From Sabellastarte sp. h YS-2021 (Eukaryota > Annelida > Polychaeta > Sabellida > Sabellidae), in the NCBI GenBank assembly GCA_964017235.1, contig OZ024938.1, forward strand, positions 45,544,332 through 45,608,331: a stretch of DNA of 64,000 bases. The letters are read 5' to 3'. A model generated the notes under the pieces. The model searched no databases. It saw only the letters and a program-made list of their open reading frames with translations, and was not told the origin of the DNA. Below are positions 1-64,000 of this stretch, one piece after another. Positions within the stretch are counted from its first letter, which is position 1. Every line of letters starts with the position of its first letter. Both the position numbers and the translations under genes were made by a program.

Positions 1-1240
1 GCATAGCCAAACTTAAAAGTGCTTATAACTTGCTTATTATTGGTCCTACAGGTTTGGGATGGTAAAGCAACCTATAGGAAATCATGGGCCGGGAATCTTT
101 TCGTGTGGTCGCATTTGACCTTGGACTTTCTTTCAAGGTCAAACGAGGATAGGCAAACTTAAAAGTGCTCATAACTCGCTTATTATTGGTCCTAGAGGTT
201 TGGGATGGTAAAGCAACCTATAGGAAATCATGGGCTGGGAATCTTTTGGTGTGGTTGGATTTGACCTTGGACCCCTCCTTCAAGGTCAAATGAGGATACC
301 TCAACTTAAAAGTGCTTATAACTCGCTTATTATTGGTCATAGAGGTTTAGGATGGTAAACCAACCTATAGGAAATCATGGGCTGGGAGTCTTTTGGTGTG
401 GTCAGATTTGACCTTGGACCCCACCCTTCAAGGTCAAACGAGCATAGGAAAACTTAAAAGTGCTTATAACTCACTTATTATTGGTCCTAGAGGTTTTGGA
501 TGGTAAACCAACCTATAAGAAGTCATGGGCTGGGAATCTTCTGGTGTAGTCGGATTTGACCTTGGACCTCTTCTTCAAGGTCAAACAAGGATAGCCAAAC
601 ATAAAAGTGCTTATAACTTGCTTATTATTGGTCCTACAGGTTTCTGATGGTAAACCAACCTATAGGAAATCATGGGCTGGGAATCTTTTCGTGCAGTCAC
701 ATTTGACCTTGGCCTTTCCTTCAAGGTCAAACGAGAATAGGCAAACTTAAAAGTGCTCATAACTCGCTTATTATTGGTCCTAGAGGTTTGGGATGGTAAA
801 GCAACCTATAGGAAATCATGGGCTGGGAATCTTTTGGTGTGGTCGGATTTGACCTTGGACCCCTCCTTCAAGGTCAAATGAGGATACCTCAACTTAAAAG
901 TGCTTATAACTCGCTTATTATTGGTCATAGAGGTTTAGGATGGTAAACCAACCTATAGGAAATCATGGGCTGGGAGTCTTTTGGTGTGGTCAGATTTGAC
1001 CTTGGACCCCACCCTACAAGGTCAAACGAGCATAGCAAAACTTAAAAGTGCTTATAACTCGCTTATTATTGGTCCTAGAGGTTTTGGATGGTAAACCAAC
1101 CTATAAGAAGTCATGGGCTGGGAATCTTCTGGTGTGGTCGGATTTGACTTTGGGCCACTCGTTCAAGGTCAAATAAGGACAGCCAAACTTAAAAATGCTT
1201 ATAACTCGTTTATTATTGATCCCAGAGGTTTTGGTGCATT
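1..1240 (+). repeat. 147-bp satellite array with a 4-monomer, 588-bp higher-order repeat
   Basis: The anchor word caacctata recurs at 68, 214, 361, 509, 656, 802, 949 and 1097, giving steps of 146-148 bp. Monomers four apart are exactly 588 bp apart (68/656, 214/802, 361/949, 509/1097) and share private variants, for example the ataagaagtc variant in the fourth and eighth. This is a higher-order repeat of four monomers. Both strands of the monomer stay largely free of stops and the period is 49 codons, so chance open frames run through it. Confidence 0.9.
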
Positions 1241-1291
1241 GTCTTTAGGGTGGATACAATTTGCATCGGTTCTCCGATGCGCTAGGTCTAG
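1..1291 (+). mobile_element. Helentron-like (HINE/pearl-type) non-autonomous element, 3' part
   Basis: The block is an array of about 147-bp monomers that ends in a short unique 3' tail. The tail has the Helitron-type terminus: an 18-nt hairpin (arms GCATCGG/CCGATGC, positions 1263-1280), 11 nt, then CTAG ending at 1291, followed by T. The same tail occurs in inverted orientation at 11030-11090 at the end of a complete element, so this end is real. A subterminal GTGGATAC just inside the hairpin matches, inverted, the GTATCCAC at the 5' end of the sibling element, as in Helentron-associated elements. The 5' end lies before the window. No protein is encoded, so it would depend on a Helitron Rep/helicase supplied elsewhere. 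Family assignment rests on the ends and on the resemblance to pearl/HINE elements with tandem-repeat cores. Confidence 0.7.
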
Positions 1292-1716
1292 TGTATTATG
1301 TATTAACGACTTATTAATTCACTTTACACAAAGGACTTATTAAGGTTGTCACTTAATCTCATTTTTGGGTGGCAAAAATTATGAAATTTCCAAGCCTAGG
1401 GCTTGTTTTCCATTGTGGCTTAGCCCTAGGGCTTTACTCTTCATAAGTGAGCATAGACTGCACTTTTCTCCTCTAATCAACACTTCCAGACAGTTTTTCG
1501 CACTGTCATTCATACAATTCAGGTTTTTGGCTTTTTACAGGCCCAGTCTTTGGGACTGGGGCACTGTAAACGGGACTCAGACTGGTATTTCTAAAACATT
1601 CATTCTATTACTTCAAAATCCAAGAAAAATTGACTACTTCTTCCAGTCTCAGCTGTAATCCCTCCACCGAGCGGTTCAGCATTCAGTTCACATGGTAGGC
1701 TATTGTAGTGCAATGA
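1292..1716. other. Unassigned stretch without a gene
   Basis: No gene is recognised here. It contains two CTAGGGCT palindromes 25-30 bp apart, one of them a perfect 12-bp palindrome (AGCCCTAGGGCT, 1422-1433). Short open frames show no family resemblance. Confidence 0.4.
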
Positions 1717-2021
1717 AATTGAAAATTTTGATAACTTAAATGTAGCTTTCATACGCTACAAGCTTACCACATGGAACTGAAAAGAGTCCAACCCTGCCAC
1801 CCTGCTGTATTACAACTGAGGGGGTATGGTTCAAGATTGCAACAAGAAAAGGATGAATTGTGAAGAGTTCCATGAGAAGACAACCTGAGGCTGTGGCAAA
1901 CACTAAATGTCTATTTTTCTCGGATACTGATCAGGGCCTGTGGGCCGAGATCAGCATTCAGTTCCACATGGTAAGCTTGTAGCTTATAAAAGCTACATTT
2001 AAGTAATCAAAATTTTCAAAT
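1717..2021. repeat. Inverted repeat, 65-bp arms (fold-back)
   Basis: Positions 1717-1781 and 1957-2021 are near-perfect reverse complements, sharing words such as TTCAGTTCCACATGGTAAGC and AAATGTAGCTT. They are separated by about 175 bp of unrelated sequence. A shorter third copy of the outer word (cattcagttcacatggtagg) lies at about 1680. It could be a fold-back element or hairpin MITE; no clear target duplication was found. Confidence 0.65.
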
Positions 2022-2039
2022 TAGACAGATAATTTGAAC

Positions 2040-2240
2040 CTGGGAAATGATTTTTAGGTGAGTTGCGTGTAACCAACCCGTCTATTAGATTGATGTGTCT
2101 GACATCTGTCAGTCTGTCTGCCCGTCGACAATTTTGTTTCCAGACTCTAACTCGAAAACGCTTTGTCCGATCGAATTCAAACTTGACAGGGAGATAGATC
2201 AGCATCATAGCTAGGTTGCTTTTGAAATTGCAAATTTAAT
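2040..2240. repeat. Tandem repeat monomer(s), left of the DIRS-like insertion
   Basis: This carries the same words (gtctgtctgtc, tccagactctaactcgaaaac, acttgacagggagatagatca, agctaggttgct) as the array at 5700-6620. The two are separated only by the DIRS-like fossil, which therefore looks inserted into this array. Confidence 0.7.
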
Positions 2241-2941
2241 AAGTAAACAAAATTTTTATAAGTTAATACCCTATCCAATGGACAGGCAAGGCCCACCCAT
2301 CCAGCCCTGCTATCAGCTTACTAGGGGTCTTCATATGTTTACCAAGGTCTGTGTATGCTGGAGACAAGTTTGGTGGGATGTGGTTCTCACCAACCAGTCG
2401 TCTAGGTACAGGTGGATTCTTATACCCCTCTGTAAAGCCATCAGTTTGACCTCATTGGCCACCACTGTGAACAGGCCAAAGGGTAGGACTTTGAACTGGT
2501 AGGACCGACCCTGGATGTGAAAATGCATGTACTTCCTGGACTGACTGTGGATTGGTATATGGATACATGTAGAGAGTACAGGTACTTGCCAGATACATGT
2601 AGAGTCCTTCACCCTGGCTACATTTAAAAGACAATAATTGTCATTTCTTCTTCTTTGAACCCTTGGTCGGCTTCTGGGTGAAGTTTGAGGCTTTGCTATG
2701 ACCTTTCTGTCCTAGTTGCCGGTCTCGAATTTGCTTCCAGACCGGTGTAGTGGACTTCCCGTCTGGTAGCTGTGTTGATCTGCCACTTGAGGAAGCGTAT
2801 GAGTGGAAACGACCGGGCTTCCTGTGTGAACTGCCAGAAGAACGTCTCTCCTCAGTATGGGAGATTTCATCTTCAGCCTTGATCAGTAAATTGTCTGGAA
2901 ACAGTGAATGAAGAACCGGTGCTGTACATAAGGCAGTAAAG

Positions 2942-3314
2942 TAGTGTTGGTATCGAATAATAATATCTATATTGATATCAAACCATATTTTTGCTTCTGT
3001 ATCGATTGATATTGAAATATCGGGTCATGGGTGTTTTCCGGGAGAGAGCTTCCAAACCCTTTCCCGAGTTTTAGAAGTTTCTCGAAACATAAACAAATAT
3101 GGCATTTCCAGTTTAGTGGTAAGTGTAATTTGACAAAAAATGATAGGAAAACCAATACATTTCTCAAATTTTAAATTTTTTGAAAGGAAAACAGCTTAAT
3201 TGCGTCTGTTTAGTAGTATGTTTTGATATTGATATTGTACCCTACATTATCGATATCAGTATATTTAGCACAGCTCGATAAATATTTCAATATCGATAAA
3301 CAATACCAGCACTA
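2942..3314. mobile_element. hAT-type MITE, 373 bp, with 8-bp target duplication
   Basis: The terminal inverted repeats begin TAGTGTTGGTATCGA on the left and TAGTGCTGGTATTG on the right (reverse complement). The element is flanked on both sides by the identical 8-bp word CAGTAAAG (2934-2941 and 3315-3322), the duplication length of hAT transposases. The inside is AT-rich with many ATCGAT-like words and no coding potential. It lies inside the DIRS-like fossil, so it is younger than that insertion. Confidence 0.85.
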
Positions 3315-3584
3315 CAGTAAAGGTATCTGGCTTTACTCCACTACGTATGAACTCCAGGTAGCTGTCTACGTGCCAGAGTGAGATTAGCCATGCTGATAAA
3401 AATTCCCTCTGAGAGATCCTGCATAGTATGCTGCAAGGCTTGAGAGATTGACCGGTTGAAGGTCACCAAATATTCTAGTTCTTCACTGCCTGCTGCATTC
3501 TTTCTGCTGCCTTGCCCTTAGTCTTGTCCACACGTAGTGTCTTCAAGTGTGTAACCATAGGGTCCTGTACTTTTGTCAAACATC

Positions 3585-3878
3585 CCGTTCAACAGCCAGG
3601 GTCATATTGGGACAGGTCCTCAGCATTTACTGCTTTACTACCAATTATCGGGGGCCACGGTAGCAGAGTGGTAACACTCTCGCCTCCTACCTCTGAGGCC
3701 GGGGATCGATCCCCATACGGTCTCAAGTGGGAAAGCTGGTAGTTGCTTGCTGCTGGTCGGCAGTTTACAGTACACAACCCTAGCGAACTCTATGTACTGG
3801 TTTCCTCTGCCCTTCCAACTACCCATCGTGATATGACCTGTACAGTGTTGAAAGTGACGTTAAACCCCAAATAAACAA
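3585..3878 (+). mobile_element. tRNA-derived SINE (family A), with 14-bp flanking repeat
   Basis: A Pol III-type head begins near 3650 with an A-box-like TAGCAGAGTGGTAA and a B-box-like GGATCGATCCC. The family body follows (gctggtagttgcttgctg, tggtttcctctgcccttcc, gtgatatgacctgtacagtg, gtgacgttaaaccccaaataaa). The word TTTTGTCAAACATC flanks the insert at 3571-3584 and 3879-3892 and is a plausible target-site duplication. About 65 bp between the left copy and the SINE head is not seen in the other family members of this window and may be an older or transduced segment. It is not a functional tRNA gene. Confidence 0.75.
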
Positions 3879-5699
3879 TTTTGTCAAACATCTTGACAGA
3901 CCAGCAGTCTGGTTACACATCACAGACTGTTCCCGGAATGCTCTCTCCCACTGCCTTAAAGTGTCCTGGCTGAAAGGATGGGAGGCTGGGGCAGAGGGCA
4001 AACTACGTCTGGCCACTCTGCAGAAGGTGCTGTTCAACTTTGCCGGTTCCGGAGACCAGTTACACACTGTAGTTGAAGCAGATTTTTTTTGTCTGTGTGC
4101 ATGTCATACCACTTTGATGATCTGGGTGGCTTGACAAACTGGTCAGGTAGCAGTCCACCAGTCTCAGTGTTTCTAGAAGGGTACAAGAAACAGTCTGGTT
4201 CACTCTCTCAAATTTTCGACACAGCCACTCATCCACCAGTAGTTTGACAGACACTTTACCGGATGGCGTGACTCTGGAACCAGCAAATGGGTTATCATCC
4301 AGGGAAGAAGAAGTGCTGTCGAAATCAGGGATCTGATGGCAGCCCATGAATGATCTGACCCATCTTATTGTCTCTCTGTAGTTGGCTTCTTAAGAGAGGT
4401 CCAGGTCAGTAGCATTTTCAGGTAGTTCACCCTGGACGTTAACCCTAGCTGGTGCAGCCTGTTTCCTATCCAGCTCTGGCTCACTCTCAGATTCACCTTC
4501 AATCTCCACAGCTCTTCCACCGGCAAGTGACTGGTCTAGCTGAGCAGGATCATTACCGGTTGGCAGCACTTCAGGACCTGTACCGGGAGCCTGTAGAGGC
4601 TGGGTGGCTGTCCCTGCACCAGGAGCCTGTAAAGGCTCGGTTCCTGTCTGCACCGGGAGCCTGTAAAGGGTGGATGGCTACATCAGAGGTACCAGGACCC
4701 TGAACAGGGCGGGTAGCACACTTACTGACATCCTGCACAGCTTTCATACCGGGAACCTCTAGCGGAGGTTGGGTAGCAGACAACTGGACAGCTTTACCGG
4801 TGGTCTGTACAAGAGTGGGTCCGGTATCCTCAGTGACCAAACCAGCAGACACAACACTTGAAGATGCACCCGGATCAAAAAAGGGATTTTCTCTGGTCAC
4901 CACAGTTGAAGATCTCACAGGTTCTACCGGCACAAAAAACAACTTACTAAGAAGCAAAGCTTCAAGTCGCGAAAACCTCTCACTCCACTTGTTATCTAGA
5001 CTTCTCAGGTCTTCAGAGGTAGGTTTACTGCTGTGCTAGGAGAGCCATCAGAACGCTTATTCTTCTTGGTAGGTGTTGATTCAACAGAAGATGGCTCGTC
5101 TGAGTGTACTCGTCCCAACAGAGTAACATCTGAAGGGTCCCCGAGAGTGGGGGTAGCACTACTGGTAGTTTCTGTCATATTCTTCAGCTCTCCACGTTCT
5201 TTCCTGGATTTGTAGGTCAGGGTGGCCAATTGTTGAACTTGAGCAGGCGTAAAAGCCTTACAAATCTGGCATTCAAGTTTCTTGACACAGGGATCCTCTC
5301 CCACCCCCTTATCCCTACATCTGGCACACTTCTTGTGGTTGTTGAACAGAGCCATCACGTGCCCGCAAGCTCCTCTTTTCTGCCCAAGAGAAGACATGAT
5401 GATAGAACTCGTAGAAGTAAGGAAATGAACTTAAAAGTTCATAAAATGGATCAATTTGTTGATAAATTTCAAAAACGTCTCTGTAGAAAACACGTCTGTA
5501 CACTCCATGCGCCCCCCCAAAAAATGCTATGTCATGCTGTCTAGACAGGAAGGAAGTACAATGCGCCACCTAGTGAATGTACACTCCATGACCGGTCCTG
5601 CCGGTAGTATATACAGGATGTCTTTTCTGGCGTTTGGCGGGACCGGTCGCGCCGACTGGTAAAGCAATTGTCCATTGGATAGGATGTATTAACGCAATA

Positions 5700-6620
5700 A
5701 ACATGGCATAATTCTATCCGCTTATTTGTCCGTTTTTCATCTGTCAACATTCAAATTCAAACTTCACAGGGAGATAGATCACAATCATAGCTAGGTTGCT
5801 TTCGAAATCGGTGTAATTCAATCTGTTCGTTTGTCTATTTTATCTGCCAACATTTTAATTTCTGGAAGCTAACTCAAAAACACTTTGACCAATCAAATAT
5901 AAAACTTGACAGGGAGATAGATCACCATCATGGCTATGTTGCTTTCGAAATTGGTGTTATTCCGTCTGTTCATTTGTCAGTTTGTCTGTGTCAACATTTT
6001 AGTTTCCGGACTCTAACTCGTAAACGCTTTTTCCGATCGAATTCTAACTTGACAGGGAGATCGATCACCATCATAGCTCGGTTACTTTCGAAATTGGTGT
6101 AATTTTTGTCTGTCCGCCAACATTTTCGTTTCCAGATTCTAACTCAAAAACACCTTGTGCAATTGAATTCAAACTTGACAGGGAGATCGATCATCATCAT
6201 AGCTAGTTTCCTTTCAAAATTGGTGTAATTTCGTCAGTTTGTTCGCCCATTTGTCTGTCTGTCTGTCTGTCAACATTTTCGTTTAAGGACTCTAACTCGA
6301 TTACACCTTGTGCAATTGAATTCAAACATGACAGGGCGATAGATCACCATCGTAGCTAGTTTGCTTTCGAAATTGGTGTAATTTTGTCAGTTTGTTTGTC
6401 CACTTGTCTGTCTGTCAACATTTTTGTTTCCAGATTGTGACTCAAAAATGCTTTGTCCAATTGAACACAAAAAGTCACAGGGAAATATATCACCATCATA
6501 GCTAAGTTGCTGTTGAAATTGTTGTAATTCCATCCCTTGGTTTGTCCGTTTTTGTCTCCATCAACATTTCTGTTTCCACATTCTAATTGCTGGGGGCATT
6601 TCTGACCCTCTTGTTTAATC
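5700..6620. repeat. Tandem array of 126-152-bp monomers
   Basis: The anchor acttgacaggg (or close variants) recurs at about 5761, 5904, 6047, 6173, 6325 and 6472, with steps of 143, 143, 126, 152 and 147 bp. Each unit has a gtctgtctgtc-rich stretch, then ttccagactctaactc, then tagatcaccatcatagct. Monomers are diverged, so the array is old. A left portion lies at 2040-2240. Confidence 0.85.
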
Positions 6621-8534
6621 AATTGATTCATAAGCAATATTGGAGGTGTTGGGCATTGGCAGAGGTGTGCACTCTCTGAGTGCTCTTGCAGTAATGGTAA
6701 TCAAACACCACACCCTTTAAAATATGATTAAACCTGAATTTATTAGCAACAGATCTTTTCAGCTCCCTTCAATTTGAGGAGGGGTTTAGGATCCCCGATA
6801 AAAATTAAATTTCTTTATATAAGTTTTACATTGATATTTCAAGGCAGTAATACTGTGATAAAGTATATTGTATCAACTGACATTGGAGAAATGTCAAAAT
6901 TAATAAATAGTTACACAGAGGAGGAATAAAATGACTTAGTTGGAAGTATTGAATTCATTTGTGCATTAATATTTTTTGCATATTTTTTCTTTTCTTTACA
7001 ACAGTGCATAAAAAGTGATTTTTACAAATGAAAAGGAGAGTGCTTTTTCCATCAATTTGAAATAAAACCTATTCCCAGATGCTTTGCATGATGGGGTATG
7101 CCATATAATCAATCCAATGGAGTTGTTATCTATAGCCTGCGGTTATGTAGATGAAGTGTGACAAGAAAGGGTGTGAGATTTCCAGGGACTAAGATGCAGG
7201 AGTGTGCAGTAAATTGAGAGTATGAAGGGAAATGATTAGAATGTACCCAATATCACCACATACATTAGCTTTATGTGTTTGAGGATGAGATAGCCAATGG
7301 AGATTTTGTAGTCTTGCACAAGACCTTTGGTTCATTAGTTTTCTATGTATTTCTTTAGTACTGTTAGTTTCAGTTTACAATTAGCTTCAGTTTTGTACAG
7401 GCTATGCTTCTATATGCCAGATATAAGGATTTATGTTTTTGTCAAATATCGCAAATGTAGAGATGCTACTGGTTTTTTAGTTGAGTAGAAATATCATATA
7501 GATAGGAACAGTCAGATTATTGTTTGAACAGAAAGTATAAATAGTAAAGGACAGGAAAATATAGTTATTGTGACTTTGAATAATATACAGTGATAGTTTG
7601 CATAATAGCTCAACTTATAGGTTAAAATACAGAATATAGAATAGTGACATTGTTAAAACTGGGAAAGTGTAATCTGGAATTATAAGATTGACAGTATAAT
7701 TGAACATACTGATAGCAATTAAAAACAGTACATGATTAAAGTGTGACATTTCAAACCATGACATTAGTATCTGTAGGGTATATTTATCTAAATAAACCTA
7801 TGTGTATATATTCCATCACCATTAAACATTTAAATTAGTTAATGGTTGTTTTTCATTCAAACGCTTCCACTGCATATAAAATAGACAGATATTAATTCCA
7901 AACCTATTTTTGATTCCCCACCATTTCGCTTGTTTGGATTTACCTAAAACAGTAGCATTTTTATGGATGATACTTTTAAAATCATTTTACAAGTTAGTGT
8001 TTCGAAGTTTTTAAATTGGTACTATAGGGCAGTAAGACTGTGGCAAATTATGCTGTATTAACTTTTATTGTGATAGTATCAGAATTAATAAAATTTAATT
8101 AGAGGAATAGAATTACTTTTGTTGAAAGTATTTTATTCATTTGTGCACTGCTTGCCATTTTGGATATTTGTTTACTTTATAACAATACATGCATAAGTGA
8201 AAGTTTTATAAGTAAAAAAGAGAGTGCATTTTCCATTCATTTGTTTGTGATTTGGCTCTTCCCAGATGTTTTGCATGATGTGGTACATGGGTATGCAAGA
8301 TAAACAATGGAGTTGCTATCTTTAGCCAGTGATTTATTTACATGAAGTGTGATAAGAAAGGGGGTGTTTTCCAGTGACTGAAGGACTAAAATGCACAGCT
8401 GCTTGCAATAACATTACTCTGCACTATTACAACAAAGATCATGATATATAGAGAGTGAATTATCTTCAAACTTGAACACCAGAGTTTGTATGGTAGTGTG
8501 TGCATGTGGTAAACTAGATGGTTGAAGTTTCTAA
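6621..8534. repeat. Gene-free AT-rich stretch with a diverged direct duplication
   Basis: No gene is recognised. Segments at about 6820-7220 and 8000-8400 are related in direct orientation. They share in order ggcagtaa-actgtg, attcatttgtgca, agagtgc-ttttccat, cccagatg-tttgcatgatg, caatggagttg-tatct and atgaagtgtga. Spacing is about 1.18 kb and identity is visibly well below 90%. This may be an old duplication or two copies of one dispersed repeat. Confidence 0.6.
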
Positions 8535-9130
8535 TAGGGCTGTTCCACCTTGGCGATAATGCTTTACAATAGGCTTACATCCATGTGAATTGTCAGTTCA
8601 GAAGGTGGAGCTTTTCAATTGTAATAATCATAAAGCCATCGTGTAGGAAGCTATGGAACTTCCACAGTCTGTCCGATTGGATGCATTCATAAGTCCATTG
8701 GGAACAGTGTACAACAGTAATAAACTGTTTGTAATTATCGCAAACTGCTCCTTATCAAATCCATATCACCTTAAACCCATCTTAAACCTAGCTTTCACTC
8801 ATAAAATCACCTTTTTGACCTTACAGTGATCTTAAACATATCTTAAAAGTCACAAAGCAACATTTTCCATGTTACAGTGATTAAGCCTATCTTTTCCCAT
8901 CTTAAATCTATCTTTAACGTTTGTAAAGCTATCATAAACTATCATGACTTATCAAACTTTTTGGGAACCTATGTGGTAATCTCAAGATCACTTGTAAAGT
9001 TATCAGGTATTAAACCTATCTTTACCTATCTTAAACCTATCTCAAATTACACCTAGGGATTGTAAATAACTTATTTTTTTCCAATCAGGAGGCAGGTTTA
9101 TGATTGGATCACCAGAATGGAACAGCCTTA
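8535..9130. mobile_element. Harbinger-type MITE, 596 bp, TAA target duplication
   Basis: The left end reads TAGGGCTGTTCCACC and the right end, reverse-complemented, TAAGGCTGTTCCATT. Both are flanked by TAA (8532-8534 and 9131-9133), the duplication made by PIF/Harbinger transposases. The CTGTTCCACC core of the terminus is shared with the autonomous Harbinger at 47709-52674, although the rest of the termini differ. The inside is non-coding, with many degenerate copies of TATCTTAAACCTATCTT between 8760 and 9060, possibly subterminal binding sites. Confidence 0.75.
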
Positions 9131-9133
9131 TAA

Positions 9134-10160
9134 AGGTCATCCCACATATGAGTTGTTAACCAGGCAACACCACAAGTACTTAGGACTAATTCATTATCAT
9201 GTAAAGCTCTTTTCAGTATCCAGTATTTTGTGGGTTATCAGATGGCAGTTCAAATCATGTCTGTTCCTTGTGTGTTTATGAATGGGAGAAGCAAATGAAC
9301 AAAAAAAAAATGGAGTTGAGAAATATAAAAAAATGGATTTAACATAAAAAACAAAAGGCAACTACAGAGGTTAGATAAATTTTTATACTTTTGAATGTGT
9401 CAAATGCTATTGTTCAGAACTTAATAAATATACAATTAGTTATTCTGCCGCTGAAATTTTAGATATTGTAATTAAAAATATTCTACTAATATATTTTATT
9501 ATGTAATGTTCTGTGTTATTTTTCTGATGGAAAAGCTGGTGTATTTATACTGAAGTGTTTCAATCACTTGTGTTATCACTTCAGTTATTTTTAGTTTATT
9601 TCTGAATGTCATCATTAGATATTCTATATTCTGGTTATTGTATATACAATCATCTGTGGTAGCTTCATGTTCACATTTTCACCTATCCTGCAAAATGTAA
9701 AATGTGTCTATAACCTCACTCGTTCCACCTCATTCCAAAAGTATCATTCTGAATTTTTCATTTTGGTAGGGCTTTAACACAGGTATTGTTAAATTGTAAA
9801 TTATTGAGTACTATTAGGGATGTTAAATGTTTATGTGTCTCATATTATTGTCATTTCTCACTTTATTTGCCATCCCCTACTTTATTTTTCTCTATTGTCC
9901 AGGAGGATGAAACTACCACAAATAATTGTAGCATATGGATAATTCTGAAAAACCATTTCTGGCATATGTCATTATGTTGGTCATTTTTATTATATACATT
10001 AACTTAAACTTTTTATGTCAGCTGACTTGTCAGTCAGCTGACATTATGGCATCACTCTGCGGTGTCCGCATCCGCATATGGGTTCGCATGAACAACTTCT
10101 CCTCCAAAACTACAAGGCCTAGAGACATGCTGTTTTTTTTAAAGGATACTTTATCTATCA
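9134..10160. other. Gene-free AT-rich stretch
   Basis: No gene, RNA or repeat family is recognised. There is a short A-run at 9300 and an imperfect palindrome (tcagctgacttgtcagtcagctga) near 10018. Short open frames at 9786-10207 are AT-rich and resemble nothing known. Confidence 0.4.
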
Positions 10161-10894
10161 AGGATGAAAAGTGCAACTCAAAAACTATTGCATTTAGAGA
10201 ACTTTGAATAAATAGGTTATTCAGCTTGTTTTAGCTCATTGCATAGTCGAGTAATAGCTACCTTGAGGTTATCACTGTTGAGTAAATTGCGTCTATCTTC
10301 AAAACTGTTGCATTAGAGTATTTTGTTAAATATGTTTTTCATGTACTTTTCCGGTTGCTCATTGCATAGCTGAGTAACAGTTAATCTCAGGTTCTCACTG
10401 TTGAGTAAATCAGTTGTATCTTGGAAACTATTGCATTTAGAGTATTTTGTTTTAATATGTTGTTCACCTACTTTATGGGCGGCTGTAACATAGTGAAATT
10501 ACAGACCTGTAAGTCATGGCACAGCTAAGCAATAGCTACATTCAGGCTCTCACTGTTGGGTAAATCAGTTGCAACTGGAAAACTATTGCATTTAGAGTAT
10601 TTTCTTTAAATATGTTGTTAACCTTAGCTTTCTGGTCAGCTATAACGTAGCAAAGTTGAAGACTTGTAGGTCATTACATAGCTGAACAATAACCACTTTG
10701 AGGCTTTCTCTGTTGATTACATCAGCTGTAACTATAACTATTGCATTTAAAGAATTTTATTTAGAGTATGTTATTCATCTACCTTTGGGTCAGTTATAAC
10801 ATAGTAAAATTACAGACCTGTAGCTCATTGCATAGCCGAGTAATAGCTACTTTGAGGTTCACACTTCAGTAAATCAGTTGTAATTTGAAAACTA
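10160..10894. repeat. Tandem array of 120-155-bp units
   Basis: The phrase aactattgcattta recurs at about 10183, 10303, 10425, 10580, 10735 and 10888. The first steps are about 120 bp and the last three about 154 bp; the longer units carry an extra ~32 bp (taacatagtgaaattacag-like). The array ends abruptly at 10894, where it joins a 147-bp satellite monomer in mid-word. Confidence 0.8.
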
Positions 10895-11029
10895 TTGCAA
10901 AAGTGCTTATAATTCACTTATTATTGGCCCTAGAGATTGGAAATGTGAAACCAATCTGTAGGAAATCATGGGCTAGGAATCTTTTGATGTTGTCAGATTT
11001 CACCTTGGACACCCTCCTTCAAAGTTAAA
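10895..11029 (+). repeat. Older 147-bp satellite monomer, left half of an interrupted copy
   Basis: This is a diverged plus-strand monomer (aaaagtgcttataattcactta...). It breaks off after ccttcaaagttaaa at 11029, exactly where the inverted Helentron-like element begins, and resumes at 13127 with caaggataggcaaa. Joining the flanks restores the normal monomer word order. Confidence 0.8.
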
Positions 11030-13126
11030 CTAGACCTAGCGCATCGGAGAACCGATGCAAATTGTATCCACCGTAAAGACAATGCACCAAAACCTCTAGG
11101 ACCAATAATGAGCAAGTTATAAGCACTTTTAGGTTTGGCTGTCCTCATTTGACCTTCAAGGAGGGGCCCAAGGTCAAATCTGGCCACACCAGAAGATTCC
11201 CAGAGCATGATTTCCTATAGGTTGGTTTACCATCCCAAACCTCTAGGACCAATAAGAAGCGAGTTATAGGCACTTTTACCTTTGGCTATCCTCGTTTGAC
11301 CTTGAAGAAGGGGCCCAAGGTCAAATCCGACCACGCCAGAATATTCCCAGCCCATGATTTTCTATATGCTGGTTTACTATTCCAAACCTCTAGGACCAAT
11401 AATAAGCGAGTTATAAGCACTTTTAAGTTTGGGTGTCCTCGTTTGACCTTGAATAAGGGGCCCAAGGTCAAATCCGACTTCACCAGAAGATTCCCAGCCC
11501 ATGATTTTCTATATGTTGGTTTACTATCCTAAACCTCTAGGATCAATAATAAGCGAGTTATAGGCACTTTTACCTTTGGCTGTCCTCGTTTGACCTTGAA
11601 GGAGGGGCCCAAGGTCAAATCCGACCACACCAGAAGATTCCCAGCCCATGATTTCCTATATGCTGGTTTACCATCCCAAACCTCTGGGACCAATAATAAT
11701 CGAGTTATAAGCACTTTTAAGTTTGGCTGTCCTCGTTTGACCTTGAATGAGGGGCCCAAGGTCAAATCCGACATCACCAGAAGATTCCCAGCCCATGATT
11801 TTCTATATGTTGGTTTACCATCCCAAACCTCTAGGACCAATAATAAGCGAGTTATAGGCACTTTTACCTTTGGCTATCCTCATTTGACCTTGGAGGGGCC
11901 CCAAGGTCAAATCCGACCACGCCAGAAGATTCCCTGCCCATGATTTTCTATATGGTGGTTTACCATCCCAAACCTCTAGGACCAATAATAAGCGAGTTAT
12001 AAGCACTTTTAAGTTTGGGTGTCCTCGTTTGACCTTGAATAAGGGGCCCAAGGTCAAATCTGACTTCACCAGAAGATTCCCAGCCCATGATTTTCTATAT
12101 GTTGGTTTACCATCCCAAACCTCTAGGACCAATAATAAGCGAGTTATAGGCACTTTTACCTTTGGCTGTCCTCGTTTGACCTTGAAGGAGGGGCCCAAGG
12201 TCAAATCCGACCACACCAGAAGATTCCCAGCCCATGATTTCCTATATGCTAGTGTACCATCCCAAACCTCTAGGACCAATAATAAGTGAGTTATAAGCAC
12301 TTTTAAGTGTGGGTGTCCTCGTTTGACCTTGAATAAGGGGCCCAAGGTCAAATCCGACTTCACCAGAAGATTCCCAGCCCATGATTTTCTATATGTCAGT
12401 TTACCATCCTAAACCTCTAGGACCAATAATAAGCGAGTTATAGGCACTTTTACCTTTGGCTGTCCTCGTTTGACCTTGAAGGAGGGGCCCAAGGTCAAAT
12501 CCAACCACGCCAGAAGATTCCCAGCCAATGATTTCCTATATGTTGGTTTACCATCCCAAACCTCTAGGATCGATAATAAGCGAGTTATGAGCACTTTTAA
12601 GTTCGACTATCCTCGTTTGACCTTGAAGGTCAAATCTGACCACATCAGAAGATTCGCAGCACATGATTTCCTATAGGTTGGCTTCACATTGCAAACCTCT
12701 AGGACCAATACTAAGGGAGATATAGGCACTTTTAAAGTCGGCTATGTGGGTTACTTCGGCACTCCGTGGATAACCTTGAATTAGGAGCTTCAAGCTCAAA
12801 TGTGTGCAAGGTTGTAGAGGACATGTATATGTGTCATACATATCACCTATGAAGAGATTCCACCTTCTACCTATGAGGAAGAGCCAGTAGAAAAATGTAG
12901 ATTATTTTCAAAGAAATGCCCGTGGCGGCCATCTTGTTTTTCAGAATGAGGCTATTTTCCTTCCCAGAGAAGCTTACCCCCCAATGAAGATATCCTGCAA
13001 ATTTGGTGAACCTAGCTGCTGTTGTTTTCTTCTTAGAGCATTAACGCCGAAAATCTCTCTACGCGCGGCGGCAGCGGCGTAGCGGACGCTAAACCAAAGT
13101 ATCCACCGGATGCTTCCAGTGGATAC
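11030..13126 (-). mobile_element. Complete non-autonomous Helentron-like (HINE/pearl-type) element, about 2.1 kb
   Basis: In element orientation (minus strand), the 5' end at 13126 reads TATCCACTGG, followed by a roughly 360-bp unique leader with a GC-rich stretch (gcggcggcagcggcgtagcg on plus), then about 11 satellite monomers, then the 3' tail with the 18-nt hairpin (11041-11058) and CTAG at 11030, followed by T. Inverted GTATCCAC/GTGGATAC words sit near both ends, as in Helentron subterminal inverted repeats. The 5' leader recurs at 25937 and 26388, and the 3' tail recurs at 1243-1291. The element splits an older satellite monomer, which fixes both ends to within a base or two. No coding capacity. 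Confidence 0.8.
11095..12750 (-). repeat. 147-bp satellite core of the Helentron-like element, two-monomer alternation
   Basis: The anchor gtttaccatcccaaacc or a variant recurs at about 11219, 11366, 11514, 11660, 11808, 11953, 12099, 12246, 12394 and 12541, with a diverged copy at 12675. Monomers broadly alternate between a form with gaataaggggcc...cttcacc and one with gaaggaggggcc...ccacacc or ccacgcc. That suggests a two-monomer (about 294 bp) higher-order unit, unlike the four-monomer unit at 1-1240. Confidence 0.85.
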
Positions 13127-13435
13127 AAGGATAGGCAAATTTAAAAGTGCTTATAACTCGCTTATTATTAGTCCTAGAGGTTTGAAATGTGGAACCAACC
13201 TATAGAAAATTATGGGCTGGGAATCTCCTGTTGTGGTCAGATTTGACCTTGGGCCTATCCTTCAGGTTAAAAGAGCATAGCCAAACTTAAAAGTGCTTAT
13301 AACTCACTTATTATTGGTCCTAGAGGTTTGAAATGTGAAACCAACCTATAGGAAATCATGGGCTAATAATCTTCTGATGTGGTAAGATTTGACCTTGTGC
13401 CCCTCCTCCAAGGTCAAATGATGAGAGCCAAAAAG
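13127..13435 (+). repeat. Older diverged 147-bp monomers, right of the nested element
   Basis: About two plus-strand monomers, with tgaaatgtg(a)aaccaacctatag at 13185 and 13330, continue the monomer interrupted at 11029. They are more diverged than those inside the element, so the host array was there first. Confidence 0.75.
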
Positions 13436-13640
13436 TGATTATAACTTAAGGAGTCTCAGCCTCTATGTCTTTTATTATTGCTTCTACAGGTTTACTATGT
13501 TCGGGGATACACTGCCAGGTTGCAATAAAAGTGAGCAGCATAACTCTAGCTAAATTAACAATATTAGTTAATTTTTAACAGAGGCAAAATTATCTAAATA
13601 AAGTATATTTACCTTTTAGAAAAAAAGGATTTTTAGAAAA
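13436..13640. other. Short unassigned spacer
   Basis: AT-rich junction between the 147-bp satellite and the 47-bp palindromic satellite. No gene is recognised. Confidence 0.4.
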
Positions 13641-15695
13641 GTAAGGATTTGCAGTTTCTGTGAAAGTGACGCGTCCTTTTCAGAAAAGTGAAGATTTGCA
13701 GTCCCTGTAAAAAGGACGTGTCCTTTTTAAAAAAATGAAGATTTGCCATTTCTGTGAAAAGGATGCGTCCTTTTTTCAAAGTGACGATTTGCAATTTCTG
13801 TGAAAAGGACGCGTCCTTTTTAGAAAAGTAATGATTTGCCCTTTCTGTGAAAAGAACCTTTTTAGAAAAGTGAGGATTTGCTGTTTCTGTGAAAAGGACG
13901 CGTCCTTTTTAGAAAGTAATGATTTACCCTTTCTGTGGAAAGAACCTTTTTAGAAAAGTGAGGATTTGCAGTTTCTGTGAAAAGGACCCGTCCTTTTCAG
14001 AAAAGTGAGGATTTGCTGTTTCTGTGAAAAGGACGCGTCCTTTTTAGAAAAGTGAGGATTTGTAGTTTCTGTGAAAAGGACGCGTCCTTTTCAGGAAAGT
14101 GAGGATTTGCAATTTCTGTGAAAAGGACGCGTCCTTTTTAGAAAAGTGAGGATTTGCTGTTTCTGTGAAAAGGACGCGTCCTTTTTAGAAAAGTAATGAT
14201 TTGCCCTTTCTGTGAAAAGAACCTTTTTAGAAAAGTGAGGATTTGCAGTTTCTGTGAAAAGGACGCGTCCTTTTCAGAAAAGTGAAGATTTGTAGTTTCT
14301 GTGAAAAGGACGCGTCCTTTTCAGGAAAGTGAGGATTTGCAATTTCTGTGAAAAGGACGCGTCCTTTTTAGAAAAGTGAAGATCTGTAGTTTCTGTGAAA
14401 AGGACGCGTCCTTTTCAGGAAAGTGAGGATTTGCAGTTTCTGTGAAAAGGACGCGTCCTTTTCAGAAAAGTGAAGATTTGTAGTTTCTGTGAAAAGGACG
14501 CGTCCTTTTCAGAAAAGTGAGGATTTGCAATTTCTGTGAAAAGGACGCGTCCTTTTTAGAAAAGTGAGGATTTGCTGTTTCTGTGAAAAGGACGCGTCCT
14601 TTTTAGAAAAGTAATGATTTGCCCTTTCTGTGAAAAGAACCTTTTTAGAAAAGTGAGGATTTGCAGTTTCTGTGAAAAGGACGCGTCCTTTTCAGAAAAG
14701 TGAAGATTTGTAGTTTCTGTGAAAAGGACGCGTCCTTTTCAGGAAAGTGAGGATTTGCAATTTCTGTGAAAAGGACGCGTCCTTTTTAGAAAAGTGAAGA
14801 TCTGTAGTTTCTGTGAAAAGGACGCGTCCTTTTCAGGAAAGTGAGGATTTGCAGTTTCTGTGAAAAGGACGCGTCCTTTTCAGAAAAGTGAAGATTTGTA
14901 GTTTCTGTGAAAAGGACGCGTCCTTTTCAGAAAAGTGAGGATTTGCAATTTCTGTGAAAAGGACGCGTCCTTTTTAGAAAAGTGAGGATTTGCTGTTTCT
15001 GTGAAAAGGACGCGTCCTTTTTAGAAAAGTAATGATTTGCCCTTTCTGTGAAAAGAACCTTTTTAGAAAAGTGAGGATTTGCAGTTTCTGTGAAAAGGAC
15101 GCGTCCTTTTCAGAAAAGTGAAGATTTGTAGTTTCTGTGAAAAGGACGCGTCCTTTTCAGGAAAGTGAGGATTTGCAATTTCTGTGAAAAGGACGCGTCC
15201 TTTTTAGAAAAGTGAAGATCTGTAGTTTCTGTGAAAAGGACGCGTCCTTTTCAGGAAAGTGAGGATTTGCAGTTTCTGTGAAAAGGACGCGTCCTTTTCA
15301 GAAAAGTGAAGATTTGCAGTTTCTGTGAAAAGGACGCGTCCTTTTCACAAAAGTGAAGATTTGTAGTTTCTGTGAAAAGGACGCGTCCTTTTCAGGAAAG
15401 TGAGGATTTGCAATTTCTGTGAAAAGGACGCGTCCTTTTTAGAAAAGTGAAGATCTGTAGTTTCTGTGAAAAGGACGCGTCCTTTTCAGGAAAGTGAGGA
15501 TTTGCAGTTTCTGTGAAAAGGACGCGTCCTTTTCAGAAAAGTGAAGATTTGTAGTTTCTGTGAAAAGGACGCGTCCTTTTCAGAGAAGTGAGGATTTGCT
15601 GTTTCTGTGAAAAGGACGCGTCCTTTTTAGAAAGCGAAAATTTGCAGTTTTAAGGAAGCGTCCTTTTCACAAAAGTGAAGATTTGCCGTTTCTGT
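13640..15695. repeat. Satellite of about 47-bp units with an 18-bp perfect palindrome
   Basis: More than 40 units each carry AAAAGGACGCGTCCTTTT, a perfect palindrome with a central ACGCGT, followed by agaaaagtgaggatttgc and agtttctgtg. A minority type lacks the palindrome centre (gaaaagaacctttttag, 42 bp). That type recurs at about 14196, 14614 and 15032, exactly 418 bp apart, which equals eight 47-bp units plus one 42-bp unit, so there is a nine-unit higher-order repeat. The left edge (13640-13800) is more diverged, as expected for array edges. The array ends about 130 bp before the duplicated fucosyltransferase block. Confidence 0.95.
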
Positions 15696-16002
15696 GCATT
15701 CTTATGCACCAAACTAGGGTAAATGTGGGAAATATTTATAGCCTTTTGCAGCAAAAGTATCAAAATGCTGAATTTTTATGCCTAAAAGGGACACTCTGAT
15801 TTTTCCCTTTTAAATCTGAGAGCAGTTCATTTAACAACCATAAAATACAATAATAAATGAGATCCGTGGTTTAGAAGGGACTTAGAAGAAAAGTTTACTT
15901 CCGGGGAAAATTTCACATTACACCTGTTCACGGTTCACGGTATAACGAACTGTGTACTTAATTGTTCTTGTGCGTTGTTTACTTCTGATACTCTATGACA
16001 AC

Positions 16003-16026
16003 ATGAGGAGAATTGTCGAGGTCTGA
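16003..16026 (+). promoter_or_regulatory. Upstream mini-ORF (7 codons) before fucosyltransferase copy 1
   Basis: ATG AGG AGA ATT GTC GAG GTC TGA lies 16 nt before the main ATG, and the same sequence precedes copy 2 (22891-22914). If the transcript includes it, it could damp translation; this is inference only. A TATA-like TTTATAAAAC lies between it and the main ATG, so transcription could also start downstream. Confidence 0.35.
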
Positions 16027-16042
16027 GTATTGTTTATAAAAC

Positions 16043-17095
16043 ATGTTTCCGTCTATCAGACAGCTTTGTTGTTGTTTTAAATGTAACAGAATAATATCTG
16101 CTTTCAGAAATAAAACGATATTTACACGAGATACTTTGTCAAAACTCTTAAAGTATGTTTCTGCAGTTATAAAAGTACTTCAGAGAGTTTACATGCTGGT
16201 GATTTATATTTTATTGTTTTTCATATGTGGGATTTACTATGCAAATGAACTCAGGCATACTTCCTTCATTGGGCCCCGTTTGTACTATGGGAATTCCCAG
16301 ATAATTCACAGAGGCTCAGGGAAATTGGACCAGTCCTGTTGTTACATCACCCATATGATACGTGGTAGGAGATGGCTTGGGAATACATTATTTGTGTATG
16401 CTTCATTTCTTGGCACTGTCACTCAGAATAACTACACACCAGTACTACACCATGATACCACCTTGTCAAAATTCTTTGACACAAGGATACTTTCCGGCCT
16501 GGTGAATGAATCACTGTTTAATACCATTGATTTCAAGTACAGAGGCGAGCCAGGGGCGATTAAGTTTGACCATGACCTGGTGCACAAAAGGCCCACAGAA
16601 AACCTTTCATTGGAAGGTTTTTTCCAGTCTTACTATTACTTTGATCACATAAGAGACACCATCAGGAGAGAGTTTCAATTCAAGGAGATGTATCAGTCGA
16701 AGGCGAAGACTTTTTTAAAGAGGGAAACCGGCCGTATGAACCTCACCTTATGGCACAATGTCCTGAAGATAGGCATCCATGCAAGAAGAGGTGATATGTT
16801 GAACAATGGAAACCGTAAGTTTGGATTCCTTACGGCAGATGAGCATTATTTTAGGAAAGCAATGGATGTGATGAGAGAAAGATACACAAAAGACTGGATA
16901 CTTTTGTGGGTCATTGTTTCAGTAGATATTCCTTGGTGCAGAAGGAATATAAAGCCGCTTCCGGGTGAATTTGCTGTTTTCTCTAATTATGATCCAGCGA
17001 CGGACATGGCTGTTTTAACCTACTGCGATCATGTGATCTTATCAACCGGATCATTTGGCTGGTGGGCTGGATTTCTAGCAGGCGGGGATGTGATC
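16043..17095 (+). CDS. GT11 alpha-1,2-fucosyltransferase-like, 3'-truncated copy joined to retroelement
   Basis: Codons 1-351 match the intact copy at 22931 except for three residues (W/R, G/S and T/A differences, copy 1 first). A type II signal anchor lies at about residues 49-69 (VYMLVIYILLFFICGIYY). The family's HxRRGD motif appears as IGIHARRGDML at about 245-255, and the second GT11 motif as STGSFGWWAGFL near the end. The last 30 codons of the intact copy are absent; at 17096 the reading frame passes without a stop into Ty3/gypsy protease-RT sequence. Both core motifs remain, but loss of the C-terminal strand-helix segment and addition of a foreign tail make normal activity doubtful. It may be transcribed, since 216 bp of 5' flank came along. 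An assembly artefact must be excluded. Confidence 0.8.
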
Positions 17096-20000
17096 AAGGG
17101 CAAACACTACAAGCTGAGATTTCAAGTGGTACCATTGCGTCATGCCCAAAAGCCACTGCTGTCAGCAAATACCTGTGAACATTTAAAATTGCTAACTGTT
17201 AATGTGAATATGTCAGAGAAAATAGAAAGCCTCTCAAAGGAAAAGATTCTCCACAAGTACAAAGATGTGTTTGAGGGTCTAGGCTGTTTCAAGGGAGAAT
17301 ACCACATTCAGATAGATGAGAATGTGAAAGCAGTGCAGCATGCTCCCCGGCGCATTCCTGTGGCAATTCGAGAGGAACTGAAACTGAAAATCGATAAAAT
17401 GGTAAAAGACGGCATTCTAGCTAAAGTAACAGAGCCTACAGATTGGATCAGCAGTCTTGTAGTAGTGAAAAAGCCAAGCAAACTGAGGATCTGCATTGAT
17501 CCAAAGGATCTGAACAGAGCTATTAAGCGTCCAAATTATCAGATGCCCACAATAGAAGAGGTTTTGCCACGCCTCAGGAAGGCTAAGGTTTACTCTGTTC
17601 TTGATGCCAAAGATGGATTTTATCATGTGAAGCTCGATACACCTAGCAGTTATCTCACAACCTTCTGGACTCCCTTTGGAAAGTATCGATACAAACGTCT
17701 TCCCTTTGGAATATCATCAGCGCCCGAAGAGTTCCAGAGGAGACAGCATGAAGCTCTAGAAGGCCTCAGTGGAACTGAGGTGATAGCAGATGATATCCTT
17801 GTCTATGGCAGTGGTGATTGCATGGAAGAGGCAATCTTGGACCATGACAACAATCTCACAGCAGTTCTGGAACGTGCTTGACAAATAAACATGAAATTCA
17901 ACAAGAATAAGCTCAAGTTTAGAGTCACAGATGTACCTTACATGGGACATTTGCTCACATCAGATGGGCTAGCACCAGATCCCATGAAGATAAGCGCAGT
18001 AAAAGACATCCCAGAACCGAAGAATGTCAAGGAATTGCAAAGGTTCTTGGGTTTCATAAATTATCTGTCAAGATTCTCACCTCATTTGTCAGAAATCTGT
18101 GAGCCACTTCATCGGCTTACTGACAAATCGTCACCATGGCTATGGGACAAACCACAACAGCAGGCGTTTGACACAGCTAAAAATCTAGTTACAGTGCAAC
18201 CTGTGCTAAAATTCTATGATGTCAAACAAGAAGTAACACTCCAGTGTGACTCCAGTGAGAAGGCTCTTGGTACAACCTTGATGCAGAATGGACAGCCAGT
18301 AGCCTTTGCATCACGTGCATTATCCAAAACAGAGCAAGCCTATGCTCAGATAGAAAAGGAACTGCTGGCAATTGTTTTTGGATGTGAGAGGTTCAGCCAA
18401 TACCTTATTGGTAAGGAAGCCATAAATGTAGAGAGTGACCACAAGCCCCTAGAAGTTATTTTTCGCAAGTCACTCCTGTCTGCCCCACGACGTCTACAGA
18501 GAATGCTTTTAAGGCTGCAACGCTACAACCTTAAAGTCACATACAAGCGCGGAGCTGAAATGTACATTGCTGACCTGCTGTCAAGGGTACAAGCTCCAAG
18601 AATGAAAAAGGCCAATGATACATTTGAAGTCTTCTGTTCTGAACTCCAGAACATTAATCATGCAGAATATGTACGTGTCTCAGATCAACGTCTACAGCAA
18701 ATCAGAACACATATTCACCAGGACTCTACTTTGCAGTCCCTAATAGGAGTTATTCTGAGTGGATGGCCTGAAAGAAAGGAGGACACTCCAGTGTGCATTC
18801 GGGAGTATTGGCCAATTAAAGAAGAGCTCACTGTCCAAAATGGTATAATATTTAAAGGACACAGAGTGGTAATTCCAAAAGCTATGCGTCCAGAAATGCT
18901 GCTCCGCATACATGCTAGTCACCTTGGAATTGAATCATGCCTTAGAAAAGCAAGAGACATTGTATATTGGCCTCACATGAACTTTGAAATCAAAGAAGCC
19001 ATATCAAAATGTGAAGCATGTCAAGCTTATGCCTCCAACAACAGGAATATGCCATTGCAAACCCCACAACTACCAAACAGGCCATGGAAAAAGGTTGGAA
19101 TAGACATCTTCACCCTCAAAGGAAAAGATTATCTGGTGACAGTTGACTATTTTTCAGATTATTTTGAAGTTGATCCACTGAAATCTACCTCAACTGCAGC
19201 AATAGTGAAGGCACTAAAACGTCACTTCAGCACTCATGGCATACCAGATGAGATAATATCTGACAACGGACCACAGCTAGTGAGTGAGGAATTTGCAAAA
19301 TTTGCAAGTGACTGGGAATTTAGTCACATAACATCATCACCTTATTACAGCCGTTCTAATGGTAAGGCAGAATCTGCAGTGAAAATAGCAAAGAACCTCA
19401 TCAAGAAATGCAAGCATGAAGGAAGTGACATATACAAAGCGCTTCTGGATTGGAGAAATACACCAACTGTCAATATGGACAGCAGCCCAGTCCAACGACT
19501 GATGTCCAGAAGAACTAGGAGTACACTGCCAATGTCTGAGAGTCTACTTCTACCAAGTGTAATTCCAGATGTTAAAACAAAAATTGAACACAAACGCAGA
19601 CTCACAAAACAACAGCATGACAAAAGAGCTTGCAATCTACCACAGCTTGAAATTGGTCAACCAATTTATGTGAAGTCAAAGGCAGGTCAAGAACACAAAT
19701 GGGAAAAAGCCATTTGTAAAGACAAATTGTCAGACAGGTCCTACATTGTAGATGTGAATGGAGAAAGCTACAGAAGAAATAGGACACACTTGAAAGAAAG
19801 CAATGGTCCTGTACAGAATTCTCCAGCAAAGAGTACAACAAGAAAAGATGAAAAGACTAAGGAAAGTGTGAGCAACAGCACAATAAACAACACAGAAGCC
19901 CCAAGAAGAAGCAGCAGGACATCAAAACCTGTAGAAAAATATCAGGCTGGATTTGCTTAAGGACAAAATCTTAAATTTATTCAAAATTTACCAAATGCTA

Positions 20001-20500
20001 AAACTGGGCAGAATAAACCCATGCATTGGTTTTTAAGGGAAGGTAGTCTACCCTTACCCTTAAGTATTTGGTGATAATGTTATGTATACTGTGTAATGCA
20101 TGAATGAATAGAATTCTTTGAAACAGAGACTCATTAAAGACACTCTTCATATTAAATCTTTTTTTAAAAAAGTAAAGAAAAGGGAAGTTGCTAAATTTTG
20201 TTTCAATTTAAAAGAAGGGAGATGTTGGTGTGTCACACTTTATTTCAACAGTAATTTATGTTGGTGTGGGACAGGCTAATTGTCACAGTTTAAGTTCAAC
20301 AGTAATTTAGATTAATGGTTTCCTCTGTGCATGTGCTAAGGGTGAGTCACCAGGAAACTGCACACACAAAGTTCTATGCATGTTTTATAAAATACTTCAG
20401 TTGTTGCTTTGTCACTGGTTAATAAACAGCTTCTTCTGTAACACTTGTTAAATACTTTTACTTTAGTTTGATGCAGCAAACAAACTAAAACACAAATATC
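17096..20500 (+). mobile_element. Ty3/gypsy LTR retroelement, partial fossil
   Basis: Directly after the fucosyltransferase block comes gypsy pol sequence, in order: the end of the protease-RT linker, reverse transcriptase (fingers word KDGILAKVTEPTDWISSLV, catalytic IADDILVYG), RNase H, an H2C2 integrase zinc finger (HASHLGIESC...CEACQ) and a DDE integrase core (VGIDIF, ISDNGPQL). It ends with an integrase tail, and a polypurine tract (AAAAGAAGGGAGA, 20210-20222) leads into a probable 3' LTR starting TGTTGGTGTG. Gag and a 5' LTR are not in the window. The element is broken, with about one break inside the coding part besides the missing front. Coding sequence is otherwise well kept, so it looks young. 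The exact 3' end is uncertain because no second LTR is available for comparison. Confidence 0.85.
20223..20500 (+). repeat. Probable 3' LTR of the Ty3/gypsy fossil
   Basis: It starts with TGTTGGTGTG right after a polypurine tract and contains an AATAAA polyadenylation word near 20422. The end is a guess (terminal CA near 20500), since no 5' LTR is present in the window. Confidence 0.5.
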
Positions 20501-22284
20501 ATTATGCACTGACTTTCAATTGTGTCAGTAATTACTGTAAACCTTTAAAATAAGGCAAACTTGAGAATAAACAGCAGCATGTTGTTATAAAGACTGATGG
20601 GCTATTCTGACAAAAGTTAAATCCATTAAATCTTCACACTCACTTCAGCTGTCTGTTCATCATTATGTGTTTACATTGTCACTCTAACAATAACAAAGCT
20701 TCGTTATGAACCTATTAGCTATGACTCATTTATTGCCCAAAAACATCAAGGTCCGCTTTTTAGCTTCACTTTCTGATATATATTTTTTTAATATGATCTA
20801 TGGCTCTCATACCAGATATTTTATAAAACAGGCCACATTTTATAATTCCCAAGGTCTTTGTGAATAAAATTATATTCAGTGTTTTTTGTGAAAATTATTT
20901 TAAAGGGTTACTATTCTTCAAAATTTACTATATTTTTTCTTGTAATCAACTTAACTAATGTATTTATATACATTGAAGATAATACTGAAGTGCTGAAGTA
21001 ACTGAATATTGATAATTCACTCAGAATATTTTATGATATGCCTTACACAATAATAGTTTCTGCTATATTATGTTTCGAAAGTATTGGATGAACTTTCTCA
21101 TCAGAGGCTGGAGTTTATCAGGCAAAGTTCCCCCCTGAAGTACTAAATTTTGGTGCAAATACACCAGTGGTTTGCACCTGTCCACCTGCACCTGTGCACC
21201 GGTGCATTGCACTTTTTAGTGGTTAATAGTATGTAAACCAATGAAGGGGTGGTTTTTTTTTAGTTTTTTTTAGGTAGTAATACTGATTTTAGTAATCTGG
21301 TTACAATGGGGACCTTAAAGGTGAATATACTTAATACTGTCAAAATATAAAAAGTTGGATTATGAAATCTTGTAATGCAATAGATAAGTATTTTTTCTAT
21401 TTATATGCAACAAAAGTATGACGTTTTCCATATTTGTGCTGTAAAATTGACAAAATCCAAAATGTGGCGAATTTACATCCACTGGCGAATTTACATCACT
21501 TGCTCTACTTACGAAAAGTCCCGGATTTGCCAGACAGAAGAATAAGAAAGGATGTCCATTCTAGCTTTTTTATACGATTTCTATGGTGTGGAGACTACAG
21601 TTGTATATTGAATTTAAGTTTTAGTAACTCCCAGATACCCTCCCACAAATCTCTCGGTGCTTCCGTATGTTTTGAATGGAATATGGCGCCCATATGACAG
21701 AGGTCTGTCCAAAGGGACCATTCCATAGGCCACGCCCACTTCCTGGTTTACGGTATTTTAGTTGTCTCCATGTCAGGCTTTGTCTGACAAACAAATCGCG
21801 AAAATGGCGGGAAATTAAACGTAAACATTGAGTATTTCAAGATATAAGATAAATGAAACGTATTGTAAATGATTGAATGTAGCATATAATAAGCAATTAT
21901 GTAATAAAGTATATTTGCTTTATTGTGACAAAAATTAGAAAATAAATAAACAATTTATTGATCAAAACAAATCCTCGTGTATTGCAGTAAAATGTAAACA
22001 ATGGCAGCTTGGGGACATATATATATACATTTCAGACATTTTAAAGTAGGTAGGATTGATGATATAATTTTTTTATTAAATTATACTTTGGTTTTATTTT
22101 GTTCCATTACCAGAAAGCAATAATATTTACAAATATGTCCCTAAAAATGACCACGTTTTTGTAATTCAAAATGGCGCCGATGAAAACCGGAGGAAATGAT
22201 TGGTTGTTGCTATTGTAGTAAACAGGATGTTTGCCGATTTGCGGTATTTTGATTGACACCGTGGAAAGGTCCAGTAGAATATTG
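20501..22284. other. Gene-free stretch between retroelement and second fucosyltransferase
   Basis: No gene is recognised. It includes a run of CACCTG-like words near 21172-21215 and an 87-codon open frame (21434-21697) that resembles nothing known and has no conserved partner here. Confidence 0.4.
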
Positions 22285-22439
22285 TAGAAATAAAGTCCTC
22301 TGTTTTGTGATTTATAACCCCAGATAATTCACAAATTTCCGGCGAATAACAGACGAGCGCGTAGCGCGAGTCCGTTATTCGCCGGAAAGTTGTGAATTAT
22401 CTGGGGTTATAAATCACAAAACAGAGGACTTTATTTCTA
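22285..22439. mobile_element. Palindromic MITE, 155 bp
   Basis: This is an almost perfect palindrome with arms of about 70 bp (AGAAATAAAGTCCTCTGTTT... and its complement) around a GC-rich centre (gagcgcgtagcgcgag). Both ends abut TA, so the insertion could be a TA-duplicating (Tc1/mariner-like) fold-back element. The assignment to that superfamily is weak. Confidence 0.7.
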
Positions 22440-22714
22440 TTATAAAGACCGCTTTCATTTATTAATCCATAAATATTATTGTAAATATGTTTCTGTACAC
22501 ACCTAGTTGTGGCACTACATTTTGTCTGTATCGTTTATTTCTCTATTATCGGCGATCGTCCAGTTATTGCCTCAGATAATTGTACGCAGAAATATGCGCA
22601 GTGCATTGTTTTTTGTAGTCTGCGCACTTCCGATCTTTATAATATAAACCGAAAACACTTTATTTAATATATATCCAAAGTTATCGATATATGTACATTA
22701 TATTTCTTAAACTA

Positions 22715-23983
22715 TCATTTAACAACCATAAAATACAATAATAAATGAGATCCGTGGTTTAGAAGGGACTTAGAAGAAAAGTTTACTTCCGGGGAAAATT
22801 TCACATTACACCTGTTCACGGTTCACGGTATAACGAACTGTGTACTTAATTGTTCTTGTGCGTTGTTTACTTCTGATACTCTATGACAACATGAGGAGAA
22901 TTGTCGAGGTCTGAGTATTGTTTATAAAACATGTTTCCGTCTATCAGACAGCTTTGTTGTTGTTTTAAATGTAACAGAATAATATCTGCTTTCAGAAATA
23001 AAACGATATTTACACGAGATACTTTGTCAAAACTCTTAAAGTATGTTTCTGCAGTTATAAAAGTACTTCAGAGAGTTTACATGCTGGTGATTTATATTTT
23101 ATTGTTTTTCATATGTGGGATTTACTATGCAAATGAACTCAGGCATACTTCCTTCATTGGGCCCCGTTTGTACTATGGGAATTCCCAGATAATTCACAGA
23201 GGCTCAGGGAAATTGGACCAGTCCTGTTGTTACATCACCCATATGATACGTGGTAGGAGACGGCTTGGGAATACATTATTTGTGTATGCTTCATTTCTTG
23301 GCACTGTCACTCAGAATAACTACACACCAGTACTACACCATGATACCACCTTGTCAAAATTCTTTGACACAAGGATACTTTCCAGCCTGGTGAATGAATC
23401 ACTGTTTAATACCATTGATTTCAAGTACAGAGGCGAGCCAGGGGCGATTAAGTTTGACCATGACCTGGTGCACAAAAGGCCCACAGAAAACCTTTCATTG
23501 GAAGGTTTTTTCCAGTCTTACTATTACTTTGATCACATAAGAGACACCATCAGGAGAGAGTTTCAATTCAAGGAGATGTATCAGTCGAAGGCGAAGACTT
23601 TTTTAAAGAGGGAAACCGGCCGTATGAACCTCACCTTATGGCACAATGTCCTGAAGATAGGCATCCATGCAAGAAGAGGTGATATGTTGAACAATGGAAA
23701 CCGTAAGTTTGGATTCCTTACGGCAGATGAGCATTATTTTAGGAAAGCAATGGATGTGATGAGAGAAAGATACGCAAAAGACTGGATACTTTTGTGGGTC
23801 ATTGTTTCAGTAGATATTCCTTGGTGCAGAAGGAATATAAAGCCGCTTCCGGGTGAATTTGCTGTTTTCTCTAATTATGATCCAGCGACGGACATGGCTG
23901 TTTTAACCTACTGCGATCATGTGATCTTATCAACCGGATCATTTGGCTGGTGGGCTGGATTTCTAGCAGGCGGGGATGTGATC
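22715..23983 (+). repeat. Segmental duplication, copy 2 (fucosyltransferase block)
   Basis: Partner of 15827-17095 at offset 6888 bp. It is probably the source copy, because the gene continues intact past the right edge. Confidence 0.9.
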
Positions 23984-24076
23984 TATATGAAGAATTGGAT
24001 CAGAAATGGCACAGAACTGGACAGAATTAGTGACATGAGGACATATTTTTATCCACATTGGACAGCAATAACTTAG
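22931..24076 (+). CDS. GT11 alpha-1,2-fucosyltransferase-like protein, 381 aa, intact
   Basis: Single-exon gene. It has a short cytosolic head rich in Cys, a signal anchor at about residues 49-69 that would place the enzyme in the Golgi as a type II membrane protein, a stem, then a GT11 catalytic domain. Visible motifs are IGIHARRGDML (family HxRRGD, donor-binding loop) and STGSFGWWAGFL, close to the STFGWW motif of alpha-1,2-fucosyltransferases. The tail YMKNWIRNGTELDRISDM follows the usual GT11 ending. The family transfers fucose from GDP-fucose to terminal galactose in glycans. The start is the first ATG after the mini-ORF and is shared with copy 1. Length is normal for the family. Acceptor specificity cannot be told from sequence. 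Confidence 0.9.
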   Translation: MFPSIRQLCCCFKCNRIISAFRNKTIFTRDTLSKLLKYVSAVIKVLQRVYMLVIYILLFFICGIYYANELRHTSFIGPRLYYGNSQIIHRGSGKLDQSCCYITHMIRGRRRLGNTLFVYASFLGTVTQNNYTPVLHHDTTLSKFFDTRILSSLVNESLFNTIDFKYRGEPGAIKFDHDLVHKRPTENLSLEGFFQSYYYFDHIRDTIRREFQFKEMYQSKAKTFLKRETGRMNLTLWHNVLKIGIHARRGDMLNNGNRKFGFLTADEHYFRKAMDVMRERYAKDWILLWVIVSVDIPWCRRNIKPLPGEFAVFSNYDPATDMAVLTYCDHVILSTGSFGWWAGFLAGGDVIYMKNWIRNGTELDRISDMRTYFYPHWTAIT

Positions 24077-25846
24077 CAAACAAATGTCAAAATAGGTTTT
24101 TTTTTGTAAACAGACACTGAATTCTGTATATGTATTCCATAAGGAGGATTTTTTCTGAAAGATATGACTTTCTGACCAGTTAGTTTGTTCAAAGTTTGGT
24201 TATTTTCGATGTTGATTAACAAATTAAGTCATTTTTATGTTAATTGTAATTTGTCTTGAGAAGTTGAGATGAATGAAAAAGATGAAACAGTTATACCACT
24301 TTTTAAATTGCTTTCAAAATATATTTTAAATCATTTAATGGCATTGTGGAGAATGAATTTTCTCCACAATGTAACGTGTTACAACACAGCAACTACATAA
24401 AGCTTATAAAGAGTGGTGCTGAGTACTGGTTAAAAAATAGAAAAGTGGTTTTGAAAACATTTCTTCTATGATCGAACTTGATCAAAGTTTGCTGGGTTGT
24501 ACAGATAGTACTGAGATACCAAATATAGAATCTAAATAACAAATACACTACTGATTTCACATTAGAATTTTCTGTGTAATGCATCTCTTTACAAACAGGT
24601 TTTCTTTTGCCTCCCAACAAGTGGCAATGCTGAGCGACCCTCCCAATATAATCCTTACAGTAGAAAACCCTTAAGTTATTTCCAGGTGTTCTTGTACAAT
24701 ATTTCTGGCACAGTGTAGAAAATCTGTGTTCATTTTAAAGCCCAAAGTCCAGAAGTCAAAGAACATTTAAGAACCTTCACTCCTCTGTCAAATGTGATGC
24801 TAAAGTAAGCAAACTAATGTTGTATGGCAAGTGCATTGTAATGTACACCTATCTCAAATAATTAAGAACTGCTGTGTACCGAGGGGCTTATGTAGGAATC
24901 TGCTGTTGAAAATTTAAATATAAAGTCTGTGTACTTTAAAACAGTGAAAAAAACTGCATCAAGTAACAAAATTCCTTTAGGACTTATGCCCTTTTAGTCT
25001 GGAAGGAAGAGTTTATCAGTGCTGTCAAAAGGTGATATGTTATATCCCAGTAAGCTGCAGTGTTTGTTGATATTTGTATATAAAGACTTCAAATGTATGA
25101 AATTTGTCATTTGAGGAGATTTTCGTCCCCGGGTTGAAAACTTCCCCCATTAAAGAGTCCGTAGCACCCTCAACACAACTTAACACAAGCAGTTGAAAAA
25201 CCACAGAAACAAAGCACCTACACACAACATTTTGAAAACTGCCATGTTCACGTTTTATGCAGCTCCCTCCCCACAGCTTTCAAACATAAACAGCCATGTC
25301 AGCAGAATGCTGGGATGTATGAGAATGGATTGCTTTCTCATGGCCACTGTATATCCTAGTAATATTGCACTATGAACTGTGCAGTAAAATTTTTGTCTGG
25401 TGCACACAAATTGTTTTAATTTACATAAAAAGTTATTCTACTTGAGTAAATAATTATTCAAAGATAGTATTTCTTGCACCTTTTATAAATTGGAAACCCA
25501 TCTAAAGAAAAAAAATACAAATACAAGTACACAAAAAACTTTTGTTTATAGTTTGTGTTTCTTGAAAAAATAGTGATAATTATGAATAAGATTCATTCAG
25601 AATTTAAATTATGGCAGAATAATCCTCAGCAAAATCAAATTGGAGGTCCAGATTTTAGTTTACTTTAAAAAATTATCATTACCACATTTATTTAATACTA
25701 CTTTCTTTTTGTTGAGTCAACTGTGGTAGTTCAGCTAAAACATACCTAGCCATGGTTTGAATTTTGATGTCAGAAATTCTCATGTTTCTGGCATATACAC
25801 AAGTTTTATGAGCAAATAGAGTTTTTGAAACTTTACACAAAAAACC
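24077..25846. other. 3' flank of the fucosyltransferase and gene-free AT-rich DNA
   Basis: No further gene is recognised. A perfect 12-bp-arm hairpin (CATTGTGGAGAA ... TTCTCCACAATG, 24342-24371, 6-nt loop) lies 265 bp after the stop codon. No canonical AATAAA was noticed near the stop, so the transcript end is not assigned. Confidence 0.4.
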
Positions 25847-25936
25847 AGCAAAACCAAGCTTTGAAGCTATGCTTCATAAAAAACTAAGAGATATGTAAAT
25901 TGCAATGATTATTCATAAGACAACATTTGTTTATTG

Positions 25937-26270
25937 TATCCACTGGATACTTTGGTTTAACGTTTGCTACGCCGCCACCGCGCATAGAGAGATTTTTGGC
26001 ATTAATGCTCTAAGAGGAAAACTACATCAGCTAGGTTCACCAAATTTGCAGGATATCTTCTCTGGGAAGGAAATTAGCCTCATTATGAAAAACAAGATGG
26101 CCGCCGTGGACTTTTCTTTGAAAATTACCTACATTTTTCTACTGGCTGTTTCTCATAGGTAGAAGGTTGAATGTCTTCATAGGTGATATGTATAACAGAT
26201 ATGTATGTCCTCTACAACCTTGCAGACATTTGACCTTGAAGCTCTTAATTCAAGGTCATGACCAGTGTGA
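25937..26270 (+). mobile_element. Helentron-like element, 5' leader only (copy a)
   Basis: It begins TATCCACTGGATACTTTGG and matches, inverted, the 5' leader at 12760-13126 through words such as agagagattttt, ttcaccaaatttgcaggat, aacaagatggccgcc and ttgaccttgaagctcttaatt. It has no satellite core and no 3' hairpin, so it is truncated. A second copy lies at 26388-26721. Confidence 0.75.
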
Positions 26271-26387
26271 GAAATTTGTCGCAAAGCAGTGGTGGCCAGC
26301 AAAACCAAGCTTTGAAGCTATGCTTCATAAAAAACTAAGAGATATGTAAATTGCAATGATTATTCATAAGACAACATTTGTTTATTG

Positions 26388-26721
26388 TATCCACTGGATA
26401 CTTTGGTTTAGCGTTTGCTACGCCGCCACCGCGCATAGAGAGATTTTTGGCATTAATGCTCTAAGAGGAAAACTACATCAGCTAGGTTCACCAAATTTGC
26501 AGGATAGCTTCTCTGGGAAGGAAATTAGCCTCATTATGGAAAACAAGATGGCCGCCGTGGACTTTTCTTTGAAAATTACCTACATTTTTCTACTGGCTGT
26601 TTCTCATAGGTAGAAGGTTGAATGTCTTCATAGGTGATATGTATAACAGATATGTATGTCCTCTACAACCTTGCAGACATTTGACCTTGAAGCTCTTAAT
26701 TCAAGGTCATGACCAGTGTGA
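26388..26721 (+). mobile_element. Helentron-like element, 5' leader only (copy b)
   Basis: Copy of 25937-26270 made by the 451-bp tandem duplication, with few differences. Confidence 0.75.
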
Positions 26722-26979
26722 GAAATTTGTCGCAAAGCAGTGGTGGCCCCATAGGGCCACTAGGTTCTGAAGTTCAGTGGCCCCTATTAAAACTTGATGG
26801 CCCAAGCTTTTTAAAAACTAACTAGAAGAATGTTTTTGCTGACAAAAACGAAGTGGGCCTGATGAAAAAGAAGTCACCCATAAAAGATGTCAACATATGC
26901 ATCATAAGCAATAGAAACTGTGAACTTTATTGCATTGTGTATGTTACTTGTCCCTATTTTCATCTTTAATAAGTGTGCA

Positions 26980-27491
26980 CAATTAAAGTGAGGTCAGCTG
27001 AACAATACAATAGCTGGAGATTAAAAACTCCATAATTTCACTGCAAGGTGGCCATAACTTCATTCATATTGGGATTTTAACGTGACCATAAAATAAGAAT
27101 GTCCCTTTTCTCATTCTTTATGAGTGCATAAAGTTTAGCTCAGGTCAGTTGAACAATAAGATAGCTGGAGGCTGAAACTTCCTTTTTCACTGTAAGGTTA
27201 CATTCATATTGCGACTTTAAGGTGACCATAATATGAGAATGTCCCTTCAATATCAATATATGTTAGATATGGAAAAAGAAAGGAGCCAGACGGCTTTATT
27301 AAATGTTATGACTTTAGGGGGGCCAAAATTATATTAACAGTTTAAGGTCACCTTAAAGTCAGGATAACCCTTTGGTTTGCCATCCTTTATAGGTGTGCAA
27401 AGTTTAACTGAGGTCAGTCAAACAATAAGATACTTGGAGGCTGAAAACCCCCTTATTTCATTTTAAGGTGGCTACAACTCCATTCATACTA
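26980..27491. repeat. Degenerate tandem units of about 150 bp
   Basis: Three related segments share gaggtcag-tgaacaataagatag, tggaggctgaaa, atttcactgtaaggt and ttcattcatatt. One interval is stretched by inserted sequence. No gene. Confidence 0.6.
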
Positions 27492-28349
27492 ATTCTAATT
27501 AAGTGTGTAATGTTGTGTCTGTTGGTCTTCACAAGCTTATAAGAGATGATAAGTCTCATCTGATAATACCTTAATAGTGTTTAATCTTTGTACAAACAAA
27601 ATCTACAGTCATAAAGAGAAAAATAGTTGTGATCGCCTCACAGAAAGAAATTTTATTGGTTGAAGAAGGTGATGAACACTTAATGGTTCTGCACCTTAAA
27701 TCACTGGATAGATGTATACAAATGAGAACTTTTTCACTTAAATGGAGCATGCGACCCCAGAATAAAAAAAGTTAGTTATTCACCAAAGCATGGTACTAAG
27801 ACCAATTTGACCTTAATTTTGAACAATAAAGAATAAGTAATGGGGCGATTGAAGTAACACTTTTAAAATGAGTTTAATATTCTGTGCAGTAAATTGAAGA
27901 CAAGTAATAAATTTTATTTGTTAGAGTTTGACACTGTAATTTCAAATTTGTGAAGTGGTTCTTTTTTCTTGTTATTTTTTTTAGAAGTCAAATGTAACGG
28001 TGAAATATTCTTCATAATTCTAACTAAGTGTGTAATGTTGTGTCTGTTGGTCTTCACAAGCTTATAAGAGATGATAAGTCTCATCTGATAATACCTTAAT
28101 AGTGTTTAATCTTTGTACAAACAAAATCTACAGTCATAAAGAGAAAAATAGTTGTGATCGCCTCACAGAAAGAAATTTTATTGGTTGAAGAAGGTGATGA
28201 ACACTTAATGGTTCTGCACCTTAAATCACTGGATAGATGTATACAAATGAGAACTTTTTCACTTAAATGGAGCATGCGACCCCAGAATAAAAAAAGTTAG
28301 TTATTCACCAAAGCATGGTACTAAGACCAATTTGACCTTAATTTTGAAC
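27492..28349 (+). repeat. Direct duplication, 525-bp offset, 333-bp near-identical copies
   Basis: Positions 27492-27824 and 28017-28349 are nearly identical (first difference taatt/taact). They are separated by about 190 bp beginning aataaagaataagtaatgg. Neither copy contains a recognisable gene. The high identity points to a recent event. Confidence 0.9.
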
Positions 28350-30309
28350 TAGATCCAAAACCCTAAGTTTCTCATTTGATTAGTGGTAGGGCTGTTTGCA
28401 AAATTAAAATCCATTTCTGAACCTTTGAAACAAATGTAGCCCAATATTTCCAGTGCCTCTGACTGATCTGGTGAAATCTAATAGTGGGTGCACGTGACCC
28501 ATAATTCAACATAGGAAATGTGTTCATAAGATGTTTTGTAATGAATGATATAAAGTAAAATATAAATTTTTTTTCAGATTTTTACGATTTTTTATTGGTT
28601 TGTATTACTGTAATAACCTTCAGAAAGCTTGAAATAATAATGTTTTTAACAATTGATTCTTTGTTTTGTTTTCGGAATTTATCCTTTTTGACGCAATGGA
28701 AACAAAACTGGATTATCCCTTTAGATTAACTTTTGTAATCTTTGATATTAGCTTAACATGCCTTCCTGCATGGATATATCAACAATCTGCTTTTGATCTC
28801 TACTATTGAATTACATGGCATAAATCTAAACAGAAACTTGATGTAAGTTTATATTTTTACAATTTTAGCCATTTTCAATAAAGAGATTCTAGCCTGACAC
28901 ATGCTTACCTGATATACTATTCATAAATAATAACGGAAATTAAGAGCTTCAAAAGTATCCATTAATTGCATTATATTCTATTACATGTTATTGTTTGTTT
29001 TCACGGGGGGGGGGGAGTTTGTAGGGGCCACATCTTTGAGGGGCTGATATGCTGAGGGCTGAGCGTTTTAGGGGCGATTACCGAAGGTCCAATTTGGCGA
29101 AGGGCCAAATAGTCCAGCTCAAGTCAGATATTTGACAGAGAATCTGACTGAACAATCTTTTTTTACCTGTACAGTTTATTTATTTAAACTATTGTTCAAT
29201 AATTTTTTTATGACCCACATCCCTATTTTGTACTCAGTTTCTCATTCTAACATGACACAGATTTGTCCGTCATTCTGATTGGTCGAGAGCAATCCTCAAC
29301 CGTCTAAAATTCTGAATCAACATGAAGGCTGTTGCATCATCTTCCCAACGCATTTCAATTAAACAGAAGAAAATGTTTCCAGTTTTAATGGTCACACTGA
29401 CAGCCTCTTTTAAAATGCGCGTATCAAAGACCTCATTTACCTCATTAAGACCTTTTTTTTCTCTTTTTTTTTTTTGGGGGGGGGGGTCAAAGGTGAAACA
29501 ACCACCTCAGTAGATCCCAAACACATGAATTTCTATATGGTGTCCACATACTTTGTGATTTTTGATCAGTAGATTCTACTACCCACAGGTGAGGTTTTAT
29601 GTGTTCTCAGGCACCGCTGATCTTACCCTAGTTCCCTAGTTTCATTCTCAGGATCAATCCCAAAACCTAGCTGATTTTAACCCGGGGAGTTAATGGGCTG
29701 ACACTGTCAACCGAGAAGGGGTGGGGTGTCGTTGGGCTGACCAAACTGATTTGCTCCGAGTGAAAAGCTTGGTTGCATAACCAATAAGTTAGGGTCTATT
29801 AAATGCTTCCCTGGGACCAAAATAAAATAATTCATTGCATAAAACATCAAGCTTTCCAGAAAATTCGATTATTGTCAAGGAATTGTGAAAAAAAGCTACA
29901 GAGTCGTGATGAAACAATGAGTTATAAAAATTTGACAAGTGTTAACAAGTTATAAATTTTGCTGACTATAGGAACAGCTATAAAAGTGTATACTGATATA
30001 ACTGTGACAGCATAATGAGGACACATTCAACATGCCAGAAAACATTTTCGTTTTCTAATTGTTGCATCGACCTATTTTAAAAAGGCTAAGCACATTTTAA
30101 AGGAGTAATGTGTTTTCTACTAATTGCCAAGTTAGATCTGACATGTGTGATATATATGTGTATATAGTTGCTATCACACAACATGAAAATACGTAGTATA
30201 ATATATCTCCCATATTGGCTGTAAAGTGATAATTGTTTGCAGTTCAGGGAAACAGCTCAGAAAGGTATGGCAGTTGACTATATATGACCACCAATCAATT
30301 TATTGCAAG
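28350..30309. other. Gene-free stretch with homopolymer runs
   Basis: No gene is recognised. It contains a G-run near 29005 and a T-run followed by a G-run at 29454-29487. The left border of the large tandem duplication is near 30310. Confidence 0.4.
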
Positions 30310-30542
30310 GGTCTGTAAGTTGTTCCTTATGTTATTGTATTGTTCTGTTGGCGGTTTTGTTTCTTTTGACAAGGCAATAAGTTGCACAGTTGTTGGCTGA
30401 GTGAGAGTTTAATGAAACTGACACTGGCAACAATACACGGATATTATTTACTCTGACATATGCGCCATACATTAATGTTTCCATTCCTATTAATAGGCAA
30501 TACTGAACGGCCAAAATTATAATGGATTTTTATGTTATGAGT

Positions 30543-30552
30543 TTCCCCCCCC

Positions 30553-30583
<31 letters not shown>

Positions 30584-30588
30584 ACACA
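30543..30588. repeat. Poly-C run plus (CA)n microsatellite
   Basis: About 27 C residues run directly into a (CA)n tract. It is absent from the paralogous position near 42450. The length is prone to sequencing and assembly error. Confidence 0.9.
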
Positions 30589-30984
30589 CTTGTACTTCTA
30601 TGGAATCTAATCTCAGTCCTGATGGTAATGGTAAGTGGTTATTACCTGATAATCTGTGGCTTCAATTATAGATTACCAACCAAATAATTTGCCAAGTTGC
30701 CTTAAAGAACCCCTGAAACAGTGTTTGTATGATAAGAAATATATATGGTGGCATAGGAATAGTTTTTGCAATTTTCATATCTCATTTATTTTTCTCTGAA
30801 TTTTTAATTACTGGAAACATATAGTTAAATGGCGAATTGTATGTCTATATTTAGGCATAAAAGGATGAACATATTTATTGATTGAAACTTTCAGGATGAA
30901 TGTCTTACAGGAAATTAATAAAAAAATGTGTGTACATTTGAGATTGATCAGGGTACTGCGCATTAGAAATATTTATGAATTATT

Positions 30985-31030
30985 GTCCAGTCCCAATTCA
31001 AATATATAACCTTCATACCGAGCATTCAAA
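30985..31030 (+). promoter_or_regulatory. Probable core promoter of VWA gene copy 1
   Basis: A block of ccagtcccaatt followed by aatatataacctt and gagcattcaaag, about 120-160 nt before the ATG, is conserved in copy 2 (42609-42655), where the TATA-like word reads gaatataaacc. A CCAAT-like and a TATA-like element in conserved spacing suggest the promoter; no experimental support. Confidence 0.45.
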
Positions 31031-31146
31031 GCGGTAACTTCCACATGTAAGGAAGCCATGTAAGAAATAACAAAGTTACTATAACATTAAAGTAACATAT
31101 AAACTTTAGTTATATATACTAGGAAAGATTTGAAGTAGACTTGCAG

Positions 31147-34100
31147 ATGCAGTGGCATGCCTTGGCTGTTATATCCATTGCACAATCCTGTGGATTTGTG
31201 GGTAAAATTTTAAAAATCATTTTTATATTTGTTATTTGTTATACGTTCACATAAATAATAAGAAACATGTTTTTGCTGTCACATAACTGAATACCAGTGC
31301 AAAAATATTTTGTCTTCGTAGTTCAAACCTGGAAATGTTATGAACCCATGTATTATATTTACAGCATGCCAAAGCTACTTAGATGTCATGTGGATTCAAG
31401 ATGCAAGTTTGGCAATAGGAGATGTGAACTGGGCTGTTGCCAAGCAATTCATTCTGGATGGACTTTCTTACCTTAAGAATATTGGATCAAATAATAAGGT
31501 AGAAATCAGAAATACAAAAGTAATTAAGTTTACTGTGCATGGCCCAGTTACTTTGGGGCAGTTGCCGGTGGAAAGGTTTCAAGTGGTGACTTTCTACTGA
31601 GTAATAGCCTTCAGTGAGTTATAATTTGTTTATATTTAATTTAACAAATGGGTTTCATTGACCCTATGTCCTTATTGACAATTCTGTTTGGGCTTGTCAC
31701 ATTTTATTTATCACCCACACATTGTACATGAAATTAATATTCCACCATACCACCACTAAAAGAATTTCCAGATATATGAGGTTTGGTCAATGGCTATTTT
31801 TGGTATTTTAATTTTGTTGTATTAGTTATGTCAATATCAGTGAGCTTTTGTCGTCCTAAACTAGCTTATCAGGGTAGTTGTGTTGATCTTTTGAAAGATA
31901 TCTGACCTTCAGGTTAATAGGTTAATTCTGCGAGATTACTGAAACTAATTAACCCATGAAAGGGTTTTGACTTTTGGATTATACCCTAGGGTGGTATATT
32001 CGACATTCAAGGTTATATTGACACCATTATACTTTTCTTGGTGCTTTTACTTTTAAGGCATTTTATGTGTAACTTCTATCTTTTGTATTGAATGGTGGTA
32101 TTTGAAACTCCACCCATAAAATTTTAAACTCTCAGTGAGTCAGTAATTCACTATTCTAATTATAATACATGTAGTACTTTTATGGCGCTTAATATCAAAG
32201 TAAGACAGTCTCTGGGGGTATAAAACAGAAAAAGCACAGATCCATAATCATATAAACAGAGCAAAGCATGGATCAGCGCCATGTGGAAAGACTGGGAAAA
32301 CATAGTATAGAACCTTAGCAGACACGGTACCAACAAGAATATATTTTTTAGGGACATCACAACTCCAAATATTTCATGTCGACTAATCGGTAAGTACTAT
32401 TCGTGCCGACACCAAATAACCGTCGAATTTATAAAACAACCAGAAATCTTAAGTTTCATGTTGTGAAAAGCAATGAAAACGATAAATATGTGAAATAAAA
32501 AGAAAATATATGTATATAACCTGCCAAAATTAATAAATTTGCTGTTTTCCTGCGACTTCTGCTTCGTTTATTTCAGACAGGAAGTGGGCGATATAAGAGG
32601 TATATGTCACTTCTGGTTTTACGTGAATGCATAAACAGTACAGAAAACGTGGCTGTTTTGGGATTTTAGCTTATTTTATGTGACAACATGGATATACTTT
32701 ATGGATTTAGTCCTTCTGCCATCTTTTACTACATTAAGCGATTATTCTTACTTTAAAAAACGAAACCGGTACATAGCACTGTTCTAACCGTTGTCGATTA
32801 GTCGGTTAGTCGTGACACCCCTAATAATGTATTGGGGATGAAAACAGCTTAATTAATTGAATTTTTAAATTATTGTTACTTTTACAATTAATCATACTGT
32901 TTCAGTTATGTTGATAAGTAAAAAGGCTCAAAAGTACGAGTGAATTATATAAATCGAGATGCACAACAAAAAGCAGTTAAATATCAGTATGTGTTTATAT
33001 GTAAGAACTAGTGTTGTAACATACAAGTCTGCATACTCTGATCAGTGTGTGTGTTATTTTATGAGATTTTTGTGCATTACTGTCCTTCAAACATATCTCA
33101 AGTTTTCAGTGTGAATATTAGTACAGCATTCCAGTGAAGTGACATGATCATTAAAATATGTAGTGTTTATTTTAATACAATGCAGACCATGGTTCACAGG
33201 AAATAGGTTCCATAGATCAGGTCACATGACATAGCTTATTAGGAAATGAAGTAGGGAAACACAAGTAAAATCTTTAAAATTTGTCCACAACTAGGTCATG
33301 TGACCACCACTTCCTCGCACATTCCAGAGGTTGTAATGGCTGTGAGTCATCTTTGGCATTCCAGAGCTTAATATAAAAGTAGCAGCACATGCAGTCAAAA
33401 TTCAGTAAGAACAAGAAGATGTAGTAACAACTAGAAGAAACAACTAGTAACAACAAGCAGGGGTAGCAGAAGTAGAGGAAAGATCATAGAAACACCATGC
33501 AGTAGATACAGAAAGGACAGCCTTGTGCCAAAATGCCGTTAAAAGAGTATTTTAACATCTAGCTCCAGCATGTTGGAACAACTTTGTTATGCTTTTGTTG
33601 TTGATATTTTAAAATAAAAGAGAACCCAGAAGATACTGCATTTTAATACAACACTAATTGTCAAACTCTCCACCCGACAGATGGTGGGATCAAACTTGAA
33701 AATCAGAATTGATTAATCGGAAAAGTCCAGAGATGATTAATCGAATCAAATCGATTTTTTGTGTCATACAGGGAATTTCACAGAATTCCTTCTATAAAAC
33801 AATACGGTTTCCGGTAGAAATCACTGTCGGTAATTTTCTTTGAAATCTGTCAATCTTTCCTGATATTTTAATGATATATATGTTGTACTGTGGTTCTATG
33901 TTATCTTTAATTCATGTACGATCAGAAAATAGTTATTTTCTGGAATAAAATCGACATAAGTTCTGTCACTTCATTGTAAAGAAGTTTCACAACTTGCAGT
34001 TAAGTTTCGCAGATGATAATTAACACGTAAACTTCTAAATAGTGACAAATGTGTTGAAATAACATAAAATATCCTCAGAATTCAGCTAATTAAACTGAAC

Positions 34101-36806
34101 ATAATGGTGAAAAAAATATAAAAAGTGGACAAGAAATAAGGAAGTTAGGGCTACTTAAACATACATTAAACATAAAAACGAAGTACCACGATCGGATATA
34201 TATAAAAAATGCACATTGTATTCAGCATTTCAATTATACAATAAAACTCCACAAAATTTACAAAAACGATCGCAAATTGTAGCTGGTATTTCTATTATTA
34301 TCCACTCAAAACATCTTCCATGGTTTTGTTTGGTTTTGTTTCATTGCCAATATTTACATTGGGATCTGCCACTGTGGCCTAGCGGGTAACACACTTGTCT
34401 AGGAACTCAGTGGACGTGGGTTCAATCCCAGGTACAGGCAGATACATAGTGGCTCGGATGACCACTTAAAATGGCAGTCCTCTGTCATTGGGTCCTGTCC
34501 CCAGTGGCAGGTTAAAGAACCTCAAGGACGTTGATAAATGGTCATCCTTGAGCCTTTATCTTCCAGTTAGGGGAATGTCAGTTACTTGTGGGTTGGGGCT
34601 GTACCTGTACAGTTGTATTGGTTAAATAGCGCTTTGACTCCTGTACTATATGGAGATATTGCGCTGAGTATAAATACATAATAATAATAAATAATAATAG
34701 TAGATTCTAAAATGTGGACTCGAGTTCGGAAATCGAGTTCTCAGAGAATCGTTACACCACTAATATTTTGTACATTGTTGCAGGTTGCCATGGTAACTTA
34801 TTCTCTCAATGCTACTCTGGAGTGGTGCTTTAATGATCCACAGACTAGTTCAAAAGAGACATTAGAGAATGCTATAGCAAATCTACAACTGCAAGACTAT
34901 TTTAACAATATTGTGGAAGCCATAGAAATAGCCCTGGACTGTATAGAGTCTCCCATCTTATCAGGCGACAGGTAATGTCACAAACCAACAAGGCTGAAAG
35001 GGGTTTCAGTCTACTAGCGCCAGCTGCAAAGCCATTAAAAACACAAGTAGTGCACCAAAACGGTCACCCATCACAGTACTAACGTAGGCCACTGCCGCTT
35101 AACTTTAGTAAACAGATAATTTATGCAAGTCCAGAGACAAAAAAGGCAATTCCTAGAAGTGTGAGCATTGTTAGAGCTCAGGCTTAAAAATAATCACAAA
35201 CCAAAAACAAGTCCAAGCAGTGCTCGATATAATCAACAGGTTATTATTATTATTATTAACTCTGGTGGGACGTATGGAGAGACTGTAGATATTAAGGAAA
35301 CCTCAAAAGTTAATACCCCTGTGCCTTATATTGATAAAGCAGAAAAAATGTAGTTGTTTGGTCACCGTTGGTCTGGCCAAAGCAAATGTTTTTAAATTTC
35401 CAAAACCTGCATCACTTTTCGTGTTAATTTTTCTAAAAGATTTAAAACTTACTGTGTTGATTTTCACAGGCCAAAAGTACCCAAACTGTGTGTGGTGTTA
35501 ACTAGTGGCAAATTCACTCACAGAATAGAAGAACTTGAAGACATTGCGGCAAAGCTACAGGATGTATGTGATGAGTAAGTCTTATCTTTAATACAGTGGA
35601 TGTCTTGAACGTCTAAACTTAACGAAGCTTCTGAAGGCTCCTTTTCATATGTCAATTTTTATGTAATGTTAAAATGCCGTAATATTGACGGATTGTTGTC
35701 ACCTTATATGCTGAATTATCGTTATAGTCCATTTCCATATAAATGCTCAAAATTGAAGGCTTACACTAAATAATAAACAGAGATTTAAAAAAACAATCAC
35801 TCTCTTTCTTGACCATTCAAAACAAGGGGCCTGAAGGATCTTTTTATTTTGGAGAAAGTGTGACATGTGAAAACTTTGGAGGGGAGAGGGGTAGGCAGAA
35901 AGTACACTGTGGATGAATGGACGGATGCATTGATTCTCCACTATAAAACAACATGGTGGAAGTCATCATTGTCAACATTAATAAATGTGAAGTCTGTCCC
36001 TCCATTCCTCGTCCTGAAACCCCTAGCCAACCAAATTAATTTTTTTAACCCTCCACAGGAGCTAGATGAAAATGTCGCATAGAGTGTGACTTTTGAGCTG
36101 GTAGATAATATGACAAACTATATTATCATTACCTCCGCTAAGGAGGTTATGTTTTCATCTGGGTTTGTTTGTGAGTTTGTGAACAATATAACTCAAAAAC
36201 TTATGGACGGGTTTTGATGAAAATTTCAGGATATGTCTGAAAAGATAAAAGGAAGAAATGATTAAATTTTGGGAGTGATCTGGATCACTGTCTGGATCAT
36301 CTGGATCCAGGCTGCCAGATGCGTTTGTAAACAAGATAGATGAAATAATTACAGAAGAGACTTCTGGAACATCATGGTCACTGAGTTTGGCATCTATTCA
36401 CAGGCTGTCACTTTAGTGTGGATTCAGCTCCGGCAAATGGCAATGCTGAGGGCCTGTTGCAGTATGACCCTGGCTGTTGCAAAATGTTAAACCTGACTTG
36501 GACTTCACTTTGCTTACCCCATACCCGTTTGCACATAAGTTCTTCTTAATGACTCTACTTGTAAATCAAATCCCATCTTCACTGCCTTAAGTGTACCATG
36601 TAACAATGTATGGGATTGGTTCAAATAACCACTCCTGATTTATGTTATTATATTTATCTCTTGTTTATTGTTGCAGATTGGTTGGAATTGCAGTAACTCA
36701 AGCTGTTGCTATCGAACAACTGGATACATTGGTGGGATCAAAAGGAACTACACTAAACTTTGGGGATATATCTGCATTATTTGAAATTATGAAAAGTGCA
36801 CAGATG
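31147..36806 (+). CDS. Secreted single-VWA-domain protein, copy 1 (five exons)
   Basis: Exons are 31147-31201, 31365-31498, 34784-34971, 35470-35574 and 36677-36806, all with GT-AG introns and a continuous frame. The first exon encodes a short hydrophobic leader (MQWHALAVISIAQSCGFV), a likely signal peptide. The rest makes one von Willebrand A domain: strand 1 YLDVMWIQDAS, then VAMVTYSLNATLEWCF, then VPKLCVVLTSG, then LVGIAVTQAV and a final helix FGDISALFEIMKSAQM. The MIDAS motif DxSxS is DASLA here and the usual LTDG is LTSG, so the metal site is damaged. VWA domains bind ligands in matrix and adhesion proteins; a role in extracellular matrix or shell is a guess. The start is conserved in the paralog. 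Copy 1 intron 2 is about 2.4 kb longer because of inserted repeats. Confidence 0.75.
32349..32823. mobile_element. hAT-like MITE in intron 2 of VWA copy 1
   Basis: The left end is TAGGGACATCACAACTCC and the right end, inverted, TAGGGGTGTCACGACTAACC. Inside each lie inverted GACTAATCG words. This fits hAT-type termini, but the flanking 8-mers do not match well, so the duplication is decayed or the edges are slightly off. Absent from the paralogous intron of copy 2. Confidence 0.6.
32824..34360. other. Inserted sequence specific to VWA copy 1 intron 2
   Basis: The paralogous intron in copy 2 goes from ataagaatatattttt straight to exon 3, so this block was inserted in copy 1 or lost from copy 2. 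It contains possible hAT-type ends (TAGTGTTGTAAC at 33009, its inverse at 33655; TAGTGGTGTAACG inverted at 34762) but no verified target duplications and no gene. Confidence 0.5.
34361..34701 (+). mobile_element. tRNA-derived SINE (family B)
   Basis: The head has an A-box-like TGGCCTAGCGGGTAACA and a B-box-like GGGTTCAATCCCA. The body ends in tagcgctttgactcctgta, gcgctgagtataaata and an (ATA)n tail. The family differs from the SINEs at 3585, 37529 and 57680. Not a functional tRNA gene. Confidence 0.75.
36131..36310. repeat. Dispersed repeat fragment with CCTCCGCTAAGGAGG
   Basis: It contains the hairpin word CCTCCGCTAAGGAGG followed by ttatgttttcatctgggttt and a statement-like stretch (aactcaaaaacttatggacgg, gatgaaaatttcagg) that I recognise as a dispersed repeat in many animal genomes. 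It is not seen at the paralogous place in copy 2. Confidence 0.5.
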
Positions 36807-37254
36807 GTAAGAAAAGCTCAGATCATGACTGTTATATATTTACTGGTGTTTTTCTGCGATATTTTACATTTGTTAAGATAGATTTTAAGATAGACTCACT
36901 GACCAATTATGTTAAATCAATTACAACAACATTTGTACAAAAGTAAACAAGAGTTACCAATACATACGAATTAAAAAATGACTATTACTACATTGGAGTG
37001 AACATGTATTACCACTTATACTCAATGCTCATCTGTTTTCAAAATTAACCATATTTGATCAAACTTTTCTTACTCATAGTTCACTTTGTCCCAATAGTAC
37101 TGTTCTGTTTAAAGCATTACTATATACTTCAGTCGTTTACATCTGACATCTTACAGGTTAACAGGTGTAAAATTTCATAATCTGTTTTTTTTTCACTTCT
37201 GTGGTGGTGGGTTTGGCAACATGTACCATGTACTAAAAATGATATAATTTATTT

Positions 37255-37445
37255 ATTTAGTGTTTTATATCACGACTTAGTATTTTATTGGTTATATTGT
37301 GACGGGTAGATTGAAGTGCAAAGGAAACCAGCACATACAGTCAGTCGAGGTTCTGCACGTAAGTACCAGCTTTCCCACTTGAGGTCGGGCAGGATTCAAA
37401 CTCCGATCTGAGTGGTGGGAGGCAAGAGTGTTACCACTGTGCCCC
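37255..37445 (-). mobile_element. Old SINE (family A) fragment, present before the tandem duplication
   Basis: A diverged minus-strand copy (gtgacgggtagattgaag, aggaaaccagcacatacag, gtgggaggcaagagtgttacc). Its counterpart occurs at the same place in copy 2 (46085-46245), so it predates the duplication. Confidence 0.7.
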
Positions 37446-37528
37446 CCTTGACTGTTGTGTAAACCTTAGATATCTGATTTGGATCTGGACTCAGACTTGT
37501 GTATTGTTGCACCTGTAGTTGCTTGCTT

Positions 37529-37759
37529 ATTTATTTATTTGGGGTTTTACGTCGCTTTCAACACTGTACAGGTCATATCACGACGGGTAGTTGGAAGGGC
37601 AGAGGAAACCAGTACATACAGTTCGTTAGGGTTCTGTACTGTAAACTGCCGACCAACGGCAAGCAACTACCAGCTTTCCCACTTGAGGCCGTGCCGGGAA
37701 TCGAACCCCTGGCCTCAGAGGTGGGAGGCGAGAGTGTTACCACTCTGCCACCGTTGCCC
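37529..37759 (-). mobile_element. SINE (family A), younger copy
   Basis: Full-length minus-strand SINE with intact head (ctctgccaccgttgcccc at its 5' end) and tail (ttatttatttggggttttacg). It is absent from the paralogous position in copy 2, so it was inserted after the duplication. Confidence 0.85.
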
Positions 37760-37764
37760 CTTGT

Positions 37765-37905
37765 AGTTGCTTGCTGTTGGTCAGCAGTTTACAGTAGAGA
37801 ACCTTGACCAACTGTATGTACTATTTTCCTCTGCTGCCAAAATACTACTCGTCGTGAAATGACCTGTACAATATGTAGAAAGTGACGTTAAAACCCAAAT
37901 AAGTA
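37765..37905 (+). mobile_element. SINE (family A) body fragment, opposite orientation
   Basis: Headless plus-strand body (tagttgcttgctgttggtcag to gtgacgttaaaacccaaataag) directly beside the inverted copy at 37529-37759. Together they form an inverted pair. Confidence 0.8.
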
Positions 37906-38201
37906 GATACACAACAGTCAAACGAATCCCTTGGCAAATACAATGCCTATTTTACCCTGTGGTTAGCAGTCTGGAAATTTCATCACTTGGGATAAACTAT
38001 ATGCTCTTTGATTTAAATGGAGAACATGTGGGATTTCATTGAGGGTCTGTCCTAAGGGGACATAGGCTGTTAAAGGGGACATGAAATACAAACAGTACAC
38101 TAGATTCTTAACTCTTTTAGAGTTTAAAATATCTTATTTATGTTATTTTTGTTTACATTTAGATATTATTAGAATAATATAGAAGTATTTTATTATTGCA
38201 G

Positions 38202-38228
38202 ATAATTGGTAAGTTTTTGAATTTTTAA
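38202..38228 (+). CDS. Possible terminal exon of VWA copy 1
   Basis: After a conserved acceptor (tattattgcag) the frame left open by exon 5 would read IIGKFLNF and stop. The same acceptor and the first codons are kept in copy 2 (46835-46882). The VWA fold is already complete at exon 5, so a short tail is reasonable. An AATAAA word lies at about 38553. Transcript evidence would decide. Confidence 0.35.
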   Translation: MIGKFLNF

Positions 38229-38709
38229 CATGTTTACAGTGGCTTGAAGTGGTCACAAGACTAAACTGTACAAGTGCATTGTAATATATTTTGTTAAACC
38301 ATATGCACAATACATAAATACAACCTTTAAGCAAAACAGACAGAGCAAATGGTAAACAGCTTATTTTGTGGCCTCAAGTCACAACACAAACATATGTATT
38401 TATGTGATTTATAATTGTCAATAATCACCTTACTTCCGGGAAATGTTTCATGTGTATGTTCTTTTACATGGCATTTTGATAATACATGCAAGGTATGAAT
38501 GTGAACTGGTACTTCCAGTTTGTATATAACCTAAGATTGTGGCTTAAGTCAAAATAAAACTTTTCATGTAAATTTAAGCCTTTTGAAAGTATAAATGTGC
38601 CTCTGATAAAAGTATTCATGATATATTTTAGTCATTGATTTATCTAAATATATAAACAGTTCAGGATTTCATGTGTAATTAAATGAAAAGTGTTATTGAT
38701 GTGACCTAC

Positions 38710-39030
38710 TTTCTAAAGAATCAGACTAATGAAAGGATCTGTGGTTTATATGGATATCAGGTTTATGTGGCTATCAAGTTTGTGTGGATATGTGGTTTAC
38801 ATGGATATTAGGTTAATGTGGGTATTAAGTTTATGTGGGTATCATGCCTGTTTGGATATTAGGCTTATGTGGGTTTCCGTTTTATGTGGGCATTAAGTTT
38901 ATGTTGGTTTGATGTTTATGTGTGTATCAAGCTTATCTGAATAATTAGTTTAATGTGGTTATTAGGTTTATGTCCATTAGTTTTATGCTGTTATCAGATT
39001 TATATCACATGAGAGTCAGGTTTATGTTGG
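38710..39030. repeat. Degenerate minisatellite of about 18-20 bp units
   Basis: Variants of ggatattaggtttatgtg repeat about 14 times. The paralogous position (about 46930-46990) has only a remnant, so the expansion is private to copy 1 or was lost from copy 2. Confidence 0.8.
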
Positions 39031-39777
39031 TTTAAATGACTTTACATGTGGTTTAGTTGTTGGATTAGGTTTGATCTTGTTTGAAGAGTTTCTGTGTTTG
39101 GTGATGGCAAAGGTTTATTTGATATATCTTGTGCCTTGTAACATCAGCAGTGTATTTTACAGTCCAGTAGACTGAATCTCGCAATATCATGTAAAATTTA
39201 GAACTATCCATTAAAATTAGTTAACCAAAATGGCAGGAAATGTCTCACTGGGGAATTTCTTGCACTTTTGTTCCATATTATCATATTTCATTCCTTACTC
39301 TATCAATAGTACTAATGGTATGGTAGGATATATCTCTATACCTCTTTTTAAGCATGAGCTCGATCTCTCTCTGAGGTTCACACTTCTAGGGATCATTTTT
39401 CTTGGGGGGAGGCTTTCATGAATTGTGCACTTCACTGGTGTACTACTTGTGTTTCTGATTGCCTTGGATCTCATGCATGTAGACCAAAAGTTGGGACCTA
39501 GACTTTGTCTGCTTGTGACATTTCTGAACGGAAATGTTACCCTGGCCTTTAGTAGTTTTCCATTATAAGTTTTGTGAGCTATACTGGAAATACCAACAAT
39601 AAGTTGTAATGACAATAAACTAAATGCATACACCCAATCCATGTCTGTTACACCCAATCCATGAAATTGCCTATTTCATGAAATGGCAATTTATCAAACA
39701 TTCATATACACATTTCTTGAAATGGTCAAAGACTGAGCTGCTCATTTCATGAATTAGATAATGCCCTTTATTGAAAC

Positions 39778-39780
39778 TAA
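39778..39780. other. Empty TAA target site paralogous to the Harbinger insertion
   Basis: Here tttattgaaac-TAA-acgtttcatgcatgg is uninterrupted. In copy 2 the same words are split by the element at 47709-52674 (tttattgaaac-TTA | element | TAA-agcttcatgcacgg). Confidence 0.85.
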
Positions 39781-40560
39781 ACGTTTCATGCATGGAAGTA
39801 TTTATTGCTTTATCCTTACTGTAGAAACGAACCTTGCATTTTAATATTTAGTGTATGTGTCATATTTAAATGACTGTTGATATGATTAAGACACATATGA
39901 TGATTTATGTACAACGATTCTGCTTCTAACTGTAGTTTGTTTAAGCTCTCCATGCAGTGTTTCCATTGTGGACATTTGGCTGGCAACCATTACTAGTGAC
40001 TGGAAATCATTGTTTATATTGGTAGCAAAAAGCTTCTGAAGAAAATACAGAATAATAAATAGATCTGGATTGTTTGTCTTTGGTAGTAACATGCATCCAT
40101 CTGAAAATCTTTCGCGAAAGTACTGGATGGACCTTGGTAGAAATTGGAGGAGATGCAAGTATGTTGTGATCCAACAAAAAGCATATGTTCTAAGCTTTGC
40201 ATTACGTTTAAACAGTAATGTTAGTAATGTTTGTTTATCAGCAATATTTTATATCAGGGTTCAATTGTACAAGCACACGCATAGATGTAAGATCCAGGTG
40301 ATAGAATGCCACAATTGCATGTTCTTCCTTTGTTACAATAAGTTGCAACAACATTTAAGTTATTTTGTGGGGATGGAACCTGCTACAATAGTCACTTGAT
40401 TATAAATGAATATGACCGTGCAATAACCTTCTGTATAACACTTAATAATAGATTAAAAGCTATATGTATCTGTTGTTTATCCCCACCACTTGTACCTACA
40501 AAATGCATTATCCATAGTACAAAATTTCATGAATAATTTATTGGCTTCATTATTATGAAC

Positions 40561-40652
40561 CTGGGGCCGTATTCCTCAACACTAACTTTGCTAAGGTCAC
40601 CTTAGATCCAAGTTTGGAACAGTCTAATTATTGTTGAAGAATACAGCCACTG
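40561..40652. mobile_element. Short MITE, 92 bp
   Basis: The inverted ends CTGGGGCCGTATTCCTCAACA (split here as CTGGGGCC and GTATTCCTCAACA) and the complement of TGTTGAAGAATACAGCC match at about 17 of 21 positions. The insert is missing at the paralogous place in copy 2 (about 53235). Superfamily not determined. Confidence 0.6.
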
Positions 40653-41701
40653 ATTAATAAAAACACATAAAAGTACCTATACTTGAGAATACTATTAAAA
40701 TGACATCACATGTCTTTTTAAAGTTTGGTTTAACATTAAGTCATCACAATTTCAACACATATTTGTAAGATCACCAAGCAATATCATAACCTAAATTTAA
40801 CAAGTTTTGTGAACTGTGATAGTTTCTACTCGTACAGAATGAGATGTCTGCCCCTGTTTTGGTATTCACAAACATGGATCAGTGAAGATCAGATCAAAAC
40901 TGCGCAAAATGTGTTAATTTTTATCAGATGGTAGGATCATCTTGTGTTGTTATTCACAGAACATTTTATCTGAGTTTTGGATGGAATTTTTGCTCAATTA
41001 ATGATCATGCACTTTGATGGATTAAATGTTGGACCACAGCTGATCCAAATTGAATGACAGAAGATGTCTGATGGGAGGAGATGTCATTTTTAATTCATTT
41101 AAGTCATTCCAGTGGCAGAAATAACATGACTCAATTAATCATATCATAAAAGTATTACTAAACTTTTTACAGTAGGCTACTCGCAAAAATTGACATTGAC
41201 TTTGTTTGTTACAGCAAATTACTAATTAATCTTGGTGATTGGTTTTGTAGACATCTCATAAGGCTTCAAAGTCCACTAGTTTCAAAATAAGCCCTGTACT
41301 AGCATGGCCCCTGCACAACCCCCAACTGAATCTGAGACCATATCCCACAAAAAAGGATCAGCTTATTATCAAAAATAGGTGATCTCAAATCTAAACCTCT
41401 CTGTGTTTAACTTCAGCTGACTTTCAACTCGTCTTTTGTTGGATCTCTTCCAAGGATAAAGTTGATATAAAAATGAGTTGATAAAAACTCATAACTGGTG
41501 TACTAACGGTTATTTTGTTTCACTTTTATTTTTTTCCTCATTGAAATTTATACAGTGGTGTAGTTAATTACACAACCAATGAAAATACAGTTTACAGATC
41601 ACAATAGATCTATTCAACAAACAAATGCGCTTTCAGTCACATGGCCTATAGTTGGTCAACAAAAGATATTCTCGGTGCTGCCTTTCAACATAGTTTTTCA
41701 G

Positions 41702-41785
41702 TGTACTGCTTTAAACTGTTTTAATACTTGTACTATTAAAGGCATACCCTTTCATTCTTTTCCAAGAGATGATAAAACAGTAAAA
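41702..41785 (+). pseudogene. THAP-like zinc-finger exon remnant
   Basis: An 84-nt open segment between AG (41701) and GTATGT reads CTALNCFNTCTIKGIPFHSF followed by PRDDKTVK. The spacing of C, C and the FHxFPxD word is that of the start of a THAP domain, a zinc-binding DNA-binding module common in transposon-derived genes. No neighbouring THAP exon was recognised, and copy 2 has no counterpart, so it may be a stray exon or transposon fragment. Confidence 0.3.
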
Positions 41786-42753
41786 GTATGTACATTTTTT
41801 TAGTTATATACATTTTAAAACAACATGTGTAAAACCAAAAAATATATACTATTAACTAGTACATATGGTGGCATATTCAATCTCAATACTGAGGGAAAGC
41901 AGAATCACCCAGTCTCTAGACATTTGAGAGTCCCTCATGAGAGTCCATCATGCAAAAATTTCCCACCCAATTTCTTGGAAATTCTATCCCCCCTACCTAT
42001 ATAGCCAAGAACCTAGGTGTTACTTTCGACTCTTGCAACACCTTTACTAGTCACATAACCATGGTTTGTTTTGCCTTTTACTATCACGTCAAGGACCTAA
42101 GTTGCATCTGCAAATTCCTCAGTGCATAGACTGCAGCCCTGCTTGCAAACTCAATGATCAGCAGTCAACTTGACTACTTGACTACTACTATCAATAGTCA
42201 ATTTATGGCAAGTGTCTCTACATTATTTCTTATGCTATTGTATTGCTTTGTCGAAGGGTTTTGTTTATTGTGGGCACTTTTGACAATGCAATAAGTTGCA
42301 CAATTGTTGGCTCAGTGAGAGTTTCATGAAATTCCACTGGCAACAATACAAGGATATTATTTACTGTCACATAATACACCATAAATCAATATTTCCATAC
42401 TTATCAATAGACCTTATTTAATGGCCAGAATTAGAATGGATTTTATGTGAGGCAAAATTTTGAGTCTCAATATCTAATTTAAAAACTCATCTTGCAGAAA
42501 GGATGAAACTATTTAATGATTTTAGGATCAATGTCTCACAAGGAATAAAAAATAATGTACACTTAGATTGATTAGGGAACTGCGCATTTGAAATATGTAT
42601 GAATTATTGTCCAGTCCCAATTAGAGAATATAAACCTTTATACTGAGCATTCAAAGTCATAACTACCAGATGTCAGGAAATAGCAAAGTTACTATAACAT
42701 TAAACTTCTCCACTTAGTCATGTCACTAGAATAGACTTGAATTAGATTTGAAG

Positions 42754-45700
42754 ATGCAGTGGCATGCCTTGGCTGTTATATTAATTGCACAATCCTTTGG
42801 ACTTGTGGGTAAGAATTTAAAATAATTTATGTTTAACATAAACACTCGCCTTGATCAGCAACTTATTTTTGCTGTCAGATAACTGAATCCCACTGAAAAA
42901 GTGTTTTACCTTTTCAGTTCTGACCTAGAAATGTTATGAATTCATTTATTTATTTTTAAGCATATCAAAGGTACTTAGATGTCATATGGATTCAAGATGC
43001 AAGAATGACAATAGGACCCATAGATTGGGCTCTTGCAAAGCAATTCATTTTGGATGGACTTTCTCAACTACCCAAAGTTGGATCAAATAGCAAGGTAAAG
43101 ATAACACATGATAGAGTTCTTCAGTCTACTAAGTAGGTAGAGATAAGACATAAAAAGTTCTTCAGCCTACTAAACAGGGCCAACTTGTGGAAACCAAATG
43201 GGCGCTATCCCTCAGTGAGTTAAAATGTATTTATTAATTTCTATAGTATTCAAATAAATAGGTTAATGCCGTGTGATTACTATGCTTGATAGCTTCATAT
43301 TGTCCATGAGAAGGTATGAGGTATTTGACCGTAATAGGTTAAGTGACAGCAGTTTTACCTTTTCTGTTGTGTATTGTTTTATTTAATATATTTTACTGTT
43401 TTACACCTAAAAGGGTTTCAACTTTTGGATTATGACCTATGCTGATATATTTGACCTTCAAGGTCAAAGTGACAACATAAAACTTTTTTGGTGCTCTCAA
43501 TTTAAGGCATTTTATGTGTAGCTTTTGTCTTGTTATATTAAATGGTGGTATTTTAAATTCCATCCATGAAATTTTAAACTCTCAGTAATTCAGCCATTCA
43601 CCATTCTAATTCCTACAGTGTTTATATAGCGCTTAATCTCCAACTAAAAAACAGACTCTAGGCACATAAGAGAAAAAAGCACAGATCCATAATCCTAAAA
43701 CCAAAGACATAACAGAAGTCAGCGCCACTGAGAAAGACTGAAAAATTTGTCGTTTTGAATCTCAGTAGATATAGTACCCATAAGAATATATTTTTCGTTC
43801 ATTTAAACAGGTTGCCATGGTAACTTTTTCTCTCAATTCTACTCTGGAGTGGTGCTTTAACGATCCTCAGACTAGTTCGAAAGAGGCATTAGACAATGCT
43901 ATAGCAAAACTACAACTTCAAGATTATTTTAGCAATATTGTGGAAGCAATCGAAATAGCCCTGGATTGTATAGAGTCTCCTATCTTACCAACCAACAGGT
44001 AATCACACAAACCAAAAAGGAATCCAAGCTATGGTCGATATAATCAACAAGGTAAGGCTTTCTTTTTGACAATTCAAATTCCTGATTCTACAAACATATG
44101 AGTTTACCTTATACTTAAACAGCCTGAGCTAGATACAAATCCCTAATGTCCAACCTATTATGATTATTATTATTAGTAGTAGTTCTGGTAGTAGATGTGG
44201 ACTACACTTATTGAGGAAACTTTAAAAATAATACTTGGGGCTTATTGTGATGAAGCAGCAACACAAATCTATTTATTTGGTCGCTGTTGGTCTGGCCAAA
44301 GCAGAGGTTTTCAAATATTCAAAACCTGTGTCACTTTTCATGTCAAAAGGATTTGAAACTTGTCTTCATTTTATAGGCCAAAAGTACCCAAACTGTGTGT
44401 AGTGTTTACCACTGGCAGATTCACCCATAGAATAGAAGAATTTGAAGACACTGCGACAAAGCTACAAGACGCATGTGATGCGTAAGTCTTGTTCTCAATA
44501 CAATGGAAGCCTTTAAAGTCTCACCCAGCATCCAAAGACTCCTGGGCATATGTGATGTTTTCTGTAATGATCAAATCCAATAAAATCACTGCGTATGTTG
44601 ATTGTCTACTATATCCCAAACAGGTGGAAGTGATTATTGACTAAATTAATAAATGCAATGCCTGCCCCAAGTGCCTCCAAGTGAAAATATTTTAGCCTTC
44701 CACAAGTCCCTCCAAGTGAAAATATTTTAGCCTTCCACAAGTCCCTCCAAGTGAAAATATTTTAGCCTTCCACAGGAGCTAGCCTAAAATTTAGCTCAGA
44801 GTGTGACTTTTAACCTAGTAGATAATATAGAAATATTTAAAATATCATTATAGATAGTTAGATAAGAAAACATGCTTTAGCTCTTTGATATCGCAATAAC
44901 ATTGCAGTTGAAAATTTCGATTGATTTGGTGGTCGACATGTAGTCACAGTTAAAAGACAAAATTAATTAATCACAAACTTTCAAAAGAAATATAACTCTA
45001 TGCGGGTGATCTGAGATTGACACAAATGAAGCATGAAGGGTCAGAATTCATTTCATAATTCGTCTAGGCTGAACGCATTTATTAGGTCTGGTCAAGAAAA
45101 CAGAAAGGCTGTTTCCCTGTGGGAGGCCATTATGTGTGATAAGAGATTAAAGATGTGAATGTTTGTTCAAATTGATTAATTTCTGTGACAAGGTTATATT
45201 TAAACAGTATAATGTACTCAATGGGCAGCAGTATACGTTACATGAGAACCTGGTTGTATGATTGAGGCTTTTCGTCCTACACATACAGTGACATTCTAAT
45301 TTCTCATAAGACCACTAAAATTTCCATTTGTTGTGTAATAGAACAAGGAATTCTGTAACATTATGGGATATTGAAGGTCAAAGGTGAGGGCTTTACATCC
45401 AGTTCAGCAGACCAGGGCCATATTGGAAGAGGTCTTCAGTATTGTCACTTATGGAAGTCAAACCCACATAGAGATGATAGCCTTTGTTGTGCCAGTCAGT
45501 TTGGCATTTATTCACAGGCTGTAAATTCTGTATAGATTCAGATCCCAAAATGGCAATGCTGGTGGTCTGTTCTAATATGACTATGGCTGTTTATAGGACA
45601 TTAAACCTGACTTTGACTTGTCTTTGGTTACCGCAAAGCAGTGTGAACATATATGTTTTGGACTTTTACTCCACTTGTAAATTAAATCCCGACTTTACTG

Positions 45701-45922
45701 CCTTAAACGTATGTAAAATGTATAAGATTGGTTCGATCAGCAACAGTTGAATTTCATATATACAGATTTATATATCTTGTTTATTGTTGCAGACTGGTTG
45801 CAGTTCGAGTAACTCGAGATGTAGATATAGATCAACTGGAGACATTGGTGGGACCAAAAGGAACTGTCATGAACTTTGACGAATTTTCTGAATTTTCTTT
45901 AATTCTTCTAAGTTTACAAAGG
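42754..45922 (+). CDS. Secreted single-VWA-domain protein, copy 2 (five exons)
   Basis: Exons are 42754-42808, 42961-43094, 43811-43998, 44377-44481 and 45793-45922, the same lengths and phases as copy 1. The leader is MQWHALAVILIAQSFGLV. The VWA domain shows strand 1 YLDVIWIQDAR, VAMVTFSLNSTLEWCF, VPKLCVVFTTG, LVAVRVTRDVDIDQLETLVG and an end helix FDEFSEFSLILLSLQR. The MIDAS motif is more eroded than in copy 1 (DARMT instead of DxSxS; FTTG instead of LTDG). All splice sites are kept and there is no stop inside, which argues for a working gene under changed constraint. Its function is unknown; a non-metal VWA used for protein binding is possible. Confidence 0.75.
44674..44778. repeat. 35-bp unit repeated three times
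   Basis: cctccaagtgaaaatatttt plus agccttccacaagtc repeats at 44674, 44709 and 44744 in intron 4 of VWA copy 2. Units are almost identical. Confidence 0.9.
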
Positions 45923-46084
45923 GTAAGATTCTGACTAATAGATTTATGTTTTTGTGATTTTTTTTTTTAAAATTATTATTTTTAATTTTAATATGCCTAC
46001 ATGTTAAATCAGTTACAACTTAATTTACAAAAGGGGAAAGAACAAGAGTTTAGAAAAATTTCATTGCTTAATATGACCCTTTAG

Positions 46085-46245
46085 ATACTTATTGGTTATA
46101 CTGGTTAGTTGAAAGGGCACAGGAAACCAGTGCATACAGTTACTGAGGGTTCTGTACTGTAAACTGCTGACCGGCGGCAAGCAATTACCAGATTCAAACT
46201 GTGATCTCAGAGGACGTAGGCGAGTGTCTTACCACTTTGATCCAA
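46085..46245 (-). mobile_element. Old SINE (family A) fragment, paralog of 37255-37445
   Basis: It keeps gttgaaagggcacaggaaacc and ctgtactgtaaactgctgacc; the head is diverged. It sits in the same place after exon 5 as in copy 1. Confidence 0.7.
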
Positions 46246-46834
46246 TGCCAGTGTATACAGAAAAATTTGCCCTTGCCATTTAAATACAGTTAGTTTTGTT
46301 AAAAATCGCTAAAATCAATATTTATAAATAAAACTACTTGGTGTACAACTATCCTTGTCAAAATAACGGAATAAGTACATGATTCGGGTCATCACTGACA
46401 ATATATGAACACCATTATTTTAAATTTTAAATTAAAACCTCTGCATTACTTAATCTCCGCGAAATCCAGAGTTTAAGGTGCAAAAATACACAAGTCTACG
46501 TCCAGATCCAAATCAGATATCCAGGGTTTACACAACAGTCAAACGAATCCCTTGGCAAATGCAATGCATCTTTGACCCTGTAGTTACCAGTCTGGAAATT
46601 TAGTCACTTGGGACAAATTATGTGCCCTTTGATTTAAATGCAGAATATGGGATTTCACTGAGGGTCTGTGGCCAAAGGGAACATTAGCTGTTGAAGGGGG
46701 CATGAAATACAAACAATATACTAGATTCTCTTTTTAACTCTTTTGGAGTTAAAATATCTTATTTATGCTATACTTGTTTACAGTTAGATATTATTAGAAT
46801 ATTAGAATAATATAGAAGTATCTTATTATTGCAG

Positions 46835-46882
46835 ATAATTGGTAAGTTTTTTTTAACTATTAGCATGTTTACAGTGGCTTGA
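46835..46882 (+). CDS. Possible terminal exon of VWA copy 2
   Basis: The conserved acceptor ttattattgcag is followed in frame by IIGKFFLTISMFTVA and a stop. It parallels 38202-38228; a length change in the T-run makes the tails differ. Confidence 0.35.
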   Translation: MIGKFFLTISMFTVA

Positions 46883-47819
46883 AGTGGTCACAAGACCAAA
46901 CTGTACAAGCACATTATAATATATTTTGTATTAGGTTAATGGGTTTAATTTTTAAGTTGGAATTATGTGGTTCACATGAGAATCAGGTTTATGTTGGTTT
47001 AAATGGATTTACATGTGGTTTAGTAATTGCATTAGGTTTGATCTTGTTTTAAGAGTTTATGTGTGTGGTGATGGCAAAAGTTTATTTGATCTAACCTGTG
47101 CTTTGTAACATGAGCAGTGTATTTTATAGTTCGGTAGACTGAATCTCACCTTATCATGTAAAATTTGGAACTATCCATTAAAATAAGTTGCCTCAGTGGG
47201 GAATTTCTTGCATTTAGTCACACATTACATCACATTTTATTTCTTGTTCTATTAATAGTACAAATAGATGGTATGAGTATCTCTACACTTCTTGTTAAGC
47301 ATGAGCTCTCTCTGAGACTCACACTTCTAGTGATCATTTGTCTTGGGCGCTTCATGAATTGTGCACTACTCTGGTGCACTTCTTACGTTTCTGATTGCCT
47401 TGCATCTCATGCATGTAGAATGAAAATTTTGGCCTAGATTTTTGTCTTCTTGTGACATTTCTAAATGCAAATGTGGCCCTGACCTTTAGTAGTTAGTAGT
47501 AGTTTTTTGAGCTATAATGATAATACCAACAATAAACTGTAATAACAATAAATGTATACACCCACATATGTGTCTGTTACACCTATCCATGAAATTGCCC
47601 ATTTCATGAAGTGGCAGTTTATCAAACATACACCAACACATTTTTTGAAATGGACAAAGACAGGGATTCTCATTTCATGGATTAGGGAATGCCTTTTATT
47701 GAAACTTATGCCCCTGTTCCACCAAAGGATTAAGCCCCGATCCTGTCGGCGACCCTTAATCGTGCACAGTCGGTTGAAAAAAGACAAAAATGGGCGGGAA
47801 TACTGGGTCGGTACTGAAG

Positions 47820-48100
47820 TCTGGGATTAAGAACAGATCGTCCCCAGGACGCCTCAGGACACCTCAGGACGCCTCAGGCGGCCGCAGACAGTCCCCGACT
47901 GGTCTGGGACTAAGAACCGACTAAGCCAGTTTTCGGGTCGGTTTCAACCACGATCCTGTCGGACACAAACCGACTGGGTCCCAGGACGCCTCAGGCCTCC
48001 TGGGACTAAGAGCCGACTAACACACGATTAACTACCGGCGTCCTCAGGCGTCCTCAGGCCTCCTCAGGCCTCCCCAGACCACGATCCCCGATTATTGTTT
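47820..48100. repeat. Left subterminal repeat cluster of the Harbinger element
   Basis: Dense short repeats (ggacgcctcagg, cctcaggcctcc, gggactaagaaccgac) occur here and, inverted, at 52140-52650. In Harbinger elements such clusters can be bound by the transposase or Myb-like partner; that role here is inferred. Confidence 0.7.
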
Positions 48101-48119
48101 TGCAAAGTTGCTGGATTTT

Positions 48120-48140
48120 CTGGGTATATATATATAAAAT
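48120..48140 (+). promoter_or_regulatory. TATA-like box before the Harbinger transposase
   Basis: gggtatatatatataaaa lies about 45-60 nt upstream of the ATG at 48182, leaving room for a short leader. Confidence 0.45.
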
Positions 48141-48181
48141 TTGCGATCTAATCATCATTGCTTTTCTAGGAACACACCAGG

Positions 48182-49363
48182 ATGCCACCTTTTAATGGAA
48201 GACAGATTCAACAACAACTTAGGGCTTTCTTGGTTTTTATTCAGTTACAAATAATCATGTATTTCCATTTTTTACGTCAAGCACAGCAACCACCACCACC
48301 ACCACCAGCACCCATACAGAGACCTAGAAGAAGGCACAACATGTGGGTCAGGCCATGGCTTCTGCAGAGAGAGGAGAGGGGGGCCTACCACAACATTATG
48401 GCTGATCTGTATGCCACAGACATTCCAGGATTCACCAACTACATGAGGATGACCCCAGAATTCTTTGAAATGATGAAGACCAGACTGGAACCACGTCTAG
48501 CCAGGCAGGCCACCAACTACAGAGCTCCTATCAGTGTTGGGGAGAAGTTAGCCCTCACCATCAGATATCTGGCCACTGGAGAGTCATACACATCATTATC
48601 CTGTCAGTTCAGGGTTGGCAGATCCACCATTTCCAAGTTTCTACCAGAGGTCTGCAGGGCCATCCAGGATGAGTTCACCAGAGAGTACCTCAAATGTCCT
48701 ACTACTCCAGATGAGTGGAAAGAACTGGAAAGGGAATTCAGGATCAGGTGGAATGTTCCACATGCCCTGGGAGCCCTGGATGGAAAGCATGTGGCCCTGA
48801 AGAAACCCAAGAACTCTGGAGCCCTCTACCACAACTACAAGGGGTTCTTTTCCATTGTCATGTTGGCCTTGGTAGATGGGCAGTACAAATTCAGATGGGT
48901 GGATGTGGGTACAGAAGGGTCTTGCTCAGATGCCCAGATATTTAATGCCTCTCAGCTGAAGAGGAGGATTGAAGATGGCAGGATAGGCTTCCCTGACCCA
49001 GCTCCTATAACACAGGGTGGTAGAGATGTCCCCTACTTCATTTTGGCAGATGATGCCTTTGCCCTGAAGACCTGGCTCATGAAACCCTATGGCAGAAGGC
49101 TGTTAACAAGGGAGGAAAGGATTGCCAACTACAGAATATCAAGGGGCAGGAGAGTTGTGGAGAACGCTTTTGGCATCCTTGTGTCAAGATTTAGAGTCAT
49201 GAGGACCACCATTGAACTACCCCCAGAAACAGTTAGAGAAGTGGTCATGACCTGTGTGGTTCTGCACAATATACTCAGAAGCCAGTATCAAGGTCAACCT
49301 GCTGGTCAGCAGCCTGGGGGGATGATGATGATGATGATGATGTGCCTGGTGATTGTGGATTGA
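48182..49363 (+). CDS. Harbinger (HARBI1-like, DDE_Tnp_4) transposase
   Basis: A 393-residue open frame. A short proline/glutamine-rich head is followed by a helix-turn-helix-like stretch (TSLSCQFRVGRSTISKFL, about residues 136-153) and the DDE nuclease core. Candidate catalytic residues are D in LGALDGKHV, D in FILADDAF and E in RRVVENAFG; GSCSDAQIF is another family landmark. The family cuts and pastes its element into TWA sites. The frame ends after a run of ATG codons (MMMMMMM) just behind a six-G run. Starting at that microsatellite, another frame reads DDDDDD and then the family-like tail AKRQRDYLKDYFNNEG and AWQDGRI up to a stop at 49488. A one-base slip in the G or ATG run is therefore likely, either a real frameshift or a sequencing error. 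The nuclease core is unaffected. Confidence 0.9.
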   Translation: MPPFNGRQIQQQLRAFLVFIQLQIIMYFHFLRQAQQPPPPPPAPIQRPRRRHNMWVRPWLLQREERGAYHNIMADLYATDIPGFTNYMRMTPEFFEMMKTRLEPRLARQATNYRAPISVGEKLALTIRYLATGESYTSLSCQFRVGRSTISKFLPEVCRAIQDEFTREYLKCPTTPDEWKELEREFRIRWNVPHALGALDGKHVALKKPKNSGALYHNYKGFFSIVMLALVDGQYKFRWVDVGTEGSCSDAQIFNASQLKRRIEDGRIGFPDPAPITQGGRDVPYFILADDAFALKTWLMKPYGRRLLTREERIANYRISRGRRVVENAFGILVSRFRVMRTTIELPPETVREVVMTCVVLHNILRSQYQGQPAGQQPGGMMMMMMMCLVIVD

Positions 49364-49578
49364 TTGGTGGTGCTGCTGGTGGTGGCCAAGACAGAAACCC
49401 TGCTAGAGAGGCCAAAAGACAGAGGGATTACCTGAAGGACTACTTCAATAATGAGGGAGCGGTGGCCTGGCAAGATGGCAGAATATAAGTCCTGTTGCAG
49501 TAAACAGTCCTTTTCAGGACTAACTATAACAGTCCTTTTCAGGACTACCAAATATTCCAAAAACAATTAATCAGCTAT

Positions 49579-49850
49579 GTGGACAAACAGACAAACCCCA
49601 TGCCAAACATAACTTGTTGAGACGGACAAACAGACAAACCCCATGCCAAACATAACCTGTCGAGACGTACAAACAGACAAACCCCATGCCAAACATAACC
49701 TGTCGAGACGTACAAACAGACAAACCCCATGCCAAACATAACTTGTTGAGACGTACAAACAGACAAACCCCATGCCAAACATAACTTGTTGAGACGGACA
49801 AACAGACAAACCCCATGCCAAACATAACTTGTTCAGACAGACAAACAGAC
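49579..49850. repeat. 43-bp tandem repeat inside the Harbinger element, about six units
   Basis: The unit gacaaacagacaaaccccat plus gccaaacataacttgttgag repeats with small variants (cgagacgtac versus tgagacggac). Because 43 is not a multiple of three, successive units are read in shifting frames; the minus strand has no stop in any frame, producing three overlapping repetitive open frames that I do not regard as genes. Confidence 0.9.
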
Positions 49851-50671
49851 AAACACAACTTACTCACCCAACAAACAGACAAACCCACTGTTAAACAAAA
49901 GCGAAACACAAAGTGACACATAATATCCTAAATTGAATAATTATTTTATATATTTTCAAATCCACATCATAATTTAAACATTTTTCTTTTTTCATGGCTG
50001 GGAAACTTATTTGTAGCAGAAATTTTTTTATGGAAATATTCAATTTTAAATAGTCATTTCTAATCACAAAAATTTGGAAAATATAACCATGGAACTAGTT
50101 TTGCTTTCAATAATGGGGGATTGTGTTTGCTAAATAGTTTGTCAGTTCGTTGGCATGGGTTCTATCTACTTTTGGGTTTGGGTGTTTGTTGGTTGGTGGT
50201 TACTGGGGTTGGGTTTTTTTGGGGTGGTTGGGTATTAGGTTTGGTACTGGGTTTGTTATTTGGGGGTTATGTTTGGTATTGGGTTTGTCTGTTTGTGGGT
50301 TGGTAAGTATGTAATTATGCCTTTTAACTCTAGGGAAGGTGCAAGTGTTGGACTTTTAAATTACAGATTTTAAACTATCCCATGGATTTTAATCTAAAAA
50401 TGGGCTGATTAATGGCCATATTGGGAGTTACTTTTAATATTTTTTTATGTGGCCTTTTTGGTTATGTGTAGTACCATGGGTTATTTGTTTCATGTTTGGG
50501 GTGGTGTAAGTGTTGGACTTTAATTTTTTTTTTCTTGTGATAAGTATTTGTACTGAACTTTTTTGTTTTGGGAGGGGAATTGGAAGAACACGTAGCTGAA
50601 TAATTGTTTTTGGAAGAATTGGTGGCCCTGAAAAGGGCCTGGCAGGTCAAAGACCCGCCCTGACTGGATGG
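49851..50671. other. Harbinger internal spacer with a G/T-rich tract
   Basis: No gene. 50150-50310 is strongly G/T-rich on plus, with many GGGTTTGG, GGTTGG and GGGG words, and could form G-quadruplexes. The shared 3' side of both convergent genes lies here. Confidence 0.5.
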
Positions 50672-51889
50672 CTACTGAGGAGGCTGCTGCTGCTGTTGAG
50701 GCGGTGCTGAAGTGGTGATAGTAAAGAGCTGCTGCTGCGGTTGTTGCTGCTGCTGCTGAGGCTGCTCGACGATCTGTGTTGATGTCAGATCTGGTAGCTG
50801 GCTTAAGATTCCACTCAGATTGTGTCTGCTCCCTTCGTCCTGTACAGTTAGGACAGATGTAGGGTTGCTGAAGCCAATGGGGCTTGGTGTATAGTACACA
50901 AAACTGCTGCTAGCTGCTGCTTGAGTGGAACTTGACGCCTGTGGAGTGGTTGTTGGCAGTAGGCCGACCCTCTGGGACTCCGTGGTAACAGTGGCTGATC
51001 TTCTGGGCAATGGCTGACGTCTGCGGTTACTCTTAATATTTTCGATATCTCTGAATATCTTGCCCTTTAATTCTTCAAATTCTTCTTGAGTCATCTTTTC
51101 GGCCTCTGATGCCACGTAGTCAAAGAAGGGCTGCCTGTCTGACTTCTGATGCAGAAAACCTGAGATAAGTGTCCTCATCTGCTCAAAGTGTTCGAGAATC
51201 TTGGAGTCTGTAGTTGAAACGGGTGTTGATGTAATGATGGACTGACTCCTCTCCCTCAGGACACTGGACTCGAGGTGTTCTGTGTCAGTAGTTGACCCAC
51301 GTGATTCGTCCTGCTTGCTGGTATTTGGACTGGCCTCAAAACCTGAACTTCTATTGGCCCCCTTTCTTCTGATGTGGGTTTTAAGAAAACCCATCTGTTG
51401 GTAGACCCAGGACTGTCTCTTGGTCATCTCCCTCGGGGCTTGGCCAGATTGGAGCTTAGACAGCTTTCCATAACGGGTTCGCTGGGACTCAAACCACCTT
51501 CTCACATCAAAGGGCTGGAGCTTAAGTTCTGCAGATATTTCTGCCCAGAGAGCCTCTCTTCTATTCCTGTCGTGGAAACGTGAATGTTCCTTGTCATACA
51601 GTTCAGGGTGCAGCTTGACGAATTCTACAATGGAAACTTCATCACTGTCTGTAAAAGTGGCACACACCCTGGCTCTCTTGGCTGAAGAATGGCACTCCGG
51701 ATCTTCCTCACACCTCTCTTCTTCTTCTGCCACAGCTTCCCCAATAGCTGGATCTTCCTGAATCTCCTCCTCCTCTCTCCTCTCACTTCCTTCTTCTGTA
51801 ATAACTTCACTCCTCTCCTCTACTTGACTTTCCTTCTCCCTCTCATCCATCTTTTTCCTTCCTCTCTTCCCTCCTTTCTCTTTTCTCAT
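50672..51889 (-). CDS. Harbinger-associated MADF-BESS (Myb/SANT-like) protein, 405 aa
   Basis: The head is very acidic and basic (about residues 1-70, KGGKRGRKK then Glu-rich). A MADF-type trihelix follows (FVKLHPELYDKEHSRFHD, ALWAEISAEL, WFESQRTRYGKL; about residues 88-150). A BESS-like segment comes later (FFDYVASEAEKMTQEEFEEL and KGKIFRDIENIKSNRR, about 265-300), then a Ser/Thr-rich region and a Gln/Pro-rich tail. In PIF/Harbinger elements such a protein helps bring the transposase to the nucleus and to the element's ends. It is convergent with the transposase gene and has no break. The start is the first ATG of the open frame. Confidence 0.85.
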   Translation of the reverse strand: MRKEKGGKRGRKKMDEREKESQVEERSEVITEEGSERREEEEIQEDPAIGEAVAEEEERCEEDPECHSSAKRARVCATFTDSDEVSIVEFVKLHPELYDKEHSRFHDRNRREALWAEISAELKLQPFDVRRWFESQRTRYGKLSKLQSGQAPREMTKRQSWVYQQMGFLKTHIRRKGANRSSGFEASPNTSKQDESRGSTTDTEHLESSVLRERSQSIITSTPVSTTDSKILEHFEQMRTLISGFLHQKSDRQPFFDYVASEAEKMTQEEFEELKGKIFRDIENIKSNRRRQPLPRRSATVTTESQRVGLLPTTTPQASSSTQAAASSSFVYYTPSPIGFSNPTSVLTVQDEGSRHNLSGILSQLPDLTSTQIVEQPQQQQQQPQQQLFTITTSAPPQQQQQPPQ

Positions 51890-52054
51890 GATCCAGTCGA
51901 CAAAATAATAAAAAAATAGTAAAATGTGTCTCCTAACTGTGAAATTTGCCTTAAGCTCAAGTATATAAAATGTAAAATAAAAATTGAAAACCCCTACAAA
52001 TCAGTGACACACGTCTCTCAGTAGCCAAACAGTCAGTAACAATGACAAAGTGTG

Positions 52055-52070
52055 CGCGGTCGCTTATATA
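52055..52070 (-). promoter_or_regulatory. TATA-like box before the MADF-BESS gene
   Basis: On the minus strand gggactatataagcgacc lies about 170 nt before the ATG. A weaker ttttatatac is about 75 nt before it. Confidence 0.4.
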
Positions 52071-52139
52071 GTCCCAGACCTGCTCATTGCCTCGTTTTAA
52101 TTTCCAACGCGCGGAAAACAGTCGGTTCTTAATCAGTTG

Positions 52140-52650
52140 TTAGTCCCAGGCCGCCTGGGGCGTCCTCAGGCCGCCGCAGACTGAAAATGTGTGGTCCCAG
52201 GCGTCCTGGGGAGGCCGGTTTGGATCGGTTAGGATCGGTTACCCTTAGTCGGTTCTTAGTCCCAGACCTTGATTTTTGGGTCGCAGGACACCGCAGACGG
52301 TCTGAGGCTTCCGGGGACTAATGAAACCGACTCACTTTCAGACGCATGAAATTCATACGCATCATATTTGAGTCTGGGATTAAGAACCGGCCGCCTGGGA
52401 CTAAGCTACGGAGGTCTGGGACTAAGGGTCGCAGGACGCCTGGGACAACAACCGACTCTGTAAATTTGGGTCTGAGGAGGCCTGAGGACGCCTGGGACTG
52501 GACATTTTGTTGACGGCGGGAAAAAGGAATCGGTTGTAGTCGTGTGAAATATCAAACATGGCCCCAACCGACCACAACCGACCCTTACAGAAGGTCTGGG
52601 ACTAAGCAAATATTTCAAACCGACCCCCAAAAACCCTTAATCGGGAGCCT
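52140..52650. repeat. Right subterminal repeat cluster of the Harbinger element
   Basis: Repeated words such as gtcccaggcgtcctgggg, gtctgggactaag, ccgcctggg and cggttcttagtc, complementary in kind to those at 47820-48100. Confidence 0.7.
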
Positions 52651-52674
52651 TAGTCGTGTGGTGGAACACCCACA

Positions 52675-53744
52675 TAAAGCTTCATGCACGGATGTATTTA
52701 TTGCCTTATTGTTAATGTAACGACGAACCTGTCATTTTGATATTTAATGACTGTGTAATATTTATATTACTGGTAACATGATTAAGACACAATGTGGTAA
52801 ATTATATACAATGACTCTATTTCTAACTGTAGTTTGTTTCAGCTCTCCATGCAGTGTTTCCAATGTGGAAATTTGGCTGGCAAGCATTACCAATCACTGA
52901 TAATCAATGCTTATATTGATGCGAAAAGCTTTCTCCTTAAAACAGAATAATAAATACATCTGGGCATATGTAGATATTGTTTGTCTCTGGTAGTGAAAAC
53001 TGGATGGAAACTAAGTTGCTACAACACTTAAGATCAGTTCGTTTGTGGAAATGAAACCGGCTACAATGGTCACTTGATTAGCAATGAATGTGACATTGCA
53101 ATAACTTTCTGTAAAACACTTAATAATAAATTTATAGTTATTTGTATCTGTTTTTTATTCCCACTACTAACTATTTGAAAGGTATTATCCATGTTACAAT
53201 ATTTCATGAATAATTTATTCGCTTTATTACTATGATCTTGATAGCTAAAAACACTAAATACAGAGAACTTCATGTGCTCGTAAAATACCATTACAATTAA
53301 GTCACATGACTTTCTACTTTGGTTTAATATCACATAAGTTAAAATGATAAAAGATAGCAAAGAAACTACAATTTCAATACAGATTTATAAGTTCACTATC
53401 CGATGTCATACCCTAAATTTAACAAGTGTTTTTTAATTGTCATACTTTCTACCTGTACAGAATAAGATGTCTGTCCTAGTTTTGGTATTCACAAACATGG
53501 ATCAGTTAAGATCAGATCAAATCTGTGCACACTGGATTCATTTTTATCAGATAGTTGGATCAGCTCGTGTTGCTATTCACAGAACATTTCATTTGAGTTT
53601 TGGATGGAAATCTGGAATAATTAATGATCATGCAGTTCGATGGATTGAATGTTGAACTTTGACTGACCAAAATTAAATGATAGAAGATGTCTGATGAAAG
53701 GAGATGTACATAATCAGTCACTACAGTGACAGACTTTATTTAAT
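52675..53744. other. Non-coding tail of duplication copy 2, after the Harbinger
   Basis: Collinear with copy 1 from 39781 onward. No exon is recognised in either copy. Confidence 0.5.
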
Positions 53745-54775
53745 GACTGAAAAAGCCCATTAGGTTTCCTAAGTTACAAGGACGTGTATTAAAAGAAGAG
53801 ATTGATAAAAACCAGACCAAACATTTGATCTTTTCAGCACAAGTGATGTCTACGTTATAAATAGCTATTTGATCCATTGGATGAGTCGTAACTTGTTGAT
53901 CAAATTGGACCTGACCTTAATCCTTGTTAGTGAATAATAACCCAGACATATAATAAACTAATATTGGGACATGCCATCAGTATTTTTACCTCTTGTCACA
54001 AACCCATGACCACAGAGATGAGAGCAAAGTGGTCATCGTTTGCCTTACTGAATTACCACTGTGGTCCACAGTTGCGTTGATATATAAATCCTTGTCAACA
54101 GTTCTCTATTTACAAGTCAAAATAACATTAATTTTTAACATGTATTTATAACATTCACAGTTCAAAATTACATTACTTTTTAACATATATTTATAGCATA
54201 AGTTTATGTTGTTTATAATGGAGACTTCTAATCTATATTTATTTCAGAAATAACTTTAAAATTACAAGTCCGGCTATGATTCAGACATAGGGAATAGTCA
54301 TCAATCATACATCAGTAATTTTCTTCAGAAAAAATCTTTTAAACCAACAACACATGAAATATATATATATATATACTTAGCCCCCCAAAAAACAGAAACA
54401 GAAGCTTTATAAAGAACAAATTCTAATATATCTTGTGTTTATTTTTGGCTAAGTATATCAAGAGGATTGTGAACACATTTTCCAGCAACTCCCCAAGGCA
54501 TTAATAGATAGGTATGGGATTAAAATATTTTTTATTATCTGATAACATATTTTTTAATATATATATATATATATTTGTAAAATAGACGTTAGTAAAAGGC
54601 ATGGCAGTACATATAAACCCTGTCATCTGGCATATAACCATTATTGATAAAATTCCCCAGAATATATAAGAATACCCAAATGATCTTTGACCAAAGCCCA
54701 TGATTCAATACAGACTCAATATAGGGTCAAACATCAGTTTAACTGAGTGTAAATAATAAAGATATCATGAGTCAA
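53745..54775. other. Sequence private to copy 2
   Basis: In copy 1 the surrounding words are adjacent (agtggcagaaataacatgac, atcatatcataaaag), so about 1 kb was gained here or lost there. It has (TA)n tracts near 54360 and 54560 and no recognisable gene or verified transposon ends. Confidence 0.5.
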
Positions 54776-56090
54776 AACTTTATCATATCATAAAAGTATC
54801 ACTATACTCTTTACAATATACTACTCACTATAATTGACATTGACTTTGTTTGTTACAGCAAGTAACTAATTAATCTTGCTGATAGAGTTTACGTTTTATG
54901 GACATCTTATAAGGTTTCACAGCCAGTTTCAAATTAAGCCCTCTACAAACTTGGCCCCTACACATTCCTTCCCTAAAGCAGTGCTTTGGATACTGTTCAC
55001 TCATTCTAACTTGTGTATAATGCCTACAAATGCACATACACTTAATAATTACACTTAATGACTCACTTAATATTTTCTATGCATGCCTAAATTATTAATG
55101 AGTTGTACAAGTCTGGGCATGTGTAATGTTTGATCTTCAAACAAATCGATGTTTTCAAATAACATATTTTATGATCTAGCAGTTGAGATGTTACAGCATC
55201 AGTGAAATAGATGTTTCCATGTAAACACAGAGGGCCAGATGCATATATACCTTGATATACCTATCCATAAGGCTTATACTTAGTTGTTTTTGTGAGTCAG
55301 ATGCTATGAGGGCAGGTTTGTTGGTGGGTCAGCTCTGAAACGGGCCAACTTTAAAATGGACAGTGATGTCCAGATTGCTCAAGTCTGTTTAACTTGCTAG
55401 TTCACTAACTACAGTGTCTAGCCCCCAACTGAATCTGAGACCATTTCCCACAAAAAGGGATCAGTTTATTATCAAAAATAAATCACCTCAAATCTAAACC
55501 TTTCTGTGCTAAACTTCAACTGGCTTTCAGCTCGTCTTTTCTTGGATCTCTTCCAAGGATAAAATTTATATAAAAATGAATTGATAAAAGTTCATGTCTG
55601 GTGTACTAATGGCAATTTTGTGTCATCTTTATTTTGTTTGTCCTGACTGAAATTTATTCAGTGGTGTAGTTAATTACATGGCCAATGAAAATACAGTTAA
55701 CAGTTTAGTAATTCTGACTGGATATAGATTGGATTAATTGTTTAATCTATATTTGTGCGAAGTTTGGGGGAATGCAAAATTTCCAAGCCAGAGAACAAAA
55801 CAGATGTGTTTTCTAGTCAGAGTTAAAATTCACTGTTGAAGCAATAATAAAGCGGCCCGATACTGTTGTAACTTGGTGTTCACAATTGTATTTGATCTTT
55901 CTCATCAGAGGCTGGGGTGGAGGTGTAACTCTATTGCTGAAGTATTCATTCAGAAGTGCTATTACAATGCTAGGTTGCACAGGAGCACAGCACTTTGATG
56001 CACTTTTGTTGCACTTTGGTAGCAGTTTAACTTTCAAATCTCAATACTCAAGGAAAGCAGAGTCACCCCAGTCTCTAAACATTTCACAGA

Positions 56091-57679
56091 ACAGTGTCAC
56101 ATGGACATGGAATTAACAAGTAATTAAGTAACAATTGAAAGACATCATTCTATCTCATTGTATGGTTATTTAGCATAGACCTCAGTGTGACCGGGACTTT
56201 AAAGGCAAAAGAGGGTCTGGAACAACAGTAGCATACTCGTCGTTGAACGGTAGTGAATCAATAACACATTTTATGTAAGAGTTCTACCCATGCGTTAAGA
56301 AATGTATTGAACAGAGTATTCTACCACCAAATGGCTCAGTTTGTCAACATGGTAAAAGTAGGGCAGAAACAATTAATTAAGCTTTGTCATATTATTTATT
56401 CACTACAGTGGGAAATTATATTAATATGTCAACAGAAATAAACACCGACTTATCTGACATGTGGGAATATGTAGTATACATACGTTTAAAGTGACTCATG
56501 TGAATTATAATACAATGTTGCTCTATCCTTTTTAATATATATTTACAAGTATTTTCCATGGAATTCTACTAGTAGTCACTAGTTATATTCCTGTATTACA
56601 CAACTGCAAATTTACTGTGTCCTGAATCTAGGACAGAATTTGACAAACTGCAGGAAGTATTTGTTTATAATTTGAAAATAATAATATGAAAAAATAATGT
56701 GAAAAAATGTGACTAGATCTTACTTACACACCCAACAAGGTTAAGGATATAATCCATACATAGACTACAACATGGGATGGTCAGTATATTTCAATTATTA
56801 AAACAGTTAAACTGTTATTACAATTTCAAGAGAACTTATAATTTACTTGCCTTTTGGGGCAATTACTAGGCCTCTGTTTTCTTCGTACATAACTCTAACA
56901 GTTAAATATATTCATGCCGAAAATAAAAACACCTATTGCAAAATGTATGTTGGTCCAAGTTGTAGCCTGGTGTTTCCTAATCATGGTATTTGTTTATTTT
57001 CAATGTAACATAAGCCAAAAATATTGGTGGTCTTAATTTTGGCAATGAGTCTAATTACTGGGAAAGCAATACAATAAAAAGTCCAATATCTGTAATACCC
57101 ATTCCTATTCGTGTAGCTTTTATTTCTCTGAAACAGCTGTAATGAGTGTATTTTGGATGTGGTACCTCAGAGATGCACATGTGCAATGATTTGACCTCTT
57201 ACTCTTGTCTCGGTTACAAGAGTCATATATATTGTAGCTATGGTGCTTCTGGTGTATGATATGTCACTTTTTATGGAATTGAAAAATTTAAACGGGAATG
57301 AGCCTTTTAAATCTTTACAATTTAGCGAAAATTAATGTTCACAAATAGTTAGTGTTACACGAATTTTAATGAACACCAGGAATAAATGTTGCTTGAGTTT
57401 GTAACCTTTAGACTTCTAAGGTGGTGATTAATGACTTAGGTCTTTGCTTTTAATCTTGACCTTGTTATGAGGTCTTCAATCTCGGTCTAATATAGCCTGT
57501 GTGGGATTATTGTCTTTAACATACAATGCTTGTTCATTTTATGACCATTGCTTTGATTTTGAATACAAATGTAAAGGGCAACTGTACATCTATTACTATT
57601 CACATCTTTTGTGTAAAAATGGATCTTATGCAATCTTGTTTAAATAGAACACTAACCCTAAATGCAACATGAGTTTCCG
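56091..57679. other. Gene-free AT-rich stretch
   Basis: No gene, RNA or known repeat is recognised between the tandem duplication and the SINE at 57680. Confidence 0.4.
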
Positions 57680-57901
57680 AGGGGCCACGGTGGCAGAGTG
57701 GTAACACTCTCGCCGCCCACCTCTGATGCCAGGGTTCGGTTCACGGCTTTACCTCAAGCCGGAAAGCTGGTAGTTGCTTGCTGTTGGTCAGCAGTTTTAC
57801 AGTACAGAACTTTGACCAACTGGTTTCCTCTGCCTTTCCAACTACCCGTCGTGATATGACCTGTACAGTGTTGAAAGTGACGTAAAACCCCAAATAAATA
57901 A
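57680..57901 (+). mobile_element. SINE (family A), full length with 14-bp target duplication
   Basis: It starts aggggccacggtggcagagt (A-box-like TGGCAGAGTGGTAA; B-box-like GGGTTCGGTTCA) and ends ccccaaataaata. AACATGAGTTTCCG flanks it exactly at 57666-57679 and 57902-57915. The perfect flanking repeat marks a young insertion and defines the true ends of the family. Confidence 0.92.
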
Positions 57902-57915
57902 AACATGAGTTTCCG

Positions 57916-58740
57916 GTTGTATCCTCCGTCTTGTCACTTAGGACAGATGACATGGTTTGTCATTTTCCCGCCCATTTTCAACATGATCATTTGGCAGCCC
58001 CTGTGAGTTTATAATACCCTGGGGTTTTGCAATAACTTGTAACAGTGGGGAGCAGTGGTTTTATTCTATTTCACTTTGGCCTTTTCCTCCTGTACAGGTT
58101 AATCGTTTCAATTGAAGTACAGCTTCAACAATAGAGAGATTGTAAACAGTGTTTTATTTATTGTTTTGAAAAAGTGTTGCAAAGTATATTACTCCTTCTG
58201 TTTGCTTTTTTGTTTAGGACATAACTCCAAAAAGTACTCCAAAGAATGGCAATGAAATTTTTAGGGAACATCACAACTGTTACAAGGAAGAATTGGGTAT
58301 GATAGGATAAATATCATTAATTCTGCAGCAATTTTTAGTTCTGTTGCCATGGAAATGAATGAGATCATTTATATAATGCCCTGCAAACAGAATGAGTAAT
58401 ATACTTTGCAGAAATTTTGCTCGGCTCAAAAATGCAACCAAAAAATTCAAAAAGGACATCCCGAGGGAAGTTGACATGGCAAAACCATCTTCTATTTAAA
58501 ATCCATACAGTTGATAGTGTTGACATTCCAAAAATGATGAAATACACAAAAATCAGTGACGTGCAATGCATGGGAAAGCCGATATAGGCTTCACCATTGT
58601 TGCCCGCAACCTCTCTATTAACCTTTTGACCTTCATACTTTATAATTTACCATATAATATGTCATTCTTATGTCACAGAATATGAATGTATATAAGGGAC
58701 TCTGACATTGTCATTATTGGATATCTGGTCTTATGCCCAG
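57916..58740. other. Upstream of the first visible Dispatched exon
   Basis: No exon could be recognised with confidence. Given the usual long N-terminus of Dispatched proteins, earlier exons should exist upstream, perhaps outside the window. Confidence 0.4.
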
Positions 58741-61700
58741 GTATGCACGTCTGGTCACCAATCTACCCTGGGCAGTGATCCTGTTTGATGTGGTGCTAGT
58801 GTTGGTCTGTGGACCTATAGCCATATGGCAGGCAGGGACCCCAGACTTTTCTGACCCAAATAAGGTAAGAACATGTCCGAAGGCGGTTCAGTCGCAATAT
58901 TTCTATCAACGAATTGTGTATGGGTCATAGCACACACAACTGATCGGTGTAACCAGTGAGTAGTGTTAGTGTGTAAATTTAAATTTAATTTGTCATATTA
59001 GTATATTTAAATCTGCCACAAAATGCCCGTAACTGCCACAGGAACGAGAAAATTCTCACAAAGAAGTATATTTATCCAGTGTTTGGCATATTAACTATCA
59101 AGCAATATATATTAGATTTGATTGCATTGTATTTTATTTGATCCGAGTAAGCCTCCCAAAGAGACCTTATTACATTTGTGTGAATCTCCAGTCTACATGT
59201 CAAACTATATACGTTACAGGTCTACTAGGTCAGTCCAATAAAAGTACTTTCTACCACTGAGAAGTATTTGTACATTAACCTACCTGTAGGGACCAGTTAG
59301 AAGAATGGTTAAAAAGTCTATATTTTATCATTTGCTTCTCTCTGTCGTGGGATGAATTGAGGTTCTATCTTGCCATAACCTCAGTTGCTAAAAGGAACAT
59401 ATAACCCAAACCTTTGACAGATTACACATCATAAGTACTTCCAGAGACTACTACCTTCCCCCATTCTTATGCCGGGATTATTAGATATAGTATTCAATAA
59501 GTTAATACATGTACTTCTAATTCATCATTATACTGCCAGACTTGTGTCAGTGAATTTTTGCATACTGTTAATACTGTATAAGTAGGAATTTCAGCCAGAA
59601 AAAACAAATTCACTTATCCTTCATTTTTAAGAAATTCACTATATTCGCTAGTTTACGCTCGAGATATTAATACAGATTTAAAATTTCACTAGGAATAAAT
59701 TTTCACTATCTTAGCGCATTAGGTACAATGGCTAAAATTAATGGCCAGTGAAACTTTCAAGTTATACAGTAATCTCTGCTTCTGTGGTCACAAACATGGA
59801 AGTTTATATCTGTTCAATATATCGGCCAAGCATAGGCAGTCTGAAGGCCACTTCCAATAACCTGCAGGATGTATCATATCTTCTGCTACATTTACACAAG
59901 ATCCTGTGTATTTGTGTATCCCCAAATAACTTGTATATTTGTGTAACGTTACTGTATCTGATTCAAAAGTATTTTTATGTATCTTTTCTGTGTTAAACTG
60001 TGGCTATTTTCCTCCCCCATTCCGTAGCAATTCTGATACAGAATTCAGCCTCTGATTTTCCCGCCCGGTTCTATCTCTGGAAATACCCCTGGTAGTGTGA
60101 CCGGGGCACTACAGCTACCCATACTCATATGACCTATGCAGAGTATTGAAACACAACAAAATTACAATCATACCACACTCAATTGAATAAACATCACTGG
60201 CGGCCATACACTTGATGTCTTCTTGCTCTTCTTGACAGGGATATGAACCAAGAGGAACAAGCATTCGAGGCTGGGAGCTTGCCAATACGGAGCTTATAAC
60301 TCTAATATACTCTGGCAAGCTCACATATTTCCCAGGCGGAAACCCTGGCGAAAGCCCCTTTACTGGAGGTGACATCCCTGAAACAGAACCATCGCAGTCC
60401 CCATTATCCACTGCAGATCCATTTAATACTCCAGATGCCTCTAATGTATCAACAAGTCAAACAAACAGCAACTCTGTCACACAAGTTGCTCAGATGCCAA
60501 CAGGTACAAAGGACAATGGGTGCTTTCCTGAACAGCTTGAAGACGTTACAGCAAGAGTACTGCCCAGAGCCTTGAGAGTAGCCTACAACCTCTCAGGTAT
60601 AGATTGTTAAGAAGTTTGTCATGACTTTTAACACATTATACAGGTCATTGTAAAGCAGGTGGTTGCGGGGACAAAATTAAGTAGTATATATTATTTGAAT
60701 ATTATAAGGTAAAAATACTATAAATTTGCAACCAACAGACAAATTAACTAATTCAACCTCCAAATGAGATTTGTATCAACTATCTCACATGTAAAGAATG
60801 GATAATTTATTGCTTTTTAGATTAGTGTTGGGTCTCAAAGGATCGCTTTACGCCAAATGTCTAAACCAGAATCTTGACCAATACGTATGCACTCCATAAT
60901 TCCAAAATTCTGGAACTCATGGCACAAAACCTTTTTCAGTATGTTGAAAACAGTATTCAACCAACTGACTCAGGTATTGAAAACGTATGTTAAAAATAAA
61001 TGAATTTGGTAAAGGTGTTCAATTTATGACAGTATTTTGTTTCGTATCTCAGAAAATCACTATACGCATTACTAACCATGACAAGAAATTCCATCTTGAA
61101 TATTGGGGAGATATATTCATCGTTTTTACTGTGGAGCTATCAAGGCCAAAAGTTCCATTCACTAGTTTCGCCCTGATTAATTTTTCAGCAAACCCTATAC
61201 TTTTTCCATTGATCTACAGTGGTGAATTACTGTATAAGTTGACATTTTCACGCAGCATTAATTTTAGCTATTTTAGCCAATAAGTGTGGATGGTGAAAAT
61301 TTAATTCCTAGTGAAATTTTAAATCTGTATTAACCCCTCAAGCATTAAATAGCCATTAGAGAAAAGTAATTTTAGTTAATTTCTTTTGAAAATGAATTTC
61401 CAGAACTTCCTTCTGGCTAAAATTCCTCCTTATAAAACCCCCCTTCCTTGATCACTATTGCTTGAACATGAATAGTCCTGCAGAGTGTAAACTATGTACA
61501 ATATTGTGTACAATTCGTCCCTATTTTTTCATAACGGGAAAGCCAAATGATTTCTGTCAACTTGTTCAATCACTTTGAGCAATATACAGAATTTTGGTTG
61601 TTCCTGGTTCATTCTAATGGATATCCACAGTGGTGAATTTCTCATCAAATTACATATTTCTCATGTTTTACTGTTCTATGTTGATCTATTGATTGCCACC

Positions 61701-64000
61701 AAATGCCACATCCACTGACAGAAACCCTGAAATAATGGGCTAAGAGTCACATCTGCTAATGTTATTTTTGGCTTTTCTGCACCCAGATACTTTCACCCCA
61801 TGAATCTCATTGGGAGATATCTGCATTATGGCTTGAGCTAACCTAAATAGCCACCCAGTTAATCTAATTCATACTGATGGTATAACGGATATGGAAAACT
61901 ACCACAAAACAGAAAAAAATCTTGGAATAAGCACGTGCATATAATTTGAGATGAATCCTTATTGAAATCAGTGCTAGCCTATTAATAAACGTGTTAATAA
62001 CATAAATGTCTTCAACCCTATGATCCAGTTAAACTACAAATTATATTTTTGGTTGATGTCTATAAGTGTTCTTCTAAAATCTGTATGCCAAACAAAGTAA
62101 CACTGGAAACTACTTTTAAACTGATAATAGTTTGAAGTATTGGGGGTATTAATTACCACACTCTTGATGGAACAACATAATTAAAGGCTGATATATGTGA
62201 GAACAAAAATATATCATCCACAGCAGTTTCTTACCTTTTGACTAGATTCAGTATTTTTATCTTTGCATCACTCAGTTTAACAATCACCAAAAGTATTTGT
62301 CCATACAAGAAGGCCCATATACTTTATTGGTTAACTGTTTCAAGCATTAATTTCAGATTTAAATGTATTTATAATGTTTATAATTGGTCTATCATTCAGT
62401 TGTATATTGGGGAACCCAAATCATCACACATTTGATTTAAAACCACCATCATTAAACAAGGAAGTAACTGAGTGATACATTATACATGTATCAACAACAT
62501 ATTTCGTGTATGTCCACAACATTAACCTGAAACTGCATTTATCAAATTCATATAGCTCTTGGTCTGGTGTTACAATATGGAAACTAAACAATAAAGATAC
62601 TTAGTTATTGCTTTGGTACATAGATGTATTTGACGTTTTTGTTTGAAGTAGGTTTGTAGTAATATAAATCAAAAGAGCCATTCGGTGGAAAACATAGGAA
62701 CATAACACATAATGTTGCTTAATTTGATGTATTCATGTTTCGCTAGTATATCAATAAAGAAAACTGAAAAAAATCATCTATATAAATTATAGCTGAAAAA
62801 TCCTTATCCAACATAATTTGCTTATTTTGTATAGTCGTGTAAAGGACCACAGTTATGTGGGGGTTACTAATTTTTATACTTCAGTTTTAGCCATTAATGA
62901 TATTTCTTTAATAACATGAAACACTGCATCATTACAAGTGTAATTTGATTTTGATTAGTCAAGTACACACTAAACCAATAAAGGAAAACAATCTTCCTTT
63001 ACATATTACCCTCATTCAGAATTACCTTAAGTATAGTCATTTTTTATTTATCACTTGTCAGCTATATGTGTTTTTATTAGTTTCTACAAAATCTGAAGTG
63101 TTTTTTTTTTCTGTTACCTGCCAGAATCCAAAGCCTTGCCAAGATTGGTGGTGCAGCCAAAGGATCCAAGCAAGTCCTTGTGGAGTGTGGAATACATGAA
63201 AGCTATCTGTGATATTGAGGATACTTACATGTTGAAACCACTGGGAAGATCATGCCCAAGTCACTCCTTGCCATACTATGTAGGAACAATGAGTGGCAAA
63301 TCTTGCCATGAACTTGACCAAGAAGATCTGGATAAGTTTTCGGTCCTTCTGAAACAATGCTCAGTACATTATTTTAACAATGATCTCAAACCTTCTTTGT
63401 GCTCATCTGACAGCTCAACTTGTCCATCAAATGGCAGCAATATACCTGCAGAATGCTCACTTCACAATGCTGTATATAATACTCTGCATTTCTTGTCTGA
63501 TACTGACTTCATCAAAGAAGGAGTAAGTCCCTCCACTGGAGACTCGCTATTCTTGTCTTTGACTCAGCTTATATTCAGGAGATCTTGGAACATTGACAGA
63601 GATGAAATGTTTGATTACTATCTTGAGACACTGGATGGAAAGAGTCTGGAAAATGACCTAGTTGAGGTCAAAGCAATGGATGTTAATTATATAGCAGAGA
63701 AAGTTGCCAATTATTACGTGTTTCAGGATCTTCCACTTTATGGTGTAGCCATGGCTTTAGTTATCATTGTTCTGTTCCTCTATCTCCGTTCCTTTGCTCT
63801 CATGTTTGTAGTGGTGCTTAATGTCGGTCTGTCTCTGTTTGTTTCTTACTTCATCTACCACGTTGTGTGCAGGTTTGTTTTCTTTGGATTTACAAATCTA
63901 CTAGCTGGTCTCTTACTCATAGCTATTGGTGCTGACGATGTATTCATATTCTTTGACATATGGCATAAGGTGAAAGCTGATATGCCAGAAACAGAAAGGG
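58741..64000 (+). CDS. disp1: Dispatched-like RND transporter, partial (three exons, continues past window)
   Basis: Exons are 58741-58864, 60239-60596 and 63125 to the window end, with GT-AG borders and matching phases. The first has a transmembrane segment (LPWAVILFDVVLVLVCGPIA) and the Dispatched signature PDFSDPNK continuing across the intron into GYEPRGTSIRGWEL. The second is the start of the first extracellular loop with a Ser/Thr/Asn-rich insert. The third gives the Cys-rich loop, then sterol-sensing-domain helices (YGVAMALVIIVLFLYLRSF, LNVGLSLFVSYFIYHVV, LLAGLLLIAIGADDVFIFF). The GADD motif in TM4 is the acidic pair of RND pumps. Dispatched releases lipid-modified Hedgehog from producing cells using a cation gradient. 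Whether this is the DISP1 ortholog or one of the Dispatched paralogs cannot be settled from the part seen. 5' exons and the C-terminal half are missing from the window. Confidence 0.9.
58865..60238. other. Dispatched intron
   Basis: Non-coding between exons, begins gtaaga and ends ttgacag. No repeat family recognised. Confidence 0.7.
60597..63124. other. Dispatched intron
   Basis: Non-coding, begins gtatag and ends tctgttacctgccag. AT-rich with no recognisable element; short open frames inside are unsupported. Confidence 0.7.

Follow-up and report, generated by a model that had tools for sequence, protein, structure and literature searches.

Chimeric genes can arise by tandem duplication when a breakpoint falls inside a gene, as described for Drosophila yakuba (PMC5460883). 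False (haplotype) duplications have been reported to occur in genome assemblies (PMC9516828). Both descriptions bear on the locus presented here, in which the 5′ part of a GT11 fucosyltransferase gene runs into the pol region of a Ty3/gypsy retroelement. A literature search for fucosyltransferase-retrotransposon fusions found none, which does not prove their absence. The locus lies within a stretch of 64,000 nucleotides (C19:45544332-45608331), which is referred to as the window; positions without a contig name are those of the window. The in-frame GT11/pol hybrid described in an initial annotation of this DNA is confirmed as an observation. We consider it likely that the chimeric reading frame marks the point at which the two units of a recent tandem duplication meet, and that the truncated gene copy is probably inactive and decaying.

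Two gene copies and a chimeric reading frame

The complete gene (copy B; 22715..24076, plus strand) consists of a 5′ flank and a single-exon GT11 ORF of 381 aa (22931-24076). Its Pfam match to Glyco_transf_11 scored 111.6 bits, which is above the cut-off, and covered profile positions 111-297 of 298, reaching the profile end. A hydrophobic N-terminal stretch comprises residues 49-67. Copy B has the appearance of an ordinary GT11 gene with a single exon. The second copy (copy A; 15827..17095, plus strand) shares with it 216 bp of 5′ flank and the first 351 codons, starting with the ATG at 16043. The copies, 1269 bp each, align with 22715-23983 as the counterpart of copy A, without gaps and with a start-to-start distance of 6888 bp. 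They differ by exactly three substitutions (16373, 16496 and 16886), in full agreement with the initial annotation. Residues 352-381 are absent from copy A, which had correctly been described as lacking its last 30 codons, and its Glyco_transf_11 match stops at profile position 272 of 298, indicating an incomplete GT11 C-terminus.

The GT11 part of copy A is free of stop codons and frameshifts, and its frame continues across 17096 into Ty3/gypsy pol until a stop codon at 17879-17881. The resulting chimeric ORF (16043..17881, plus strand) encodes 612 aa, of which GT11 residues 1-351 are followed by 261 aa that begin at the end of the protease region and stop inside the reverse transcriptase (RT). 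Pfam detected both Glyco_transf_11 (E 6.6e-30) and RVT_1 (E 1.3e-13) in this ORF.

The genome (1.786 Gb; 1,785,957,881 bp in 647 contigs) was searched with positions 15827-17300; the best candidates were scored, so that repeat counts are lower bounds. Only one of the 42 matches listed, the window itself, spanned the join, which marks the join as a feature beyond chance. The pol piece was matched in full at no fewer than 24 further places, one of them with 75% identity and the other 23 with 88-100%, and in part at no fewer than six. The remaining matches listed were copy B and at least ten places sharing only the start of the 5′ flank; this start (15827-15924 and 22715-22812) is a dispersed repeat of about 70-100 bp with 88-96% identity. 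Among the matches listed, the GT11 coding part was found at two places, both in the window. The 3′ end of the GT11 gene occurs once.

The retroelement and its full-length upstream copy

Sequence 17096..20492 (plus strand) is the 3′ part of a Ty3/gypsy element with RT, RNase H, integrase and a 3′ LTR (20223-20492), the latter containing an AATAAA at 20421. The domains follow in the order RT-RNase H-integrase, and their Pfam matches are distributed over two separate ORF pieces. An upstream copy at a distance of 32 kb is full-length (about 5.0 kb), with two 270-bp LTRs bounded by TG...CA and a 5-bp target site duplication (TSD), CAAAT, on both sides. The earlier statement that the retroelement lacks its front thus applies to the copy in the window but not to the upstream copy, in which the front survives.

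An open frame of 413 codons in the upstream element extends to the end of the locus examined. Its sequence can be read as gag with zinc knuckles followed by a protease with a D-T-G motif; the Pfam matches of this frame to gag and zinc-knuckle domains were below the cut-offs and no protease domain was named. According to this reading of the upstream ORF, the tail of the chimera would begin past the D-T-G, so that no protease active site would be joined to the gene. In this respect, the initial description of protease-RT sequence behind the join would need correction. The pol stop codon at 17879-17881 is identical in the upstream copy, from which it follows that pol was interrupted before the duplication. 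The LTR pair of the upstream element differs by one substitution in 270. Such a difference does not separate the events by LTR age, and their order rests on anatomy.

A probable tandem duplication of 6888 bp

Comparison of window 15600-30000 with four upstream stretches revealed that window 17095-22719 recurs 32 kb upstream at C19:45528260-45533836 in the same order and orientation, and on this recurrence of the sequence between the gene copies the reading as a duplication is based. It includes the DNA between the 3′ end of the retroelement with its TSD CAAAT and the 5′ flank of the gene (20493..22714, plus strand). Over about 5.6 kb, the sequence between the gene copies differs from its upstream counterpart by five substitutions and at 13 gap positions. 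Piecewise, 72 of 72 positions were identical, 5197 columns contained three substitutions and seven gap positions, and 326 columns contained two and six, respectively. A palindromic repeat near 22364-22397, which varies in length between the units, was left out of the divergence counts. The surrounding region (near 22282-22644) is a dispersed palindromic repeat with 2313 first-look candidates in the genome and differs in length between the units.

The repeat is arranged head to tail on both sides of the junction, the flank being present upstream and downstream and the gene as copies A and B. The second, downstream unit occupies 17096..23983 (plus strand), and the first unit, which is split by an inserted element, comprises C19:45528261-45533836 and window 15827-17095. 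The duplicated unit hence extends well past the range 15827-20500 given initially. Substitutions amount to 5 in about 5580 for the flank and 3 in 1269 for the gene. These values are equal within error (Fisher p = 0.17), so that one event fits the gene and the flank copies, and both values agree with the proposal of a young duplicate. Taken together, the two units differ by eight substitutions in about 6.85 kb.

The join at 17095..17096 (plus strand) is most likely the internal breakpoint of the 6888-bp duplication, in line with the earlier view of a join at the DNA level. Flank comparison showed that it is seamless, with a shared sequence of just 1 bp (C). The codons at this point are TAC AAG in the upstream retroelement, ATC AAG in copy A and ATC TAT in copy B. 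The join preserves the phase, the frame of the chimera being that of the retroelement's own ORF upstream. The one-in-three odds initially assigned to an accidental frame match are supported as well. These comparisons establish the anatomy of a 6888-bp duplication with 1 bp of microhomology.

A 26.3-kb element inserted in the first unit

Window positions 1..15827 (plus strand) are occupied by the right-hand part (15.8 kb) of an element that measures 26.3 kb and has inverted terminal repeats and the TSD CATT. The whole element (C19:45533837-45560158; 26,322 bp) is located in the first unit, between the retroelement flank and copy A. The upstream flank ends with TATCATT and is followed by AACTGCTCTCAG, while copy A is preceded by CTGAGAGCAGTT and continues with CATTTAAC. 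At copy B, the corresponding site is uninterrupted and reads TATCATTTAAC. Half of this site lies in the upstream unit and the other half in copy A, separated by the element, with CATT on each side of it. Base 15827 is common to the start of copy A and the end of the element. What had been regarded as the edge of the duplication is really the end of the insertion, due to which the duplicated sequence of copy A seems to start there.

A second copy of the element (C5:113317883-113346611; 28,729 bp as measured between its ends) shares the terminal sequences and carries the TSD CACA, and other copies end at the same base as at 15827 or within a few bases. A search with the interior (window 2800-3800), in which 40 candidates of 8314 were scored and 43 matches were listed, found it over the full 1001 bp with at least 96% identity at 27 or more places including the window; conservation at the at least 26 other places was 96-99%. 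The layout of the element appears foldback-like. Tandem arrays of 47-bp and 147-bp units lie toward both ends of the copy studied here, and outside the arrays no ORF of more than 154 codons was found in the element. Broken retroelement remnants, which may be DIRS-like, are present inside the element at window 2334-5430 (minus strand); an RT piece among them gave a weak RVT_1 match (E 3.5e-5) below the curated Pfam cut-off.

Further repeats were noted downstream of the gene. In the region of 25845-26748 and 27493-28355, just behind it, a 451-bp unit is repeated twice at 99%, and two directly repeated sequences of about 338 bp, spaced by 525 bp, show one difference. A 43-bp tandem array is located at 49540-49883.

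Conservation of GT11 and coding potential of copy A

A protein search identified 24 GT11 places in the genome, two of which are copies A and B. Of the remaining 22, the nearest has 40% identity, most are single open frames, and four are clustered at C21:21202357-21220016. The residues missing from copy A (352-381) include Y352 and W377. In an alignment of all 22 paralogs, W377 is kept in 21, with one gap, and Y352 in 20. When copy B was aligned separately with 16 of these paralogs, W377 was invariant. It also aligns with a tryptophan in all five bacterial relatives, which were confirmed among 21 stretches matching the pattern and served for C-terminal conservation only. A PDB sequence search with copy B gave no useful relative (two matches, best E 0.52), and it is conservation that suggests a role of the GT11 C-terminus.

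At residue 111, adjacent to the LGN motif, 17 of the 22 paralogs have R and three have G, while two show a gap. Copy A carries R111W, as opposed to R or G in 20 of 20 aligned residues. Residues 152 and 282 vary among the paralogs and are uninformative on the direction of change. All three differences between the copies are non-synonymous, an outcome with a probability of 44% in the absence of constraint, which hence does not show decay and says little on selection. Owing to the loss of the C-terminus with W377 and Y352 and to R111W, the product of copy A would be predicted to be inactive. The initial suggestion that a retroelement tail is attached to a Golgi-anchored enzyme finds no support, given the loss of a segment containing a near-invariant tryptophan and the changed R/G site.

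Proposed history of the locus

In the ancestral order, a full-length Ty3/gypsy element would have been followed, after a flank of about 2.2 kb, by the GT11 gene. A segment of 6888 bp, from the protease-coding part of the element to codon 351 of the gene, would then have been duplicated head to tail, presumably by end-joining or replication slippage with 1 bp of microhomology. This may have set the first 351 codons of the gene directly before pol, by chance in frame. Subsequently, the 26.3-kb element would have inserted into the upstream unit, about 215 bp before the ATG of copy A; alternatively, it might already have been present on one of two alleles, followed by unequal recombination. If transcribed from the shared flank, an RNA of copy A could end at the AATAAA at 20421. 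The predicted 612-aa product would combine an N-terminal membrane anchor, a GT11 domain without its C-terminus and a broken RT piece. Copy B would carry the function, while copy A may be a decaying duplicate whose protein is most likely inactive.

Alternative explanations

The initial annotation had named misassembly as a serious alternative to a recent event, and with good reason, as the arrangement fits two haplotypes, with and without the 26.3-kb insertion, placed end to end, in which case the join at 17096 would be unreal. The expected result of such an artefact is haplotype 1 (element, flank, insertion, gene) followed by haplotype 2 (flank, gene, 3′ end), which is the order found, and it would also account for the small total difference between the units and for the single 3′ end of the GT11 gene. 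However, overlap-based assembly joins need long overlaps, whereas the join shares 1 bp, and no runs of N were found in the window or in 36 loci examined. The low divergence between the units would also speak against an artefact if the animal were a bivalve, as allelic differences would then usually be larger. For Dreissena polymorpha, which has a similar genome size, a heterozygosity of 2.13% has been given (PMC9210306). Moreover, no third gene copy was present among the matches listed in the 647 contigs. On balance, an artefact is unlikely. A separate move of the gene fragment, by the inverted-repeat element or the retroelement, with landing beside a truncated gypsy copy, is so improbable as to be nearly negligible. 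It would explain why the start of copy A coincides exactly with the end of the 26.3-kb element, where other copies end as well or nearly so, and for this reason gene capture by Helitron-like read-through was considered. It was rejected as the retroelement flank and copy A, with a matching 4-bp TSD, together make up the site found intact next to copy B, and as the element has inverted ends on both sides. Furthermore, the GT11 coding part is confined to this locus among the matches listed, so that no element end listed elsewhere carries GT11.

A functional new gene, kept by selection, whose GT11 product is anchored in the membrane and carries a tail from the retroelement, is very unlikely. The open frame of 612 codons, the retained GIHARRGD and GSFGWWAG stretches and the shared 216-bp flank are compatible with it, but the C-terminus with W377 and Y352 is missing, R111 is replaced by W, and the tail, which excludes the protease D-T-G, stops within RT; three differences are too few for any selection test. 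There is likewise only a slim chance that a transcribed chimera is active to some degree, or acts dominantly on the intact enzyme, and represents an early host-retroelement fusion gene; if so, it would have been caught very early, with all parent sequences adjoining. Most likely, copy A is a young, non-functional chimeric ORF created by the tandem duplication.

Comparison with known systems

As the product of a tandem duplication, the locus offers a very young, traceable case of a host flank and 5′ coding part set in frame with pol. Since the parent sequences still adjoin, the DNA itself records the order of events. Should the arrangement segregate in the population, it would serve as a natural experiment on the fate of such chimeras.

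The retroelement resembles other Ty3/gypsy elements in its 270-bp LTRs with TG...CA ends, 5-bp TSD, RT-RNase H-integrase order and length of about 5.0 kb; unlike the norm, pol of both copies has the same in-frame stop. Near-identical adjacent gene copies are a feature shared with the false haplotype duplications reported for assemblies. In contrast to these, the join has a seamless 1-bp overlap, and an insertion bounded by a clean 4-bp TSD distinguishes one unit from the other. As in the chimeras described for Drosophila yakuba, a partial tandem duplication joins the 5′ part of a gene and its flank to neighboring sequence, whereas the partner here is a retrotransposon pol, with the frame happening to be kept. 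Judging by that description, partial tandem duplication is a known route to chimeric genes and no new mechanism is needed, which makes this locus a clean but ordinary example.
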